64,000 nucleotides of DNA from Hyphomicrobiales bacterium (GTDB lineage Bacteria; Pseudomonadota; Alphaproteobacteria; Rhizobiales; Beijerinckiaceae): NCBI GenBank assembly GCA_900466745.1, contig UBNE01000009.1:186001-250000 (forward strand), given 5' to 3'. The stretch's first letter is position 1; every line of letters begins with the position of its first letter. Made by a program: the position numbers and the translations under genes. The notes under the pieces are model-generated. The model worked only from the letters and a program-made list of their open reading frames with translations, made no database searches and was not told where the DNA came from. Shown piece by piece: positions 1-64,000 of the stretch.

Positions 1-1
1 C

Positions 2-766
2 CGCGTCGCGATGATTCTGGTCGAGACCCCGGCCAACCCGACCAACGGGCTGGTCGACCTGGCCGCCTGCAAGCAGATCGCCGACGAACTCGGCCGGTCG
101 CAGGGCCACCGCCCGCCGGTCGTGGTCGACAACACGCTGCTCGGCCCGAAATACCAGAAGCCGCTGAAGCTCGGCGCCGACCTCACCCTGCTGTCGCTGA
201 CCAAATATGTCGGCGGCCATTCCGACCTCGTCGGCGGCTCGATCAGCGGTTCCGAGGCGCTGGTCCGGCAGGTCAAGGGCTGGCGCGGCTCGCTCGGCAC
301 GCAGCTCGATCCGAATTCCTGCTGGATGCTGATGCGCTCGCTGGAGACGCTCGACATCCGCATGAGCCGCGCCAACGAGAATGCGAGGCTCGTCGCCGAT
401 TACCTGGAGAGCCATCCCAAGGTGGCGAAGGTGCATTATCTCGGCAATCTCAAGGCGGGCGATCCGCGCAAGGCCGTCTTCGACCGGCAATGCGTCGAGC
501 CCGGCTCGACCTTCGCCTTCGACGTCAAGGGCGGCGAGAAGGAGGCTTTCGCGCTGCTCGACAACCTCCAGATCATGAAGCTCGCGGTCAGCCTCGGCGG
601 CACCGAGACGCTGGTCTCCCATCCCGCCGCCATGACCCATTCCGGCGTCGCCAGGGAACTGCGCGAGGAGATCGGCCTGACCGACGCCCTGATCCGCATC
701 TCGGTCGGCATCGAGAACATCGAGGATCTGATCTCGGATCTGGCCCAGGCCTTCGAGGCGGTGTGA
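2..766 (+). CDS. Cys/Met metabolism PLP-dependent enzyme (cystathionine gamma-synthase/lyase family), 5'-truncated
   Basis: The reading frame is already open at the left edge, so the N-terminal part lies outside the window; 254 codons remain. The PLP-binding lysine sits in [12 protein letters not shown] (Lys codon 203-205), and the Asp that contacts the pyridine nitrogen is in [10 protein letters not shown]. The C-terminal [18 protein letters not shown] block is typical of the cystathionine gamma-synthase/gamma-lyase/methionine gamma-lyase superfamily. These enzymes carry out beta/gamma elimination or replacement on sulfur amino acids in the cytosol. Which reaction this member catalyses cannot be decided from the fragment. 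Confidence 0.9.
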
Positions 767-894
767 AGCCAACGGGCCGTCCGGCCGGGGCGCCGTCGCG
801 GGATTTGCACGCCCCGCAACCGCGCTTCGGCCGGCTTCGCGGCGCCGTTTCTGCCTTCTCCGTCATGCCTGTGCGTGACCGTCCGGCTTATCAA

Positions 895-912
895 TCGGCA
901 TGTTGATGCCGA
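895..912. promoter_or_regulatory. Short inverted repeat upstream of the polyamine importer operon
   Basis: Perfect 7-bp arms TCGGCAT and ATGCCGA separated by GTTG, about 50 bp before the start of the binding-protein gene. The size and position fit an operator for a dimeric regulator, but I recognise no known consensus. It could be a chance palindrome. Confidence 0.25.
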
Positions 913-960
913 AGGGAAAGCTGATAGCGTGCGCGCGCCTGAGCGTGATGGAGGGGCAGA

Positions 961-2073
961 TTGGGTAAGACGACGAAACGACTGACCGAGGCGATCGCGG
1001 CCTGCGCGATCGGATTGGGACTTCTCGCCGCGCCGGCCGCGGCACAGGACAAGCAACTGCGGATCTTCAACTGGTCCGACTATGTCGATCCCGAGGTGCT
1101 CGACGCCTTCAAGAAGGAAACCGGGATCACCGTCGTCTACGACACCTTCGACCAGATGGAGACGGTCGAGACCAAGCTTCTCGCCGGCAAGACCGGCTAT
1201 GACCTGATCGTCGTCACCGCCTCCTTCCTGCCGCGCCATATCCCGCTCGGGCTCTATCAGCCGGTCGACAAGGCCAAGGTGCCGAATCTCAGGAACATCT
1301 GGCCCGAGATCCAGAACCGGCTCGCCAAATACGACCCCGGCAACACCTACGCCGTGAACTACATGTGGGGCACCACGGGGATCGGCTACAACGTCGCCAA
1401 GATCAAGGAGCGGCTCGGCCCCGATGCGGTGGTCGATAGCTGGAAGATCGTCTTCGAGCCGGAGCAGCTCAAGAAGCTCTCCAATTGCGGCGTCCATGTG
1501 CTGGACGCGACCGAGGAGATGTTCCCGGCGGCGCTGCGCTATCTCGGCCTCGACCCGGATTCGAAGAAGGAGGCCGATCTCAACAAGGCCGGCGAGTTGC
1601 TGCGCAAGATCAGGCCCTATATCCAGAAGTTCCACTCCTCCGAATACATCAACGCGCTGGCGAACGGCGACATCTGCCTCGCCGTCGGCTATTCGGGCGA
1701 CATCCTGCAGGCCAAGAAGCGTGCCGAGGAGGCCAAGAACGGCGTCGAGCTCGCCTATGCCATCCCGAAGGAGGGCGCGCTGATGTGGTTCGATTCCTTC
1801 GTGATCCCGAAGGATGCCGGCAATGTCGATGCCGCGCTGAAGTTCATCGACTTCGTCAACCGGCCCGAGATGGCGGCGAAGAACTCGGACTTCATCCAGT
1901 ACGCCAACGGCAACATCGCCTCGAAGCCGCTCCTCTCCGCCGCCGTGCGCGACAATCCGGGCATCTACCCCTCGGACGAGGTGATGAAGCTGCTCTATAC
2001 GATCACGCCTTACGACCAGAAGGCGCAGCGCCTGGTCAACCGGCTGTGGACGCGCGTCAAGACCGGCAAGTGA
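961..2073 (+). CDS. potF: Polyamine ABC transporter periplasmic substrate-binding protein (PotF-like)
   Basis: 370-residue binding protein for a spermidine/putrescine-type importer. It starts at TTG, 3 nt after a strong GGAGGGG ribosome-binding stretch (951-957); the nearby ATG at 948 is out of frame. Residues 1-29 form a Sec signal peptide ending in AAPAAAQD. The mature protein opens with LRIFNWSDYVDPEVLDAF, characteristic of PotD/PotF proteins, and length is normal for the family. It is followed by ATPase and two permease genes in one direction, so it delivers ligand to that complex. The exact polyamine (putrescine or spermidine) is not determinable by eye. Confidence 0.9.
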   Translation: MGKTTKRLTEAIAACAIGLGLLAAPAAAQDKQLRIFNWSDYVDPEVLDAFKKETGITVVYDTFDQMETVETKLLAGKTGYDLIVVTASFLPRHIPLGLYQPVDKAKVPNLRNIWPEIQNRLAKYDPGNTYAVNYMWGTTGIGYNVAKIKERLGPDAVVDSWKIVFEPEQLKKLSNCGVHVLDATEEMFPAALRYLGLDPDSKKEADLNKAGELLRKIRPYIQKFHSSEYINALANGDICLAVGYSGDILQAKKRAEEAKNGVELAYAIPKEGALMWFDSFVIPKDAGNVDAALKFIDFVNRPEMAAKNSDFIQYANGNIASKPLLSAAVRDNPGIYPSDEVMKLLYTITPYDQKAQRLVNRLWTRVKTGK

Positions 2074-2099
2074 AAAGGCCGGCAATTGAAAAGGCCGGT
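2063..2099. repeat. 16-bp tandem duplication across the potF stop codon
   Basis: CCGGCAAGTGAAAAGG (2063-2078) is followed directly by CCGGCAATTGAAAAGG (2079-2094), one mismatch apart, and then by the first bases of a third copy. The first copy contains the TGA stop of potF, so the duplication extends only the untranslated spacer before potG. Confidence 0.7.
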
Positions 2100-2144
2100 C
2101 AGTAGACCTCGCGAAGCGGACGGCTCCGGACAGGGCGCGGCACC

Positions 2145-3314
2145 ATGAAGAAGACGTCGCCCGGCAGCGTGCGCCGGGCTTTCCAGCCCTGGAACGACCC
2201 GGCGGCGAGGCCGCTGGTCGCGTTCCAGGGCGTGACCAAGCGCTTCGGCGACGTCACGGCCGTCGGCGACCTGTCGCTCTCGCTCTACCCGAGCGAGTTC
2301 TTCGCCCTGCTGGGGCCGTCCGGCTGCGGCAAGACCACGCTGATGCGCATGCTCGCCGGCTTCGAGACGCCGGATGCCGGCACGATCCTGCTCGACGGGC
2401 AGGACATCACCGCCGTGCCGCCGCACTTAAGACCGATCAACATGATGTTCCAGTCCTATGCGCTGTTCCCGCATCTCAGCGTCGCGGGCAACATCGCCTA
2501 TGGCCTGAAGCGCGAGGGGCTGCCGCGCGCCGAGATCGCGCGCCGCGTCGAGGAGATGCTGGCGCTGGTCAAGCTCTCCGGCTTCGGCGGGCGCAAGCCG
2601 CACCAGCTCTCCGGCGGCCAGCGCCAGCGCGTCGCGCTCGCCCGCTCGCTCGCCAAGCGGCCGAAGCTCCTGCTGCTCGACGAGCCGATGGCGGCGCTCG
2701 ACCGCAAGCTGCGCGAACAGACCCAGTTCGAGCTGATGGATCTGCAGAGCGAGCTCGGCCTCACCTTCATGGTCGTGACCCACGACCAGGACGAGGCGAT
2801 GACCATGGCCGACCGCATGGCGGTGATGGACCATGGCAAGCTCGTGCAGATCGGCCCGCCCGACGTGATCTACGAGGCGCCGGCCAACCGCCACGTCGCC
2901 GAGTTCGTCGGCGACATCAATATCTTCGAGGGGCGCGCCGAGGCGATCGACGGCGAGATCGTCCGGGCGCGGGTTCCGCGGCTCGGCACGGTCGAGCTGG
3001 ACGAGGACGCGCCGGCGCTGAAAGCCGGCGAGGCCCTGCTCATCGGCATCCGGCCGGAGAAGATCGAGATCGCCCATGACGAGCCGCCCCAGGCCGTCAA
3101 CAAGGTCGCCGGCGAGATCTGGGACATCGGCTATCTCGGCGATTTCACCATGATCCAGGTGATGATCGGCGGGCAGGGCGAGGACCGGGAAGGGGGCCAG
3201 CTCGTCAAGGTCGCGCTGGCCAACCGCACCCGCCGGCTCGCGCGCCCCTTCGCCTGGGACGACACGGTCTGGCTCTCCTGGGACGTCGAGGCCGGCGTGG
3301 TGCTGCCGCCGTGA
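2145..3314 (+). CDS. potG: Polyamine ABC transporter ATP-binding protein (PotG-like)
   Basis: 389-residue cytosolic ATPase of the potFGHI-type importer. Walker A GPSGCGKTT, signature LSGGQRQR, Walker B LLLLDEP and the H-loop VVTHDQDEA appear in order in the first 230 residues, followed by a C-terminal TOBE-like regulatory domain (about residues 290-385). The N-terminal extension before the ABC domain (FQPWNDPAARPLVAF) is typical of PotG. It lies 71 bp after potF. A dispersed repeat separates it from the permease genes, but all four genes share orientation. Confidence 0.93.
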   Translation: MKKTSPGSVRRAFQPWNDPAARPLVAFQGVTKRFGDVTAVGDLSLSLYPSEFFALLGPSGCGKTTLMRMLAGFETPDAGTILLDGQDITAVPPHLRPINMMFQSYALFPHLSVAGNIAYGLKREGLPRAEIARRVEEMLALVKLSGFGGRKPHQLSGGQRQRVALARSLAKRPKLLLLDEPMAALDRKLREQTQFELMDLQSELGLTFMVVTHDQDEAMTMADRMAVMDHGKLVQIGPPDVIYEAPANRHVAEFVGDINIFEGRAEAIDGEIVRARVPRLGTVELDEDAPALKAGEALLIGIRPEKIEIAHDEPPQAVNKVAGEIWDIGYLGDFTMIQVMIGGQGEDREGGQLVKVALANRTRRLARPFAWDDTVWLSWDVEAGVVLPP

Positions 3315-3333
3315 GGGAGGGACGGAAACACCT

Positions 3334-3480
3334 CCGTCATTCCGGGGCGCCGCGGAGCGGCGAGCCCGGAACCCATATCCGCTGTGCGGCCCGAAAGGGG
3401 TACGGCGAGTACCGCTTCTACTCTCGGCGTCGTGTTCATGGGTTCCGGGCTCGGGCCCGCGGCCTGCCCCGGAATGTCGG
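3334..3480. repeat. Dispersed palindromic element (CGTCATTCCGGGG family), long form
   Basis: Outer arms CGTCATTCCGGGGC and GCCCCGGAATGTCGG enclose about 115 bp with a second, inner pair of complementary arms (GAGCCCGGAACCC and GGGTTCCGGGCTC). Related copies occur at 13029, 40718 and 46048. This copy lies inside the pot operon between the ATPase and first permease genes, so it is probably transcribed and would fold into a long stem. Confidence 0.85.
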
Positions 3481-3492
3481 CGGAGTGCGGGC

Positions 3493-4398
3493 ATGAGTGC
3501 TGGGCCAACTCATCTGGCCGGTCTCCGCCGGCTCGTCGTGATCGTGCCCTATCTCTGGCTCGCGCTGTTCTTCCTCGCGCCCTTCGCCATCGTGCTGCGC
3601 ATGGCCTTCTCGCAGGCGGCGACGGCGCTGCCGCCCTATGCGCCGCATTGGGAAGGCCTCGCCCGGCTCGGCGATTTCCTGTCGCAGCTCGATCTGGCGA
3701 ATTTCAGCCTGCTCGCAGACGACCCGCTCTACTGGCAGAGCTATCTCTATTCGCTGCGGCTGGCGGCGATGACGACGCTCGCCGCCCTCGCGATCGGCTA
3801 TCCGCTGGCCTATGCCATGGCATCGGCGCCGCCGCGCTGGCGCGGGCTGCTGCTGGTGCTCGTCATCCTGCCCTTCTGGACTTCCTTCCTGATCCGCGTC
3901 TACGCCTGGATCGGCATCCTGAGGCCGGACGGGCTGCTCGACGCCGCGCTCGCGTCGCTCGGCTTCGAGGGCGAGCCGCTGCGCCTGCTCAACACCGAGG
4001 CCGCCGTGCTGATCGGCATGGTCTATTCCTACCTCCCCTTCATGGTGCTGCCGCTCTTCGCCACGCTGGAGAAGCTCGACCGCGGCCTGCTGGAGGCGGC
4101 GGCCGATCTCGGCGCGAGGCCTCTGACCGCCTTCCTGACCGTGACCCTGCCGCTCTCGCTGCCCGGCATCCTCGCCGGCGCGGCGCTGGTCTTCATCCCG
4201 GCGGTGGGCGAGTTCGTCATCCCCGACCTGCTCGGCGGCCCCGATACGGTGATGATCGGCAAGGTGCTGTGGAGCGAGTTCTTCTCGAACCGCGACTGGC
4301 CATTGGCCTCGGCTGTGGCGGTGGTGCTGCTCGTCGTCCTCGTCCTGCCGCTGGTGCTGCTCCAGCGGGCGCGCCTGCGGCGGGAGATGGCGGCATGA
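3493..4398 (+). CDS. potH: Polyamine ABC transporter permease (PotH-like)
   Basis: 301-residue inner-membrane subunit. About six hydrophobic segments are visible, starting with IVPYLWLALFFLAPFAIVLR. The EAA loop that docks the ATPase is LLEAAADLGARPLTAFLTVTLPLSLPG (read here as segments around residues 198-220). The start ATG follows GGAG at 3482-3485. The gene overlaps the next permease by 4 bp (ATGA), indicating translational coupling. Pairing with potI makes the heterodimeric channel. Confidence 0.92.
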   Translation: MSAGPTHLAGLRRLVVIVPYLWLALFFLAPFAIVLRMAFSQAATALPPYAPHWEGLARLGDFLSQLDLANFSLLADDPLYWQSYLYSLRLAAMTTLAALAIGYPLAYAMASAPPRWRGLLLVLVILPFWTSFLIRVYAWIGILRPDGLLDAALASLGFEGEPLRLLNTEAAVLIGMVYSYLPFMVLPLFATLEKLDRGLLEAAADLGARPLTAFLTVTLPLSLPGILAGAALVFIPAVGEFVIPDLLGGPDTVMIGKVLWSEFFSNRDWPLASAVAVVLLVVLVLPLVLLQRARLRREMAA

Positions 4399-5183
4399 AG
4401 CGCCTCGGTCCCGGCCTCATCCTGGCGCTGATGCTGGGCTTCGCCTTCCTCTATCTGCCGATCGTCACGCTGATCGCCTATTCCTTCAACGCCTCGCGGC
4501 TGGTCACGGTCTGGGGCGGCTTCTCGACGCATTGGTACGGCGCGCTGATGGCGAACGAGCCGCTGCTCGACGCCGCCTGGCTCTCGATCCGCCTCGGCGT
4601 GGTCTCGGCGACGCTGGCGACCGCGCTCGGCACGCTGGCCGCGCTCGCGCTCACCCGCCACGGCCGCTTTCCTGGGCGCACGCTGTTCTCAGGCATGGTG
4701 CTGGCGCCGCTGGTCATGCCGGAGGTGGTGACGGGGCTTTCGCTGCTGCTGCTCTTCGTGGCGGCCGATGTCGAGCGCGGCTTCTGGACCGTGACCGTCG
4801 CCCACGCCACCTTCAGCCTCGGCTTCGCCTGCATCGTCGTGCAGGCACGGCTGGCCGGCTTCGACCGCTCGCTGGAGGAGGCGGCGCAGGATCTCGGCGC
4901 GACGCCCTTCGTCACCTTCTGGACGGTGACGCTGCCGCTGATCTGGCCGGCGGTGGCGGCGGCCTGGATGCTCGCCTTCACCCTCTCCCTCGACGACCTC
5001 GTGGTGGCGAGCTTCACCACCGGCCCGGGCGCGACCACGCTGCCGATGCGGCTCTATTCGGCGGTCAAGCTCGGCGTCTCGCCGGAGATCAACGCCGCCT
5101 GCACGATCATGATCGGGGCCGTCGCGGTCGTCGTGGTCGGCGCCTCGCTCCTGCTCAAGCGCGAACAGCTTTCCGCCGGCTAA
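4395..5183 (+). CDS. potI: Polyamine ABC transporter permease (PotI-like)
   Basis: 262-residue second permease. Its ATG overlaps the potH stop by 4 bp. Six membrane segments are predicted by eye; the first is LILALMLGFAFLYLPIVTLI. The EAA motif is LEEAAQDLGATPFVTFW, and the following SLDDLVVASFTTGPGATTLPM segment is highly characteristic of PotC/PotI permeases. It is the last gene of the importer operon; a composite repeat follows immediately after the TAA stop. Confidence 0.92.
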   Translation: MKRLGPGLILALMLGFAFLYLPIVTLIAYSFNASRLVTVWGGFSTHWYGALMANEPLLDAAWLSIRLGVVSATLATALGTLAALALTRHGRFPGRTLFSGMVLAPLVMPEVVTGLSLLLLFVAADVERGFWTVTVAHATFSLGFACIVVQARLAGFDRSLEEAAQDLGATPFVTFWTVTLPLIWPAVAAAWMLAFTLSLDDLVVASFTTGPGATTLPMRLYSAVKLGVSPEINAACTIMIGAVAVVVVGASLLLKREQLSAG

Positions 5184-5283
5184 AGCATCGGCCCGAAAAG
5201 TGGAACGCGGTTTTCGGGAAAAGCCGATGCAAAATCAAGGAGCGAGCGTATCGGACTGAATACGATATTCAGTCCGATACGCT
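5184..5283. repeat. Composite palindromic repeat with two hairpins downstream of potI
   Basis: The first half (5184-5230) has GCATCGGC and GCCGATGC arms around an inner CGAAAA/TTTTCG stem; a relative occurs at 55524. The second half is a perfect inverted repeat with 17-bp arms, AGCGTATCGGACTGAAT and its complement, and a 5-nt loop (5245-5283). No T tract follows, so it is not an ordinary intrinsic terminator, though it may end or protect the pot transcript. Confidence 0.8.
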
Positions 5284-5382
5284 AAACGGGAGCTGAACGG
5301 CGTCCTCAAAACCCGTTCAGCCGGGGCCTGCGAATATCCGTGCCGTGGCGAGGAATTGTCCCGCCGGAACAGGATATCGACC

Positions 5383-5655
5383 ATGCTCGGCCATCGTGCC
5401 CGGATCGGTTTTGCCGCGCTTGCTCTCGGCGGCGCGGTGCTCGCAGCCTCGGCCCTGGCCGGCGCGGGCGAGGCACAGGCCTTCGGCGGCCGCTACGAGC
5501 GCCGCCATGAGCGGCCGGTCTACGATTATGGCTGGCGCCCGGCGCCGCCGGCCGTGCACGGCTTCTGGGGCCAGCGCCGCTGGCATCGCTATTCCAACGA
5601 TTTTGGCATGCGGCCGCCTGCGCCGCGTTCCAGCTATGGTTACGGCTGGCGGTAA
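5383..5655 (+). CDS. Small secreted Arg/Tyr-rich protein of unknown function
   Basis: 90 residues from ATG 5383, with AGGA about 9 nt upstream; an in-frame TTG at 5356 has its purine stretch too close. A clear signal peptide (ARIGFAALALGGAVLAASALA...) ends near AGEAQA. The mature part of about 60 residues is rich in Arg, Tyr, Trp, Pro and Gly and ends YGYGWR, with no cysteines. It resembles small low-complexity periplasmic proteins of Hyphomicrobiales; I do not recognise a family. A strong terminator follows, so it is probably a single-gene unit. Confidence 0.65.
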   Translation: MLGHRARIGFAALALGGAVLAASALAGAGEAQAFGGRYERRHERPVYDYGWRPAPPAVHGFWGQRRWHRYSNDFGMRPPAPRSSYGYGWR

Positions 5656-5682
5656 GTGTCGCCACGCCGGTCGTAATCATGG

Positions 5683-5718
5683 GGCGGGCGCGGCCCTCGG
5701 GCAGCGCCCGCCTTTTTT
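5683..5718 (+). terminator. Rho-independent terminator after the small secreted protein gene
   Basis: 9-bp G+C stem GGCGGGCGC/GCGCCCGCC with a 12-nt loop followed by six T residues (5713-5718). It lies 28 bp after the stop codon and also separates this gene from the convergent mutase operon. Confidence 0.9.
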
Positions 5719-5724
5719 CGGATG

Positions 5725-7890
5725 CTATTCTGCCGCCGTTTTCTGGACGTAGCCCAGCCGCGCATTGAGCTCCTGGAGCAGCTTTTCGGCCGCATCGGCG
5801 ATGACGGTGCCGGGCGGGAAGATCGCCGAGGCGCCGGCTTCGATCAGCGCCTCGAAATCCTGCGGCGGGATGACGCCGCCGACCACGATCATGATGTCGG
5901 GCCGGCCCGCCTTGGCGAGCGCCGCCTTCAATTCCGGCACCAGCGTCAGATGCCCCGCCGCGAGCGAGGAGACGCCGACGATATGCACGTCGTTCTCGAC
6001 CGCCTGCCGCGCCGCTTCCTCGGGCGTCGCGAAGAGCGGGCCGATATCGACGTCGAAGCCGAGATCGGCGAAGGCCGAGGCGATCACCTTCTGGCCGCGG
6101 TCGTGCCCGTCCTGCCCCATCTTGGCGACGAGGATGCGCGGGCGGCGCCCGTCCGCCTCCTCGAAGTCCTGGCACATCAACTGGACGCGCGTGACGGCTG
6201 GATTCATCTCGCCGACCTCCCGCTTGTAGACCCCCGAGATCGCCTTGATCTCGGCCCGGTGGCGCCCGAACACCTGCTCCATCGCCAGCGAGATCTCGCC
6301 GACCGTCGCCTTGGCCCGCGCGGCCTTGACCGCGAGGTCGAGCAAATTGCCGTTGCCGGCCGCGCCGTTGGTGAGCGCGGTCAGTGCGGCCTGCACCTCG
6401 CTCTCGTCGCGCTCGGCCTTGAGGCGCCTGAGCTTGTCGAGCTGCTGGGCGCGCACGGCGGCATTGTCGACCTTCAGCACCTCGATCGCGGCTTCGTTGT
6501 CGGGCTTGTAGCAGTTGACGCCGATGATCGCCTGCTGGCCGGCATCGATGCGCGCCTGCGTCTTCGCCGCGGCTTCCTCGATGCGCAGCTTCGGGATGCC
6601 GGCCTCGATCGCCTTGGCCATGCCGCCGAGCTTCTCGACCTCCTGGATATGGCCCCAGGCCTTTTCGGCGAGCTCCGCCGTCAATCGCTCGACGTAATAG
6701 GAGCCGCCCCAGGGGTCGATGATCCGCGTCGTGCCGCTCTCCTGCTGGAGCAGGATCTGGGTGTTGCGGGCGATGCGGGCGGAGAAGTCGGTCGGCAGCG
6801 CCAGCGCCTCGTCGAGGGCGTTGGTGTGCAGCGACTGGGTGTGCCCCTGCGTCGCCGCCATCGCCTCGATCATCGTGCGCGGCACGTTGTTGAACACGTC
6901 CTGCGCCGTCAGCGACCAGCCCGAAGTCTGGCAATGGGTGCGCAGCGGCAGGGACTTCTCGTTCTGCGCGCCGAAATCCTTGACGAGCTTGGCCCAGATC
7001 AGCCGGGCGGCGCGCATCTTGGCGATTTCCATGAAGAAGTTCATGCCGATCGCCCAGAAGAAGGACAGCCGCGGCGCGAAGATATCGACGCCGAGGCCCG
7101 CCCGCTGTCCGGCACGGATATATTCGACGCCGTCGGCCAGCGTGTAGCCGAGTTCCAGGTCCTGCGTCGCTCCCGCCTCCTGCATATGATAGCCGGAGAT
7201 CGAGATCGAATTGAACTTCGGCATGTTCGCCGAGGTGAAGGCGAAGATGTCGCCGATGATCCGCATCGAGGGCGAGGGCGGATAGATATAGGTATTGCGG
7301 ACCATGAACTCCTTGAGGATGTCGTTCTGGATGGTCCCGGAGAGCTTGGCCTGCGGCACCCCCTGTTCTTCCGCCGCGACGATGTAGAGCGCCAGCACCG
7401 GCAGCACCGCGCCGTTCATCGTCATCGACACGCTCATCTGGTCGAGCGGGATGCCGGAGAACAGCGTGCGCATGTCGTAGATCGAGTCGATCGCGACGCC
7501 GGCCATGCCGACATCGCCGGCGACGCGCGGATGGTCGGAATCATAGCCGCGATGGGTGGCGAGATCGAAGGCGACCGAGAGCCCCTTCTGCCCGGCGGCG
7601 AGATTGCGCCGGTAGAAGGCGTTGGAATCCTCCGCCGTGGAGAATCCGGCATATTGCCGGATCGTCCAGGGCTGGTTGACGTACATCGTCGGGTAGGGGC
7701 CGCGCAGATAGGGCGCGATGCCCGGCAGCGTCTCGACGAAGGGCAGGCCGGCGCGGTCATCCGGCCCATAGGCCGGCTTCACCGGGATGTCCTCCGGCGT
7801 CCGCCAGGAATCGCCTTGCGGCAGGGGCGTCCGCGCCGGGGCTCCGGCGCCGGCGAAGGCGAGCTTCGTGAAATCCGGGATCGCGGTCAT
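5725..7890 (-). CDS. scpA: Methylmalonyl-CoA mutase, large (B12-binding) subunit
   Basis: 721 residues. It interconverts (R)-methylmalonyl-CoA and succinyl-CoA with adenosylcobalamin, linking propionyl-CoA breakdown to the TCA cycle. The N-terminal TIM-barrel domain has the characteristic [15 protein letters not shown] and [16 protein letters not shown] stretches. The C-terminal cobalamin domain has DGHDRG (about residue 595, His being the lower axial cobalt ligand) and VVGGVIP. The start was placed at [12 protein letters not shown], preceded by GGGAG; the open frame continues upstream but runs into thiD. It is the third gene of a minus-strand operon with the small subunit and thiD. Often called mcmA or mutB. 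Confidence 0.95.
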
Positions 7891-7906
7891 GGCTGGCTCC
7901 CGTCGG

Positions 7907-8725
7907 TCATGGGTGCTGACCCTTGCCCCACCAGTGATGGAAATGATGCACCGGTCCGTGGCCATGGCCAACCGGAACCTGGTCCGCGGCGGCGATGGCG
8001 GCCGAAATATAGCTCTTGGCGTTGCCAAGCGCCTCGGGCAGCGGCTGGCCCCTGGCGAGATTGGCGGCGATCGCCGAGGACAGGGTGCAGCCGGTGCCGT
8101 GGGTGTTGCGGGTCGCCAGCCGCGGCGCGTTGAAGCGCTGGCGCTTGCCGCCCGCGAGCAGGAGCAGGTCGCTGCTGACCTCGCCATGGCCGTGGCCGCC
8201 CTTGATCAGGACATTCGCCGCTCCCAGCGCCGCCAGCCTGTCCGCCTGCTCCTCCACCGCCTCATCCGTCTCGGCGGCGCTGGATTCGAGCAGGGCGGCC
8301 GCCTCGGGCAGGTTCGGCGTGATCAGGGTCGCGAGCGGGAACAGGTGGCGGCGGATCGCCTGGACGGCCTCGCGCTCAAGGAGGCGGGCGCCGGAAGCCG
8401 CGATCATCACCGGATCGAGCACGATGTTCCTGGCCTTGTGCTTCTGGAGCCCGGCCGCGACCGTCTCGATCAGCTCCACCGTCGCGAGCATGCCGATCTT
8501 GACCGCGCCGATGTCGAGATCCTCGAAGACGGCGTCCATCTGCCGGGAGACGAAGGCGCGCGGCACGGCGTGGATGGCGCTGACGCCTTTCGTGTTCTGC
8601 GCCGTCAGGGCGACGATCACGCTGGCGCCGTAGACCTCATGCGCCGCGAAGGTCTTCAGATCGGCCTGGATACCGGCGCCGCCGCTGGAATCCGAGCCGG
8701 CGATGGTGAGGGCGATGGCGGTCAC
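7907..8725 (-). CDS. thiD: Hydroxymethylpyrimidine/phosphomethylpyrimidine kinase
   Basis: 272-residue ribokinase-fold enzyme of thiamine biosynthesis that phosphorylates HMP and HMP-P. The N-terminal [20 protein letters not shown] and the C-terminal anion-hole/catalytic segment [18 protein letters not shown] are diagnostic. The C-terminus carries a His-rich tail ([14 protein letters not shown]), common in this family. It sits 16 bp before the large mutase subunit and 13 bp after the small subunit gene, so it is almost certainly cotranscribed with both. No other thiamine genes are nearby. Confidence 0.95.
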
Positions 8726-8738
8726 TGCGCGTCTCCGG

Positions 8739-10709
8739 TCAAGCGTTCGCGATGGCGTGCGCGCGTTCGAGCGTCTCGACCACGTCGCAGCCCACGAAGA
8801 TGAACGACGAGACGCCGGCCTTGTTCAGAGCCTCGCTCTCGGCCGGGCGCCCGGCGAGCCAGACCGTCGCGCCGGCCCGGGCCAGCGCCTCGGCCGCGGC
8901 GGCGCCTTCCTCGGCATAGGCGTCGTCGGAGCCGCACAGGCAGGCGAGCCTCGCGCCCGAATCGCGGAAGGCGCCGACCAGCGCGTCGAGATCGGTCGCG
9001 CCGTCCGGGGCGAAGCCGTCGCCGCTCGGCGCGGCGAAGCCGCCGGCCTCGAACAGGTTGCGGGCGAAGCCGGCGCGCGCCGTGAAGGCGGCGATGCTGC
9101 CCAGCGTCGCCAGGAAGACGGCCGGGCGTTGCGGCAGCGCGTCGGCCTTGTCGCGCAGGGCCTCGAACGGCTCGGCGAGCCGGTAGGAGGGCAGGGCGTC
9201 GACGGCCTGGACATGGCTCGGCGGGATCAGGGCCTCGGCGCGCTTGGCGCCGTCGAGGAGCGACCTGACGATCTCCCCGGGATTGCGCTCGGTCATGCTG
9301 CCCTGCGGGCGGACGGAGCTCTTCGCCACCGGGGCGACGTCGAGGACCGGGACGGCGTTTTCGCGGATGTTCGGGAACTCGCTCGTGCCGGTGATCGGGC
9401 TGCGCCGGGTCGCGATCGCCCTGGCCGCCGCCGCCCGCTCGCGCGCGAGCCCCTGTTGGACATGGCCGTTGGCGAGGCCGGCGAGCACGCCTTGCAGATC
9501 ATCCGTACGCTCGCGTTCCAGATCCTGGAAGCGGCTCCAGCCCTCTTCGCACAGCGCCTGGGTCAGCGCCTCGAAGCCGCCCGCGCCGGCCGCCGGATCG
9601 GCGACGCGCCAGAGATTGGATTCCTCCAGCAGGATGAGCTGGGTGTTGCGCGCCACGCGGCGGGCGAAAGCGTCCGGCAGGCCGAGGGCCGCGGTGAAGG
9701 GCAGCACGCCGAGCGAATCGGCGCCGCCGACCCCGGCCGAGAAGGCGGCGATGGTGCCGCGCAGCAGGTTGACCCAGGGGTCGCGCCGGGTCAGGGCGCG
9801 CCAGGCCGTCTCGGCATGGATGGTCGCAGGCTTCGGCGCGAGCCCGCAGGCCTGCTGCACGCGGTTCCAGAGCAGGCGGGCGGCGCGCAGCTTCGCCACG
9901 GTCAGGAACTCGTCGGTATCGGCGACGAGGGTGAAGGCGATGGCGTCGCGCGCCTCGGCCAGCGTCAGCCCCCGCGCCTCCAGGGCGCGCAGATAGGCGA
10001 CGGCCGTGGCCAGGGCGGCGCCGAGTTCCTGGGCCTCGCTGGCGCCGGCTTCATGCCAGGGGCGCGTGTCGACCGTGATGAAGGGGCCCTTGAAGCCGCG
10101 CTGCTTCAGCGCCGCGATGACGCTGGCCAGCCGGCGGCCGATCTCCGGCCAGGGGGCGGGGAAGGAGCCGTGGCTGGCGAGGACGCCGATCGGATCGAGG
10201 CCGAATTCCAGCGAGAGCTCGGCCGGCGCATGGCCGCGCTTCTCGATCAGGGCGGCGAGCATCAGCGCGTTGACCCGGCCCTGCGGCGCCGGGTCGAGCC
10301 GGAGCCGGATGAGGTCGAGCATCACGCCGTCGAGCGCCCGGTCCAGCGTCGCGACGTCGTCCGCGACGAGCCCGTAGCCGCGCGCGGCGCGCGCGCCGGC
10401 GAAGGCGAGCGTCAGCATGTCCGCGCCGCCTTCGAGATCGGCGATGGCGAGGGCCTGCGCTTCCTCCGCCTGCGGGTGGTCGAGCCGCGCTGCGACATGC
10501 CAGCGTCCGGCCTCGGCCCTGAAGGCCCGCTCGCCGGTGCCGGCGGCGTAGAGCGGCTCGATGCGGATGCCGTCGGCGCTGCGCCCCACCAGCTTCTCCT
10601 CGAAATCGGCGCCCTTCAGCACCTTGTCCACGGCCGCGCGCCACGCTTCGCGCGACGGCGCCGGAAAGGCGTCGAGATAGGGAAGCTCGGATGGGGCAGC
10701 CGTGTTCAT
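8739..10709 (-). CDS. Methylmalonyl-CoA mutase, small (non-B12) subunit
   Basis: 656 residues from ATG 10709 with GGAAGGAG about 10 nt upstream; a longer open frame upstream is not needed. It matches the beta subunit of heterodimeric mutases: the barrel domain shows SLEFGLDPIGVLA, ITVDTRPWHEAGA and RNTQLILLEESNLWRVADPA. The C-terminal Rossmann-like domain lacks the DxHxxG cobalamin ligand seen in the large subunit, as expected for the non-catalytic chain. First gene of the operon small subunit-thiD-large subunit. Known elsewhere as mutA or mcmB. Confidence 0.92.
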   Translation of the reverse strand: MNTAAPSELPYLDAFPAPSREAWRAAVDKVLKGADFEEKLVGRSADGIRIEPLYAAGTGERAFRAEAGRWHVAARLDHPQAEEAQALAIADLEGGADMLTLAFAGARAARGYGLVADDVATLDRALDGVMLDLIRLRLDPAPQGRVNALMLAALIEKRGHAPAELSLEFGLDPIGVLASHGSFPAPWPEIGRRLASVIAALKQRGFKGPFITVDTRPWHEAGASEAQELGAALATAVAYLRALEARGLTLAEARDAIAFTLVADTDEFLTVAKLRAARLLWNRVQQACGLAPKPATIHAETAWRALTRRDPWVNLLRGTIAAFSAGVGGADSLGVLPFTAALGLPDAFARRVARNTQLILLEESNLWRVADPAAGAGGFEALTQALCEEGWSRFQDLERERTDDLQGVLAGLANGHVQQGLARERAAAARAIATRRSPITGTSEFPNIRENAVPVLDVAPVAKSSVRPQGSMTERNPGEIVRSLLDGAKRAEALIPPSHVQAVDALPSYRLAEPFEALRDKADALPQRPAVFLATLGSIAAFTARAGFARNLFEAGGFAAPSGDGFAPDGATDLDALVGAFRDSGARLACLCGSDDAYAEEGAAAAEALARAGATVWLAGRPAESEALNKAGVSSFIFVGCDVVETLERAHAIANA

Positions 10710-10831
10710 GCGCGCTGAGGCTCCTTCCCGCACACTGTGCCGCGACGACAGGCTGATTGCCATGAGCGCAGGCGCACGACCATCCCTACTTCGTCGCAGC
10801 CTGGGTGCGCAAATGCGGGGCCGGCCTCGTG

Positions 10832-10863
10832 CGAAAACAGGAACACCGCCCGAAGGCGGTGTT
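10832..10863 (-). terminator. Probable terminator after the DUF2267-like gene
   Basis: Perfect 9-bp stem AACACCGCC/GGCGGTGTT with a CGAA (TTCG on the minus strand) tetraloop at 10842-10863. On the minus strand it is followed within a few bases by TGTTTTC. The T run is short and interrupted, so strength is uncertain. Confidence 0.5.
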
Positions 10864-10892
10864 CGAAGGCGGACCGCGCGGCGCCCCGTGGC

Positions 10893-11276
10893 TCAGACGA
10901 ACTGGCCGAGCCCCGGAATCGCGCCGACGATGGCGCCCATCGCGTCCTCCCCGGCCTTCTCGCGGCCGACGGCGAACATCTCCTTCGAGACGCTCTGGAT
11001 CTGGCCCATCGAGAGCCCGGCGCCCATGAGCTGGCCGCCCAGCGCCATCACGCCGCCGCCGCCCATCAGCCCGCCGATGGCGCCGAGCATGCCGCCCTTG
11101 GCGCCGCCTTCGGCATCGGCGAGCTCCTGGGCGCCCGGCAGCGCCGCCATGAGCTGGCCGATCTCGCCGGCCGGGCCTTCCTTCTGCAGGAAGGCGAGGA
11201 TGATGCCGACCGCCTTGCGGGCCAGATTCTCGTCGATGCCGGCCGCCGCCACGACGCGCGTGAGCAATTCTTCCAT
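10893..11276 (-). CDS. DUF2267-like small protein
   Basis: 127 residues. The N-terminal MEELLTRVVAAAGIDENLARKAVGIILAFLQKEGP followed by a Gly/Met-rich middle (GAIGGLMGGGGVMALGGQLMGAG) resembles proteins annotated as DUF2267 domain proteins; function is unknown. There is no signal peptide. The Gly-rich segment may form helical hairpins rather than a true membrane span. It is divergent from the downstream ATPase gene, with about 200 bp between them. Confidence 0.7.
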   Translation of the reverse strand: MEELLTRVVAAAGIDENLARKAVGIILAFLQKEGPAGEIGQLMAALPGAQELADAEGGAKGGMLGAIGGLMGGGGVMALGGQLMGAGLSMGQIQSVSKEMFAVGREKAGEDAMGAIVGAIPGLGQFV

Positions 11277-11324
11277 GGTGTCGAACCCCTCGCCAACGGC
11301 TTCGTCACGAAGCCTTCCGAAAAT

Positions 11325-11352
11325 AGTTTACATATTTACGATCTGTTTCCAA
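11325..11352 (-). promoter_or_regulatory. Candidate sigma-70-type promoter for the DUF2267-like gene
   Basis: Minus strand: TTGGAA (11347-11352), 16-bp spacer, TAAACT (11325-11330), in an unusually A+T-rich patch for this genome. It ends about 50 bp before the start codon. Confidence 0.35.
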
Positions 11353-11475
11353 CTGCCTCCGCGCCGGCCCGGAAGGAGGGCGCGGTTTTCGCGAAAACCC
11401 GATCCGGGCTTCCGCCCCCGGCGGGGTTTGGCTACATCCTTGCTGTGACACTTCGGAACCCGATAGGCGGATGCA

Positions 11476-13014
11476 ATGGCGGATGACGGTACGATTCTGA
11501 TCGGCAAGAGCGGCAAGCCGGAGAATCTCCTGCTGAAGCTGGCGAACCGTCACGGGCTGGTGACGGGGGCGACCGGCACCGGCAAGACCGTGACCCTGCA
11601 GGTGATGGCGGAAGGCTTCGCCCGCCATGGCGTGCCGGTCTTCGCGGCCGACATCAAGGGCGACCTCTCGGGCATCGTCGCGCCGGGCGACGGCAAGCCC
11701 GCTTTCGTCAACCGGGCCAAGGAGCTCGGCCTCAAATACGAGCCCGATCGCTTCACCACCGTGTTCTGGGACGTGTTCGGCGAGCAGGGCCACCCGGTCC
11801 GCGCCACCATCTCCGAGATGGGGCCGCTCCTGCTGTCGCGGCTGCTCGATCTCAACGATACGGCTGAGGGCGTGCTCAACATCGCCTTCCGCATCGCCGA
11901 CGAGCAGAAGCTCCTGCTGCTCGACCTCAAGGATCTGCGCGCGATCCTGAGCCACATCGCCGAGAACGCCTCGGACTTGACCACGAAATACGGCAATGTC
12001 AGCCCGGCGACCGTCGGCACGATCCAGCGCGCCTTGCTGGTGCTGGAGAACCAGAAGGGCGACCTCTTCTTCGGCGAGCCGGCGCTGGAGATTGCCGATC
12101 TGATGAAGACCGACCGCGACGGCCGCGGCATCGTCAACATCCTCGCCGCCGACAAGCTGATGAACAATCCGCGGCTCTACGCCACCTTCCTGCTCTGGCT
12201 GCTCTCCGAGCTGTTCGAGCAGTTGCCGGAGGTCGGCGACCTCGACAAGCCCAAGCTCGTCTTCTTCTTCGACGAGGCGCATCTGCTCTTCAACGGCGCC
12301 CCGAAGGCGCTGCTGACGGCGGTCGAGCAGGTCGTCCGCCTGATCCGCTCCAAGGGCGTCGGCGTCTATTTCGTCACGCAGAACCCCCTCGACGTGCCCG
12401 ATACGGTGCTGGCCCAGCTCGGCAACCGCGTCCAGCATGCGCTGCGCGCCTTCACGCCGCGCGACCAGAAGGCCGTGCGCGCCGCCGCCGAGACCTTCCG
12501 CCAGAACCCCAAGCTCAACACCGAGCAGGCGATCACCCAGCTCGGCGTCGGCGAGGCGCTGGTCTCGATGCTGGAAGGCAAGGGCTCGCCGGAGATCGTC
12601 GAGCGCGCGCTGATCGCCCCGCCCATGGCCCAGGTCGGCCCCTGCACGCCGCAGCAGCGCCGGCAGGCCATCGACGGCTCGGCGCTCAAGGGCAAGTACG
12701 ACACGATGGTCGACCGCGAGTCGGCCTATGAGGTGCTGATGAAGCGCAAGAACCTCAATCCGGACGGCTCGCCCGTCGAGGCGGCGACGGAAGGCGGCGG
12801 CGGGATCCTCGACACAATCGGCGGCTGGCTCGGCGGCGGCGCGCCGCGCGAGCGGCCCAAGACCGGCCCGGGCTCGCGCGGCGGCCCGCTGCCGCAGAGC
12901 ATGGCCGAGAAGGTCATTACCTCGGCGGCACGCTCGGCCGCGACCTCGATCGGCCGGCAGGTCGGGACCGCGATCCTGCGCGGCATTCTGGGGTCGATGT
13001 CCGGGAAGCGGTAG
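11476..13014 (+). CDS. HerA-like / DUF853 (YjgR-type) AAA ATPase
   Basis: 512 residues. The N-terminal ATPase core has Walker A GATGTGKT near residue 33 and a Walker B-type FFFDEAHLLF near residue 265; YFVTQNPLDVPDTVLAQLGNRVQHALRAFTP is the sensor region typical of the DUF853/YjgR branch of HerA helicases. The C-terminal 90 residues are Gly/Pro-rich and less conserved (GGGGILDTIGGWLGGG). The biochemical role is unknown; the family is related to DNA-translocating hexamers, but YjgR itself has no settled function. Monocistronic, convergent with the Nramp gene. Confidence 0.88.
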   Translation: MADDGTILIGKSGKPENLLLKLANRHGLVTGATGTGKTVTLQVMAEGFARHGVPVFAADIKGDLSGIVAPGDGKPAFVNRAKELGLKYEPDRFTTVFWDVFGEQGHPVRATISEMGPLLLSRLLDLNDTAEGVLNIAFRIADEQKLLLLDLKDLRAILSHIAENASDLTTKYGNVSPATVGTIQRALLVLENQKGDLFFGEPALEIADLMKTDRDGRGIVNILAADKLMNNPRLYATFLLWLLSELFEQLPEVGDLDKPKLVFFFDEAHLLFNGAPKALLTAVEQVVRLIRSKGVGVYFVTQNPLDVPDTVLAQLGNRVQHALRAFTPRDQKAVRAAAETFRQNPKLNTEQAITQLGVGEALVSMLEGKGSPEIVERALIAPPMAQVGPCTPQQRRQAIDGSALKGKYDTMVDRESAYEVLMKRKNLNPDGSPVEAATEGGGGILDTIGGWLGGGAPRERPKTGPGSRGGPLPQSMAEKVITSAARSAATSIGRQVGTAILRGILGSMSGKR

Positions 13015-13028
13015 GTCGCAAGAACCAC

Positions 13029-13075
13029 GCCGTCATTCCGGGCTCTTCGCTGCGCGAAGCCCCGGAATGACGGCG
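13029..13075. repeat. Dispersed palindromic element (CGTCATTCCGGGG family), short form
   Basis: GCCGTCATTCCGGG and its complement flank TCTTCGCTGCGCGAAG, giving one long near-perfect hairpin between two convergent genes (ATPase stop 13014, Nramp stop 13090). In this position it could act as a bidirectional transcript end. Confidence 0.85.
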
Positions 13076-13089
13076 TTTGTGCTCGCTGT

Positions 13090-14433
13090 TCACGCCCCCG
13101 TGGCGACGTCGAAGATCAGCTTCAGGTTGAGCACGATGATGATCGCCGCGACGATGGCGGCGAGGACCGTCAGCCAGCGCGGCGCCACCAGCTCGCCCAT
13201 CCTGGCCCTGGAGGCGGTGAGCGTGACCAGCGGCACCACGGCGAAGGGGAGCTGCAGGCTGAGCACCACCTGGCTGAGGATCAGCAGCTTCGCCGTCTGC
13301 CCCTCGCCATAGATCAGCGTCACGGCGATCGCCGGAACGATAGCCACCAGGCGGGTCACCAGCCGCCTGAGCCAGGCGGCGAGGCGCAGGCGCAGGAAGC
13401 CTTCCATCACGATCTGCCCGGCCATGGTCGCGGTCACGGTCGAGTTGAGGCCGCAGCAGAGCAGGGCGATGGCGAAGAGCGAGGGCGCGATCGAGGCGCC
13501 GAGCAGGGGCTGGAGCAGTTCCTGCGCCTTGCCGAGCTCGGCGACGTCGTGCTGCCCGGCCTTGTGGAAGGTCGCGGCGGCGAGGATCAGGATCGAGGCG
13601 TTGATCAGCAGCGCGAAGGTCAAGGCCACGGTCGAGTCGAGCGTGGCGTATTTCAGCGCCTCGCGCTTCTCCGGCAGGGTGTGGCCATAGGCGCGCGTCT
13701 GCACGATGCCGGAATGCAGGTAGAGGTTGTGCGGCATCACCGTCGCGCCGATGATGCCGAGCGCGATGTAGAGCATGTTCGGATCGGTGACGATCGCCGC
13801 GGTCGGGGCGAAGCCGCGGATGACCTCGCCCCAGTTCGGATCGGCGAGCGCGATCTGGATGCCGAAGCACAGCGCGATCACGCCCAGAAGCGTGATGATG
13901 AAGGCCTCGACCCAGCGAAAGCCCTTGGTCTGCAGCCAGAGGATGATGAAGACGTCGAGGCCGGTGATCAGCACGCCGATCTCGAGCGGGATGCCGAAGA
14001 GCAGGTTGAGGCCGATGGCGGTGCCGATGACCTCGGCCAGGTCGGTGGCGCAGATCGCGAGCTCCGCCAGCAGCCAGAGCGGCCAGGCCATGAAGGAGGG
14101 ATAGGCGTCGCGGCAGGCCTGGGCGAGGTCGCGCCCGCTCGCGACCGCCAGCCGCGCGCAGAGCGATTGCAGGATCACCGCCATGATGTTGGAGACGAGC
14201 GCGACGGTGAGCAGCGTATAGCCGAACTGCGCGCCGCCCGCGAGCGAGGTCGCCCAGTTGCCGGGGTCCATATAGCCGACCGCGACCAGATAGCCCGGAC
14301 CGAGGAAGGTGATGAACTTGCGCCAGGACGAGGCCGTCGGCGCCACCGAGACCGTGCGGAAGACATCGGCGAGGGAGGGCTCGCCGCGCGATCTCAGCCA
14401 GATCGAGGGGGAATCCGGGGAGCCTTGAGGCAT
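13090..14433 (-). CDS. mntH: Nramp family divalent metal (Mn2+/Fe2+) transporter
   Basis: 447 residues from MPQGSPDS (ATG 14433). The TM1 metal-site motif DPGN occurs in [10 protein letters not shown] (about residue 55) and the TM6 motif MPHN in [12 protein letters not shown] (about residue 232), the two hallmarks of Nramp proton-coupled Mn/Fe importers. Eleven hydrophobic segments are readable. The gene stands alone with its own promoter and candidate metalloregulator sites upstream, which fits control by Mn or Fe status. Choice between Mn and Fe cannot be made from sequence alone; bacterial members usually prefer Mn. Confidence 0.94.
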
Positions 14434-14447
14434 GGGCGCGACTTTAC

Positions 14448-14463
14448 TGCAACTTGTTCGCAA
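14448..14463. promoter_or_regulatory. Candidate Mur/MntR-type operator at the mntH start site
   Basis: TGCAACTTGTTCGCAA, an imperfect TGCAA/TTCGCAA dyad immediately downstream of the -10 box, where a repressor would block transcription. A similar stretch, GTTGCGAAGCGTTGTCAA, lies at 14502-14519 upstream of the -35 box. The shape resembles rhizobial Mur-responsive sites, but the match is by eye and from memory of the consensus. Confidence 0.35.
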
Positions 14464-14469
14464 GAAAGG

Positions 14470-14497
14470 AATATAGGGGCGCGACGGAGCTTGTCAA
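14470..14497 (-). promoter_or_regulatory. Sigma-70-type promoter of mntH
   Basis: Minus strand: perfect -35 TTGACA (14492-14497), 16-bp spacer, -10 TATATT (14470-14475). The predicted start of transcription is near 14463, about 30 bp before the ATG. Confidence 0.65.
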
Positions 14498-14708
14498 TGC
14501 AGTTGCGAAGCGTTGTCAATTGAGCGGTGGGACGCGGCCCGCCTCGCGTATTCGCGGCCGATGGAGCCAGCGAGCGCGGCTGCGCCCGGGCGCGCCGGGG
14601 CCGAGATGCGGTCATGGCGCATCGCCGGAGGGCCGGGCTGCAATGCGCGATCGGGGGCTGACGCCGGCCCGGCCCCTTGCCATGATGCCGTCATCAGAAT
14701 CGCATCCG

Positions 14709-16100
14709 ATGGTCGTCATGTCCCAGCTCCCCGCAATCCTCGCCCGTCTCGATGCCGGGCTCGACGCTTCGCTCGACCGCCTGTCCTCCTGGCTGGAGAT
14801 CCCGTCGATCGGCACCGACCCGGCCTTCAACGCCCAGACGCGGGCGGCGGCCGAATGGCTCCGGGCCGATCTGGAGGAGCTGGGATTCAAGGCCGAATTG
14901 CGCGAGACCGGCGGCCATCCGGTCGTGCTGGCGCATCGGCCCAAGCCCGGCGCGCCGCATGCGCTGTTCTACGGGCATTACGACGTGCAGCCGGTCGATC
15001 CGCTCAACCTCTGGGAGACGGAGCCGTTCAAGCCCGTCCTCCGCGAGATCGAGCCGGGCCGCAAGGTCATCTCGGCGCGCGGCGCCTGCGACGACAAGGG
15101 CCAGGTGATGACCTTCATCGAGGCCGTGCGCGCCACGCTGGCGGAGACCGGCGACCTGCCGATCGGCCTGACCATCCTGGTCGAGGGCGAGGAGGAATCG
15201 GGCTCGGTCAACCTGCCGGGCTACATCAAGGCCAATGCCGCCGAGCTCAAGGCCGATTACGCGCTGATCTGCGACACCGGCATGTGGGATCGCGAGACGC
15301 CGCTGATCACCTCGACGCTGCGCGGCATGGTCTACCAGGAGGTGACGCTCACCGCCGCCGACCGCGACCTGCATTCCGGCCTGTTCGGCGGTGCCGCCGC
15401 CAACCCGATCCATATCCTGGCGCGGATCCTCGGCGAACTGCACGACGAGACCGGCCGCATCACCGTTCCCGGCTTCTATGAGGGCGTGCACGAGCCGACC
15501 AATGCCCAGAAGGCGGAATGGGCCGATCTCGACCTGACCGAGAAGGACTTCCTCGGCCAGGTCGGCCTGAAGCATTCGATCGGCGAGAAGGGGCGCATGC
15601 TGATCGAGCAGATCCAGTCGCGCCCGACCTGCGACGTCAACGGCATCTGGGGCGGCTATACCGGGGAGGGCAGCAAGACGGTCATCCCGGGCCAGGCCTC
15701 GGCCAAGGTCTCCTTCCGCCTCGTCGGCGACCAGGACCCGGCCAGGATCGCCGCCGCCTTCCAGCAATTCGTCCGCGACCGCCTGCCGGAGGATGTGAGC
15801 GCCGAATTCATCAGCCATTCCGGCTCGCCGGCGCTGGCGGTGCCGCCGGATTCGCCGGTGCTCCAGAAGGCGCGCAAGGCGCTCGCCGACGAATGGGGCG
15901 GGCGCGTGGTCTCGATCGGCAGCGGCGGCTCGATTCCCGTCGGCGGCGATTTCAAGCGCACGCTCGGCATCGACACGCTCTTCGTCGGCTTCGGCCTCGA
16001 CGACGACCGCGTCCATTCGCCGAACGAGAAATACGACCTCTCCTCCTTCCACAAGGGCCAGCGTTCCTGGGCCCGCATCCTGCAAGCTCTCGGTTCATGA
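14709..16100 (+). CDS. M20 family metallopeptidase (dipeptidase)
   Basis: 463 residues if started at ATG 14709; ATG 14718 (MSQLPAIL) is as likely and neither has a strong ribosome-binding site. Zinc/catalytic motifs of the M20 family are in order: FYGHYDVQP (about residue 88), RGACDDKGQ (bridging Asp, about 121), VEGEEESGS (general-base Glu, about 157), ICDTGMWD and the terminal [13 protein letters not shown](T)EPF and GVHEPT features match the dipeptidase branch (DapE/carnosinase-like). It is cytosolic and probably cleaves dipeptides; substrate is unknown. It overlaps the next gene by 4 bp, so the two are translationally coupled. Confidence 0.9.
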
Positions 16101-16678
16101 AATCGGTCTGTGTCTTCTGCGGCTCCAATCCCGGCAACGATCCCGTCTATGCGGCCGGCGCCCGCGCCATGGGCGCCGAGATCGCCCGGCGCGGCCTGAC
16201 GCTGGTCTATGGCGGCGGCGCCGTCGGGCTGATGGGCGTCGTCGCCAATGCGGCGATGGAGGCCGGCGGCGAGGTCCATGGCGTCATTCCCAAGGCGCTG
16301 CGCGACAAGGAGGTCGGCCATGTCGGGCTGACCCGGCTCGAAGTCGTCGACACCATGCATACGCGCAAGGCGAGGATGGCGGAGCTGTCCGAGGGCTTCA
16401 TCGCCATGCCCGGCGGCATCGGCACCTTCGAGGAGCTGTTCGAGATCTGGACCTGGGGCCAGCTCGGCATCCACGCCAAGCCGCTCGGCCTGCTCAACGT
16501 CGCCGGCTTCTACGATCCGCTGGCGACCTTCCTCGACCGGACGGTCGAGGCGGGCTTCCTGAAGCAGGGGCACCGCGCCATGGCGATGACCGATACGGAG
16601 CCCGCGACCCTGCTCGACCGGATGGCGGCCTATGTCCCGGCCGCGACCTATAAATGGGTCGAGAAGGAAGAGGTCTGA
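16097..16678 (+). CDS. LOG family protein (nucleoside 5'-monophosphate phosphoribohydrolase)
   Basis: 193 residues, start ATG overlapping the peptidase stop (ATGA). The family signature PGGIGTFEE is at residues 105-113 and the upstream Arg-Lys pair in MHTRKARM at 90-91, both part of the active site. LOG enzymes release the free base from nucleoside monophosphates, including cytokinin riboside 5'-monophosphate; older databases mislabel them lysine decarboxylase. The true bacterial substrate here is not known. Last gene before the GTA cluster. Confidence 0.92.
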
Positions 16679-16720
16679 CTTATCCCCGGAACTGCGCCTC
16701 AAGGTTGTAGGAATATTGTC

Positions 16721-16749
16721 TTGACATCGCGGCGCTGATCCTGTAGAGA
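16721..16749 (+). promoter_or_regulatory. Candidate promoter of the GTA cluster
   Basis: Perfect -35 TTGACA (16721-16726), 17-bp spacer, -10-like TAGAGA (16744-16749). It lies about 90 bp before the small-terminase ATG with no other gene between, and a hairpin-T tract falls inside the predicted leader. Confidence 0.5.
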
Positions 16750-16780
16750 TCGGGAACGCTCACGAAATATGCCTTGAACG

Positions 16781-16811
16781 AAGCCGCCGCGCGCTCCGCC
16801 GGCGGCTTTTT
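16781..16811 (+). terminator. Hairpin-T tract between LOG gene and GTA cluster (terminator or attenuator)
   Basis: 9-bp stem AAGCCGCCG/CGGCGGCTT with a CGCGCTCCGC loop, closed by TTTTT (16807-16811). It can end the transcript of the LOG gene, but it also sits about 25 nt downstream of the predicted GTA transcription start, so it would have to be read through for the cluster to be expressed. Confidence 0.7.
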
Positions 16812-16839
16812 CGCGGCTGCCATCCGGAGACGGAAGACC

Positions 16840-17241
16840 ATGGCCGAAGAGGACGGCGCCACGTCGCAGCGGGGAACGCCGGCGCCGAAGCCGCGGCGGC
16901 CTGCGGTCTCGCGCAAGGCGGTGGTGGGCCAGCTCTGGCGCGCGGCCAAGCGCCAGCTCGACGCCCATGAGGACCACCTCGCCGATCTCCCTAAGGGTAC
17001 GGCGGCGAGCGAGGCCGACGCCAAGGCGCTGGCGACGCTGGCGCGGACGGTGCGCGAGCTGGTCGCGATCGAGGAGCCGCAGGGCGCGAAGAGGGACAAG
17101 CAGACGGATGAACTCTCCGCCGCCGACGGCCTGCGACATGTCGCACAGCTCCGTGAGGAGCTTGCTCGACGCCTTGATGCCCTTGCCGCTGGCGGAGCGG
17201 GTGAGGCTGTTGAAGCGGCTGGCGGAGACGGCTCCGCCTGA
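16840..17241 (+). CDS. GTA small terminase subunit (g1-like)
   Basis: 133 residues from ATG 16840, preceded by GGAGACGGAAGACC, a good ribosome-binding context; the frame is open further upstream but through the hairpin. The basic N-terminal third (PAPKPRRPAVSRKAVVGQLW) and the helical, charged C-terminus fit the small terminase/DNA-recognition role of RcGTA g1. Sequence conservation of this gene is low in the family, so the assignment leans on position directly before, and overlapping by 104 bp, the large terminase. Confidence 0.75.
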   Translation: MAEEDGATSQRGTPAPKPRRPAVSRKAVVGQLWRAAKRQLDAHEDHLADLPKGTAASEADAKALATLARTVRELVAIEEPQGAKRDKQTDELSAADGLRHVAQLREELARRLDALAAGGAGEAVEAAGGDGSA

Positions 17242-18484
17242 CTGGATCGAGGTCATCAAGGCGCAGTGGACGATCTGGGCCCGTCCCGACCAGTTGCCGC
17301 CTTCCCCCTGGAAGCCGGTCTGGCTGGTTCTCGGCGGGCGCGGCGCGGGCAAGACCCGCACCGGCGCCGAATGGGTGAAGGGCATGGCTCTGGGCCATCC
17401 CCCTTTCGCCGGCAGGCGGACGGATCGCATCGCCCTGGTGGGCGAGACGCAGGGGCAGGTGCGCGATGTGATGATCGAGGGCGTCTCCGGGCTGCTCTCG
17501 ATCCATACGCGCTGGGAGCGGCCGGTCTGGCAGCCTTCGCTGCGCCGTCTGCAATGGCCCAACGGGGCGATCGCGCAGGTCTTCTCCGCCGAGGACCCCG
17601 AGGGGCTGCGCGGGCCGCAATTCGGCGCCGCCTGGTGTGACGAATTGGCGAAATGGCCGAATCTTCAGGAGTGCTGGGACATGCTGCAATTCGGCCTTCG
17701 CCTCGGCGAGCTGCCGCGGCAGGTGATCACGACGACGCCCCGCCCGGTGCCGTTGCTCAAGCGCCTGCTGGTCGAGCCGCATATCGCCGTCAGCCGGGCG
17801 AGGACGCAGGACAACCGCTACAATCTCGCGGCGGAATTCGTCCGCGCCGTCACCGAAACCTATGGCGGGACCCGGCTCGGCCGGCAGGAGCTCGACGGCG
17901 AGATCGTCGAGGAGAGCCCCGACGCGCTCTGGACGCGGGCGATGCTGGAAGCCGTCCGCGAGCGGCAGCATCCGCCGCTCGCCCGGATCGCGGTCGCGGT
18001 CGATCCGCCGGCGACATCCTCGCAGCGGGCCGACCGTTGCGGCCTCGTCGTCGCCGGCATCGACGAGGCCGGCCTCGGCCATGTCCTGGAGGATGCGACG
18101 ATGGCCGGCGCCCGGCCGCAGGAATGGGCCGAGAAGGCGGTCGCTCTCTATCGCCGCCACGAGGCCGATGCGCTGGTCGTCGAGGTCAACCAGGGCGGCG
18201 AGATGGTCGAGAGCGTCATCCGCGAGGTCGATGCCGGCGTGCCGGTCGTCTCCGTCCGGGCGACGCGCGGCAAATATCTGCGCGCCGAGCCGGTCGCGGC
18301 CCTCTATGCGCAGGGCCGGGTACGCCATGCCGGCGCCTTTCCCGAGCTGGAGGACGAGATATGTTCCTTCGGCCCGGGCGGGCTCGAAGGCGGGCGCTCG
18401 CCGGACCGGCTCGACGCGCTCGTCTGGGCGCTGACCCATCTGATGCTCGCGCCCAGGGGTCGGCCGCGGGTGAGGGGGATGTAG
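17138..18484 (+). CDS. GTA large terminase subunit (g2)
   Basis: 448 residues from ATG 17138 (MSHSSVRSLLDALMPL); ATG 17108 is an alternative. This motor packages DNA into the prohead. The ATPase Walker A is GGRGAGKTRTGAEW (about residue 67) and the Walker B-like acidic pair is in AAWCDELAKW (about residue 167). The RNase H-like nuclease domain starts at VAVDPPATS (about residue 288), with a late acidic residue in SPDRLDALVWAL. Length is normal for RcGTA-type TerL. A palindromic repeat separates it from the portal gene. Confidence 0.95.
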   Translation: MSHSSVRSLLDALMPLPLAERVRLLKRLAETAPPDWIEVIKAQWTIWARPDQLPPSPWKPVWLVLGGRGAGKTRTGAEWVKGMALGHPPFAGRRTDRIALVGETQGQVRDVMIEGVSGLLSIHTRWERPVWQPSLRRLQWPNGAIAQVFSAEDPEGLRGPQFGAAWCDELAKWPNLQECWDMLQFGLRLGELPRQVITTTPRPVPLLKRLLVEPHIAVSRARTQDNRYNLAAEFVRAVTETYGGTRLGRQELDGEIVEESPDALWTRAMLEAVRERQHPPLARIAVAVDPPATSSQRADRCGLVVAGIDEAGLGHVLEDATMAGARPQEWAEKAVALYRRHEADALVVEVNQGGEMVESVIREVDAGVPVVSVRATRGKYLRAEPVAALYAQGRVRHAGAFPELEDEICSFGPGGLEGGRSPDRLDALVWALTHLMLAPRGRPRVRGM

Positions 18485-18491
18485 CTTTCCG

Positions 18492-18590
18492 CCAGCCGTC
18501 ATTGCGGGGAGCGTCAGCGGCGAAGCGATCCAGGGGGGCGTAGAGCTCTGCGACCCTGGATTGCTTCGCTGCGCTCGCAATCACGGCTGG
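18492..18590. repeat. Dispersed palindromic element (CGTCATTGCG/GAAGCAATCC family) inside the GTA operon
   Basis: CCAGCCGTCATTGCGGG at the left and CGCTCGCAATCACGGCTGG at the right are complementary, with inner arms AAGCGATCCAGG and CCTGGATTGCTTCG. It fills the 141-bp gap between the terminase stop and the portal start. A different family from the CGTCATTCCGG elements, but of the same kind. Confidence 0.85.
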
Positions 18591-18625
18591 CGAACGTCGT
18601 TTCACGCTCCAACAGCGAGACTTCC

Positions 18626-19807
18626 ATGTTCGATTTCCTTCGCAGCCTGCGCGGTCGTGCCGCGCCGGACCAGAAGCGCTCGCGCGTCGGGCCGCTCATC
18701 GCCCTGCACGAGGCGGGGCGCGCGATCTGGACGCCCCGCGACTACGTCGCCCTGTCGCGGGAGGGCTATGAGCGCAACCCGGTGGTGCATCGCTGCGTGC
18801 GTCTCATCGCGGAAGCTGCCGCGCAGACGCCGCTCGTCGCCAAGGTCGGATCGCGCGAGATGCCGGAGCACCCGGCGCTCGCCCTGATCGAGAAGCCCAA
18901 TCCGCGCCAGGGCGGCATCGCCTTCCGCGAGATGCTGTTCGGCCATCTCCTCGTCGCCGGCAACGGCTATGTCGAGGCGGTCGGCGCCGGGCGCGAGCCG
19001 CGCGAGCTCTATGCGCTCAGGCCCGACCGGATGCGGGTGGTGCCCGGCCGCGACGGCTGGCCGGAGGCCTATGACTACACGGTCGGCGGCGACACGGTGC
19101 GCTTCCGCCAGGACGAGGGCGAGATGCCGCCGATCCTGCATCTTACCCTCTTCCATCCGGTCGACGACCATTACGGGCTGTCGCCGGTCGAATCGGCGGC
19201 AAGCGCGCTCGACATCCACAACGCCGCCAGCAACTGGCACAAGGCCCTGCTCGACAACGCCGCGAGGCCGTCGGGCGCGCTGGTCTATGACGGGCCGGAC
19301 GGGGCCTCGCTGACCGAGGCGCAGTTCGACCGGCTGAAGCAGGAACTGGAGGATTCCTTCCAGGGGGCCCGCAATGCCGGCCGGCCGCTGCTGCTCGAGG
19401 GCGGGCTCGACTGGAAGCCGCTGTCGCTGACCCCGGCGGAGCTGGATTTCGTCGCGGCGAAGGGCGTGGCGGCGCGCGAGATCGCGCTCGCCTTCGGCGT
19501 CCCGCCGCTGCTGCTCGGCCTGCCGGGCGACAACACCCACGCCAACTTCGCCGAGGCGAACCGCGCGCTCTGGCGCCAGACGGTGATCCCTCTGGTCAGG
19601 CGCACGGCGCAGTCGCTGGCGCAGTGGCTCGGCCCAGCCTTCGGCGACGAACTCGCGCTGGAGCCCGACCTCGATGCCGTCGAAGCGCTGGCCGACGAGC
19701 GGGAATCGCTCTGGCGGCGCCTCGGCGCGGCGGATTTCCTCGACGAGGACGAGAAGCGCGAGGCGGTCGGCTACGGCCGGCGCGCCTCCGGAAAGGAGGA
19801 GCCATGA
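18626..19807 (+). CDS. GTA portal protein, HK97 family (g3)
   Basis: 393 residues. It forms the dodecameric ring at the head vertex through which DNA is packaged and ejected. HK97-type portal features include NPVVHRCVRLIAEAAAQTPL near the N-terminus, LYALRPDRMRVVPG, the LHLTLFHPVDDHYGLSPVESA stretch and FGVPPLLLGLPGDNTHANFAEA in the C-terminal half. Length matches the family. Its stop overlaps the next ATG by 4 bp. Confidence 0.95.
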   Translation: MFDFLRSLRGRAAPDQKRSRVGPLIALHEAGRAIWTPRDYVALSREGYERNPVVHRCVRLIAEAAAQTPLVAKVGSREMPEHPALALIEKPNPRQGGIAFREMLFGHLLVAGNGYVEAVGAGREPRELYALRPDRMRVVPGRDGWPEAYDYTVGGDTVRFRQDEGEMPPILHLTLFHPVDDHYGLSPVESAASALDIHNAASNWHKALLDNAARPSGALVYDGPDGASLTEAQFDRLKQELEDSFQGARNAGRPLLLEGGLDWKPLSLTPAELDFVAAKGVAAREIALAFGVPPLLLGLPGDNTHANFAEANRALWRQTVIPLVRRTAQSLAQWLGPAFGDELALEPDLDAVEALADERESLWRRLGAADFLDEDEKREAVGYGRRASGKEEP

Positions 19808-20004
19808 ACCTGCTCGACCAGATCGTCACGGCCTTCGTCGGCCGGGCCGATGTCGGCCATCTCGGCCTGCTGCTCTGGGCCGCGAGCGCATCGGGGCTCG
19901 CCTGGCTGGTCCTGCGCGAGCTGACCGCGGCCAACCGCCGCTTCGACGATTTCGTCCGCGAGCTCAACCGCTTCAACGCACGTCACGAGGGGGACCCGTC
20001 ATGA
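19804..20004 (+). CDS. Small GTA membrane protein (g3.5-like)
   Basis: 66 residues with one clear membrane-spanning segment (HLGLLLWAASASGLAWLVL, about residues 20-38) and a charged C-terminus. It starts within the portal stop codon (ATGA) and ends overlapping the next small gene in the same way. Position matches the small uncharacterised gene 3.5 of RcGTA. No function is known. Confidence 0.7.
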   Translation: MNLLDQIVTAFVGRADVGHLGLLLWAASASGLAWLVLRELTAANRRFDDFVRELNRFNARHEGDPS

Positions 20005-20189
20005 AGGCCACGAGCGATGCCAAACCTCCGTCTGCCCGCCAGGGCGCCGCGCGGCCGCAGCCGGCCAAGGCGCGCCCCGGCGGCGTGACCGCCGAGACCT
20101 TCAGCCGCTTCGTCCGCAACCTGGCGAAGCTCGAGGGCGGGCGCGCGCAGTCCGGCAGCACGGGGCGCGGCGGGGAGGGCGGCCGATGA
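20001..20189 (+). CDS. Small basic protein of unknown function in the GTA cluster
   Basis: 62 residues, Ala/Pro/Arg/Gly-rich with a short predicted helix (AETFSRFVRNLAKLEGG). Both ends overlap neighbours by 4 bp (ATGA), so it is embedded in a run of translationally coupled genes, which supports that it is expressed. I know of no counterpart; it might be a head-assembly accessory or a spurious frame maintained by coupling. Confidence 0.5.
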   Translation: MKATSDAKPPSARQGAARPQPAKARPGGVTAETFSRFVRNLAKLEGGRAQSGSTGRGGEGGR

Positions 20190-20692
20190 GCGGCCCCTTT
20201 CGCCTGCCGCTCGAGGCCAAGCTCCTGCCGCTGCAGCCGGCGCGCGTTCTGCCGGACGGGGTCTTCGAGGGCTATGCCAGCCTCTTCCGCATTCCCGATC
20301 TGGGCAAGGACGTGGTCGAGCCCGGAGCCTTCCGCGACAGCCTCGCAAGGCGCGGCCCCTCCGGAGTCAAGCTGCTCTGGCAGCACGATCCGGCCGAGCC
20401 GCTCGGACGCTGGCTCAGCCTCGCCGAGGACAGCCGCGGCCTGTTCGTCCGCGGCCGGCTCTCGCTCGCCGTCGCCCGCGCCCGCGAGATCCTCGCGCTC
20501 ATGCGGGAAGGCGCGATCGACGGCCTCTCGATCGGCTTCCGCCCGGAGCGGGCCCGCAACGAGCCGCGCACCGGGCTTCGCCGGCTCGAGCGCGTCGACC
20601 TCTGGGAGGTCTCGATCGTGACCTTCCCGATGCTGCCCCAGGCCCGGATCAGTGCCGTGAAGGCGGCCTGCCGCGGCCCCGCCTTCGCCTGA
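20186..20692 (+). CDS. GTA prohead protease, HK97/S78 family (g4)
   Basis: 168 residues. Serine protease that cleaves the capsid N-terminal scaffold domain and then itself during head maturation. The catalytic His is in VKLLWQHDPAEPLG and the Ser in IDGLSIGFRP, the usual spacing of the family; FEGYASLFRIPDLGKDVVEPGAF is the characteristic N-terminal strand region. It directly precedes the capsid gene. Confidence 0.93.
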   Translation: MSGPFRLPLEAKLLPLQPARVLPDGVFEGYASLFRIPDLGKDVVEPGAFRDSLARRGPSGVKLLWQHDPAEPLGRWLSLAEDSRGLFVRGRLSLAVARAREILALMREGAIDGLSIGFRPERARNEPRTGLRRLERVDLWEVSIVTFPMLPQARISAVKAACRGPAFA

Positions 20693-20725
20693 GCCTCCCT
20701 TTCTCTGCCACCCCGAGGAGAATCC

Positions 20726-21982
20726 ATGACCCATCTCGACCATGCCCCCCAGACCAAGGCGGCCGGCGCCGATCTCGCGCTCGCCTTCGAGGATCTGCGC
20801 TATACGGTGGAGAGCTACCGCGCCACCAATGACGAGCGCCTCGCCGGGATCGAGGCGCGCGGCGGCTCCGATCCGCTGACCGAGGAGAAGCTCGCCCGCA
20901 TGGATGCGGCGCTCGACGACGCCATGCGCCGCATCGACCGGCTGACGCTGGAGCGCGCCCGCCCGCCCCTGGGGCAGGAGGGCGAGAATGGCCTCCATCG
21001 CGACCCGCTCGTCGCCGAGCACAAGGCGGCCTTCGCCGCCTATGTCCGCACCGGCGAGGCCGGCGGGCTGAAGCGGCTGGAGGCCAAGGCGCTCTCGGCC
21101 GGCTCCGGCCCGGATGGCGGCTATCTCGCGCCCTCGACCGTCGAGGGCGAGATCCTGCGCCGCCTCGCCGCCGTCTCGCCGATCCGTTCGCTCGCCACCG
21201 TGCGGACGATCTCGTCGGGCACCTACAAGAAGGCCTTCTCCACCGGCGGCCCGGCTTCCGGCTGGGTGGCGGAGACCGCGGCGCGGCCGCAGACCGGCTC
21301 CCCGGCCCTGGCCGAGCTCTCCTTCCCGGCGATGGAGCTCTACGCCATGCCGGCCGCGACCCAGACCCTGCTCGACGACGCCGTGGTCAATATCGACCAG
21401 TGGATCGCCGAGGAGGTCGAGAGCGCCTTCGCCGAGCAGGAGGGCGCCGCCTTCGTCCACGGCGACGGCACCGACAAGCCCAAGGGCTTTCTCGCCTATC
21501 CGACCGTGGCGGAGGGGAGCTGGAGCTGGGGCAATATCGGGGTGCTGAACACCGGCCTCGCCGGCGCCTTCCCGGCCTCGAGCCCGGCCGATGTGCTGGT
21601 CGACCTGGTCTATGCGCTGAAGGCCGGCTACCGCCAGAACGCCTCCTTCGTGATGAACCGCAAGACGCAAGGCGCGATCCGCAAGTTCAAGGACGCCAAC
21701 GGCAACTATCTCTGGCAGCCGCCGGCCTCGGCGGGGGCGGCGGCGACGCTGCTCGGCTTCCCGCTGGTCGAGGCGGAGGACATGCCCAATGTCGCGGCCG
21801 ATGCCGTTGCGATCGCCTTCGGCGATTTCCGGCGCGGCTACCTCGTCGTCGACCGGGCCGGCGTGCGCATCCTGCGCGATCCCTATTCCGCCAAGCCCTA
21901 TGTGCTGTTCTACACCACCAAGCGCGTCGGCGGCGGAGTGCAGGACTTCGCCGCGATCAAGGGGCTGAAGTTCGCCGCCTGA
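20726..21982 (+). CDS. GTA major capsid protein, HK97 fold (g5)
   Basis: 418 residues. The first about 100 residues are charged and helical (LAFEDLRYTVESYRATNDERLAG...), the delta/scaffold domain removed by the prohead protease. The HK97 core follows with GGYLAPSTVEGEILRRLAAVSPIRSLATV and later DGTDKPKGFLAYP, NASFVMNRKTQGAIRKFKD and LLGFPLVEAEDMPN. Preceded by a GAGGAGA ribosome-binding site. It is followed not by the connector gene but by two minus-strand protease genes. Confidence 0.96.
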   Translation: MTHLDHAPQTKAAGADLALAFEDLRYTVESYRATNDERLAGIEARGGSDPLTEEKLARMDAALDDAMRRIDRLTLERARPPLGQEGENGLHRDPLVAEHKAAFAAYVRTGEAGGLKRLEAKALSAGSGPDGGYLAPSTVEGEILRRLAAVSPIRSLATVRTISSGTYKKAFSTGGPASGWVAETAARPQTGSPALAELSFPAMELYAMPAATQTLLDDAVVNIDQWIAEEVESAFAEQEGAAFVHGDGTDKPKGFLAYPTVAEGSWSWGNIGVLNTGLAGAFPASSPADVLVDLVYALKAGYRQNASFVMNRKTQGAIRKFKDANGNYLWQPPASAGAAATLLGFPLVEAEDMPNVAADAVAIAFGDFRRGYLVVDRAGVRILRDPYSAKPYVLFYTTKRVGGGVQDFAAIKGLKFAA

Positions 21983-22033
21983 CCGCGCCGCGCGCTTCGC
22001 CTCCGGGCGGATGCGGGGCGCGCGGCCATCGCC

Positions 22034-22885
22034 TCAGCGCGAGAACCACCAGCTCCAGCCGGAGTCCATCTGCGGCTGGACCGCCTGGTTCGAGCGCTGA
22101 TCCGCGCCGAGCGCCAGCAACTGGGCGCTCCCGGTCGCGATCCAGTTCTGGTGGTCGCTCACCGGCGTGATCGCGGTGAAGCCGCCGCAGATGCGCCGCG
22201 CGCGCGTCTTCAGAGGCCCGCTCGACCAGCTCACGATGCCGACCAGGTCGCGCGAGCGCGCCGCGCCGCGCAGGACCGGGCCGCCGGAATCGCCGCGGCA
22301 GGCGCCGGCGCCGGGCGTCTCGCCGCGGGCGCGGATGTCGACCGCGACCTTCACCGTGTTCTGCGTAGTGTAGTTGCCGGCATTGACCAGCCGCGTCTCG
22401 CGCAGGCGCCGCGCCGTCTTGCTGTTGTTCTCGGAGGAGAGGCCGTAGCCCGCCATGGTAACGGTCTCTCCCTGCGAGAGGCGCCCGCCCACGGTCAGCG
22501 CTTCCATGTCGTCCGGCAGCGGCTGGGCGAGTCGCAGCAGGGCGAGGTCGGTTCCCGGCTGGGTGCGCGGCGTCGTGCCGGGCACGAAGCTCGGATGCGG
22601 CAGCACGGCGACCACGAGCTGGCGCCGCGCCCGGAAGCGCGTATCGAGGCTGACGACGCTGACCGAGCCGCCATCCATCAGGCAATGCGCGGCGGTCAGC
22701 ACGATCTCGGGTGCGATGACCGCCCCGGAGCAGAGTTCGCCCCGGCTGGTCTCGATCCTGACGGTCGAGGCACGGGCGCCCGCGACATCGCGCGAGCTGA
22801 CGCCGCCGACGACGGCGGATGCGGGCTGCGCCGCGCTCGCGAGAGCGCAGGACAGGGAGAGGATGGCAAGGGAGCGCGCGAGCAT
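22034..22885 (-). CDS. Secreted trypsin-fold (S1) serine protease, copy A
   Basis: 283 residues. Signal peptide 1-24 ends ...QPASA, immediately followed by VVGG, the mature N-terminus of S1 proteases, so signal cleavage alone would give the active form without an activation peptide. Catalytic triad His67 (LTAAHC), Asp113 (GTDLALLRL), Ser200 (GDSGGP). The residue at the base of the S1 pocket, six before the Ser, is Gly194 rather than the Asp of trypsin, so Arg/Lys specificity is unlikely. It lies on the strand opposite to the GTA genes and 64 bp after a paralogue. C-terminal tail SGWSWWFSR is unusual. Confidence 0.92.
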   Translation of the reverse strand: MLARSLAILSLSCALASAAQPASAVVGGVSSRDVAGARASTVRIETSRGELCSGAVIAPEIVLTAAHCLMDGGSVSVVSLDTRFRARRQLVVAVLPHPSFVPGTTPRTQPGTDLALLRLAQPLPDDMEALTVGGRLSQGETVTMAGYGLSSENNSKTARRLRETRLVNAGNYTTQNTVKVAVDIRARGETPGAGACRGDSGGPVLRGAARSRDLVGIVSWSSGPLKTRARRICGGFTAITPVSDHQNWIATGSAQLLALGADQRSNQAVQPQMDSGWSWWFSR

Positions 22886-22949
22886 GGATCAGATCAACGG
22901 AAACGGCAGGACAATCTAGAAGCTGCGCGCCACCAGTCCAGCCCTTCCG

Positions 22950-23717
22950 TCAGCGCATGCTCGTCCAGCGTGCATTTTCGCGCCACTGTGCCAGCGTTGC
23001 GTCGATCCAGCCGCGCTGCGGCCCGACGAGAATGCCCTGGCTGAGCAGGCCGCAACGGCGCCTGCCCGGGCCGGTCGACCAACTGCTCACGGCGACGACA
23101 CCGGAGCCGCTGAAGATCGGGCCGCCCGAATCGCCCTGGCAGGCCCCCGCGCCGGGCCGCTTGCCCGCACCGGCCGGGTCGGCGGCCCAGAGCAGCACGC
23201 GGCCGGGTCCGTAAGGCTCGATCGCCGCCAGCGCGGCGGAGCGATAGGTGCCCGTCGTCCTGGCCTCGCCCTCCTGCGAGACGCCGTAGCCCGCGAGGGT
23301 GACCGGAGCGCCGGCGCGCGGCTGGGTGCCGTCGTCGAGCGTCGCGGCGGCGAAGCGTGCCGGCAGTGGCTCCGCCATCCGGATCAGCGCGAGGTCGATC
23401 GAACGGCGCCGGTTGCTGACCGCCTGGGCGTCGAATGCGGGGTGCAGGCTGACGGCGGCCGGGGTGATCAGAACCGGCTCGCCCCCGGCGCGCCAGTGAA
23501 TGCGCAGCTCCGTGCCGCCGGCCGCGCAATGCGCCGCGGTCAGGATGGCGCGGGGCGAGAGCACGATCCCGGTGCAGACGCCGCCGCGGGCGTTCAGCAC
23601 CATCAGCGTCGCGGCTTCGGCCGGGCCGCCCTCGCGGCCGCCGACGACCGCCTGCGCCGGGGAAAGCCCGAGCCCGCAGGCCAGGCCGAGGCCGAGAAAC
23701 CAGTTCGCGATCCGCAT
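22950..23717 (-). CDS. Secreted trypsin-fold (S1) serine protease, copy B
   Basis: 255 residues from ATG 23717 with GGAGGAG just upstream. Signal peptide 1-23 ends SPAQA directly before VVGG, as in copy A. Triad His63 (LTAAHC), Asp108 (SIDLALIRM), Ser197 (GDSGGP); Gly occupies the S1-base position. GAGACQGDSGGP versus GAGACRGDSGGP in copy A and the shared VVGG-start and Cys pattern indicate a tandem duplication, now well diverged. It is the promoter-proximal gene of the minus-strand pair and is divergent from the connector gene, 69 bp away. Confidence 0.92.
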   Translation of the reverse strand: MRIANWFLGLGLACGLGLSPAQAVVGGREGGPAEAATLMVLNARGGVCTGIVLSPRAILTAAHCAAGGTELRIHWRAGGEPVLITPAAVSLHPAFDAQAVSNRRRSIDLALIRMAEPLPARFAAATLDDGTQPRAGAPVTLAGYGVSQEGEARTTGTYRSAALAAIEPYGPGRVLLWAADPAGAGKRPGAGACQGDSGGPIFSGSGVVAVSSWSTGPGRRRCGLLSQGILVGPQRGWIDATLAQWRENARWTSMR

Positions 23718-23786
23718 CGGGGCGCTCCTCCAGGGAGCGCTGATAGCGCGTCGCTTTCCGCAAATGAACCCTCGAAGGGAGCGATC

Positions 23787-24353
23787 ATGACGCCGCTTGC
23801 CCTGGAGCCGCCGGCCGTCGAGCCGGTCTCGCTGGCCGAAGCCCGGCTCTTCCTGCGCCTCGACCAGACGGAGGAGGACGAGCTGCTGGCGATGCTGATC
23901 ACGGCCGCGCGCCTGCTGATCGAGGCGGCTTCGGGCCGCTGCCTCATCGACCAGCACTGGCGGATCGTGCTCGACCGCTGGCCGCAAGGCGCGATTCGCC
24001 TGCCGCTGTCCCCCGTCGGCGCGATCCTCGGCGCGCGCGTCTATGACGCGCTCGGCATCGCCCGGCCCGTGGACGCCGCGGCGCTGGTGCTCGACGGGCT
24101 GGCCGATCCGCCGCTGATCCGGCTCGCCGGCGAATTGCCCGAGATCGGCCGGGCGCACGGCGCCATCGAGATCGACCTTCGTGCCGGCTATGGCGCGGCC
24201 GCCGACGCGGTCCCCGCGCCCCTGCGCCAGGCTGTGCTGCGCCTCGCGGCGCGCTGGTTCGAGGAGCGCGGCGATGTCGCCGGCCGCGACGCGCAGGCGT
24301 TGCCGGCGGAGATCATGGCGCTGGTCGCGCCTTACCGCCGCGCGAGGCTCTGA
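23787..24353 (+). CDS. GTA head-tail connector / adaptor (g6)
   Basis: 188 residues with GAAGGGAGC before the ATG. PVSLAEARLFLRLDQTEEDELLAMLITAARLLIEAASGRCLI is the signature of the phage gp6-like/TIGR02215 connector that binds under the portal. The C-terminal APLRQAVLRLAARWFEERG is also conserved. First GTA gene after the protease insertion; its transcription must come through the antisense region or from a new promoter in the 69-bp gap. Confidence 0.92.
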   Translation: MTPLALEPPAVEPVSLAEARLFLRLDQTEEDELLAMLITAARLLIEAASGRCLIDQHWRIVLDRWPQGAIRLPLSPVGAILGARVYDALGIARPVDAAALVLDGLADPPLIRLAGELPEIGRAHGAIEIDLRAGYGAAADAVPAPLRQAVLRLAARWFEERGDVAGRDAQALPAEIMALVAPYRRARL

Positions 24354-24355
24354 TC

Positions 24356-24694
24356 ATGGCGCAGACCAACCCCTCGGCCCTCGGCCGGATGCGGCGCAGG
24401 CTCGTGCTGGAAGCCCCGGTCGCGGCGTCGGACGGGCTCGGCGGCGCGACGCGGAGCTTCGCGGCCATCGGGGCCTTCTGGGCGCAGCTCGAATGGCTGT
24501 CCGGCGTCGAGCAATGGCGCGAGGGGCGGCCCGAACAGGTTAGGCGCTACCGCGTCACCCTGCGCTGGCGCGGCGATGTCGATGCCGGCAAGCGCCTGCG
24601 CGACGGCCCGCGCCTCTTCGATATCCGCACGGCGGCCGATCCCGACGGTTCGCGCCGGCGGCTCGTCTGCCTGGTCGAGGAGATCGTGCCATGA
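24356..24694 (+). CDS. GTA head-tail joining protein (g7)
   Basis: 112 residues. Matches the phage head closure/joining family by LVLEAPVAASDGLGGATRSFAAIGAFWAQLEW and the terminal LFDIRTAADPDGSRRRLVCLVEEI. It begins 2 bp after g6 and overlaps the next gene by 4 bp. The role is structural, at the neck of the particle. Confidence 0.9.
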   Translation: MAQTNPSALGRMRRRLVLEAPVAASDGLGGATRSFAAIGAFWAQLEWLSGVEQWREGRPEQVRRYRVTLRWRGDVDAGKRLRDGPRLFDIRTAADPDGSRRRLVCLVEEIVP

Positions 24695-25101
24695 GCGACG
24701 CGGTTCTGGCCCTGCGGGCCGCGGTCCAGGCGCGGCTCGCCGCCGATGCGCCGCTGACGGCCCTGATCGGTCCCGATCGCGTCTTCGACGAGGCGCCGCG
24801 CGCCCTGCGCGGCCTCTATGTCGTCCATGGCGAGGTCGAGGCGCGCGACTGGTCGGCCGGCGCCGAGCGCGGCTGCGAGCAGGATTTCGCGCTCGTGGTC
24901 TGGGCGGCGCAGAGCGGCTCCGCCCGACAGGCGCTGGAAGCCGCCGGGCTGATCGTCGCGGCGCTCGACGAGGCCGATCTCGGGCTCGCGGGCCATAGCC
25001 TGGTCAATCTGCGCTGGCTGTCGAGCCGGCTCGCGCGCGAACCGCGCGGCGGGCTGCCCAGCGTGACGATCCGTTTCCGCGCGGCGACCGAGCCGCTCTG
25101 A
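24691..25101 (+). CDS. GTA tail terminator, DUF3168 (g8)
   Basis: 136 residues. ALRAAVQARLAADAPLTALIG at the N-terminus and VNLRWLSSRLAREPRGGLPSVTIRFRAATEP at the C-terminus are typical of DUF3168 proteins, which cap the tail tube and join it to the head. Overlaps g7 by 4 bp. Confidence 0.92.
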   Translation: MSDAVLALRAAVQARLAADAPLTALIGPDRVFDEAPRALRGLYVVHGEVEARDWSAGAERGCEQDFALVVWAAQSGSARQALEAAGLIVAALDEADLGLAGHSLVNLRWLSSRLAREPRGGLPSVTIRFRAATEPL

Positions 25102-25138
25102 AGATCCGAAACATCGCGACCATCGCAGGAGGCGCCGC

Positions 25139-25549
25139 ATGTCGGCACAGAAGGGCAAGGATCTGCTGCTCAAGGCGGCGGATGGGGAGGGCGGTTTCGC
25201 CACCGTCGCGGGCCTGCGCGCCCGCCAGATCGCGTTCAATGCCGAGACGGTCGACGTCACCCATGCGGAATCGGCCGGGCGCTGGCGCGAATTGCTGGAA
25301 GGCGCCGGCGTGCGCCGCGCCAGCATCAGCGGCTCGGGCATCTTCAAGGACGCGGCCTCGGACGCGCTGGTGCGCCAGATCTTCTTCGACGGCGCGATCC
25401 GCGGCTGGCAGGTGGTCGTACCCGATTTCGGCATCGTCGAAGGGCCGTTCCAGCTCACCAGCCTCGAATATCGCGGCGACCATGCGGCGGAGGTGACCTT
25501 CGACCTCTCGCTGGAATCGGCCGGCGCGCTGGCCTTCGCCGTGCTCTGA
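25139..25549 (+). CDS. GTA major tail (tube) protein, TP901-1 family (g9)
   Basis: 136 residues with GGAGG before the ATG. MSAQKGKDLLLK, VDVTHAESAGRWRELLEGAGVRRASISGSG and FQLTSLEYRGDHAAEVTFDLSLESAG are characteristic of the TP901-1/TIGR02126 tail tube proteins. It polymerises into the tail tube whose length is set by the tape measure. Confidence 0.94.
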   Translation: MSAQKGKDLLLKAADGEGGFATVAGLRARQIAFNAETVDVTHAESAGRWRELLEGAGVRRASISGSGIFKDAASDALVRQIFFDGAIRGWQVVVPDFGIVEGPFQLTSLEYRGDHAAEVTFDLSLESAGALAFAVL

Positions 25550-25559
25550 GGAGGCTCGC

Positions 25560-25904
25560 ATGGTCAATCGTCATCGCGGCGAAACCGCGCTCATGGTCGC
25601 GGGCGAGGCCCTGCCGATGCGGCTCACGCTCGGCGCCCTCGCCGAGCTCGAGCACGCCTTCGCGGTCGACAGCCTGCCGGCGCTCGGCCAGCGTTTCGTC
25701 TCCGGCCAGCTTTCGGCGCGCGACATCGTCCGCATCATCGCCGCCGGCCTGCGCGGCGCGGGGCAGGCGATCCGCGACGAGGAGGTCGCCGGGCTCGCCT
25801 TCGACGGCGGGCTCGCCGGGGCGATCCGGGCCGCCATCCAACTGCTGGAAGCGACCTTCGGCGAAAGCGAGCCGGCCCGCCCTCCGCAGCCGCCGGAGAC
25901 GTGA
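25560..25904 (+). CDS. GTA tail assembly chaperone (g10)
   Basis: 114 residues, GGAGG ribosome-binding site. NRHRGETALMVAGEALPMRLTLGALAELEHAF is the start seen in proteins annotated gene transfer agent family protein (tail assembly chaperone type). Together with the following small frame it occupies the position of lambda G/GT chaperones. Its stop overlaps the GTG start of the next gene. Confidence 0.88.
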   Translation: MVNRHRGETALMVAGEALPMRLTLGALAELEHAFAVDSLPALGQRFVSGQLSARDIVRIIAAGLRGAGQAIRDEEVAGLAFDGGLAGAIRAAIQLLEATFGESEPARPPQPPET

Positions 25905-26101
25905 GTCCGCCGGCGGCTTTTCCCTGGCGCGAGGCGATGGCCTTCGGGCTCGGCCGCCTCGGCTGGCCGCCGGAGCATTTCTGGGCGGCGACGCCGCGCG
26001 AGCTCGCCGCGGCGCTGCGGGCCTGGCGGCGCGAGGCGCCCGGCGGCGCGATCGAGCGCTCCGCCTTCGAGGCGCTGATGGCCGCTTGTCCAGACCGCTG
26101 A
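25901..26101 (+). CDS. GTA second tail assembly chaperone (g10.1)
   Basis: 66 residues beginning at GTG inside the g10 stop codon. PFPWREAMAFGLGRLGWPPEHFWAATPRELAAAL (visible as AFPWREAM...LGWPPEHFW) is the compact signature of the small phage tail chaperone family found in GTAs. The overlapping start means translation depends on g10. Confidence 0.85.
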   Translation: MSPPAAFPWREAMAFGLGRLGWPPEHFWAATPRELAAALRAWRREAPGGAIERSAFEALMAACPDR

Positions 26102-26137
26102 CGAAGCAATCGCAACCCCATTCCGAAGAGGACGGCC

Positions 26138-26737
26138 ATGGCCGACGAAAGCCTCACCGACAGCCTGCGTCTCTCCGACCTGCGGACGATGGATACGCTG
26201 ACGCAATCGCTCAACCGTTCCTCGGAGAGCTTCGGCAAGTCGATCGTCACCGCCTTCTCGCGCGGCGTTATCGAGGGCAAGCGCTTCGAGGACGTCCTGC
26301 GCAGCGTCGGCCGGTCGATGACCGACAGCCTGCTCAAGACGGCGCTGAAGCCGCTGCAGACCGGCCTCTCCAACCTGCTCGGAACCGGGATCAAGAGCCT
26401 GAGCGGGCTGCTCAGCGGGGGGCTCGGCTCGCTGGCGGGCGGCGGCGCCTCCCTCTCCGTCGCCCCCTTCGCCGAGGGCGGGATCGTCGCCTCGCCCGCC
26501 TATTTCCCGACCGGGCGCGGCCTCGGCCTGATGGGCGAGCGCGGCGCCGAGGCGATCATGCCGCTTTCGCGCGGCCCCGACGGGCGCCTGGGCGTGCGCG
26601 CGGCCGGCAGCCCGGCCCGGCCGCTCAGCGTCACGGTCCAGGTCGCGACGCCCGATGCCGAGAGCTTCCGCCGCTCCGAGGCGCAGGTCTCGGCCGCCAT
26701 CGCCCGCGCCGTCGCGCGCGGCAGCCGGGCGCTCTGA
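26138..26737 (+). CDS. GTA tail tape measure protein (g11)
   Basis: 199 residues, short for a tape measure but usual for RcGTA-like particles, whose tails are short. The N-terminal half is helical (ESFGKSIVTAFSRGVIEGKRFEDVLRSVGRSM). A Gly/Leu/Ser-rich hydrophobic stretch (GLSNLLGTGIKSLSGLLSGG) is followed by FAEGGIVASPAYFP and GLMGERGAEAIMPL, motifs also found in lambda-type tape measures. Confidence 0.9.
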   Translation: MADESLTDSLRLSDLRTMDTLTQSLNRSSESFGKSIVTAFSRGVIEGKRFEDVLRSVGRSMTDSLLKTALKPLQTGLSNLLGTGIKSLSGLLSGGLGSLAGGGASLSVAPFAEGGIVASPAYFPTGRGLGLMGERGAEAIMPLSRGPDGRLGVRAAGSPARPLSVTVQVATPDAESFRRSEAQVSAAIARAVARGSRAL

Positions 26738-26748
26738 GGAGGGTTGCG

Positions 26749-27387
26749 ATGAGCGATTTCCACGAGGTCCGCTTCCCGATCGACGTGGCGCGCGGCGCGC
26801 GCGGCGGCCCGCAGCGCCAGACCCAGATCGTCACCCTGGCCTCCGGCCGCGAGGTCCGCAACAGCCGCTGGGCCGATTCGCGCCGGCGCTACGACGCCGG
26901 CCTCGGCGTGCGCTCCTTCGACGCGCTCGCCGCCGTCGTCGCCTTCTTCGAGGAGCGGCGCGGCCGGCTCTACGGCTTCCGCTGGCGCGATCAGCTCGAC
27001 TGGAAGAGCGGGCCGCCCTCGCGGGCGCCGGCCGCGAGCGACCAAGTGATCGGCATCGGCGACGGCTTCAATGCCGGGTTCCAGCTCTGCAAGGATTACG
27101 GCGAGGGCGCCTCGGCCTATCGGCGCCTCGTCGCCAAGCCCCAGGCGGGCAGCGTGCTGGTCGCGGTCGATGGCGTGGCGCAGGCGCCCGAGGCCTTTTC
27201 CTGCGAGGCGACGACCGGGCGCGTGACCTTCGCGCCCGATCATCTTCCTCCGCCCGGTGCCGTGGTCACGGCCGGCTTTGCCTTCGACGTTCCCGTCCGC
27301 TTCGACACCGATGCGATCGAGCTCGACCTGTCCGCCTTCGAGGCCGGCGAGATTCCGCACATCCCGGTCGTCGAGATCCTGCCCTGA
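26749..27387 (+). CDS. GTA distal tail protein, DUF2460 (g12)
   Basis: 212 residues. FHEVRFPIDVARGARGGPQRQTQIV, NSRWADSRRRYDAGLGVRS and YGFRWRDQLDWKSG are diagnostic of the DUF2460/TIGR02217 family. It forms the ring at the distal end of the tail to which the baseplate hub attaches. Confidence 0.94.
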   Translation: MSDFHEVRFPIDVARGARGGPQRQTQIVTLASGREVRNSRWADSRRRYDAGLGVRSFDALAAVVAFFEERRGRLYGFRWRDQLDWKSGPPSRAPAASDQVIGIGDGFNAGFQLCKDYGEGASAYRRLVAKPQAGSVLVAVDGVAQAPEAFSCEATTGRVTFAPDHLPPPGAVVTAGFAFDVPVRFDTDAIELDLSAFEAGEIPHIPVVEILP

Positions 27388-27394
27388 GGCCGCT

Positions 27395-28276
27395 ATGCGC
27401 GCGATTCCCCCCGATCTGGCCGTCCATCTCGAAGGCGGCGCCACGACCCTGTGCCGCTGCTGGAGCCTGACGCGCCGCGACGGAGTCGTCCTCGGCTTCA
27501 CCGACCATGACAGGCCGCTGGAGCTCGAAGGCATCGCCTTCGCCGCCGTCACCGGGCTCGAGGCGGCCGAGGCCACGGCCGAGCTCGGCTTCGCGACGGG
27601 AGGCGGCGACGTTGCCGGTGCGCTCGCCGCCACCGGGCTGAACGAGGCCGATCTGGCGCGGGGCCTTTACGACGACGCCCGCCTGCGCATCTGGCTGGTG
27701 AACTGGGCCGAGCCGGGCCAGCACGTGCTGCTGGACGAGGGCTTCGTCGGCGAGGTCAGGCGCGGCGAGAGCGGCTTCACCGCCGAGGTGAGGAGCTTCG
27801 CCAAGGCGTTCGACGAGGAGCGCGGCCGGCTCTATCTGCGCGCCTGCTCGGCCGATCTCGGCGACGCGCGCTGCGGCGTCGCAGTGAGCGCGGCGGCGGC
27901 GGTCGTGGCCGCGAGCGACGGGCGCCTCGCCCTCTCGGCCGCGGGGCTGGAGGGCCATGCCGACGGGCATTTCACCGGAGGCCGGCTGGTTTTTACGGCC
28001 GGGGCCAATGCCGGCTTCGCCAGCGAGGTCAAGCGCCACGGGCGCGAGGGCGCTCTGGCGGTCTTTCAGCTCTGGCAGGCCGCTCCGCTGCCGATCGCGC
28101 CCGGCGACGCCTTCGGCGTGACGCCGGGCTGCGACAAGAGCTTCGCGACCTGCCGGGCGAAATTCGGCAATGGCGTCAATTTCCGCGGCTTCCCGCATAT
28201 GCCGACCTCCGATTTCATCATCGGCGGCGTCCGGCCCGGCGATGGCGCGCTCGACGGCGGGAGCCTGTTCCGATGA
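27395..28276 (+). CDS. GTA hub protein, DUF2163 / BR0599 (g13)
   Basis: 293 residues. The N-terminal domain has CRCWSLTRRDGVVLGFTDHD; the C-terminal BR0599 domain has CDKSFATCRAKFGNGVNFRGFPHMP. Four cysteines, 151, 160, 246 and 253, are placed as expected for the iron-sulfur site described in the RcGTA hub, so this protein may bind a [4Fe-4S] cluster; that is from knowledge of the family. It overlaps the peptidase gene by 4 bp. Confidence 0.93.
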   Translation: MRAIPPDLAVHLEGGATTLCRCWSLTRRDGVVLGFTDHDRPLELEGIAFAAVTGLEAAEATAELGFATGGGDVAGALAATGLNEADLARGLYDDARLRIWLVNWAEPGQHVLLDEGFVGEVRRGESGFTAEVRSFAKAFDEERGRLYLRACSADLGDARCGVAVSAAAAVVAASDGRLALSAAGLEGHADGHFTGGRLVFTAGANAGFASEVKRHGREGALAVFQLWQAAPLPIAPGDAFGVTPGCDKSFATCRAKFGNGVNFRGFPHMPTSDFIIGGVRPGDGALDGGSLFR

Positions 28277-28704
28277 GGCGCGCCGAGATCGTCGCGGCGG
28301 CGCGCGAATGGCTCGGCACGCCCTACCACCACCAGGCTTCCCTGCGCGGCGTCGGCTGCGACTGCCTCGGGCTGGTGCGCGGGCTCTGGCGCGAACTCTG
28401 CGGGCCGGAGCCCGAGGCGCCGCCGCCCTATTCGCCGCACTGGGCTGAAAGCCTGGGGCAGGAGACCCTGGCGCTGGCGGCGCTGCGCCATCTCGCCCCG
28501 GTCCCGCCGGCCGAGGCCAAGCCCGGGGACGTGCTGCTCTTCCGCTGGCGCGAGCACCTGCCGGCGAAGCATTGCGCCGTGCTGAGCGCGCCCGACCGCA
28601 TCATCCACGCCCATGACGGCGCCGCCGTCGCCGAGGTCGCCTTCACCGGCTGGTGGCGGCGCCATCTCAGCCATGCCTTTTCCTTTCCCGGAGCAACCGA
28701 CTGA
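28273..28704 (+). CDS. GTA NlpC/P60 cell-wall peptidase (g14)
   Basis: 143 residues. The catalytic Cys31 lies in VGCDCLGLVRG and the His near residue 99 in AKHCAVL, the NlpC/P60 Cys-His pair. WLGTPYHHQAS is typical of the phage TIGR02219 subfamily. It sits in the tail tip and is thought to open peptidoglycan during DNA delivery. Start overlaps g13 and the stop shares a base with the next ATG (TGATG). Confidence 0.93.
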   Translation: MRRAEIVAAAREWLGTPYHHQASLRGVGCDCLGLVRGLWRELCGPEPEAPPPYSPHWAESLGQETLALAALRHLAPVPPAEAKPGDVLLFRWREHLPAKHCAVLSAPDRIIHAHDGAAVAEVAFTGWWRRHLSHAFSFPGATD

Positions 28705-31700
28705 TGGCGACGCTTCTTCTGCAGGTGGCGGGCGCGGCCCTCGGCACGGCGCTGGGCGGGCCGCTGGGCGGGGCCGTCGGCCAGGCGCTCGGCGGCCTCG
28801 CCGGCGCGACCATCGACCAGGCCTGGCTCGGCGGCGCCGGCGGCAACAAGGTGGTCGAAGGCCCGCGGCTGAAGGAGGTCAACGGGCTGGCATCGACGGA
28901 GGGAGCGGCGATTGCGCGCCTCTATGGCCGGGCGCGGCTCGGCGGCCAGCTCATCTGGGCGACGCGCTTCGAGGAGGAGATCCAGCTCTCGATCACCCGC
29001 ACCAAGAGCGGCGGCAAGGGCGGGCGCTCGCAGAAGACCTACGAGACCAGCTACAGCTACCACGCCAATCTCGCGATCGGCCTCTGCGAGGGGCCGATCG
29101 CCTTCATCCGCCGCATCTGGGTCGACGGCCGAGAGCTCGACGTGAACACCGTCGCGATGCGCGTCCATCACGGCGACGAAGCGCAGGAGCCCGACCCGCT
29201 GATCCTCGCCAAGGAAGCGGGCGAGGCGCCGGCCTATCGCGGGCTCGCCTATGTCGTCTTCGAGCGCTTTCCGCTGGCGGATTACGGCAACCGGGTCCCG
29301 CAGTTCGATTTCGAGGTGGTGCGCGCCGTCGAGGGGCTGGGCGCCATGATCCGCGCCGTGGCGCTGACGCCGGGCGCCGGCGAGTTCGTCTACGACATCC
29401 GGCCGGTCAGCCACGAGCCGGAGGCCGGCGTCACCGAAAGCCTGACCCGCCACCAGCTCTATGGCGGCGCGGATGTCGATACCGCGCTCGGCCACCTCGT
29501 CGCGCTCTGCCCGAACCTGCGGAGCGTCTCGCTGGTGCTGTCCTGGTTCGGGGACGATCTGCGCGTCGGCTCCTGCAGCGTCGCGCCGCGCGTCGAAGTT
29601 TCGCACAAGCCGACGCTCGGCGCCGCATGGTCGGTGGCGGGCCTGAGCCGCGCCGCCGCCCGGCCGGTCAGCCAGATCGACGGCCGCCCAGCCTTCGGCG
29701 GCACGCCCTCCGACGAGAGCATCGTCGCGCTGATCCGGCGCCTGCGCTTCGACTACGGGCTGGAGGTGGTGCTCTACCCCTTCCTGATGATGGACATTCC
29801 CGCCGGGAACGGACTTCCCGACCCCCATTCGGGCAACTCCGGCCAGCCGCGCTATCCCTGGCGCGGCCGCATCACCTGCGATCCGGCGCCGGGCCGCCCC
29901 GGCAGCCCGGAAGGCGGCCCGGGCCTCGCGGCCCAGCTCGCGGCTTTCGTCGGCACCGTGTCGCCGGCCGATATGAGCGCGGTCGGCGGCACGATCCTCT
30001 GCGCCCGGCCGGAGGAGTGGTCCTATCGCCGGCAGGTGATGCATTGCGCCATGCTGGCGCAGGCGGCGGGCGGCGTCGAAGGCTTCGTCATCGGTTCGGA
30101 GCTGCTCGGGCTGACGCGTCTGCGCGGCGCGGGAGGCGGCTATCCGATGGTCGATCACCTCGTCGCCGTCGCCGCCGATGTCCGCGCGATCCTGCCGGCG
30201 GCGACGCTGACCTACGCCGCCGACTGGACCGAATACGGCGCCGATGCCCGCGACGGCGGCGCCGATATCGACTTCCCGCTCGATCCGCTCTGGGCCTCGC
30301 CCGCGATCGGGGCGATCGGCATCGACTATTACCCGCCGCTCTCGGACTGGCGGGATTCCGCCGGGCATGCCGACGCCGCGCTGGCTCGCGGGCCGGCCGA
30401 TCTCGCCTATCTGCGCGAAAGGCTGATGTCGGGTGAAGCCTATGACTGGTATTATGCCGACGAGGCCGGCCGGAGCGCGCAGGAGCGGCTGCCGATCGGC
30501 GACGGCGCCTATGGCAAGCCATGGCTGTTCCGCCCGAAGGATCTCGCCGGCTGGTGGAGCAATCCGCATATCCGCCGCAGCGGTGGGGTCGAGACCGGCG
30601 CCACCGCCTTCGTACCCGGGGCCAAGCCGATCTGGCTGACCGAGATCGGCGTGCCGGCCGTCGACAAGGGCGCGAATGCGCCGAACGTCTTCCCGGACCT
30701 GAAGTCGGACGAGGGCGGGGTGCCGCCCTTTTCGAGCGGCGCCCGCGACGACCTCGTTCAGGCCCGCGCGCTGGAGGCCATCCTGTCGGGCTTTGATCCG
30801 GCCCGCGCCGGCTTCGAGGCGGCGCGCAACCCGGTTCACCCGGCCACCGGCATCCGCATGGTCGATCCGGCGCATGTCTTCGTCTGGAACTGGGACGCCC
30901 GGCCTTTTCCCGCCTTCCCCGACCTTTCCGGCATCTGGGCTGACGGCAGCAATTTCGAGGCCGGCCACTGGCTCAACGGGCGCCTGGAAGGCACGCCGGT
31001 CGACCGGCTCGTGGCGAAGCTGCTCGCCGATTTCGGCCTGCCGCCGGCCGACCGCATCGCCGTCGACGGCTTCCTCGACGGCTATCTGCTCGACCGGCCG
31101 CTCTCGGCCAGGCAGGCGCTGGAGCCGCTCGCCCAGGCCTTCGGCTTCGACGCCACCATGAGTTCCGGCGCCCTGCGCTTCGAGGGGCGGGGCGGGTCGG
31201 TCTCGTACCGGCTCGGTTCGGACGACCTGGTTCTCGACGGCGACGGAGAGCCGTTCAGCCTGCGCCGCATGCAGGAAACCGAGCTGCCCCTCGAATTGCG
31301 GCTGGGCTTCGGCGATGCCGAGAACGACTATCGCAACGCCGCGGCCCGCTCGCGCCGCCTGGCCGGTGCGGCGCGCCGCGAGGTGGCCGTCGAAACCGCG
31401 ATCGTCACGCGCATGGCCGAGGGGCAGCGCCTCGCCGACCAGCGCCTGCAGGAGGCCTGGGCCGCGCGCGAGACGCTCGAATGCGAGGTCTCGCCCCGCT
31501 GCCTCGCCCTCGAGCCGGGCGACGTCGTGGCCCTGCCGGTGCAGGGCGCCGACCGGCTGTTCCGCATCACGCGGATCGCCGACGGGCCGACGCGGCGCCT
31601 GTCGGGGCGGCTGGTCGAGCCGGCGATCTACCGGAGCACGGGCATCAAGGGCGGCGAGCGGCCGCCCCGCCTCCCGCCGGCGGTGCCCGGGCGGCCCCTG

Positions 31701-32624
31701 GCGGTGCCGCTCGCCTTGCCGATCGTCGCGGGCCAGCCTCCGGCCCTGCTTTCGCTGGCGGGCTTCGCCGCGCCATGGCCCGGCACCCTGGCGGTCTGGC
31801 GCGCGGGAGACAGCGGCCTCTTCGATCTCGCCGGCTTCGTCGAGGCGCCTTCGATCGTCGGCGAGACCTTGACCGACTTCCCCCCGGGGCCGCTCTGGCG
31901 CAGCGACCGGAGGGCGGTGCTGGAGGTGAGGCTGCGCGGCGGGGTGCTGTCCTCCGTGCCGGAGGAGCGGGCCCTGGCCGGGGCCAATGCGCTGGCCCTC
32001 GTCGACGCCGCCGGCGTCATCGAGCTCGTCACCGTCGCGGAGGCCGAGCTGATCGGCCCGCAGAGCTTCCGCCTTTCGGGCTTCCTGCGCGGGCTGGGCG
32101 GTTCGGAAGCGGCCGCGGGGCGGCTCCTGCCGGCCGGGGCGCGCGTCGTCGTGCTCGACGGCGCGGCGGTGACGCTGACGAGCGATCTCTCCGATCTCGG
32201 CCGGTCCCTGCGCTACAGGGTCGGCCCGGTGCGGCAGGATGTCGGGGACCCGGCGATGGCGGAGTTCGCCGTCACGGTCGCCGCCCCGGCGCTGCTTCCG
32301 CTCGCGCCGGTGCGGGTGAAGGCGCGCCGGGGCGAGGCCGGCATCGCCCTGAGCTGGATCCGCCGCACGCGCATCGACGGCGATTCCTGGGATCTGGCCG
32401 AAGTGCCCCTCGGGGAGGAGAGCGAGCGCTACGAGGTCGCGATCCTCGACGGTTCCGCTGCCGTGGACAGAGCGATCGTGAACGAACCCGCATGGATCTA
32501 TCCGGCGGCGCGCGAGATCCTCGCTTTCGGCGCTGCCCAGTCCGAGATCGCGGTGTCGCTGCGCCAGCGCAGCGCGACGGTCGGCGCCGGGCAGGAATGG
32601 CGCGGCCGGGTCGCCGTCGCCTGA
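28704..32624 (+). CDS. GTA host-interaction (megatron) protein with TIM-barrel domain (g15)
   Basis: 1306 residues, the largest gene in the window. It opens with a Gly/Ala-rich segment (LGTALGGPLGGAVGQALGG). Around residues 430-730 is the GTA TIM-barrel-like domain, starting LCARPEEWSYRRQVMHCAMLAQAAGGVEGFVIGSELLGL and including the LTEIGVPAVDKGANAPNVFPD loop. A phage-tail type 3 domain follows, then a more variable C-terminus. The protein forms the central tail fibre/baseplate and contacts the recipient cell. The long minus-strand open frame opposite is a codon-bias shadow. Confidence 0.95.
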   Translation: MATLLLQVAGAALGTALGGPLGGAVGQALGGLAGATIDQAWLGGAGGNKVVEGPRLKEVNGLASTEGAAIARLYGRARLGGQLIWATRFEEEIQLSITRTKSGGKGGRSQKTYETSYSYHANLAIGLCEGPIAFIRRIWVDGRELDVNTVAMRVHHGDEAQEPDPLILAKEAGEAPAYRGLAYVVFERFPLADYGNRVPQFDFEVVRAVEGLGAMIRAVALTPGAGEFVYDIRPVSHEPEAGVTESLTRHQLYGGADVDTALGHLVALCPNLRSVSLVLSWFGDDLRVGSCSVAPRVEVSHKPTLGAAWSVAGLSRAAARPVSQIDGRPAFGGTPSDESIVALIRRLRFDYGLEVVLYPFLMMDIPAGNGLPDPHSGNSGQPRYPWRGRITCDPAPGRPGSPEGGPGLAAQLAAFVGTVSPADMSAVGGTILCARPEEWSYRRQVMHCAMLAQAAGGVEGFVIGSELLGLTRLRGAGGGYPMVDHLVAVAADVRAILPAATLTYAADWTEYGADARDGGADIDFPLDPLWASPAIGAIGIDYYPPLSDWRDSAGHADAALARGPADLAYLRERLMSGEAYDWYYADEAGRSAQERLPIGDGAYGKPWLFRPKDLAGWWSNPHIRRSGGVETGATAFVPGAKPIWLTEIGVPAVDKGANAPNVFPDLKSDEGGVPPFSSGARDDLVQARALEAILSGFDPARAGFEAARNPVHPATGIRMVDPAHVFVWNWDARPFPAFPDLSGIWADGSNFEAGHWLNGRLEGTPVDRLVAKLLADFGLPPADRIAVDGFLDGYLLDRPLSARQALEPLAQAFGFDATMSSGALRFEGRGGSVSYRLGSDDLVLDGDGEPFSLRRMQETELPLELRLGFGDAENDYRNAAARSRRLAGAARREVAVETAIVTRMAEGQRLADQRLQEAWAARETLECEVSPRCLALEPGDVVALPVQGADRLFRITRIADGPTRRLSGRLVEPAIYRSTGIKGGERPPRLPPAVPGRPLAVPLALPIVAGQPPALLSLAGFAAPWPGTLAVWRAGDSGLFDLAGFVEAPSIVGETLTDFPPGPLWRSDRRAVLEVRLRGGVLSSVPEERALAGANALALVDAAGVIELVTVAEAELIGPQSFRLSGFLRGLGGSEAAAGRLLPAGARVVVLDGAAVTLTSDLSDLGRSLRYRVGPVRQDVGDPAMAEFAVTVAAPALLPLAPVRVKARRGEAGIALSWIRRTRIDGDSWDLAEVPLGEESERYEVAILDGSAAVDRAIVNEPAWIYPAAREILAFGAAQSEIAVSLRQRSATVGAGQEWRGRVAVA

Positions 32625-32694
32625 CCCGGCCGCCGGCCGGGCCTGTGGACGGGGCGGCATGTTCATGGCGTATTCACGCATGCGGGGCTAAGCC

Positions 32695-33018
32695 ATGACG
32701 ATGTCGCCGGTCGAACCCATCCTTGCGCTCGCGCTCCTGGCTTCCGCGCCGGCTCCCATCCTTCGCGTCGACAATCCGGCGCCGATGTCCTGCCTTTCCT
32801 CCGACGAAACGCGGTCGGTGGTCGCCGAGGGCCGCGTCATCCAGCCGGCCGATGCCTCGCGCCATGCCCGCCGCGCCGCGCCGGGCGAGGTCGTGCGCAT
32901 CCGCCTCTGTCGGCAGGGCGAGGATTTCGTGTATGTGGTGACGACGCTGAAGCGCGACGGCAAGGTCGCGCGCGTGACGCTGGAAGGACAGTCCGGCAAG
33001 GTGGCCACCATCCGGTGA
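32695..33018 (+). CDS. Small exported PepSY-like protein, possible FeuN counterpart
   Basis: 107 residues. The N-terminus (ILALALLASAPAPILR) reads as a signal peptide, and the C-terminal half (FVYVVTTLKRDGKVARVTLEGQSGKV) has the YxVxxLxxDGxVxxVxVxxxTG pattern of PepSY domains. It sits 30 bp upstream of the FeuP-like regulator in the same direction. In Sinorhizobium a small periplasmic protein, FeuN, encoded at this place restrains FeuQ. The positional match suggests the same role, but I cannot align the two proteins here. Confidence 0.7.
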   Translation: MTMSPVEPILALALLASAPAPILRVDNPAPMSCLSSDETRSVVAEGRVIQPADASRHARRAAPGEVVRIRLCRQGEDFVYVVTTLKRDGKVARVTLEGQSGKVATIR

Positions 33019-33048
33019 CGCCGGATTCGAGAACGGAGCGAACCGACC

Positions 33049-33717
33049 GTGAGACTGCTCGTCGTCGAGGACGACAAGGACCTCAACCGCCAGATCGTCA
33101 CGGCGCTCGAGAATGCGGGCTACGCCGTCGACAAGGCATTCGACGGCGAGGAAGGGCTCTTCCTCGGCGAGACCGAGCCCTATGACGCGGTGATCCTCGA
33201 TCTCGGCCTGCCGAAGGTCGACGGCGTCGCGGTGCTGCAGGGCTGGCGCAGGGCCGGCAAGACCATGCCCGTGCTGATCCTGACCGCGCGCGATCGCTGG
33301 AGCGACAAGGTCGGGGGCTTCGACGCCGGCGCCGACGACTATGTCGTCAAGCCCTTCCATGTCGAGGAGCTGCTGGCGCGGGTGCGCGCCCTTCTGCGCC
33401 GTGCCGCCGGCCATGCCACCTCCGAGCTCGTCTGCGGGCCGGTCCGGCTCGATACGCGCGCCAGCCGCGTCGTGGTCGACGGCAACCCGGTGAAGCTGAC
33501 CTCCCACGAATACCGTCTCCTCTCCTATCTGATGCACCATCAGGGCCGTGTGGTCTCGCGCACCGAGCTCGTCGAGCATCTCTACGATCAGGATTTCGAC
33601 CGCGATTCGAACACGATCGAGGTCTTCGTCGGCCGTTTGCGCAAGAAGCTCGGCGTTGAGATCATCGAGACCGTCAGGGGGCTCGGCTATATCGCCGCGG
33701 CGCCGGAAAAGGTCTGA
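33049..33717 (+). CDS. feuP: OmpR/PhoP-type response regulator (FeuP-like)
   Basis: 222 residues, GTG start. The receiver domain has acidic pocket VVEDD, phospho-acceptor Asp in AVILDLGLPKVDG (about residue 51) and Lys in YVVKPFH; the C-terminal winged helix shows KLTSHEYRLLSYLMHHQGRVVSRTELVEHLYDQDFDRDSNTIEVFVGRLRKKLG. The DNA-binding half is of the PhoP/FeuP type. Nine bases separate it from the kinase gene. In rhizobia FeuPQ controls osmoadaptation and cyclic-glucan export, which is family knowledge and not shown here. Confidence 0.85.
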   Translation: MRLLVVEDDKDLNRQIVTALENAGYAVDKAFDGEEGLFLGETEPYDAVILDLGLPKVDGVAVLQGWRRAGKTMPVLILTARDRWSDKVGGFDAGADDYVVKPFHVEELLARVRALLRRAAGHATSELVCGPVRLDTRASRVVVDGNPVKLTSHEYRLLSYLMHHQGRVVSRTELVEHLYDQDFDRDSNTIEVFVGRLRKKLGVEIIETVRGLGYIAAAPEKV

Positions 33718-33726
33718 CCCGGGCTC

Positions 33727-35109
33727 ATGCCGTTCAGGTCCCATCGCTTCTCGCTGGGCGCGCGGCTGTTCCTCTCGGCGGCTTTCTGCTGCGTGCTGAT
33801 CCTCGTCCTGGCCGGCGTGGGCCTGACCACCTTCTACCGCCGCTCCGCCGAGCGGGGCTTCGACGAGCGCCTTTCGGTCTACATCAAGCAGCTCGTCGCC
33901 GATCTCGCCGCGCCGCCCGAGACCGAGCGCCAGACGGTGGGCGACCTCGGCGAGCCGCGCTTCGACCTGCCGCTGACCGGCTGGTACTGGCAGATCGTAC
34001 GGCTGGACGGCGAGCGGCCGACGATCCGCTCCTCACGCTCGCTGGTCGGCGGCCAGCTTCCCAAGCTGCTCGACCAGGACATCGCGCCGAACAGCCGGGG
34101 CCTGCGCGAGAGCTATGTCTCCGGGCCGGACGACCGCCTGCTGCGCATCCTCGAACGCGAGATCGATGTCGGCGAGGACGGGCGCTTCACGGTCGCGGTC
34201 GCCGCGCCCGCCGACGAGATCGAGGGCGACATCCAGGATTTCCGCTTCGCGCTGACGATGACCTTCGTGCTGCTCGGCCTGATCCTGGTGGCCTCGACGC
34301 TGGTGCAGGTCCGCTTCGGCCTGCGTCCGCTGGTGCGGCTGCGGGCGGCGGTCGGGACCGTGCGCACGGGCGAGGCCCCGCGCATCCTCGGCGACTACCC
34401 GCCCGACCTCGCCCCGCTCGCCGGCGAGCTCAACCAGCTCATCGACACCAATCGCGAGATCCTGGAGCGGGCGCGCACCCAGGTCGGCAACCTCGCCCAT
34501 GCGCTCAAGACCCCGCTCAGCGTGATGATGAACGAGGCGGCGGCCGGCTCCGGCGAGGCGCATCTGGCGCAGACGGTGAAGGCGCAGACGGCGGTGATGC
34601 GCGACCAGGTCCAGTATTATCTCGACCGGGCGCGGGCCGCGGCGCTCTCCGGGGCGCTGGGCGGGGTGACCGAGGTCGCGCCCTCGCTGGAGGCCCTGCT
34701 GCGCACCTTCATGAAGATCTCGCAGGAGCGCGGCATCCGCGGCAGCCATACCGTGCCCGGCCGCCTGCGCTTCCGCGGCGAGAAGCAGGATTTCGAGGAA
34801 ATGCTCGGCAACCTGCTCGACAACGCCTTCAAATGGGCGGGCACCCGGGTCGAGGTCTCGCTGGAGCCGGGGACGGGCAACCCCGGCGAGCCTCTGGCCC
34901 TGCTCATCGACGATGACGGGCCGGGCCTGCCGGAAGCGGCCATGGCCGAGGTGTTGAAGCGCGGCCGCCGCCTCGACGAGTCCACGCCGGGCTCCGGCCT
35001 CGGCTTGTCGATCGTCGTCGATCTCGCCAAGCTTTATGGCGGAGAGCTGGCGTTGTATCGCTCGCCGCTCGGCGGCCTGCGGGCGCGCCTGGTCCTTCCC
35101 TCGGTCTAG
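33727..35109 (+). CDS. feuQ: Sensor histidine kinase (FeuQ-like)
   Basis: 460 residues. TM1 (LFLSAAFCCVLILVLAGVGLTTF) and TM2 (FALTMTFVLLGLILVASTLV) enclose a periplasmic domain of about 145 residues. The phospho-acceptor His is in VGNLAHALKTPLSVM (about residue 258). The ATPase domain has N-box NLLDNAFKWAG, IDDDGPGLP and GSGLGLSIVVDLAKLYGG. It is the partner of the preceding regulator. Confidence 0.87.
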   Translation: MPFRSHRFSLGARLFLSAAFCCVLILVLAGVGLTTFYRRSAERGFDERLSVYIKQLVADLAAPPETERQTVGDLGEPRFDLPLTGWYWQIVRLDGERPTIRSSRSLVGGQLPKLLDQDIAPNSRGLRESYVSGPDDRLLRILEREIDVGEDGRFTVAVAAPADEIEGDIQDFRFALTMTFVLLGLILVASTLVQVRFGLRPLVRLRAAVGTVRTGEAPRILGDYPPDLAPLAGELNQLIDTNREILERARTQVGNLAHALKTPLSVMMNEAAAGSGEAHLAQTVKAQTAVMRDQVQYYLDRARAAALSGALGGVTEVAPSLEALLRTFMKISQERGIRGSHTVPGRLRFRGEKQDFEEMLGNLLDNAFKWAGTRVEVSLEPGTGNPGEPLALLIDDDGPGLPEAAMAEVLKRGRRLDESTPGSGLGLSIVVDLAKLYGGELALYRSPLGGLRARLVLPSV

Positions 35110-35169
35110 CCGGGCCGCGTGACCCTTTGTCACCATGAACCGGCGGAGCCGATTGATTATGAACACGCG

Positions 35170-36273
35170 ATGATGATCTGGGCGGTTTTTGCGGCGATGA
35201 CGGGAGCGGCGATTTTCGCCTTGCTCTGGCCGCTGAGCCGCGTCTCGCTGCAGGGCTTCGCCGATACGGCCGATGCCCGCAGCCTCTATCGCTCGCAGCT
35301 CGGCGAGATCGACCGGGATGTCGCCCGCGGCCTGATCGCCGCGGAGGAGGCGGATGCCGCGCGCGTCGAGGCCGGCCGGCGCCTGCTGCGCGCCGCGGGA
35401 GACGAGGTCTCCCCGGCCGGCGAGACGGAGCCCTCGCTGCGCCGCCGCCGCGCCAGCTCGGCCCTGATGCTGTCGCTGGTGCCCCTCCTGGCCCTGCTCG
35501 TCTACGGCAGCTACGGATCGCCCGATGCGCCCGATCAGCCGCTGGCCGCGCGGCTGGCGAAGGCGGGAGCGCAGCAGGATTTCGCGGTGATCTTCGCGCG
35601 CATGGAGGCGCATCTGGCCGCCCATCCGGCCGATGCCAGGGGCTGGACGCTGATCGCGCCGATCTATCTGCGCCAGGGGCGCTACGACGACGCGGCCAAC
35701 GCCTTCGCCTCCGCCCTGCGCCATGGCAGGGCGAGCGCCGAACTGTGGTCCGGCCTCGGCGAGGCCCGGACGCTGGCGGCCGAGGGCGTCGTCACGGCGG
35801 CCGCCCGCGAAGCCTTTTCCGACGCGCTGAAGCTCGACCCGCGCAATCCGCAGGCGCGCTATTATCTCGCTCTGGCGCAGGAGCAGGACGGCGACACGCA
35901 GGGCGCGGCCGGCTCGCTGAAGCGGCTTCTGGCCGATACGCCGCCCGACGCCCCCTGGGCGGCGCCGGTGCGGGACCGGCTCGCGCGCCTGGAGGGGGCG
36001 GCAGGGGGCGAGGCGATCGCCGCCTTGCCCGAGGCCGAGCGCCAGCAGGCGATCCGGGGCATGGTCGAGGGCCTGGCCGGGCGGCTGGAGGCCGGCGGCG
36101 GGACGCTGGCCGAATGGACGCGCCTGATCCGCGCCCGCGCCGTGCTCGGCCAGAAGGAAGAGGCCCGGCAGGCCGTGAAGACGGCCCGCGAAAGGCTGGC
36201 CGGGGACGCATCCGCCCTTGCGGCGATCGAGGCGCTGGCCCATGAACTGGCCTTGAAGGAGGCCGCGCCATGA
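35170..36273 (+). CDS. ccmI: Cytochrome c maturation protein CcmI (CycH)
   Basis: 367 residues from ATG 35170 ([24 protein letters not shown], first membrane span); a GTG at 35119 would add an unlikely hydrophilic leader. A second span ([19 protein letters not shown]) precedes a periplasmic TPR domain ([45 protein letters not shown]). CcmI presents apocytochrome c to the haem ligation machinery. First of four tightly spaced genes, cycHJKL. Confidence 0.9.
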
Positions 36274-36776
36274 CGGCTGCCCAGACGACACGGCAATGGC
36301 CCGCCAAGCGGCGCATGACGCGCAAGCAGCGCCGGCTGAGCATGATCGCCGCCGCCGGCGCGGTTCTGGCGCTCGCCGCCGGGCTGGTGCTCTTCGCCAT
36401 GCGCGACAGCATCGTCTTCTTCTACGGTCCCACCGAGATCGCCGAGAAGGGCGTCGCGCCCGGGACCCGGATGCGGCTGGGCGGGCTGGTGGAGACGGGC
36501 TCCGTGCAACGCGGCCCGGGCCAGCGCGTCGCCTTCGCCGTGACCGACGGCAGGAGCACGGTGAAGGTGAGCTATGACGGGCTGCTGCCCGACCTGTTCC
36601 GCGAGGGGCAGGGCGTCGTGACCGAAGGCATCTTCGAGGGCGCCGGGCGCTTCAAGGCGGATTCCGTGCTGGCCAAGCACGACGAGACCTATATGCCGCG
36701 CGAGGTCGCCGACACCCTCAAGAAGCAGGGGCACTGGCAGGGCGAGGCGGGCGCCGCCGCCCCCGCCAAGCCGTGA
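36270..36776 (+). CDS. ccmE: Haem chaperone CcmE (CycJ)
   Basis: 168 residues, start overlapping the ccmI stop by 4 bp. One N-terminal membrane anchor (about residues 24-43), then a periplasmic OB-fold. Haem-binding His137 and Tyr141 are in [11 protein letters not shown], the invariant HxxxY motif. It receives haem from CcmC and passes it to CcmF/H. Confidence 0.96.
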
Positions 36777-36783
36777 GCCGGGC

Positions 36784-38760
36784 ATGATCGTCGAGATCGG
36801 ACATTATGCGCTGGCGCTGGCGCTCGGGGTTTCCGTCATCCAGGCGCTGGTGCCGCTCTGGGGCCTGTCGCGGCAGGACCGGGCGCTCGCGGCCGTCGGC
36901 ACCAGCGCGGCGCTGATCGGCTTCGCCCTGGTGGCGCTGTCCTTCGCGGCGCTGGTCGCATCCTATGTCCGCTCCGATTTCTCGGTCGCCAACGTCTTCG
37001 AGAACTCGCATTCGGCCCAGCCGCTCCTCTACAAATTCACCTCCGTCTGGGGCAACCACGAAGGCTCGCTGCTGCTCTGGGTGCTGATCCTGACCCTGTT
37101 CGGGGCGCTGGTGGCGCTGTCGCACCGTTCGCTGCCGCCGCGCCTGCGCGCCGGCGCGCTGGCGGCGCAGGGGCTGGTCGCGGCGGCCTTCCTCGCCTTC
37201 ACCCTGTTCACCTCGAACCCGTTCCGGCGGCTTTCGCCCGCGCCGGCCGAGGGGCAGGACCTCAACCCGATCCTTCAGGATCTCGGCCTCGCGATCCATC
37301 CGCCGCTGCTCTATATCGGCTATGTCGGCTTCTCGATGACCTACGCCTTCGCGGTCGCCGCGCTGATCGACGGGCGCATCGACGCGATGTGGGCGCGCGC
37401 CGTCCGCCCCTGGACGCTGCTCGCCTGGACCTTCCTGACGCTGGGCATCGCCATGGGCTCCTACTGGGCCTATTACGAGCTCGGCTGGGGCGGCTGGTGG
37501 TTCTGGGACCCGGTCGAGAACGCCTCCTTCATGCCCTGGCTCGCCGGCACGGCGCTGATCCATTCGACCGTGGTGATGGAGAAGCGCGACGCGCTCAAGG
37601 TCTGGACGATCCTGCTCGCGATCCTGACCTTCTCGCTCTCGCTGCTCGGCACCTTCGTCGTCCGCTCCGGTGTGCTGACCTCGGTGCATTCCTTCGCCAC
37701 CGACCCGGCGCGCGGCCTGTTCATCCTGCTGATCCTGGTCTTCTTCGTCGGCGGCTCGCTCGCGCTCTTCGCCTGGCGGGCGCCGCTCCTGCGCCAGGGC
37801 GGCCTGTTCGCGCCGGTCTCGCGCGAGAGCGCGCTGGTCGTGAACAACATCTTCCTCGCCACCGCCTGCGCCACCGTCTTCGTCGGCACGCTCTATCCGC
37901 TCGCGCTGGAGATGCTGACCGGCGACAAGATCTCGGTCGGCGCGCCCTTCTTCAACGCGACCTTCGTGCCGGTCGTCGTGCCGCTGCTGCTTTTGCTCCC
38001 GATCGGCCAGTCGCTCGCCTGGAAGCGCGGCGACCTGCTCGGCGCGGCCCAGCGCAACGCCGCCGCCTTCGCCATCGCGGCCGTCGCGGCGCTGGCGCTG
38101 ATCGCCTTCACGCGCGGCGGCCCGGTCCTGGCGCCGCTCGGCGTGGGGCTCGGGCTCTTCCTCGTGCTCGGAGCCGGCTTCGACCTGGCCGAGCGCGTCG
38201 TCGCCCGCGCCAGCGGCTGGCCGGCGATGCTGTCGCGGGCGCGGGGGCTGCCGCGCTCGGCCTGGGGCACGGCGCTGGCGCATGCCGGCATCGGGCTCAG
38301 CATCATCGGCATCGCGGCGGCCGCCTGGAGCAGCGAGGCGATCGCGGTGCTGAAGCCCGGCGAGCGCCTGACCGCGGGGCGCTATACCGTCGTCCTCGAA
38401 TCCGTCCTGCCGCGCACCGGCCCGAATTTCCGGGCCGAGGTGGCGCGCTTCCAGCTCTTCTCCGGCGACCGGGAGCTGGCGCCGCTCGAAGCCTCGAAGC
38501 GGGTCTACACCGCCCGCGCCATGCCGACCACGGAAGCCGGCATCCATACGGACTGGCTGAGCCAGGCCTATGTCAGCCTAGGCGAGGGCCAGGATGGCGG
38601 CCTCGCCGTCCGGCTCTACGACAAGCCGCTGATCCTGCTGATCTGGATCGGCGCGATCGTCATGGCCTTCGGCGGCGCCCTGTCGCTGACGGATCGCCGC
38701 TTCCGCCTGGCGGCGCCGCGCCGGGCCGCGCCGGCCGCGGCGGCGCAGCCGGCGGAGTGA
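36784..38760 (+). CDS. ccmF: Haem lyase subunit CcmF (CycK)
   Basis: 658 residues, multi-spanning membrane protein. The tryptophan-rich haem-handling motif [18 protein letters not shown] is intact, and [24 protein letters not shown] and the conserved His in [23 protein letters not shown] are present. It catalyses attachment of haem to apocytochromes c together with CcmH and CcmI. Seven bases after ccmE. Confidence 0.96.
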
Positions 38761-38765
38761 GGCGC

Positions 38766-39230
38766 ATGCGCCGCCTGCTCCTGGCCCTGGCCTTCCTCGC
38801 TCTCGCCCTGCCGGCCGCCCATGCGGTGCAGCCGGACGAGGTCCTCAAGGATCCGGTCCTCGAGCAGCGGGCGCGCGCGATCTCGAGCGGCCTGCGCTGC
38901 CTGGTCTGCCAGAACCAGTCGATCGACGATTCCAACGCGCCGCTGGCGCGCGACCTGCGGCTGCTCGTGCGCGAGCGCCTGACGGCCGGCGACAGCGACA
39001 AGGCGGTGCTCGACTTCGTCGTCGCCCGCTATGGCGACTTCGTCCTGCTGCGCCCGCCCTTCAACGCGCATACGGTCCTGCTCTGGAGCGCGCCCTTCCT
39101 GATCCTGCTGGGGGGCGCCGCCTTCGCCTGGCGCCGGCGCCGCGGCCCGGCGACGCCCGGGGCGGCCGCGCCCCTGACCGCCGAGGAGCAGCGGCGCCTC
39201 GAAGGGCTGCTCAGGGAAAAGCAGGACTGA
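38766..39230 (+). CDS. ccmH: Thiol-disulfide subunit CcmH (CycL)
   Basis: 154 residues, signal peptide ending near AAHA, then the redox motif LRCLVCQNQ with Cys45 and Cys48, which reduces the apocytochrome CxxCH disulfide. One C-terminal membrane span ([18 protein letters not shown]) is followed by a cytosolic tail. Short, single-domain form usual in alphaproteobacteria, where CcmI is separate. Last gene of the ccm operon; no ccmABCDG here. Confidence 0.95.
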
Positions 39231-39398
39231 AGCGTCGGCGCCGCGAAGCCGCTTCAGGCGCCGCCTCTGCGCCCCGCCGGGGCGGCGGAAACCTTACGAA
39301 ATCGTCATCTTCAGGCCAAAACCGCGTAAGGCGCCCGGCTTCATGGTGATCCTCACGAGCAGGGGACGACAACCCTGTCGCTCCAAGAGGTTCTCATC

Positions 39399-40577
39399 AT
39401 GACGACACAAAACACGAACCGGAAGTCCTTCCTGCGGCGCGGCACCCTTCTCGCCGGCACCGCCATCCTCGGCATCGGCCTCGTCGCCGGCATCGCCGAC
39501 ACCGCCTTCATGCAGAACGACCGGGCCTATGCCCAGCCGATCGAGCTCTCGGGCACCCAGACCCAGCTTCCCTCCTTCGCCGACCTGGTCGACAAGGTGA
39601 AGCCGGCCGTCGTCTCGGTGCGCGTCAAGACCGAGGTCGCCTCGACCTCCGACCAGCAGAATCTCGACGACCTGCCGCCGCAGCTTCGCCGCTTCTTCCG
39701 CGAGTTCGGCGGCGAGGAGGGCGGCCGCATGGGGCGTCCGAAACCGCAGATCGGCATGGCCCAGGGCTCCGGCTTCTTCGTCAGCCAGGACGGCTACGTC
39801 GTGACCAACAACCATGTCGTCGAGCATGCGGTCGACGTCCAGCTCGTCACCGACGCCGGCAAGACCCTGGAGGCCAAGGTCATCGGCACGGATCCGCGCT
39901 CGGACCTCGCCCTGCTCAAGGTCAAGGACGGCGGCAGCTTCCCCTATGTGAAGCTCGCCGACGCCAAGCCGCGCATCGGCGACTGGGTGCTGGCGATCGG
40001 CAACCCCTTCGGGCTCGGCGGCACGGTCACGGCCGGCATCGTCTCGGCGCAGGGGCGCGACATCGGCTCCGGCCCCTATGACGACTTCCTGCAGATCGAC
40101 GCGCCGATCAACCGCGGCAATTCGGGCGGCCCGACCTTCAACGGCAATGGCGAGGTCGTCGGCGTCAACACCGCGATCTACTCGCCCTCGGGCGGCAATG
40201 TCGGCATCGCCTTCGCGATCCCGGCCTCGACCGTCAAGCAGGTCGTCGACCAGCTCAAGAAGGACGGCAAGGTGGCGCGCGGCTTCATCGGCGTGCAGAT
40301 CCAGCCGGTGACCCGCGAGATGGCCGACGCGATCGGCCTCAAGGAGGCGAAGGGCGCGCTCGTCGCCGAGGCGCAGAGCAACGGTCCGGCCGCCAAGGCG
40401 GGCATCCGCCGCGGCGACACCATCACCGCCGTCAACGGCGAGGAGATCAAGGACGCCCGCGACCTGTCGCGCAAGATCGCGAACTTCGCGCCCGGCACCA
40501 AGGCCACGATCACCCTCTACCGCGAAGGTCATTCCCGCGACGTGACCTTCGAGGTCGGCCGCCAGCCCGCGGCCTGA
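39399..40577 (+). CDS. degP: Periplasmic Do-type serine protease (DegP/HtrA family)
   Basis: 392 residues. Signal segment with a Tat-like RRGTLLAGTAILGIGLVAG start, cleavage near AYAQP. Catalytic His in VTNNHVVEH (about 137), Asp in GTDPRSDLALLKV (about 168), Ser in NRGNSGGPTF (about 240). Only one PDZ domain follows (GFIGVQIQPVTREMADAIGL to the end), so it is shorter than classic two-PDZ DegP and has DegS-like architecture without a membrane anchor being certain. It degrades or senses misfolded envelope proteins. Good terminator downstream. Confidence 0.93.
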   Translation: MTTQNTNRKSFLRRGTLLAGTAILGIGLVAGIADTAFMQNDRAYAQPIELSGTQTQLPSFADLVDKVKPAVVSVRVKTEVASTSDQQNLDDLPPQLRRFFREFGGEEGGRMGRPKPQIGMAQGSGFFVSQDGYVVTNNHVVEHAVDVQLVTDAGKTLEAKVIGTDPRSDLALLKVKDGGSFPYVKLADAKPRIGDWVLAIGNPFGLGGTVTAGIVSAQGRDIGSGPYDDFLQIDAPINRGNSGGPTFNGNGEVVGVNTAIYSPSGGNVGIAFAIPASTVKQVVDQLKKDGKVARGFIGVQIQPVTREMADAIGLKEAKGALVAEAQSNGPAAKAGIRRGDTITAVNGEEIKDARDLSRKIANFAPGTKATITLYREGHSRDVTFEVGRQPAA

Positions 40578-40637
40578 GCGTAGCTGGCTGGTCTCCCGGT
40601 TTCCTGTCGCCCCAGCCGGGAAGACCAGCCGTCGCGG

Positions 40638-40676
40638 CGGCAGGCCGGATGCGTATCGTCCGGCCTGCCGTTTTTT
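40638..40676 (+). terminator. Rho-independent terminator after degP
   Basis: 12-bp stem CGGCAGGCCGGA/TCCGGCCTGCCG with a 9-nt loop, followed by TTTTTTG. The strongest intrinsic terminator in the window. The 327-bp gap between degP and the next gene holds this terminator and then a dispersed repeat. Confidence 0.95.
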
Positions 40677-40717
40677 GTTTTTGGCGAGCGAGATGAGCGG
40701 GCTACACGGAAATGCAT

Positions 40718-40864
40718 CGTCATTCCGGGGCAAGCCGGAGGCCCGAGCCCGGAACCCGGAACCGATGCCTTGTGAGATAAGGGCGATAAGTGATCGCTCA
40801 TGGCCGCAAGGGGCGCCGGTTCCGGGTTCCGGGCTCTTCGCTACGCGAAGCCCCGGAATGACGG
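40718..40864. repeat. Dispersed palindromic element (CGTCATTCCGGGG family), long form
   Basis: Outer arms CGTCATTCCGGGGC and GCCCCGGAATGACGG, inner arms AGCCCGGAACCCGGAACC and GGTTCCGGGTTCCGGGCT. It is close in size and plan to the copy at 3334. It ends about 40 bp before the response regulator start, so it probably lies upstream of or within that gene's promoter region. Confidence 0.87.
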
Positions 40865-40904
40865 CTGTATTTCCGATCGACCGGAAAGGTTCTAGTTTCG
40901 AGCC

Positions 40905-41588
40905 ATGCGACTCCTGATCGTCGAAGATGATGCCGAGGCTGCGGCCTATCTGACGAAAGCCTTCCGCGAGGTCGGCCATGTCGCCGATCATGCGCCCGAC
41001 GGGCTCGAAGGCTATGCCATGGCCGAGGGCGGCGGCTACGACGTGCTGGTCATCGACCGCATGCTGCCCCGCCTCGACGGCCTGTCGCTGATCCGCTCCC
41101 TGCGCGAGCAGAAGGACGAGACGCCGGCGCTGATCCTTTCGGCTCTGGCCCAGGTCGACGACCGCGTGAAGGGCCTGCGCGCCGGCGGCGACGACTATCT
41201 GCCCAAGCCCTATGCCTTCTCCGAGCTGCTCGCCCGCGTCGAGGTGCTGGCGCGCCGCCGCGGCGCCCCGGCGGCCGAGCCCACGACCTATCGCGTCGGC
41301 GAATTGCTGCTCGACCGGCTGGCCCATCGCGTCACGCGCGAGGGACAGGAGATCGTGCTCCAGCCGCGCGAGTTCCGTCTGCTCGAATATCTGATGAAGC
41401 ATGCCGGACAGGTCGTGACCCGCACCATGCTGCTGGAGAACGTCTGGGACTATCACTTCGACCCCCAGACCAACGTCATCGACGTGCATGTCAGCCGCCT
41501 GCGCTCGAAGATCGACAAGGGTTTCGAGCATCCGATGATCCACACCATCCGCGGCGCGGGATACATGGTCCGTGACGGCACCCTTTGA
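40905..41588 (+). CDS. OmpR-family response regulator
   Basis: 227 residues. Receiver domain: VEDD pocket, phospho-acceptor Asp in VLVIDRMLPRLDG, Lys in YLPKPYAFSELLARV. Winged helix: LQPREFRLLEYLMKHAGQVVTRTMLLENVWDYHFDPQTNVIDVHVSRLRSKID. It overlaps the kinase start by 17 bp. Located between degP and glnE as in other Rhizobiales; the stimulus is unknown, envelope stress being a guess from the degP neighbour. Confidence 0.93.
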   Translation: MRLLIVEDDAEAAAYLTKAFREVGHVADHAPDGLEGYAMAEGGGYDVLVIDRMLPRLDGLSLIRSLREQKDETPALILSALAQVDDRVKGLRAGGDDYLPKPYAFSELLARVEVLARRRGAPAAEPTTYRVGELLLDRLAHRVTREGQEIVLQPREFRLLEYLMKHAGQVVTRTMLLENVWDYHFDPQTNVIDVHVSRLRSKIDKGFEHPMIHTIRGAGYMVRDGTL

Positions 41589-43074
41589 GGCTCCCCAGCG
41601 CAAGCGCTCGAAATTCCTGCCGACGCTGTTCCGCACCACGGCGTTCAAGCTGACGGCGGTCTATCTCGTCATCTTCGCGCTCTTCGCCGCCTTCGTGCTC
41701 GGCTATGTCGCCTGGAACGCGCAGCGCCTGCTGAGCGACCAGATCCGCTCGATCATTGACGCCGAGATCCAGGGCCTGGCCGAGCAGGCGCGCCAGGGCG
41801 GCATCCGCCGGCTGGTCAACATCGTCGAGCGCCGCTCGCGCGCGCCGGGGGCCTCGCTCTATCTGGTGACGACGCCGGTCGGCGAGCGTGTCGCCGGCAA
41901 TGTCGAGGCGATCCCGCCCGGCACGCTCGACAAGACCGGCGAGAGCGAGATCGAATACGCCCGCACCAGCGAAACCATCGACACGCCGAGCCATGCGATC
42001 GTGCGCGTCTTCGTGCTGCCGGCCGGCTTCCGCCTGCTGGTCGGGCGCGACGTCGAGGAGCGCGACCGGCTCGGCGCGGTGATCCGCCGGGCCATCGGCT
42101 GGTCCTTCGCGCTGATCTTCGTGCTCGGCTGCTTCGCGAGCTGGTTCGTGGCCCGGCGGGTGCTCCGGCGCATCGACGGCATGACCGAAACCGCCCACGG
42201 CATCATGGAGGGCGACCTCAAGGGCCGGCTCGCCATCGCCGGCACCGGCGACGAGCTCGACCGCCTCGCCCTCAACCTCAACGCCATGCTCGACCGCATC
42301 GGCGAGCTGATGGCGGGCATGCAGCAGGTCACCGACAACATCGCCCACGACCTCAAGACCCCGCTGACGCGCCTGCGCAACCGGGCCGAGGAGGCGCTGC
42401 GCACCGCCAAGTCGCCCGACGCATTGCGCGCGGCGCTCGACGGCGCGATCGAGGAGGCCGACAACCTCATCCGCGTCTTCAACGCGCTGCTGATGATCGC
42501 CCGGCTCGAGGCCGGCCGGGTCAGCGACACCATGGCCGATCTCGATCTCTCGGAGATCGTCTCCGGGGTGGCCGAGCTCTACGAACCGCTGGCGGAGGAG
42601 GCGGGGCTCGCGCTCGTCGGCGACGTCGCGCCCGGCCTCCACATCGTCGGCAATCGCGAATTGATCGGCCAGGCCCTGGCGAATCTGATCGACAACGCCC
42701 TGAAATACGGCCGCCCGCAGGATGGCGGCGAGGCTGCGGTCACCGTCGCCGCGCGGCGCGTCGGCGAGGAGATCGAGCTGTCGGTCGCCGATCGCGGCGC
42801 CGGCATCCCAGAGGCCGATCGCGGCCGGGTGCTGGACCGTTTCGTCAGGCTCGACGACAGCCGCAGCCAGCCCGGTTTCGGGCTGGGGCTGTCGATGGTG
42901 GCCGGCGTGGTGCGCCTGCATGGCGGCACGCTCCGGCTGGAGGACAACGCGCCGGGGCTGCGGGCCGTGATCGCGCTGCCGGCGGCCCGGCCCAAGCCTG
43001 TGGAAACGCTGCCTCCGCCCGGCTCCGAAAGCTCGACAGCCGCGCCAAACCCTGCTGGCGTGCCATCCCTCTGA
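41572..43074 (+). CDS. Sensor histidine kinase with HAMP domain
   Basis: 500 residues, GTG start inside the regulator gene. TM1 LTAVYLVIFALFAAFVLGYVAW, periplasmic domain of about 120 residues, TM2 AIGWSFALIFVLGCFASWFV, HAMP about 195-245, phospho-acceptor His in IAHDLKTPLTRLRN (about 259). ATPase boxes NLIDNALKYG, VADRGAGIP and GFGLGLSMVAGVVRLHGG. It forms a cognate pair with the preceding regulator. Confidence 0.93.
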   Translation: MTAPFEAPQRKRSKFLPTLFRTTAFKLTAVYLVIFALFAAFVLGYVAWNAQRLLSDQIRSIIDAEIQGLAEQARQGGIRRLVNIVERRSRAPGASLYLVTTPVGERVAGNVEAIPPGTLDKTGESEIEYARTSETIDTPSHAIVRVFVLPAGFRLLVGRDVEERDRLGAVIRRAIGWSFALIFVLGCFASWFVARRVLRRIDGMTETAHGIMEGDLKGRLAIAGTGDELDRLALNLNAMLDRIGELMAGMQQVTDNIAHDLKTPLTRLRNRAEEALRTAKSPDALRAALDGAIEEADNLIRVFNALLMIARLEAGRVSDTMADLDLSEIVSGVAELYEPLAEEAGLALVGDVAPGLHIVGNRELIGQALANLIDNALKYGRPQDGGEAAVTVAARRVGEEIELSVADRGAGIPEADRGRVLDRFVRLDDSRSQPGFGLGLSMVAGVVRLHGGTLRLEDNAPGLRAVIALPAARPKPVETLPPPGSESSTAAPNPAGVPSL

Positions 43075-43088
43075 CGGGAGTGGCGGAT

Positions 43089-46046
43089 ATGACGGGGCAG
43101 CTCTGTGACAGGCTGGCGGCGGCGCCGGTCCTGCCGGCGAAGGCCAGGGCCGAGGCGCTGCTGGAGCGGGAGCTGATCGAACGCCTCCATGACGAGGAGG
43201 CGGCCGCGGCTCTGCAGGCGCATCTGGCGGCGCATCCCCGCTCGGCGGCGCTGGTCGCCGGCGTGCTCGCCCATTCGCCCTTCCTGACGCAGGTGATGCG
43301 CTTCGATCCCGAGGGCCTGCTCGCCAGCCTGACGCAGGCGCCGGAGGCGCGCCGCGACGCGCTGCTCGCCGGCATCGCCGCCTTCGGCGCAAGCGGCTGC
43401 GAGACCGCCGATCTGATGCGGGAATTGCGCCGCTTCCGCCGCGCCATGGCGCTGCTGATCGCGCTCGCCGATATCGGCGGCGTCTGGGACGTCGAGACGG
43501 TCACGGCGGCGCTGACCGCGATGGCCGACATGGGGGTGCGCCTGGCTACCGACCATGTGCTGCGCCAGGCCGCCGATCTCGGGCGGATCACGCTCGCCGA
43601 TCCGGCCGATCCCGGCCCGGGCTCCGGCCTCGTCGTGCTGGCGCTCGGCAAGCACGGCGCCGGCGAGCTCAATTATTCCTCCGACATCGACATCGTCGTC
43701 TTCTTCGACCCCGAGGTGGCGGAGGCGGCCGGCGTCGGCGAGCCGTCGAGCTTCTTCGTCAAGCTGACGCAGCAAATCGCCCGCATCATCCAGGAGCGCA
43801 CGCCGGACGGCTATGTCTTCCGCGTCGATCTGCGCCTGCGGCCGGACCCGGCCTCGACCCATGTCGCGATCGCGCTGCCCAGCGCCTATTCCTATTACGA
43901 GACCGTCGGCCAGAACTGGGAGCGCGCCGCCATGATCAAGGCCCGCCCGATCGCCGGCGACGCCGCGCTCGGCCGGCGCTTCCTCAAGGATCTCTCGCCC
44001 TTCATCTGGCGCAAATATTTCGACTTCGCCACCATCGCCGACATCCATGCGATGAAGCGCCAGATCCAGACGGTGAAAGGCCACGAGACCATCGCGGTGG
44101 CCGGCCACAATGTGAAGCTCGGCCGCGGGGGCATCCGCGAGATCGAGTTCTTCGTCCAGACCCAGCAGCTCGTCTTCGGAGGCAGGCGTCCGGCCCTACG
44201 GGGTCCGCGCACGCTCGACATGCTGAAGGAATTGACGAACGAGGGCTGGATCACGCCGCAGGCGCGCGACGAGCTGTCGGAATCCTATCGCTGGCTGCGC
44301 ACGATCGAGCACCGCCTGCAGATGCGCGACGACGAGCAGACCCAGACCCTGCCCAGGGCGGCCGGCGAGCTCGACGCCTTCGCCCGCTTCTGCGGCTATG
44401 CCAATGCCGCCGCCTTCGGCAAGGAACTGACCGCCCATGCGAAGCGTATCGAAGGCCATTACGCCCTGCTGTTCGAGGAGGGGCCGAGCCTCGCCTCGGA
44501 AGCCGGGACGCTGAGCTTCACCGGCTCCGAGCCCGACCCCGAGACGGTCGAGACTTTGGGCAAGCTCGGCTTCCGCGACGGCATGACCGCGGCGGAGACG
44601 GTGCGCGGCTGGCATTTCGGCCGCCGTCCCGCCGTCACCGGCGCCCGCGCCCGCGAGGTGCTGACGGAGCTGACCCCGGCGCTCTTGGTCGCGCTCGGCC
44701 GCACCGCCGATCCCGACGGCGCGCTCGCCCATCTCGACAACGCCTTCGTCCGCATGCCGGCGGCGGTCGAGCTGCTGACGCTGCTGCGTTCGCATGACTC
44801 CCTGCTGACGCTCTTCGCCGAAATCCTCGGCAGCGCGCCGCGCCTCGCCAAGGTGGCCGCGCTGCATCCGCATGTGCTCGACGGGGTCATCGATCCGGCC
44901 TTCGGCCAGGCGGTGCTCGACGTCGCCGCGCTGGAAAAGCGCATCCGCACCTATGTCGGCGCGCCGCCGCCGAGCGTCGAGGACGGGCTCGACCGTCTGC
45001 GCGATGCCGCCCGGCAGGAGAATTTCCTGGTAGGCGCCCGGCTGCTCTCCGGCGTCTATCCGGCGCAGGGGGCAGGGCAGGCTTATTGCGCCGTGGCCGA
45101 AGCCTGCCTGCGCGTCGCCTTCGCCGACACGCGCGCGGCCTTCGCCGCCGATCACGGCATCGTCGCGGGCGCCGAGGCCGTGGTTCTCGGCCTCGGCCGG
45201 CTGGGCGCCGGCGAGCTGACGCCGTCCTCCGACCTCGACCTCATCCTGCTCTACGACCGGCCGGAGGAGGCCGGCGGCAGCGACGGCGCCCGCAGCCTCG
45301 ACCCCGTCACCTGGCATGTCCGCTTCACCCAGCGGCTCGTCGCGGCGCTGACGGTGCCGACGCGGCGCGGCACGCTCTATCAGGTCGACATGCGCCTGCG
45401 GCCTTCCGGCAACAAGAGCCCGGCGGCGACGCAATTCGCCAGCTTCGAGGCCTACCATGCCGGCGAGGCCGAGATCTGGGAGGAGATGGCGCTGACGCGG
45501 GCCCGCGTCGTCGCCGGCGACGCCGGGCTGGCGGAGCGGGTCGGGGCCTCGATCCGCGCCATCCTCGCCCGCCGGCGCGATCCGGCCCGCGTGGCGGCCG
45601 CGGTCGCGCAGATGCGCGCCCTCATCGCCAGGGAGAAGGGCGAGAAGGACCCCTGGGACCTGAAGCTCGCCGCCGGCGGCCTCACCGATCTCGATTTCCT
45701 CGCCCAGTTCCTGCTGCTCGCCCATGCGAGCGGGCACCCGTCGCTGATCGTCAACGACACGGCCTCCGTCTTCGCGGCGGCGCGTGCGTCGGGGCTGCTT
45801 TCGGAGGCCGATGCCTCGGCTTTGCTGGAGGCGCATCGCCTGATCGGCGACGTCCAGCTCTGGCAGCGCTTCACGGTCGAGGAGGCCTTCGACCCCAAGG
45901 CCGTGCCGCCCCGCGTGCTGCAGCGGATCGCCACCGCGGTAGGGCGCCCGGACGTGAAGGTGCTGAAGGCGGAGCTCGACGAGGTCCGCGCCGGCGTCCG
46001 CGCGATCTTCACCCGCGTGCTGGGTGAAGCGAGGCCGAGGGGGTAG
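43089..46046 (+). CDS. glnE: Bifunctional glutamine synthetase adenylyltransferase/adenylyl-removing enzyme
   Basis: 985 residues from ATG 43089, with GGGAG 8 nt upstream; GTG 43080 would add three residues. Two nucleotidyltransferase domains: the N-terminal de-adenylylating site GAGELNYSSDIDIVVFFD (about residue 195) and the C-terminal adenylylating site GAGELTPSSDLDLILLYD (about residue 705). It modifies glutamine synthetase in response to PII and glutamine. Follows the two-component pair by 14 bp and may share its transcript. Confidence 0.96.
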   Translation: MTGQLCDRLAAAPVLPAKARAEALLERELIERLHDEEAAAALQAHLAAHPRSAALVAGVLAHSPFLTQVMRFDPEGLLASLTQAPEARRDALLAGIAAFGASGCETADLMRELRRFRRAMALLIALADIGGVWDVETVTAALTAMADMGVRLATDHVLRQAADLGRITLADPADPGPGSGLVVLALGKHGAGELNYSSDIDIVVFFDPEVAEAAGVGEPSSFFVKLTQQIARIIQERTPDGYVFRVDLRLRPDPASTHVAIALPSAYSYYETVGQNWERAAMIKARPIAGDAALGRRFLKDLSPFIWRKYFDFATIADIHAMKRQIQTVKGHETIAVAGHNVKLGRGGIREIEFFVQTQQLVFGGRRPALRGPRTLDMLKELTNEGWITPQARDELSESYRWLRTIEHRLQMRDDEQTQTLPRAAGELDAFARFCGYANAAAFGKELTAHAKRIEGHYALLFEEGPSLASEAGTLSFTGSEPDPETVETLGKLGFRDGMTAAETVRGWHFGRRPAVTGARAREVLTELTPALLVALGRTADPDGALAHLDNAFVRMPAAVELLTLLRSHDSLLTLFAEILGSAPRLAKVAALHPHVLDGVIDPAFGQAVLDVAALEKRIRTYVGAPPPSVEDGLDRLRDAARQENFLVGARLLSGVYPAQGAGQAYCAVAEACLRVAFADTRAAFAADHGIVAGAEAVVLGLGRLGAGELTPSSDLDLILLYDRPEEAGGSDGARSLDPVTWHVRFTQRLVAALTVPTRRGTLYQVDMRLRPSGNKSPAATQFASFEAYHAGEAEIWEEMALTRARVVAGDAGLAERVGASIRAILARRRDPARVAAAVAQMRALIAREKGEKDPWDLKLAAGGLTDLDFLAQFLLLAHASGHPSLIVNDTASVFAAARASGLLSEADASALLEAHRLIGDVQLWQRFTVEEAFDPKAVPPRVLQRIATAVGRPDVKVLKAELDEVRAGVRAIFTRVLGEARPRG

Positions 46047-46047
46047 G

Positions 46048-46090
46048 CGTCATTCCGGGCTCGCGCCTGCGGCGCGCCCCGGAATGACGG
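46048..46090. repeat. Dispersed palindromic element (CGTCATTCCGGG family), short form
   Basis: CGTCATTCCGGG and CCCCGGAATGACG flank CTCGCGCCTGCGGCGCG in a single hairpin between the convergent glnE and PleC-like kinase genes, 1 bp after the glnE stop. It may serve as a bidirectional transcript end. Confidence 0.85.
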
Positions 46091-46104
46091 AGAGGTTTCC
46101 GGGG

Positions 46105-48393
46105 CTACGCCGCCTGCGCCGTGACCCGCCCCGCGCCGCCGTCGAGCGGCAGATGCACCATGACGACGGTTCCGGCGCCCATGGCGGAGCGCAGTCGCAG
46201 CGAGCCGCCATGCAGTTCGGTGAGCGAGCGGGCGATGGCGAGGCCGAGTCCCGAGCCCTTGTAGCTGCGCACCAGATCGCCCTCGACCTGCTCGAAGGGG
46301 CGGCCGACGCGCTCGATCTTCTCCTTCGGAATGCCGATGCCGGTATCCTCGATGAAGATGTTGATGGCGCCCGGCACATGGCGCGTGCGCACCGCGATGC
46401 GCCCGCCTTCCGGCGTGAACTTGACTGCGTTGTCGAGCAGATTGCCGAGGATCTGGTAGAGCGCGTGCGGATCGGCGTCGATATGGGTGTCGGTCGGTCC
46501 CTCGACCGAGAAGGCGAGCCGCTTGCGCTCCATCTCCGGCTGGACCTTGCGGACGGCCTCGTCCAGCACCGGCCCGAGCGCGATCTCGCTGCGCTCCAGC
46601 CGCATCTTGCCGGATTCGATGCGCGACATGTCGAGGATGTCGTCGATGATGCCGAGCAGGTAGCCGCCGCTGGAGCGGATGTCGCGGACGTAATCGGTGT
46701 ATTTCTCGCCGAGCGGGCCGAACAGCTCGCCCTCCATGATCTCGGAGAAGCCGATGATGGCGTTGAGCGGCGTGCGCAGCTCATGGCTCATATTGGCGAG
46801 GAATTCGGACTTGGCGCGGTTGGCGCTCTCGGCGACGGCCTTCTGCTCCAGATAGCGCTCGGCGAGTTCGGCGAGCTGCTGCGCCTGCGCCTCCAGCTTC
46901 TGGCGCGAGGCCTTGAGGTCGGTGACATGCATCAGGAGCTGGTGCTCGGACTGGGTCAGCCGCTCCTCCTGCTGCTTGAGCTTGGTGATGTCGGTGCCGA
47001 CCGAGACCGAGCCGCCGTCCTTGGTGCGGCGGCCGTTGATCTGGAGCCAGCGCCCGTCCGAGAGGCGGGCCTCGTAGGAGGCCGAGCCGCGCAGCGCCCG
47101 CGCCGGCTCGCGGTCGATATGGGGCTGGGCGCTCAGCGCCATGATCTCGTCATGGCTGGTGCCGGTGAGCAGCAGGTCGGGCGCGAGCTGGTGGAGCTGC
47201 TGGTACTTGGCGTTGCAGAGCACCAGCCGGTTTTCCGAATCCCACAGCACGAAGGCCTCCGAGATCGCCTCGACCGCGTCGCGCAGGCGGGCATCGGCCG
47301 TGGCGGTGCGCTCGGCCATGCGGCGCTGCTCGGAGATGTCGACGACGATGCCGACGAGGTGGTGCGACTGGGTGCGGCGGTCGACGACGAGCTCGGCGCG
47401 GGCCTTGAGCCAGATCCACTCGTCATCGGCGTTGCGGACGCGGAAATCCTGGTCGATATGGCTGGTCTCGCCGCGGCTGATCGCATCGGCCAGGGCGTAG
47501 AGATCGACGTCCTCGTGGTGGATGAAGCTCATCACCTCGCCGAAGGACATGTATTCGCCGCGGCGGTCGTAGCCGAGCAGAGCGTACATCGAATCCGACC
47601 AGTAGATCCGGCCGCGGGCGAGGTCCCAGTCCCAGAGCCCGCAATGGCCGCGGTTGAGCGCGGTGTCGATGCGCTCGCGCACGCAGTCGCAATCCTCGTC
47701 GGCGGCGCTGGCGCGCTTCGATTGCAGCATGAAGGCGAGCGTCGTCATCGCCAGCACGGCCCCGGCCGCGCCGAACAGGATGCCGAGGCTGGTGCGCCGG
47801 TCCTGCCAGAGCGAGAGCGCCCGCGAGACGGGCTGGAGCACCGCGACCTGACCGAGCGGATTGGCGAGGTTGCGGACGATGGCGAGAACCTCGGGACCGC
47901 CGGGCAGGGTGATGCGCATCACCCCGGCGCGGTCGCCGAAGACGGTGAGGGGCTGGGCCTGGCCGAGGAAATCGACCAGGGTGCGCGGAGTCTGGCCGAT
48001 GGCGGGCTCGCTGGCGACCACCCGGCCGTCCGCGCCGCTGATATGGACGATGCGGCCATGCGAGGCGAGGTGCTTCGCGGCGATGGTCGCGAGGATGGCG
48101 GCCGGCTCCTTGCCGGCCTGCGTGCCGTTGTCGAGCTCGCGGGCGATCAGCGCCGAGATCACCTCCATGTCGCCGGTGGCGTCGAGGAGGGCGTCCTCGC
48201 GCAGCGCCGCCGTCTGGATCGCGGCGCCGGCGCTCAGAATGACGATGAAGAGGCCGACGAGCACGGGGATCGCCGTGCGGAAAGCCGGCTCGAAGCTCTC
48301 GAAACGCTGATACAACGGATGGGTGAGCGAGCGCGCTACACCCAGAATCGTATCGGCGCGCACGGATGCGCACTCCGCGTTGGCACGCGACAT
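46105..48393 (-). CDS. PleC-like PAS sensor histidine kinase
   Basis: 762 residues. TM1 FRTAIPVLVGLFIVILSAGAAIQTA, a periplasmic domain of about 150 residues, TM2 LGILFGAAGAVLAMTTLAFML, then two PAS domains (from GHCGLWDWDLARGRIYWSDSM and from AISEAFVLWDSENRLVLCN). A short coiled coil leads to the HisKA domain, with His near residue 536 in EFLANMSHELRTPLNAIIGFSEIMEG. ATPase boxes NLLDNAVKFT, DTGIGIP, GSGLGLAI. The HisKA region is close to PleC/DivJ-type cell-cycle kinases of alphaproteobacteria, but other PAS kinases share it, so the role is inferred. Confidence 0.85.
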   Translation of the reverse strand: MSRANAECASVRADTILGVARSLTHPLYQRFESFEPAFRTAIPVLVGLFIVILSAGAAIQTAALREDALLDATGDMEVISALIARELDNGTQAGKEPAAILATIAAKHLASHGRIVHISGADGRVVASEPAIGQTPRTLVDFLGQAQPLTVFGDRAGVMRITLPGGPEVLAIVRNLANPLGQVAVLQPVSRALSLWQDRRTSLGILFGAAGAVLAMTTLAFMLQSKRASAADEDCDCVRERIDTALNRGHCGLWDWDLARGRIYWSDSMYALLGYDRRGEYMSFGEVMSFIHHEDVDLYALADAISRGETSHIDQDFRVRNADDEWIWLKARAELVVDRRTQSHHLVGIVVDISEQRRMAERTATADARLRDAVEAISEAFVLWDSENRLVLCNAKYQQLHQLAPDLLLTGTSHDEIMALSAQPHIDREPARALRGSASYEARLSDGRWLQINGRRTKDGGSVSVGTDITKLKQQEERLTQSEHQLLMHVTDLKASRQKLEAQAQQLAELAERYLEQKAVAESANRAKSEFLANMSHELRTPLNAIIGFSEIMEGELFGPLGEKYTDYVRDIRSSGGYLLGIIDDILDMSRIESGKMRLERSEIALGPVLDEAVRKVQPEMERKRLAFSVEGPTDTHIDADPHALYQILGNLLDNAVKFTPEGGRIAVRTRHVPGAINIFIEDTGIGIPKEKIERVGRPFEQVEGDLVRSYKGSGLGLAIARSLTELHGGSLRLRSAMGAGTVVMVHLPLDGGAGRVTAQAA

Positions 48394-48699
48394 GCCCGGT
48401 CCCCCTTCGGAACTTTACCGTCAGTAAGATCGGGAGACGTGCCGCATCCCCGCGAATCATCGTCAGTTGAATCCCGGCGACTCGGTTTGTCCAGCCTTGA
48501 GTTGAGTCAACCGCGCAGAATGCCCTCCAAGGTTGTACCGATCCCTCGAATGAATCCTGTGCGGGTAATGGAACGTTAACGATTTCGGTCGGCGCCCGTT
48601 AACGAGTCGGGCGGGCCGCGCCTCGACGCCGCTCCGGGAGCCCGAGCGAACGACCCGCAGGCCCTCGTCGCGAAGGAGGCTGCGCTGGCCCGCTTCGTC
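48394..48699. other. 306-bp intergenic region upstream of the kinase and downstream of pepN
   Basis: No convincing gene. It should hold the kinase promoter (minus strand). Two GTTAACG/CGTTAAC sites at about 48575-48603 form an inverted pair with about 19 bp between the TTAA cores; these resemble CtrA half-sites but lack the TTAA-N7-TTAA spacing. No terminator for pepN is evident. Confidence 0.4.
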
Positions 48700-51345
48700 T
48701 CAGGCCAGCGCCCGTTCGGCGATGTCGGAGACGTCGCGGGAGAGGTTCGGCGTGCGGGCCACCAGGCCGAGCGCCTCCTGGGCCTGCCGCCTGCGGCCGG
48801 GCTCCAGCATGCGCCAGCTCTTGAACGAGCCGAGCAGCCGCGAGGCGACCTGCGGATTGGTCCGGTCGAGCGCGATGACGATGTCGGCGACGAAGCCGTA
48901 GCCCGCGCCGTCGGCCCGGTTGAACTGGGTCAGGTTGGCGGCGAAGCCGCCGATCAGCGCCCGCACCCGGTTCGGATTGCCGAGCGAGAAGGCGGGGTGG
49001 CGCATCAGCTCCCTGACCCGCTCCAGCGTCGCCGGCTCGGCGATGAGGGCCTGCGCCATCAGCCATTTGTCGAGCACCAGCGGCTCGCCGGCATAGGCTT
49101 CCGCGAAACGGGCGATCAGCCGCTCGCGCCGCTCGCCGGGGATGAGCGTCATCGCCGCCAGCGCCGCCAGCCGGTCGGTCAGGTTGTCGCCGGTCTCGAA
49201 CTGCTGCTCGCACAGCGCCGCGCCGTCCGCCGGCGCGGCCAGCGCGGCGAGGCCGAGCAATTCGTTGCGCAGCGCCCGGCGGCCGGCCGAGGCCGAATCC
49301 GCCCGGTACGGGCCCTTCGTCTCCAGGGCCTGCCGCAGGCCGGAAAGCCGGGGCAGAAGCGCGCTTCCGATGGCGGTGGAGAGGGCGCGATGGGCGGCGA
49401 AGATCGCATCGGGATCGACGGCCTTGCCGATCTCGCGGGCGATGTCGGCCGGGGCTGGCAGGCGCAGCACCTGCGCCGCGAAGGCGGGGTCGGCCAGCGC
49501 ATCGGCCGCGAGGAAGCCGTCCAGCGCCCGGCCGAGCTCGGCGGCCGTCGCGCCGAGGGCTCCGGAATCGGCGCCCGGGCGGCCGGCTGCGACGAGGGCG
49601 CGGGTGGCGATGCTCTGCAGGGCCTGCCAGCGGTTGAAGGAATCGCTGTCGCGGGTGAACTGCCGCAGGAGATCGGCTTCGGACAGGTCGAGCTCCAGCC
49701 GAGCCGGCGCCGAGAAGCCGCGCAGCAGCGAGGGGATCGGCGGCTCCGTCACGCCCTCGAAGGCGATCGAGAGCGAAGGGCCGTCGAGCACGACGAGCCC
49801 GTCGCCGGCATAGGCGTTGGACTGCGTCCTGAGCGGCAGGTCGCCCTCCGTGCCGACGAGGCCGAGCCTGACCGGCAGCACCATCGGCTCCTTCTCGGCC
49901 TGCCCGGGGGTCGGCGGCGTGCTCTGCGCCAGGTCGAGCGTGTAGCGCTGTTCTGCGGCGTCGTAGCGGCCCGAGGCGACGATGGCCGGCGTGCCGGCCT
50001 GCTCGTACCAGCGGGCGAAATGCGACAGGTCCCGGCCCGAGCTTTCCGCGAAGCAGGCGAGGAATTCCTCGATCGTCGCGGCGGTGCCGTCGCAGCGCTC
50101 GAAATAGAGGTCCATGCCGCGCTTGAAGGCGTCGTCGCCGATCAGCACCTTGAGCATGCGGATCACCTCCGCGCCCTTCTCGTAGACGGTCGGCGTGTAG
50201 AAGTTGTTGATCTCCTTGTAGGCGCGCGGCCGGACCGGATGGGCGAGGGGGCCGGCATCCTCCGAGAACTGGGTCGAGCGCAGGGTGCGGACATCGGCGA
50301 TGCGCTTCACCGGGCGCGAGCGCTCGTCGGAGGAGAATTCCTGGTCGCGGAAGACGGTGAGGCCTTCCTTCAGGCAGAGCTGGAACCAGTCGCGGCAGGT
50401 GATGCGGTTGCCGGTCCAGTTGTGGAAATACTCATGCGCGATGATCGCCTCGATCGAGGCGTAGTCGCCGTCGGTCGCGGTCTGCGGATCGGCGAGGACG
50501 TATTTGTCGTTGAAGATGTTGAGGCCCTTGTTCTCCATCGCCCCCATGTTGAAGTCGGACACGGCGACGACGTTGAACACGTCGAGATCGTAGTTGCGGC
50601 CGAAGACCTTCTCGTCCCAGCGCATGCAGCGCACCAGCGAATCCAGCGCCCAGCCGGCGCGGCCCGCCTTGCCCGGCTCGACATAGACGGCGAGCTCGAC
50701 CTTGCGGCCGTCGGCGGTGACGTAGTCCTGCCGGACATGGTCGAGCGCGCCGCCGACCAAGGCGAAGAGATAGGCCGGCTTCGGATGCGGATCGTGCCAG
50801 AGGGCGAAATGCCGGTCGCTGCCCGGCACCTCGCCGGTGGCGACGAGATTGCCGTTGGAGAGCAGCACCGGCGCCTCCGCCTTCGCCGCCTCGAGCCTGA
50901 CCGTGTAGACGCTCATCACGTCCGGCCGGTCGAGGAAATAGGTGATGCGGCGGAAGCCGTCCGCCTCGCATTGCGTGCAGTAGACCCGCGAGGAGCGGTA
51001 GAGCCCCATCAGCTTGGTGTTGGCCGCGGGGTCGATCTCGGTCTCGATGGTCAGGGTGAAGCCGCGCCGCGGCGGCGCGTGGAGCGTCAGCCCCTGCGGG
51101 CCGGCCGCATAGGCGGATGCGTCGAGCGGCTCGCCGTCGAGGCTGAGCGCCTTGAGCGCCAATTCGTCGCCGTCGAGCACGAGCGGCGCATCGGTCTGGC
51201 CGGCGGGGTTGGGCCGCAGCGCCAGCAGGGAGCGCACGCGCGTCTGCGTCGGATGCAGGCTGATGTCGAGATCGACCGTGTCGATCAGCCAGTCGGACGG
51301 GCGGTAATCCTCGAGGCGGATCAGCGGAGCATCGTCGGTACGCAT
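48700..51345 (-). CDS. pepN: Aminopeptidase N (M1 family)
   Basis: 881 residues. Exopeptidase motif NMGAMENKGLN (about residue 270) and zinc site HEYFHNWTGNRITCRDWFQLCLKEG (about residue 303, HExxH-x18-E). The long C-terminal helical domain and DIVIALDRTNPQVASRLLGSFKSWR end are as in E. coli-type PepN, and length matches. Cytosolic; removes N-terminal residues from peptides during protein turnover. The start follows the PL(I)RLEDYRPSDWLIDTVDL pattern typical of the family. Confidence 0.96.
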   Translation of the reverse strand: MRTDDAPLIRLEDYRPSDWLIDTVDLDISLHPTQTRVRSLLALRPNPAGQTDAPLVLDGDELALKALSLDGEPLDASAYAAGPQGLTLHAPPRRGFTLTIETEIDPAANTKLMGLYRSSRVYCTQCEADGFRRITYFLDRPDVMSVYTVRLEAAKAEAPVLLSNGNLVATGEVPGSDRHFALWHDPHPKPAYLFALVGGALDHVRQDYVTADGRKVELAVYVEPGKAGRAGWALDSLVRCMRWDEKVFGRNYDLDVFNVVAVSDFNMGAMENKGLNIFNDKYVLADPQTATDGDYASIEAIIAHEYFHNWTGNRITCRDWFQLCLKEGLTVFRDQEFSSDERSRPVKRIADVRTLRSTQFSEDAGPLAHPVRPRAYKEINNFYTPTVYEKGAEVIRMLKVLIGDDAFKRGMDLYFERCDGTAATIEEFLACFAESSGRDLSHFARWYEQAGTPAIVASGRYDAAEQRYTLDLAQSTPPTPGQAEKEPMVLPVRLGLVGTEGDLPLRTQSNAYAGDGLVVLDGPSLSIAFEGVTEPPIPSLLRGFSAPARLELDLSEADLLRQFTRDSDSFNRWQALQSIATRALVAAGRPGADSGALGATAAELGRALDGFLAADALADPAFAAQVLRLPAPADIAREIGKAVDPDAIFAAHRALSTAIGSALLPRLSGLRQALETKGPYRADSASAGRRALRNELLGLAALAAPADGAALCEQQFETGDNLTDRLAALAAMTLIPGERRERLIARFAEAYAGEPLVLDKWLMAQALIAEPATLERVRELMRHPAFSLGNPNRVRALIGGFAANLTQFNRADGAGYGFVADIVIALDRTNPQVASRLLGSFKSWRMLEPGRRRQAQEALGLVARTPNLSRDVSDIAERALA

Positions 51346-51366
51346 GGTTCGTCTCTAAAGCCTCTT

Positions 51367-51463
51367 GGCCGTCATGGCGAGCGGAGCGATCCGAAGGACG
51401 GCCCGAGCGTCTCGCCCGATCCTGCCCGAACGCTTCGTCGCCTCGTTTCCGGCCATGACGGTC
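51367..51463. repeat. Dispersed palindromic element between pepN and the CDF transporter gene
   Basis: GGCCGTCATGGCGAGCGGAG at the left and GGCCATGACGG at the right are complementary at the ends, with AGCGTCTCGC-like inner sequence. It is a more degenerate relative of the other palindromic elements and lies in the pepN leader region. Confidence 0.6.
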
Positions 51464-51469
51464 GAAGCG

Positions 51470-52912
51470 CTATGAGGAGGCTACCGCCGGCTCGGCATGG
51501 CTGACGAGCCGGCAGACCTGCGGCCGCGCGATCCGCACCGCGCGCTCGATCGCGTCGACGGCCGCATGGACGGCGGCGACGTCCAGCGCCGGGTCGACCC
51601 GGCAATGATAGTTCACCACCAGCCCCCTGGCGGTCTGGCGCACGCGCACGCTGTGGATGTCGTGGATCGGCCCGGAGAGCCTGGAGGCTTCGCCGGCCAG
51701 CGCCTTGCCGATGTCCTCGACCGTTTCCCAGGCGGCGTTGTGGCCGGCGGGCTGGCCGGTCTCCATCGGCTCGATATGGGTCTCGACCTCGGTCTCGCCG
51801 CCGAATTCGGCCCGGATGGCGCTTTCCAGCCGCGTCGCGATCTCATGCGCCTCGCCGAGCGGCAGGCCGTGGTCGACCTCCATGTCGAGGCTGACCGAAA
51901 GCTTGTCGCCGATCGAGTGGACGGTGACGTGATGCACCGGGATCTTGAGCTTGAGCGCGATCAGCAGCACCCGCTCCAGCGCGGTCTCGTCGTCGACCTG
52001 CACCGGATCGGCGGTGATGGTGATCTCCGAGCCGGGCTCGGCCGCCGCGAGCGCCGCGGCGAGCTCGGCCTTGATGGCGGTGACGCGGTCGAGCGGCAGG
52101 GTGCGCGAGACGCCGATGCCGATCTCGCCATGGATACGCCCGCCGGCCGGCCTGACGCGCAGCCAGTTGATGCCGACCACGCCGGGTACCCGGCGGGCGG
52201 CCTCGCGCAGCTTCTCGCTGACGCCTTCGGGGGCCGTGTCCATCAGCGTGTCGAGGGTGCGCCGCGCCAGCCTGTAGGCCGAATAGGCGGTGTAGGCCGC
52301 GATGGCGAAGGCGGCGACCGTGTCGGCCCGCTCGACGCCGTACCAGACGCCGACCAGGCCGAGCAGGACCAGCGCCGAGCCGATGAAATCGGCCGAGAAA
52401 TGCGTGGCCTCGCCGGCCAGCGCCTCGCTGCCGGTCTCCCTGGCGACCTTGGTCAGCGAGCGCCAGCGGATGGCGTCGACCGTCATCGAGAGCAGCATCA
52501 CGCCGATGACCAGCGGCGTCACCGCGACATGCTCGACCAGATTGTTCCACAGCCGGTTGCCGGCTTCCCAGAGGATCGCGCCGGCGAGGGTGAACAGGAT
52601 CGCGGTCTCGACCAGCGCGGCCAGCGCCTCGACCTTGCCGTGGCCGTAGTGATGCTCCTCGTCGGCCGGCTTGTCGGAGGCGCGCACGGCGAACCAGGTG
52701 AACAGCGTCGAGCCGACATCGACCAGCCCCTGCAGCGCGTCGGTCAGCAGCGCGAGCGAGCCCGAGATCAGCGCCCCGACGATCTTCGCCGCCGTCAGCA
52801 GGATCGTCGCCATCACCGAGAGGATGGCGGCGCGCTGCTTGATCTGCGCGATCTGGGCGGGCGTGGCGCGCTCAGGCGGGGCCGTCGCCGGTCCGTCTTG
52901 CGTTGTCGTCAT
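51470..52912 (-). CDS. Cation diffusion facilitator transporter with three tandem cytosolic domains
   Basis: 480 residues, much longer than a typical CDF (about 300). The membrane part (residues about 25-225) has six spans, with metal-site motifs [11 protein letters not shown] and HFSADFIGS. The C-terminal 250 residues read as three similar ferredoxin-like units: from [13 protein letters not shown], from [20 protein letters not shown] and from [21 protein letters not shown], each ending near a TADP/HIEP/HAEP stretch. CDF proteins export Zn, Mn, Fe or Co by proton antiport; the metal here is undetermined. Confidence 0.92.
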
Positions 52913-53004
52913 GGCTCGTCCTGTATGGCGTCCCTTGGAACGGCGAAGCTCTTGCCCGATTTAGGGGCCGGATCAACCCTGTTCCCGATCAGCGAGGACG
53001 ACAG

Positions 53005-53454
53005 ATGCGATATCTCCACACCATGGTCCGTGTGACCGATCTCGATCAGGCGCTGGATTTCTACGTCAACAAGTTCGGGCTAGTCGAAACCCGCCGCATC
53101 GAGAACGAGAAGGGCCGCTTCACCCTGGTCTTCCTTGCCGCCCCGGACGACCTGGCCGAAGCCGAGGCCGGCGGCTCGCGCGGCCGCCCGACGCTGGAGC
53201 TGACCTATAACTGGGACCCGGAGACCTATACCGGCGGCCGCAATTTCGGCCATCTCGCCTATGAGGTCGACGACATCTACGCGACCTGCGACAAGCTGAT
53301 GAAGGCCGGCGTCACCATCAACCGCCCGCCGCGCGACGGCAACATGGCCTTCGTCCGCTCGCCTGACAACATCTCGATCGAGCTGCTCCAGAAGGGCGAT
53401 CCGAAGCCGCCGGCGGAGCCCTGGGCGAGCATGCCGAACACGGGCGCTTGGTGA
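53005..53454 (+). CDS. gloA: Glyoxalase I (lactoylglutathione lyase)
   Basis: 149 residues. Converts the hemithioacetal of methylglyoxal and glutathione to S-lactoylglutathione. Metal ligands are visible: His5 ([10 protein letters not shown]), Glu in TLELTYNWD, His in [11 protein letters not shown], Glu in SIELLQKGD. Compact single-domain form typical of bacterial GloA. Divergent from the CDF gene with about 90 bp between them; ATG preceded by GCGAGGACG. Confidence 0.96.
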
Positions 53455-53483
53455 GCCGGCGGCGGCGGTATTGGGCCGAGGAC

Positions 53484-53520
53484 GGCCTCCATGATATCAT
53501 CCAGTGATATCATGGAGGCC
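53484..53520. promoter_or_regulatory. Perfect palindromic operator of the vapBC locus
   Basis: Perfect inverted repeat with 16-bp arms, GGCCTCCATGATATCA and TGATATCATGGAGGCC, and a TCCAG centre. Each arm contains the self-palindrome TGATATCA, so two dyad sites 13 bp apart are present, as expected for cooperative binding of VapB dimers. The right arm includes the vapB ribosome-binding site GGAGG (53514-53518). Confidence 0.85.
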
Positions 53521-53523
53521 GCG

Positions 53524-53769
53524 ATGAGCATTCTCGTCCGCGATCCGAAGATCGACCGCATGGTCCGCGAATTGGCGGAGCGTGACGGCATCAGCTTGCA
53601 GGCGGCGATCGGCATGGCCGTGGAGCGGGAGCTGAAGCGCCGCGAGGAGCGGCGCCGGCAGATCGAAGAGGCGACCCGCAAGGCGCAGGAGCGGCTGGCG
53701 GCCTATCCGACGGTCGATGACGGGATGACGCATAAGGAGTTCTTCGATCGCGAATATGGCGACGCCTGA
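53524..53769 (+). CDS. vapB: VapB-type antitoxin (PSK transcription factor family)
   Basis: 81 residues. MSILVRDPKIDRMVRELAERDGIS is the N-terminal ribbon-helix-helix DNA-binding segment of the Rv0623-like/PSK family; the middle is a charged helix (RELKRREERRRQIEEATRKAQERL) and the C-terminus (MTHKEFFDREYGDA) is the part that usually blocks the toxin active site. Autorepression at the upstream palindrome is expected. Stop and toxin start share a base (TGATG). Confidence 0.9.
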   Translation: MSILVRDPKIDRMVRELAERDGISLQAAIGMAVERELKRREERRRQIEEATRKAQERLAAYPTVDDGMTHKEFFDREYGDA

Positions 53770-54179
53770 TGTTCCTGGATGCATCGGTCATCGTCGCCAA
53801 TCTGCTCGAGGAGGCCGAGGCCGTCGCGATCAGGGAGGCTCTGCTCGCCGAAAGCGAGCTGGTCACGTCGCCGCTTGCGATGTTCGAGGCTTCGACACGG
53901 CTTGCAGCCGTGAAACGTTTCAGCATTGACGACGGATATCAGGTGGTCAGGGCTTTCCTGGAGGATGCGGACATCCGCATCGTCGCGATCGATGAGGAGG
54001 TGGGCCGGATCGCCCACCGCTGCGCCGGCTCCTATCATCATTCGACAGGTCATCCCGCCCGTCTCAACATGGGTGATTGCTTCGCCTATGCCTCCGCCCG
54101 CGCCGCGGATGTGAAGCTCGCCTATAAGGGCGATGATTTCATCCATACCGACATCGAGGGCCGGCAATTTGGCTCCTGA
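53769..54179 (+). CDS. vapC: VapC-type PIN domain ribonuclease toxin
   Basis: 136 residues. The four acidic residues of a PIN active site are in place: Asp4 (MFLDAS), Glu40 (MFEAS), Asp103 (NMGDCFAYA) and Asp122/123 (KGDDF). VapC toxins cut tRNA or rRNA when the antitoxin is degraded. The gene is intact and coupled to vapB. Its last codons overlap the start of the next gene. Confidence 0.93.
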   Translation: MFLDASVIVANLLEEAEAVAIREALLAESELVTSPLAMFEASTRLAAVKRFSIDDGYQVVRAFLEDADIRIVAIDEEVGRIAHRCAGSYHHSTGHPARLNMGDCFAYASARAADVKLAYKGDDFIHTDIEGRQFGS

Positions 54180-55077
54180 AACTGTTCGCGCCGGCGTCTT
54201 CTGCCTCGGCATCGCGACGCTCGACTATGTCTACAGCGTCGAGACCCTGCCGACCCGCGGCGAGAAATACCGTTCGCGCGGCCTCGCCGTGGTCGGGGGC
54301 GGCTGCGCCGGCAACGCTTCCGTCGCCATCGCCCGGCTCGGCGGCGCCTGCTGGCTGGCGACGCGCCTCGCCGACGACTTCACCGGCGATCGCATCGTCA
54401 CCGATCTGAACCGCGAGGGCGTCGACACCCGTTTCGCCCGCCGGGTCGCCGGGCTGACCTCGCCGGTCTCGGCCATCCTGGTCGATGCGCAGGGCGAGCG
54501 CATGGTGATCTCCCATTCCGACCCGGCGATGCCGGAGGATGCCGGCTGGCTGCCGCGGGAGCTGCCCGCGGGAGCCGGCGCCGTCCTCGCGGATACGCGC
54601 TGGGGCGAGGGCGCCCTGGCGGCGCTGCGGCTGGCGCGCGAAGCCGGCGTTCCGGGCGTGCTCGACGGCGACCGCATGCCGCCGCATCCCGACCTCGTCG
54701 CCACGGCGAGCCATGTCGCCTTCAGCCAGCAGGCGCTGCGCGAGGTCTCGGGCGAGGAGGATCCGCGCGCCGGGCTCGCCAGGATCACCCGCGGCGGCGC
54801 GACCTGGCTTGCGGTGACGCTCGGCAAGGCGGGCGTGCTCCACTGGGACGGCGAGGTCCGCCACAGCCCGGCCTTCGCGGTCGAGACCGTCGACACGCTG
54901 GGGGCCGGCGACGTCTGGCACGGGGCCTTCGCCCTGGCGCTGGCGGAAGGGCGGGGCGAGATCGAGGCCATCCGCTTCGCCTCGGCGGCGGCGGCGCTCA
55001 AATGCACCCGTTTCGGCGGCCGCGAGGGGGCGCCGGGCCGCGAGGAGGTGGAACGTTTCCTCGCCGGCCGGCGTTGA
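54169..55077 (+). CDS. PfkB family carbohydrate kinase
   Basis: 302 residues if started at TTG 54169, which has GAGGG 8 nt upstream and lies inside the last codons of vapC; an in-frame ATG at 54133 lies further inside vapC. The N-terminal GxGCAGNASVAIARLGG substrate lid and C-terminal catalytic DTLGAGDVWHGAFALAL are standard ribokinase/PfkB motifs. The sugar is unknown; sulfofructose, ribose and fructose kinases all fit. Overlap with vapC suggests they can be cotranscribed. Confidence 0.88.
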   Translation: MAPETVRAGVFCLGIATLDYVYSVETLPTRGEKYRSRGLAVVGGGCAGNASVAIARLGGACWLATRLADDFTGDRIVTDLNREGVDTRFARRVAGLTSPVSAILVDAQGERMVISHSDPAMPEDAGWLPRELPAGAGAVLADTRWGEGALAALRLAREAGVPGVLDGDRMPPHPDLVATASHVAFSQQALREVSGEEDPRAGLARITRGGATWLAVTLGKAGVLHWDGEVRHSPAFAVETVDTLGAGDVWHGAFALALAEGRGEIEAIRFASAAAALKCTRFGGREGAPGREEVERFLAGRR

Positions 55078-55174
55078 GTGGGAGCGCTTGCGGGCGTCGT
55101 GCAGTCGTCACGCGGTTCGGGCATCTGACCGGGCATGCGCTGCCGCGCATCTGGTCAACCTCAAGGAGAGCCGC

Positions 55175-55489
55175 ATGCTGCCGATCCAGGGTTTGAAGTG
55201 CATCTACGACACCACCGGCCGGGGCTGGTCGATCGAGCTCGTGCTCAAGGCCGAGGGCGAGACCGTGCTGCGCCGCTTCGAGGTCGACGGGCCGGACGAT
55301 GTGGAAATGCTGATCGAGGCGTTCGAGGATTCCTCCGTCAGCGCCTTCGACCCGCAGACCGGCGAGATCGTCTTCGGCTACGAATATCTCGACCTCGACG
55401 ACGAGGACGATCTCGCCGACGAGGACGAGGATTCCGAGGAGGATTCGGATGAAGACGAATCCACGAAAGCCGAGGACGCGAAGTCCTGA
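55175..55489 (+). CDS. Small acidic protein of unknown function
   Basis: 104 residues, with AAGGAGAG before the ATG. The N-terminal 70 residues look folded (LPIQGLKCIYDTTGRGWSIELVLKAEG, beta-rich); the last 30 are almost entirely Asp/Glu/Ser (LDLDDEDDLADEDEDSEED). I recognise no family. The acidic tail could bind basic partners or metal ions. A repeat element follows. Confidence 0.65.
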   Translation: MLPIQGLKCIYDTTGRGWSIELVLKAEGETVLRRFEVDGPDDVEMLIEAFEDSSVSAFDPQTGEIVFGYEYLDLDDEDDLADEDEDSEEDSDEDESTKAEDAKS

Positions 55490-55523
55490 GGCCGGCGCGT
55501 CTCGCGGGACGCGGCCGCCGGAC

Positions 55524-55570
55524 CATCGGATTGCGGCGAGAAAACCACTTTTCGGCGAAAATCCGATGCC
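55524..55570. repeat. Palindromic repeat related to the element after potI
   Basis: CATCGGATT and AATCCGATG outer arms with an inner GAGAAAACC/TTTTCGGCG core containing CCACTTTTCGG, the reverse complement of the CCGAAAAGTGG core at 5191. Short dispersed repeat in opposite orientation to the first copy. Confidence 0.75.
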
Positions 55571-55663
55571 ATAACAAGATTCCGGATCGCGCCGTGCCCG
55601 ATGGGCCGCGGAGGGGTCCGGCGACGCAGACCACGGCTCCGGCCGGAACGCAGAAGGTCCCGT

Positions 55664-56584
55664 GTGAACGATAGACCCGACGACAGGCACGACATGTCGG
55701 CTCTCGACATTCCGCCGGTGCCGCCGCCCTTCGAGATGCCGGCGGCGACGGTCGGCACCAGCCGCAAGCGCGGCGTCTGCGCGATCAGCGGGCAGGAGAT
55801 GGCGCGCAAGAACCTCGTCGAGATCGGGACCCTGCGCCCGGCGCTGGTCGAGCACATCCGCAACGACTTCCCGGACCTGCCCGACGATGCGCTGATCAGC
55901 CTGAAGGAGCTGGCGCGCTACCGGACGCGCTATGTCGAGGAGATCCTGCGCGAGGAGCACGGCGAATATTCGGACCTCGACCGCGAGGTCGCCGAGAGCA
56001 TCGCCCGGCAGGAGACCATCGCCGAGAACGTCGAGGACGATTTCGAGGAGCACCGCACGCTGGGCGAGCGCCTCTCCGACAACCTCGCGAGCTTCGGCGG
56101 CTCCTGGGCCTTCCTGATCAGCTTCGGCGTCGTCCTGCTCGGCTGGATGGCGCTCAACGTCGCGATGGCGGCGAGCGCCTTCGATCCCTATCCCTTCATC
56201 CTGCTCAATCTCGTGCTCTCCTGCCTCGCGGCCGTGCAGGCGCCGATCATCATGATGAGCCAGAAGCGCCAGGAATCGAAGGACAGGCTGCGTTCGGCCA
56301 ACGACTATCAGGTCAATCTCAAGGCCGAGCTCGAGATCCGCCACCTGCACGAGAAGATGGACCATCTGATCACCCGGCAATGGCAGCGCCTCGCCGAGAT
56401 CCAGCAGGTCCAGCTCGAGATGCTGCAGGACCAGCAGGCGCGCCTGCCGCGGCCGAAGGTGGTGGTCAAGAAGATCAAGAAGAAGCCGAAGCCCGCCGCC
56501 AAGGCGGCCAAGGCGGCCAAGGCCGGCCCCGGCGAGGACGGCCCCGCCGCTTCGCCCTCTCCGGCCGACGCGGCCGAGGGGTGA
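55664..56584 (+). CDS. DUF1003 family membrane protein
   Basis: 306 residues from GTG 55664 (AGAAGG 8 nt upstream); ATG 55694 is the alternative. A short N-terminal segment with CAISGQEMARKNLVE is followed by a soluble acidic region, then two membrane spans (WAFLISFGVVLLGWMALNVAMAA and FILLNLVLSCLAAVQAPIIMM), the core of DUF1003. ESKDRLRSANDYQVNLKAELEI and HEKMDHLI are diagnostic. The C-terminus is a Lys/Ala/Pro-rich tail. Function unknown. Confidence 0.88.
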   Translation: MNDRPDDRHDMSALDIPPVPPPFEMPAATVGTSRKRGVCAISGQEMARKNLVEIGTLRPALVEHIRNDFPDLPDDALISLKELARYRTRYVEEILREEHGEYSDLDREVAESIARQETIAENVEDDFEEHRTLGERLSDNLASFGGSWAFLISFGVVLLGWMALNVAMAASAFDPYPFILLNLVLSCLAAVQAPIIMMSQKRQESKDRLRSANDYQVNLKAELEIRHLHEKMDHLITRQWQRLAEIQQVQLEMLQDQQARLPRPKVVVKKIKKKPKPAAKAAKAAKAGPGEDGPAASPSPADAAEG

Positions 56585-56609
56585 CGGGCGGGGCATCGCC
56601 GCTGCACCA

Positions 56610-56640
56610 TTGACAGGGCCCGCGGCAGCCGCTCTCTAGT
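56610..56640 (+). promoter_or_regulatory. Candidate promoter of the orphan binding-protein gene
   Basis: Perfect -35 TTGACA (56610-56615) and a weak -10-like TCTAGT (56635-56640), with a long 19-bp spacer. The ribosome-binding site GGGAG lies 30 bp further on. Confidence 0.35.
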
Positions 56641-56669
56641 CGGCAAAAGACCTGACCCGGGAGACCAGC

Positions 56670-57710
56670 ATGATCCGCCACCGACTGCCCCGCCTGCTCG
56701 CGGGAGCGGCCTTCGCCGCGACACTGGCCGGAGCGGCGGCTCCCGCCTTCGCCCAGGGCCAGGTCACCGTCTACTGCTCGATCCTCGAGGAGCAGTGCCG
56801 CGAGGGCGCGGCGATGTTCGAGAAGGCGACCGGCATCAAGGTCGCGATGGTGCGCAAGAGCACCGGCGAGGTCTATGCGCAGGTCAAGGCCGAGGCCACC
56901 AATCCGCGCGGCGACGTCTGGTGGGGCGGGCCGGGCGAGCCGCATCTCCAGGCGGCGGCGGAGGGCCTGCTCGACGTGTACAAGTCGCCGAAGCTGCCGG
57001 AACTGCATGACTGGGCGCAGCGCCATGCCGAGCAGGCGAAGTTCCGCACCAATGCGATCTATCTCGGCGCGCTCGGCATCGGCTACAACAGCGACGTCCT
57101 GAAGAAGCGCGGCATCGCCGCCCCGAAATGCTGGGCCGACCTGCTCGACGCCAAGTTCCGCGACGAGGTCCAGATCGCCGATCCCGGCTCGTCCGGCACG
57201 GCCTATGTCTTCCTGGCGACGACGGTGCAGCGCCTCGGCGAGGAGAAGGGCTTCGACTTCCTCAAGAGCCTGCACAGGAACATCAGCCAGTACACCAAAT
57301 CCGGCATCGCCCCGGTCAAGGCCACCGCGCTCGGCGAGACGGCCGTCGGCATCGCCTTCATCCACGACATGCTGACGCAGAAGCTCCAGGGCGCGCCGAT
57401 CGAGACCGTGGCGCCCTGCGAGGGCACCGGCTACGAGACCGGCTCGGTCTCGGTGATCAAGGGCGGCAAGAACCCGGAAGCGGCGCGCAAGTTCGTCGAT
57501 TTCACCCTCTCGCCCGACGCCCAGAACATCAACGCGAAGCTGAAGATCAACTCGATCCCCTCCAACCGGAATTCGGCGCTCTCGCCGGATGCGCCGAAAT
57601 TCTCGGAGATCAAGCTGATCGACTACGACACGCCGCGCTGGGGCGCGCCGGAGGAGCGCTCGCGCCTCCTCAAGAAGTTCGACGCCGAGGTCAAGGCGCT
57701 GCCGCGCTGA
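56670..57710 (+). CDS. ABC transporter periplasmic substrate-binding protein (Fe3+/phosphonate-type family)
   Basis: 346 residues. Signal peptide ends ...APAFAQGQ. VTVYCSILEEQCREGAAMFEKATGIKVAMVRKSTGE is typical of the FbpA/AfuA-like class of binding proteins for ferric iron, thiosulfate or aminoethylphosphonate. The adjacent Tyr pair that binds Fe in FbpA is not evident, so iron is uncertain. No permease or ATPase genes are next to it, which makes it an orphan or a partner of a distant transporter. Confidence 0.85.
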   Translation: MIRHRLPRLLAGAAFAATLAGAAAPAFAQGQVTVYCSILEEQCREGAAMFEKATGIKVAMVRKSTGEVYAQVKAEATNPRGDVWWGGPGEPHLQAAAEGLLDVYKSPKLPELHDWAQRHAEQAKFRTNAIYLGALGIGYNSDVLKKRGIAAPKCWADLLDAKFRDEVQIADPGSSGTAYVFLATTVQRLGEEKGFDFLKSLHRNISQYTKSGIAPVKATALGETAVGIAFIHDMLTQKLQGAPIETVAPCEGTGYETGSVSVIKGGKNPEAARKFVDFTLSPDAQNINAKLKINSIPSNRNSALSPDAPKFSEIKLIDYDTPRWGAPEERSRLLKKFDAEVKALPR

Positions 57711-57843
57711 GCGGAACGAGGTTGCGGTTGCGTCGGAGCGCCGCGGCTTCGCGAGCCCGGTAGCACGGCCGCCGCATTGTGCTACTAAGCTGCGATCCGG
57801 GCCCGGAGCCTCCGCTCCGGCCCCAGCCATGGGATCGCCGCAG

Positions 57844-58533
57844 ATGCTTCGCGCCACTTCCGTCCTCCGCAAGGCCGCCGTCCGCCCCGAGCGCGTCGCC
57901 GATACGCTCGGCCTCGCCCATCGCGACCGCAACCGCGACGGCGTCACCGCCACGACTGCCGGCGGGCTCGACATCGCGATCGCGCTCGACCGGCCGGCGG
58001 CGCTGAACGACGGCGACGCGCTGAAGCTGGAGGATGGCCGCCTCGTCCAGATCAGGGCCCTGCCGGAAAGCCTCCTGGAGGTCCGCGCCGAGAATCCGTT
58101 GCGGCTGACGCGTCTCGCCTGGCATCTCGGCGGCCATCACGTCCCGGCCGAGATGACGGCCGAGGCGCTCTATGTCCCGAACGATCCGGCGCTGGCCGAG
58201 CTGGTGCGCGGGCAGGGCTGCGCCATGACGCCGGTCGAGCGCCCCTTCCAGCCGGAGCCGGAGGTGCACCACCACGCCCATGGCGACGCCTGCGGCTGCG
58301 GCCACGACCATCATCATGACCACGAGCATCATCATCACGGCCATGAGCACGGGCACGAGCATCATCATGCCCATCACGGTCAGGAGCAGGCGCATGGGCA
58401 CGAGCATCACCACGCCCATGGCGATGCTTGCGGTTGCGGGCATGACCACGACCACCACGGGCACAGCCATCACGATCATGGCCACGGCCACGGCACGGCG
58501 CATGGCCATAAGGGCCACTCCCACGATCACTGA
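57844..58533 (+). CDS. ureE: Urease accessory protein UreE with long His/Cys-rich tail
   Basis: 229 residues from ATG 57844 (MLRATSVLRKAAV, the usual UreE start); ATG 57829 is possible. The N-terminal peptide-binding and central metal-binding domains are present (LTRLAWHLGGHHVPAEM, ALYVPNDPALAELVRGQGC). The last 90 residues are a His-rich nickel-binding tail with two copies of HHAHGDACGCGHDH. UreE is the nickel chaperone for urease maturation. No other urease gene is in the window, so it is detached from its cluster here. Confidence 0.93.
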   Translation: MLRATSVLRKAAVRPERVADTLGLAHRDRNRDGVTATTAGGLDIAIALDRPAALNDGDALKLEDGRLVQIRALPESLLEVRAENPLRLTRLAWHLGGHHVPAEMTAEALYVPNDPALAELVRGQGCAMTPVERPFQPEPEVHHHAHGDACGCGHDHHHDHEHHHHGHEHGHEHHHAHHGQEQAHGHEHHHAHGDACGCGHDHDHHGHSHHDHGHGHGTAHGHKGHSHDH

Positions 58534-58567
58534 GACATTCGTCGGTAAGCTCAGGCGCCTCGGGGAA

Positions 58568-58713
58568 CCCTCTCCCATAGGGAGAGGGCAGGGTGTGAGG
58601 GGTAGGCCGCTCACCGTATTTGCTGCGAGATGGTCGCTGCTGTATTGAGGCTAGCGCTTTGCTGGTCCAGCGGCCGACACCTCACCCCTACCCCTCTCCT
58701 TACAGGAGAGGGG
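58568..58713. repeat. Inverted-repeat element between ureE and uxuA
   Basis: Two small hairpins, CCCTCTCCC-ATA-GGGAGAGGG (58568-58588) and CCCCTCTCC-TTACA-GGAGAGGGG (58691-58713), lie at the ends of a larger inverted repeat (TGTGAGGGGTAGGCCGCT against AGCGGCCGACACCTCACCCC). It is placed between two convergent genes. Copies of this kind are common in proteobacterial genomes. Confidence 0.8.
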
Positions 58714-58749
58714 ATTCCGCGCTCTGCCGTGCGAAGGTGCAGCCGTCTC

Positions 58750-59946
58750 TCAGGCGTCGTAGCCCTTGACCTCCGCCAGTGCCGCCATGACGCCGCGCAG
58801 CTCAGCCAGCCCGCGCAGCCGGCCGACAGCCGGATAGCCGGGGAAGCTGCCCTTGCCGACGTCGTCGAGCAGTTCGTGGCCGTGGTCGGGCCGCATCGGG
58901 ATGCGCCAATGCGGGATGCCGGCCGCCTTGCGGCGCTGCTCCTCCGCCATCAGGACATCCACCAGCGCCACCATGTCGGTATCGCCGCCGAGATGCTCGG
59001 CCTCCATGAAGGAGCCGTCCGGGTCCTTGGCGACGTTGCGCAGATGCGCGAACCAGATCCTGTCGGCGAAGCGGCGCGCGATCTGCGGCACGTCGTTCTT
59101 CGGATTGGCGCCGAGCGAGCCGGAGCACAGCGTCAGCCCGTTCGCCGGGGAATCGACGGCGCCGAGGATATAGGCGATGTCCTCCTCGTCCGAGCAGATG
59201 CGCGGCAGGCCGAAGAGAGGCCGCGGCGGGTCGTCGGGATGGATGCACATCCGGATGCCGACGTCCTCCGCCGTCGGGATGATCGCCTCGAGGAAGCGCT
59301 TGAGGTTTTCGCGCAGCTTCGCATGCGTCATGCCGGCATAGCGCTCGAGGATGCGGGCGAGGCCGGGCAGGTCGTAGCGGTCGAAGGCGCCGGGCAGGCC
59401 GGCCATCACGCTCGACAGCAGCCGGTCGCGGTCGGCCTGGCTGGAGTTCTCGAACCAGGCCCTGGCCCGGTCCATGACCTCGGCGGAATGGCCCTCATCG
59501 GCGCCCTTGCGCTTCAGCATGAAATGGTCGAGCGCGACATATTCGTGCAGGTTGAAGCGCAGCGCCGTGCCGCCGCCGGGGAGCTTGTGGGCGAGCTCGG
59601 TGCGGGTCCAGTCCAGCACCGGCATGAAGTTGTAGCAGATCACCTTGAGCCCGCAGGCGGCGAGGTTGCGCATCGACTGGCGGTAGTTCTCGAACACGGT
59701 TTCGAGATCGCCTTCGCCGATCTTGACGCTCTCATGGATCGGCAGGCTCTCGACCACCTTCCATTCCAGGCCGAGGCTCCCGTCGCCGCGCACGATGGCC
59801 TGGCGCTTCTCGATCTCCTCGACGCTCCAGACCACGCCATAGGGAATCTGGTGCAGCGAATTGACGATGCCGGTGGCGCCGGCCTGCCTCGCCTGGGCCA
59901 GAGTCACGACGTCGTCCGGCCCGAACCAGCGCCAGCATTGTTCCAT
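58750..59946 (-). CDS. uxuA: Mannonate dehydratase
   Basis: 398 residues. Dehydrates D-mannonate to 2-keto-3-deoxy-gluconate in glucuronate breakdown. WFGPDDVVTLAQARQAGATGIVNSLH at the start, CIHPDDPPRPLFGLPRI (metal/substrate loop), LCSGSLGANPKNDV and the terminal RPDHGHELLDD are family signatures and the length is standard. It is cotranscribed with the regulator gene upstream on the same strand (45 bp gap). A transporter operon lies on the other side of the regulator. Confidence 0.96.
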   Translation of the reverse strand: MEQCWRWFGPDDVVTLAQARQAGATGIVNSLHQIPYGVVWSVEEIEKRQAIVRGDGSLGLEWKVVESLPIHESVKIGEGDLETVFENYRQSMRNLAACGLKVICYNFMPVLDWTRTELAHKLPGGGTALRFNLHEYVALDHFMLKRKGADEGHSAEVMDRARAWFENSSQADRDRLLSSVMAGLPGAFDRYDLPGLARILERYAGMTHAKLRENLKRFLEAIIPTAEDVGIRMCIHPDDPPRPLFGLPRICSDEEDIAYILGAVDSPANGLTLCSGSLGANPKNDVPQIARRFADRIWFAHLRNVAKDPDGSFMEAEHLGGDTDMVALVDVLMAEEQRRKAAGIPHWRIPMRPDHGHELLDDVGKGSFPGYPAVGRLRGLAELRGVMAALAEVKGYDA

Positions 59947-59991
59947 GGTCTGATATCCTTCGAGAAGTATCGCTGCTTGGGGGCGGGGAGG

Positions 59992-60687
59992 TCAGGAGGC
60001 GCCGTGGACGAGACCGGAATTGTCGAAGGCGTCCGCATGGTCCTTCGCGATCTTGTCGATCGTCGCGAAGACGGTGCGCAGATGCGCGCGCATCGCCGCC
60101 TCGGCGCCGTTCTCGTCATGGCGCATGATGCAGTCGGCGATGATCCGGTGCTCGTTCAGGATCACCTCGGACCAGGACGGCGTTTCGAGCGAGAGGCAGC
60201 GCACCCGGTCCATCTGGGCCTTGACGCCCTCGATCATGCTCCAAACGGCGCGATGCCCGGCGATGCGCGAGATTTCGGCATGGAAGACCTCGTCGAGGCG
60301 GAAGATCTCGGGCCGGTCCTGCCGCCGGACCGCCTGCGCCTGCTCCTCCACCTGCGCCTCGAGCCGGCGCCGGTCGGCCTCGCCGATGCGCTGCGCGGCG
60401 AGCACCACGGTGCGGCATTCCAGCGTCTCGCGGACGAACTGGCTGTCATGGACGGCGGCGAGGTCGATCGGCGCGACGAAGGTGCCGACCTGGGGCACCG
60501 CGACCAGGAAGCCTTCCTCGACCAGCCGCTTGAACGCCTCCCGGACCGGGGTGCGGCTGACGCCGAAGCGCAGCGCCATCCGCGCCTCGGACATCGCCTC
60601 GCGCGGCTTCAGCGCGCCGCTGATGATGTCGGTGCGCAGCACGCTGTAGATCTGGTCCGTGCTGTGACGGGCTGCGGGATGGGCCAT
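59992..60687 (-). CDS. GntR/FadR-type transcriptional regulator
   Basis: 231 residues from ATG 60687. N-terminal winged helix-turn-helix (IYSVLRTDIISGALKPREAMSEARMALRFGVSRTPVREAFKRLVEEGFL) and C-terminal FCD ligand domain with metal-site residues in FHAEISRIAGHRAVW and NEHRIIADCI...AMRAHL. Its position between uxuA and an ABC importer, with a perfect palindrome in the divergent promoter region, indicates a hexuronate-responsive repressor of both. Confidence 0.92.
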   Translation of the reverse strand: MAHPAARHSTDQIYSVLRTDIISGALKPREAMSEARMALRFGVSRTPVREAFKRLVEEGFLVAVPQVGTFVAPIDLAAVHDSQFVRETLECRTVVLAAQRIGEADRRRLEAQVEEQAQAVRRQDRPEIFRLDEVFHAEISRIAGHRAVWSMIEGVKAQMDRVRCLSLETPSWSEVILNEHRIIADCIMRHDENGAEAAMRAHLRTVFATIDKIAKDHADAFDNSGLVHGAS

Positions 60688-60704
60688 TGCCAAGCTCTCG
60701 ACGA

Positions 60705-60716
60705 CTAGTATACTAG
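60705..60716. promoter_or_regulatory. GntR-type operator palindrome in the uxuA/ABC divergent region
   Basis: Perfect 12-bp palindrome CTAGTATACTAG, the form of FadR-family operators. On the plus strand it overlaps a possible -10 TATACT (60709-60714) placed 16 bp after TTGCCA (60687-60692), which could drive the transporter genes; on the minus strand TATCCT (60715-60720) lies 18 bp after TTGACG (60739-60744). Binding would block both directions. Confidence 0.75.
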
Positions 60717-60845
60717 GATACCGATCATCCGGGGGCTGCGTCAACTTGGCAGGTTCCGCGGATCGAGGGGCGGGCACCGGATGGCGGCGGCCGGGCCGGC
60801 ACGAGGCGAAGCAACAAGCGGGCATCCGCAGCGGGAGGAGACATC

Positions 60846-62036
60846 ATGGTTCACGACAGCATCAACCGGCGCCATTTCATCGGCGGCGTGGCGGGCCTGG
60901 GCATGGTCGCGCAGGCGCCGGGCGTCTTCGCGCAGCAGCCCAAGCAGCCTTCGTCTCCCGTCACGATCAGCGTGGTCGATGTCGGCGGCGCCCTGGCGCT
61001 GGTGCAGACGCCGCTCGAAAACTATCCCAAGATGAAGCCCAAGATGGCTTCGCGCATGGTCTTCACCAAGGCGCCGGCGCCCGAGCTGCCGTCGAAGGTC
61101 AAGGCCCAGCAGAATGCCGGCCGCCTCGATATCGACCTCGTCATCGGCGGTCTCGACGTGCTGTCGGCCGGCATCGACCAGAAGCTCTGGGTCGAATTGC
61201 TGCCCCAGTTCGCCTCGGAGCTGCCGAAGCCCGAGGACATCTACCTCAAGCCGGCGCTCGCCATGCATAACCTCGGTTCGGGGCAGGGGATGGCGATGGT
61301 CTACTATCCCTCCGGGCCGCTGCTCGAATACATGCCGGACCGCGTGAAGCAGGTGCCGACCACGGCCGAGGAGCTGCTTGCCTGGAGCAAGCAGAATCCC
61401 GGCCGCTTCCTCTATCCGCGCCCGGCCAATTCCGGCCCCGGCCGCACCTGGATCATGGGGCTGCCCTATCTCCTCGGCGACAAGGACCCCAAGGACCCGG
61501 AAAAGGGCTGGGACAAGACCTGGGCCTATCTCAAGGCGCTCGGCGAGAACGTCGAGTACTATCCCGGCGGGACGGGGCAGGCGATGAAGGAGCTCGGCGA
61601 CGGCACGCGCGACATCATCGTCAGCACCACCGGCTGGGACATCAATCCGCGCGTTCTGGGCATCGTGCCGAAGGAAGCCAAGGTCCAGGCCCTGAAGGGC
61701 TTCCACTGGGTTACCGACGCCCAGTACATGATGATCCCGAAGGGTGTCTCGGACGAGAAGCTCGCGGTCCTGCTCGACCTGATCCGTCACATGCTGACGC
61801 CGCAGCAGCAGGCCTATACCTATGACGAGGGCTATTTCTATCCCGGCCCGGCGGTGAAGGACGTTCCGCTCTCGATGGCTCCGGAGTCGAGCCAGAAGGC
61901 CATCGCCGAATTCGGCCGCCCCGAATACGAGAAGCTGATCGCGGACAATCCCATGGAAACGCCGCTGACCCCCGACAAGATGGTGATCGCCTTCCGCATC
62001 TGGGACGAGCAGGTCGGCGGCGCCAAGAAGAAGTAA
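60846..62036 (+). CDS. ABC transporter substrate-binding protein with Tat-type signal
   Basis: 396 residues. The N-terminus INRRHFIGGVAGLGMVAQAPGVFAQ has the twin-arginine pattern (RRHFIGG), so it may be exported folded. The rest belongs to the PotD-like (spermidine/putrescine-type) binding protein class, but the ligand pocket cannot be read. It is followed by ATPase and permease genes of the same class. The neighbouring uxuA and palindrome suggest a hexuronate or related acid sugar ligand, which is inference. Confidence 0.87.
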   Translation: MVHDSINRRHFIGGVAGLGMVAQAPGVFAQQPKQPSSPVTISVVDVGGALALVQTPLENYPKMKPKMASRMVFTKAPAPELPSKVKAQQNAGRLDIDLVIGGLDVLSAGIDQKLWVELLPQFASELPKPEDIYLKPALAMHNLGSGQGMAMVYYPSGPLLEYMPDRVKQVPTTAEELLAWSKQNPGRFLYPRPANSGPGRTWIMGLPYLLGDKDPKDPEKGWDKTWAYLKALGENVEYYPGGTGQAMKELGDGTRDIIVSTTGWDINPRVLGIVPKEAKVQALKGFHWVTDAQYMMIPKGVSDEKLAVLLDLIRHMLTPQQQAYTYDEGYFYPGPAVKDVPLSMAPESSQKAIAEFGRPEYEKLIADNPMETPLTPDKMVIAFRIWDEQVGGAKKK

Positions 62037-62119
62037 GGATTGACCGGCGGCGGGCTTCGCGATCCATGTGAAGCTCGCTGTCCGCCATCATTCGACACCG
62101 CTCTCACGACCTGGAAGCC

Positions 62120-63193
62120 ATGACGATCAACGCAGCCTCTTTCCGCGAGCTTCGGCTCGACCGCCTGAGCCGTGACTTCGGCAGCCACAACGCGCTCAAG
62201 GACGTCTCGCTGACGATCGGCAAGGGCGAGTTCATCGCCCTTCTCGGCCCGTCGGGCTGCGGCAAGTCGACGACGCTGAACCTGATCGCGGGGCTGCTTC
62301 CGGCGACGGGGGGCGGGATCTGGCTGGACGACAAGCGCATCGACCCGCTGCGGCCGGAGGAGCGCGGCTTCGGCATGGTGTTCCAGAACTATGCGCTCTT
62401 CCCGCATATGAGCGTGAACAGGAACATCGGCTTCGGCCTGAAGATGCGCGGCGTGCCCCGGGCCGAGATCGACCGGCGCGTGGCGGAAGCCGCCGCGCTG
62501 GTGCGGCTGCAGGGCCAGACCGAGAAGCTGCCCGGCCAGCTCTCGGGCGGCCAGCAGCAGCGCGTCGCCATCGCGCGGGCCATCGTGGTCGAGCCGCCGC
62601 TGGTGCTGATGGACGAGCCGCTCTCGAATCTCGACGCCAAGCTGCGCCTGGAGATGCGCGCCGAGATCCGCCGCATCCACAACACGCTGGGCGCCACCAC
62701 GATCTACGTCACCCACGACCAGGAGGAGGCGCTCTCGCTCGCCGACCGCATTGTCGTGCTGCGCGACGGCGTGGTCCGTCAGGTCGGCACGCCGGAGGAT
62801 CTGTTCTCCCGGCCCGACCATCTCGACGTCGCCGAGTTCATGGGCTTCCGCAACAAGGTGAAGGGCCAGGTCGCGAGCGCTGCCGAGGGCCGCGCCACGG
62901 TCGCGGTCGGCGAGGCGCAGATCGCGGGCCGCACCCGCAATGCGGTGACGGCCGGCGCCGAGGCCTGGCTCGCCATCCGTCCGGAGGATCTGCACCCGGT
63001 CGCGGCCGGCCAGCCCGGCCTCACGGCGCAGGTGGTCTCGACCGAGTTCCGCGGTCGGGAATTCGTCGGCTTCGCCCGCATGGCCGACGGCACGGACCTC
63101 TCCTTCCTCGCCCATGACAAGCTCTCGCCGGGCGAGACGGTGACGCTCGCCGCCGAGCCCGATCGCGTCCTCGTCTATGGAGGCGCGGCGTGA
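62120..63193 (+). CDS. ABC transporter ATP-binding protein
   Basis: 357 residues. Walker A GPSGCGKST, signature LSGGQQQR, Walker B LVLMDEP, H-loop YVTHDQEEA, followed by a TOBE domain (about 280-355). It is of the PotA/FbpC class. Stop codon overlaps the GTG start of the permease gene by 4 bp. Energises import of the ligand captured by the preceding binding protein. Confidence 0.94.
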   Translation: MTINAASFRELRLDRLSRDFGSHNALKDVSLTIGKGEFIALLGPSGCGKSTTLNLIAGLLPATGGGIWLDDKRIDPLRPEERGFGMVFQNYALFPHMSVNRNIGFGLKMRGVPRAEIDRRVAEAAALVRLQGQTEKLPGQLSGGQQQRVAIARAIVVEPPLVLMDEPLSNLDAKLRLEMRAEIRRIHNTLGATTIYVTHDQEEALSLADRIVVLRDGVVRQVGTPEDLFSRPDHLDVAEFMGFRNKVKGQVASAAEGRATVAVGEAQIAGRTRNAVTAGAEAWLAIRPEDLHPVAAGQPGLTAQVVSTEFRGREFVGFARMADGTDLSFLAHDKLSPGETVTLAAEPDRVLVYGGAA

Positions 63194-64000
63194 GCACGGA
63201 CGTCTCCATCCCGCTGAAGCAGCGGCTGGCGGCGCGCGGGCTCGACGGGCTGACGCTGCTCGTCGTCCCGGCCGTCCTGTTCCTGCTGGCGCTGTTCATC
63301 TACCCGTTCCTCTACGGGCTTTTCCTCTCCTTCGAGCCGAAGCAGGGCGGCGTCTTCGCCAACTACCAGCGCTTCTTCTCCGATTCCTTCCTCTACGGGA
63401 CGATCGGCACCACGCTCTGGCTCGCGCTGCCGGTGACGATCGCGACGCTGGCGCTGGCGATCCCGATCGCCTTCCGCGTCCGGCTGATGCGCAACCAGCG
63501 CCTTCTGACCACGATCCTGGTGATCCCGATCACGCTCGGCACGGTGCTCGTCGCCGAGGGCCTGCTGAACTATCTCGGCCCACAGGGCTGGTTCAACCGG
63601 ACCCTGATGACGCTCGGCCTCATCTCCTCGCCGGTGAAGCTGCTGCACAACTACTGGGGCGTGATGCTCTCGCTGGTGATCACCGGCTTTCCCTTCACCT
63701 TCCTGCTGACGCTGTCCTATCTCTCCGGCATCGACCCGGCGCTGGAGCAGGCGGGCGCGACGCTGGGGGCGGGGCCGTGGGAGCGCTTCAAGCACATCCT
63801 CTTCCCGCTCCTGCTGCCGGGGCTCGCCATCACCTTCTGCCTGAGCTTCGTGCAGGCCTTCTCGGTCTTCCCCTCGGCGGTGCTGCTCGGCGCGCCGGCG
63901 GGGCCGACCCGCGTGATCTCGATCGCGGCCTATCAGGCGGCCTTCGAGGAATACGACTACTCGATGGCCTCGGCGGTCGCGATGATCATGGCGCTGGTGC
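63190..64000 (+). CDS. ABC transporter permease, 3'-truncated by the window edge
   Basis: GTG start overlapping the ATPase stop; 270 codons remain before the right edge and the frame stays open. Hydrophobic segments include LTLLVVPAVLFLLALFIYPFLYGLFLSF and GVMLSLVITGFPFTFLLTLSYLSG, and the ATPase-docking EAA-like loop is LEQAGATLGAGPWERFKHILFPLLLPG. It is the first of probably two permeases of this importer. Confidence 0.9.
   Translation, partial: MSTDVSIPLKQRLAARGLDGLTLLVVPAVLFLLALFIYPFLYGLFLSFEPKQGGVFANYQRFFSDSFLYGTIGTTLWLALPVTIATLALAIPIAFRVRLMRNQRLLTTILVIPITLGTVLVAEGLLNYLGPQGWFNRTLMTLGLISSPVKLLHNYWGVMLSLVITGFPFTFLLTLSYLSGIDPALEQAGATLGAGPWERFKHILFPLLLPGLAITFCLSFVQAFSVFPSAVLLGAPAGPTRVISIAAYQAAFEEYDYSMASAVAMIMALV

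Follow-up and report, generated by a model that had tools for sequence, protein, structure and literature searches.

What do two protease genes, read in reverse, do in the middle of a GTA cluster, and do they serve the virus-like particle or the bacterium? The usual view of GTA clusters is that they are operons of phage origin, kept as one unit. At the locus analyzed here, the capsid gene g5 and the connector gene g6 are separated by 1,804 bp that are filled by two genes on the minus strand, PR1 and PR2 (Table 1). We consider it likely that this insert is a host-beneficial locus for exported S1A proteases that became lodged in the GTA cluster, has been inherited vertically and selected independently of it, and probably has promoters of its own.

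A protease gene pair inside a GTA head-tail cluster

The plus strand of the window, by which we mean the whole stretch of 64,000 nucleotides that was analyzed, is occupied by an RcGTA-like head-tail cluster identified from Pfam and TIGRFAM-type profile matches. As in RcGTA (the Rhodobacter capsulatus/Caulobacter type), the terminase, portal, prohead protease, HK97 capsid, connector and tail genes and GTA_TIM occur in the usual order, and homologues of g2 to g15 follow one another, including Phage_TAC_11 (GTA-gp10), GTA_TIM and Rcc01698_C; some small GTA genes, such as g11 and g12, were assigned by position without a Pfam match. Unlike RcGTA, g5 and g6 are not contiguous here and are parted by two host-type protease genes in reverse orientation. 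The claim of the first-pass annotation that two paralogous trypsin-family genes on the minus strand split the capsid gene from the connector gene was therefore borne out. The assembly artefact that it had also considered is contradicted by the same gene order in dozens of separate assemblies, and the recurrence of this order in many other genomes excludes both chance and assembly error.

On the right, the cluster is bordered by a small exported-looking protein, which by its position we take to be FeuN-like, and by a two-component pair that we assume to be FeuPQ-like. These genes, together with the LOG-family gene on the left, also flank the scar that is found in genomes where the cluster has been lost. 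The accessible text of PMC5929573 describes feuNPQ in Sinorhizobium meliloti only. Cytochrome c maturation genes are also located in the right flank of the GTA cluster.

Table 1. Features of the GTA cluster, the protease insert and the host flanks, in window coordinates
Feature	Position	Strand	Basis or remark
LOG-family gene, left host flank of the GTA and of the genus scar	15518-16678	+	TIGR00730
GTA terminase	16967-18484	+	profile match (Terminase_6)
GTA portal	18626-19807	+	profile match
GTA prohead protease	20186-20692	+	profile match
GTA g5, HK97-type major capsid, left neighbour	20726-21982	+	PF05065 Phage_capsid 7.1e-94; TIGR01554
Convergent g5/PR1 gap	21983-22033		strong GC hairpin in this genome
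PR1, S1A protease, 283 aa	22034-22885	-	Trypsin PF00089 5e-28
PR1 candidate promoter: GCTGGACTG (22934-22942) and CTAGATTG (22912-22919)	22912-22942	-	conserved sequence
PR2, S1A protease, 255 aa	22950-23717	-	Trypsin PF00089 1.4e-21
PR2 candidate promoter: GGGTTCA (23765-23771) and GCGCTATC (23742-23749)	23742-23771	-	conserved sequence
GTA g6, head-tail connector, right neighbour	23787-24353	+	PF05135 Phage_connect_1 9.6e-09; TIGR02215 2.2e-52
GTA_TIM protein, last of the tail genes after g6	28689-32624	+	profile match
Small exported-looking protein, right flank of the GTA and the scar	32695-33018	+	marginal PepSY match (E 0.027) that does not reach the cut-off
Response regulator and histidine kinase, right flank of the scar	33049-35109	+	taken as FeuPQ-like

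PR1 and PR2 share 37% identity across 241 columns (2e-38), and both are single-domain proteins with only Trypsin-type matches. Export of both, which the first-pass annotation had claimed, is predicted from a signal-peptide-like N-terminus judged by inspection, which ends in PASA/VVGG in PR1 and in AQA/VVGG in PR2 (the slash marks the predicted cleavage site). The start of PR2 at 23717 was picked from the signal peptide, and the mechanical open reading frame call is longer (22950..24158). Like S1A (chymotrypsin/trypsin) enzymes, the two proteins carry the triad motifs AAHC, D-[LI]-A-L and GDSGG (AAHC65, DLALL113 and GDSGG198 in P0001), four conserved cysteines and a V/I-V-G-G N-terminus, and the H, D and S columns are invariant in both protease alignments (A1 and A2). 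AlphaFold2 predicted an S1A (chymotrypsin) fold with a disordered tail for PR1 (pLDDT 87), and a Foldseek search with this model returned 1361 PDB matches at E<=0.001 (best 4.5e-14), with trypsins, factor D and elastases as fold neighbours (e.g., Fusarium trypsin and complement factor D). By sequence, the nearest solved structures are 3i77 and 3i78 for PR1, both named Trypsin, and the mite allergen Der p 3 and a trypsin (1fn8) for PR2. The title of 3i77 refers to a loop-grafted 'SGT', presumably Streptomyces griseus trypsin.

The pair differs from the S1A trypsins compared in the S1 pocket, at the N-terminus and, for PR1, at the C-terminus. Trypsin specificity for Lys/Arg depends on Asp at S1-pocket position 189, six residues before Ser195. 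PR1 and PR2 instead have Gly at this position (GACRGDSGG and GACQGDSGG, respectively), as do 155 of 191 aligned rows, duplicates and outgroup trypsins included. Gly/Ala at 189/190 suggests that the pocket perhaps has an elastase-like taste for small side chains rather than for Lys/Arg. The pair also lacks an activation peptide: the signal peptide runs straight into the mature end (AxA/[IV]VGG) in 111 of 117 genus-site copies, whereas a propeptide ending in Lys/Arg is found in 6 of 13 outgroup trypsin rows. Outside the genus, where site copies and paralogues away from the GTA are mixed, the strict junction occurs in 19 of 41 rows, and the printed non-strict rows have AxA followed by VVQG or VIQG. 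The active site of S1A enzymes forms when the free N-terminus inserts next to Asp194, so with such a direct junction export itself would switch the enzyme on. We propose that the Sec pathway would export PR1 and PR2, that signal-peptidase cleavage would itself bare the V/I-V-G-G N-terminus required for the active site, and that each enzyme would be active on reaching the envelope with no need for a separate activation peptide, then cleaving protein or peptide substrates, either periplasmic or extracellular.

PR1 additionally has an extra tail ending in SWWF[STGA]R (SWWFSR here). A genome-wide search for the SWWFxR codon pattern hit only PR1 itself, so no C-terminal sorting tag shared with other proteins was found. 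In one genome of the genus (G008) PR1 is in two pieces, perhaps due to a sequencing error.

Distribution and descent of the arrangement

We searched 61 genomes of the genus with three protein queries (PR1, capsid and connector). PR1 gave a match in 60, although that in G059 is weak and to another trypsin. The capsid matched in 52 genomes, two of which have only distant capsids (G029, 36%; G045, 27%), and the connector in 51, some of these matches being fragments. The capsid is in pieces or reduced to a remnant in a few genomes (G002, G004, G016 and G054), and the cluster piece of G029 starts at a contig edge inside g6. An order-level search of 397 genomes found PR1 in 78 (E 1e-8) and g6 in 251 (E 1e-15). 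The order of g5, opposite-strand protease and g6 was also present in several further genera of this family, as well as in families f20 and f36, with one protease at the site in some cases and two in others, and a recent genus-specific insertion was ruled out by this distribution. The layout is old and widespread among these bacteria of soil and plants. Protease-like loci of nine further families (f35, f28, f11, f2, f32, f37, f39, f44 and f16) had no surrounding GTA match and were left out of the site-copy counts.

In a family sample of 199 genomes from 43 genera, PR2-like proteins occur in 146 genomes and 36 genera, and g6 occurs in 122 genomes. Printed coordinates were used for the adjacency count (141 genomes for the protease, 122 for g6 and 103 for both), and in 103/103 genomes with both the protease is divergently adjacent to g6 across a gap of 8-468 bp (median 97). 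Five protease-positive genomes lie outside this count (G413, G485, G486, G603 and G626), and two of them, G413 and G485, have g6, which brings the genomes with both to 105. Among the carriers with names are Bosea, Microvirga, Methylobacterium, Chelatococcus and Enterovirga; from its best hit (89%), the genus of the window is probably Bosea or a very near one. Of the best 80 of 447 named loci, those of the genus included, 71 have the protease beside g6, 8 have a feu-type scar and 1 has neither. One of these 8 scar loci keeps a capsid remnant. The initial concern that relatives might all show g5-g6 adjacency did not hold: the protease lies between the two in all 103 genomes, and the genes are contiguous in L224 and in the complete-looking, protease-free clusters L261-L263 of genera g29 and g176.

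The sequences indicate shared descent of pair and cluster. In 58 of the best 80 of 447 named loci, in which PR2, g5 and g6 are nearly whole, pairwise distances correlated with r 0.91 for PR2 and capsid and 0.88 for PR2 and g6, compared with 0.86 for capsid and g6, so the protease has followed the cluster no less closely than the GTA genes have followed one another. A 96-row tree of mature proteases, covering a subset of the genus genomes, placed 83 rows (GTA-site copies and a few paralogues elsewhere) apart from 13 other trypsins on a branch supported at 100/100, and joined PR1 of the genus with PR1 of genus g28 in a single clade (99/99). Copies without AAHC or AARC were left out of this tree by a filter; there are 26 such rows, and most of the readable ones have TAGHC or TVAHC, so that the His is present. 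We suggest that an ancestor would have acquired the pair between g5 and g6 and that the cluster would then have been inherited vertically.

It had been suggested that the proteases could be moron-type cargo, in which case they would be lysogenic-conversion genes brought in by the prophage from which the GTA descends. Morons of temperate phages are extra genes inside a phage-type operon, probably with their own promoter, and PR1 and PR2 resemble them in being extra genes in a phage-type operon that probably have promoters of their own. The position of the pair within a phage-derived cluster is thus moron-like, PR1 has one weak PHROG protease match (phrog_9683, 3.2e-06), and trypsin-like folds do exist in viruses; against viral models, Foldseek found PR1 to resemble trypsin-like proteins mostly of eukaryotic viruses, with a few from phages. 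However, PR2 as sole query matched 0 of 50,697 phage records (E 1e-3), and of 23 g6 loci taken from the order's other families, viewed with flanks of about 1.5 kb unless the contig ended sooner, none has a protease beside g6, which argues that the protease is not likely ancestral to the GTA. Unlike a moron, moreover, the pair is retained in the host once the phage genes are gone. With so little support, we regard a phage-borne origin as extremely improbable. A plasmid search at E 1e-10 returned two Methylobacterium records only.

The gene pair where the GTA cluster is missing

Eight genomes of the genus (L091-L098) have no g2-g15 match in the 19.5 kb around the pair, and no GTA-type capsid or g6 was found anywhere in these genomes. 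They keep LOG, PR1, PR2 and the feuN-feuPQ-like genes in unchanged order. At two further loci (L099 and L100) the pair is kept amid fragments of terminase, connector, capsid or tail protein. On a 58-genome genus tree, which was built from the proteases themselves without G059 and G029, where no protease was found at the site, and without G008, whose PR1 is split in two, the lost or degraded state of the GTA requires at least five changes, and GTA-positive sisters of genomes in that state were recovered with support of 100/99 for G012/G036, 100/98 for G030/G033 and 100/100 for G054/G046.

Outside the genus, the same scar, with a protease beside feuN/feuP-like genes, was found at L167, L180, L192, L193 and L202-L204, and a further set of 16 protease-only loci there added 12 more examples (L245, L246 and L249-L258). 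The protease is present with neither GTA nor scar flanks in the fetched stretch at L247, L248 (g151), L259 and L260, and likewise at the f36-g42 loci L179 and L199-L201. Genera g28, g160, g163 and g31 and a genus of f20 have GTA-positive members alongside scar members, so their losses are probably additional to those within the genus; these five genera are outside the tree used for the loss count. In each loss about 14 kb disappeared from both sides and the 1.8-kb middle was kept, which, we infer, takes at least two deletions.

PR1 and PR2 stay open reading frames after loss of the GTA and are under purifying selection, with dN/dS values (NG86) of 0.035-0.158 in five GTA-less pairs, compared with 0.043-0.209 in five GTA-positive pairs and 0.052-0.180 in three mixed pairs. 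The corresponding values are 0.041-0.284 for GTA genes and 0-0.135 for four flanking host genes; purifying selection is thus seen on the GTA genes as well, and it is the one observation here that bears on the putative production of DNA-transferring particles by this cluster. These results bear on the first-pass proposal of a neutral insertion, in which the insert would be functionless and merely not deleted yet. Other host-like genes, named by eye, are present inside the GTA clusters of g28, so the cluster does tolerate passengers. However, the dN/dS values of the proteases are well below 1 with or without the GTA, their catalytic motifs are kept, and the pair has outlasted repeated GTA loss while its surroundings were deleted. 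We conclude that a neutral passenger, like an artefact, is very unlikely. A reading of the pair as host cargo is supported by the same retention and purifying selection in the absence of the GTA.

We considered whether the proteases could instead be dedicated to the GTA, where they would mature the particles, release them or aid their uptake in a role similar to that of LypA. According to the accessible text of PMC13236601, LypABC is a CARD-NLR-like system that controls GTA release in Caulobacter; LypA is a multidomain, trypsin-like protein with CARD-like and ATPase domains, and GTA-mediated lysis in C. crescentus requires its peptidase activity. The insert likewise places a trypsin-like peptidase in a GTA context, where it resides stably, and protease presence is associated with GTA presence. 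In the family sample, 105 of 122 genomes with a GTA have the protease and 41 of 77 without a GTA do (Fisher p 5e-7, kinship ignored), so in the remaining 36 of 77 GTA-less genomes the protease was often lost too, or was never there. Physical hitch-hiking would explain why the protease is more common in GTA-positive genomes, and a functional link to the GTA would as well. In contrast to LypA as described in that text, PR1 and PR2 are exported-looking single-domain enzymes with Trypsin matches only and no CARD-like/ATPase fusion, and they outlive the GTA, having outlasted at least five losses or degradations in the genus along with those marked by scars in other genera. In addition, the GTA-positive loci of g29 and g176 lack the protease. 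A dedicated GTA function is therefore unlikely. Since the enzymes are often intact after loss of the cluster, it is most likely the bacterium, and not the virus-like particle, that PR1 and PR2 serve.

Candidate promoters and opposing transcription

As part of a host locus, PR1 and PR2 would each be transcribed leftward from a candidate promoter of their own. The PR1 pattern (CTGGAC...TAGATT) is carried by 34 of 51 main-clade site copies, 4 of the 8 GTA-less copies among them, and was absent from 17 (the 51 being the 52 main-clade PR1 rows with G059 removed). The PR2 pattern (GGGTTCA...GCGCTATC) is present in 35 of the 38 main-clade copies extracted, among them all 5 that came from GTA-less members. 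Both patterns were absent from 7/7 copies of the small-genome clade. Both were written post hoc, after viewing the sequences, and scanning the region for the sigma70 consensus gave no site, so conservation is what the two candidates rest on. The PR2 candidate is located inside the 69-bp divergent PR2/g6 gap, about 16-45 bp from the g6 start. The first-pass annotation had envisaged a promoter at 23718-23786 that would decouple the two halves of the cluster, but the conserved promoter-like element there faces PR2, not g6. A hairpin over the Shine-Dalgarno sequence in the PR2 leader (mean z -1.5 across 35 leaders with a simple-shuffle control) is suggestive only.

At the other end of the insert, the convergent g5/PR1 gap folds strongly in this genome (21975-22045, -44.9 kcal/mol, z -2.98) and is far shorter in some relatives; in L104 the matches end 13 bp apart. 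A terminator pattern scan found none in this gap, and a terminator role for the hairpin was set aside. Across 15400-33200, terminator-like sites were fewer than expected by chance (1 versus 5.2).

The GTA transcript would cross 1.8 kb antisense to the pair, and processive anti-termination of the GafZ type could permit this. GafZ is the anti-terminator of CcGTA in Caulobacter, as described in the accessible text of PMC11150451, and with anti-termination of that type a long GTA transcript would be able to run through the insert. Such an arrangement could form an excludon-like regulatory switch, with the GTA transcript antisense to the proteases and mutual opposition between the two, so that a cell either makes GTA or exports proteases. 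The opposite orientation in every one of the 103 family genomes with coordinates for both genes is consistent with a switch, as are the short distance of the PR2 promoter-like element from g6 and the higher frequency of the protease in GTA-positive genomes. However, an orientation kept by descent alone would look identical, the pair persists without the GTA and with the PR2 pattern in each GTA-less member extracted, and the g29 and g176 loci have a GTA without the protease. We consider a switch of this kind improbable. We similarly doubt that GTA-firing cells silence the proteases through read-through antisense transcription and lyse, while non-producers keep exporting them to scavenge or receive the material that producers set free. 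If this were true, lineages that drop the GTA (cheaters) would retain a recipient-side trait, and the insert would be a conserved producer/recipient switch in the GTA operon of a whole bacterial family.

We found no report of this insert in the abstracts and openly accessible papers searched. Genes that co-evolve with GTAs are reported in PMC10883770, with zero occurrences of 'trypsin' in its main text, and PMC9765227 has zero occurrences of protease, trypsin and Bosea. An S1A protease, a GTA cluster and vertical inheritance are each already ordinary. What appears to be new is a stable, family-wide host locus on the opposite strand of a GTA operon, together with its repeated survival after the operon was lost.

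If the pair is indeed host DNA resident in the GTA, then host genes have occupied the centre of this operon in many genera without breaking it, and in several lineages they have outlasted it. This provides a natural control: sister species carry the same host gene at one chromosomal site, with its GTA in some and without it in others. The scar serves as a marker of GTA losses. The GTA transcript must cross a long opposing gene pair, which offers a direct test for anti-termination outside Caulobacter. The locus is also a warning that a conserved gene cluster alone does not mean GTA function.

Features of the proteases at the head-gene site

PR1 and PR2 are the paralogous S1A proteases encoded between the capsid (g5) and connector (g6) genes of the gene transfer agent (GTA) cluster. 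In the main clade of the genus, the C-terminus of PR1 follows a variable linker and reads SWWF[STGA]R almost invariantly; the tail is absent from PR1 of the small-genome clade members printed. A genome-wide search with the codon pattern of the tail returned a single occurrence, which is PR1 itself. In many members of the genus, the 5′ leader of PR2 could fold into a short hairpin in which the Shine-Dalgarno region is base-paired (mean z of -1.5, n = 35 leaders).

Separately, the LOG-family gene that flanks the GTA on the left and PR1 each match as two pieces in genome G008, which could be sequencing error.

Features and their coordinates
Feature	Source	Coordinates
PR1 C-terminal tail	window	22034-22060
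PR2 5′ leader	window	23718-23741
PepSY-like protein	window	32695-33018
Two-piece LOG gene and PR1	G008	L103:1961-3135; L103:9534-10354
Interrupted capsid gene	G016	L244:7478-8440; L183:9996-12059
ORF at 3′ junction of insert	G016	L183:9996-11981
Split capsid gene	G002	L184:3643-9008
Additional host-like genes	g28	L166:10041-11384; L169:15465-17104
Protease paralogues elsewhere	some f20 and g28 genomes	L189:9419-10135; L194:9408-10244; L223:9462-10211; L222:9568-10299

Large inserts in the capsid gene

The GTA capsid gene is interrupted by an insert of ~23 kb in genome G016 and split by ~59 kb in G002, and the two breaks fall near the same residues (about 313-332). Judged by eye, the ORF at the 3′ junction in G016 resembles a large serine recombinase, and ORFs adjoining the G002 junction resemble a phospholipase-D-type/helicase pair. 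The capsid gene of G016 seems to be the target of an integrative element.

Other cargo and neighbors

GTA clusters of another genus, g28, contain additional host-like genes. Named by eye, these are a cupin-like gene, which separates PR1 from g5, and two genes located between g12 and g13, one glutathione-transferase-like and one LysR-like. Paralogues of the site proteases also occur elsewhere in some genomes of g28 and of another family, f20; the sequence retrieved around these copies gave no match to the GTA.

At the scars seen, where GTA genes are missing and a protease is kept beside the right flank, the divergent neighbor of the protease is the feuN-like member of that flank, a small protein that looks exported and matches PepSY only marginally. 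Because PepSY proteins are frequently tied to protease inhibition, the protease and this PepSY-like protein could conceivably be linked as enzyme and inhibitor.
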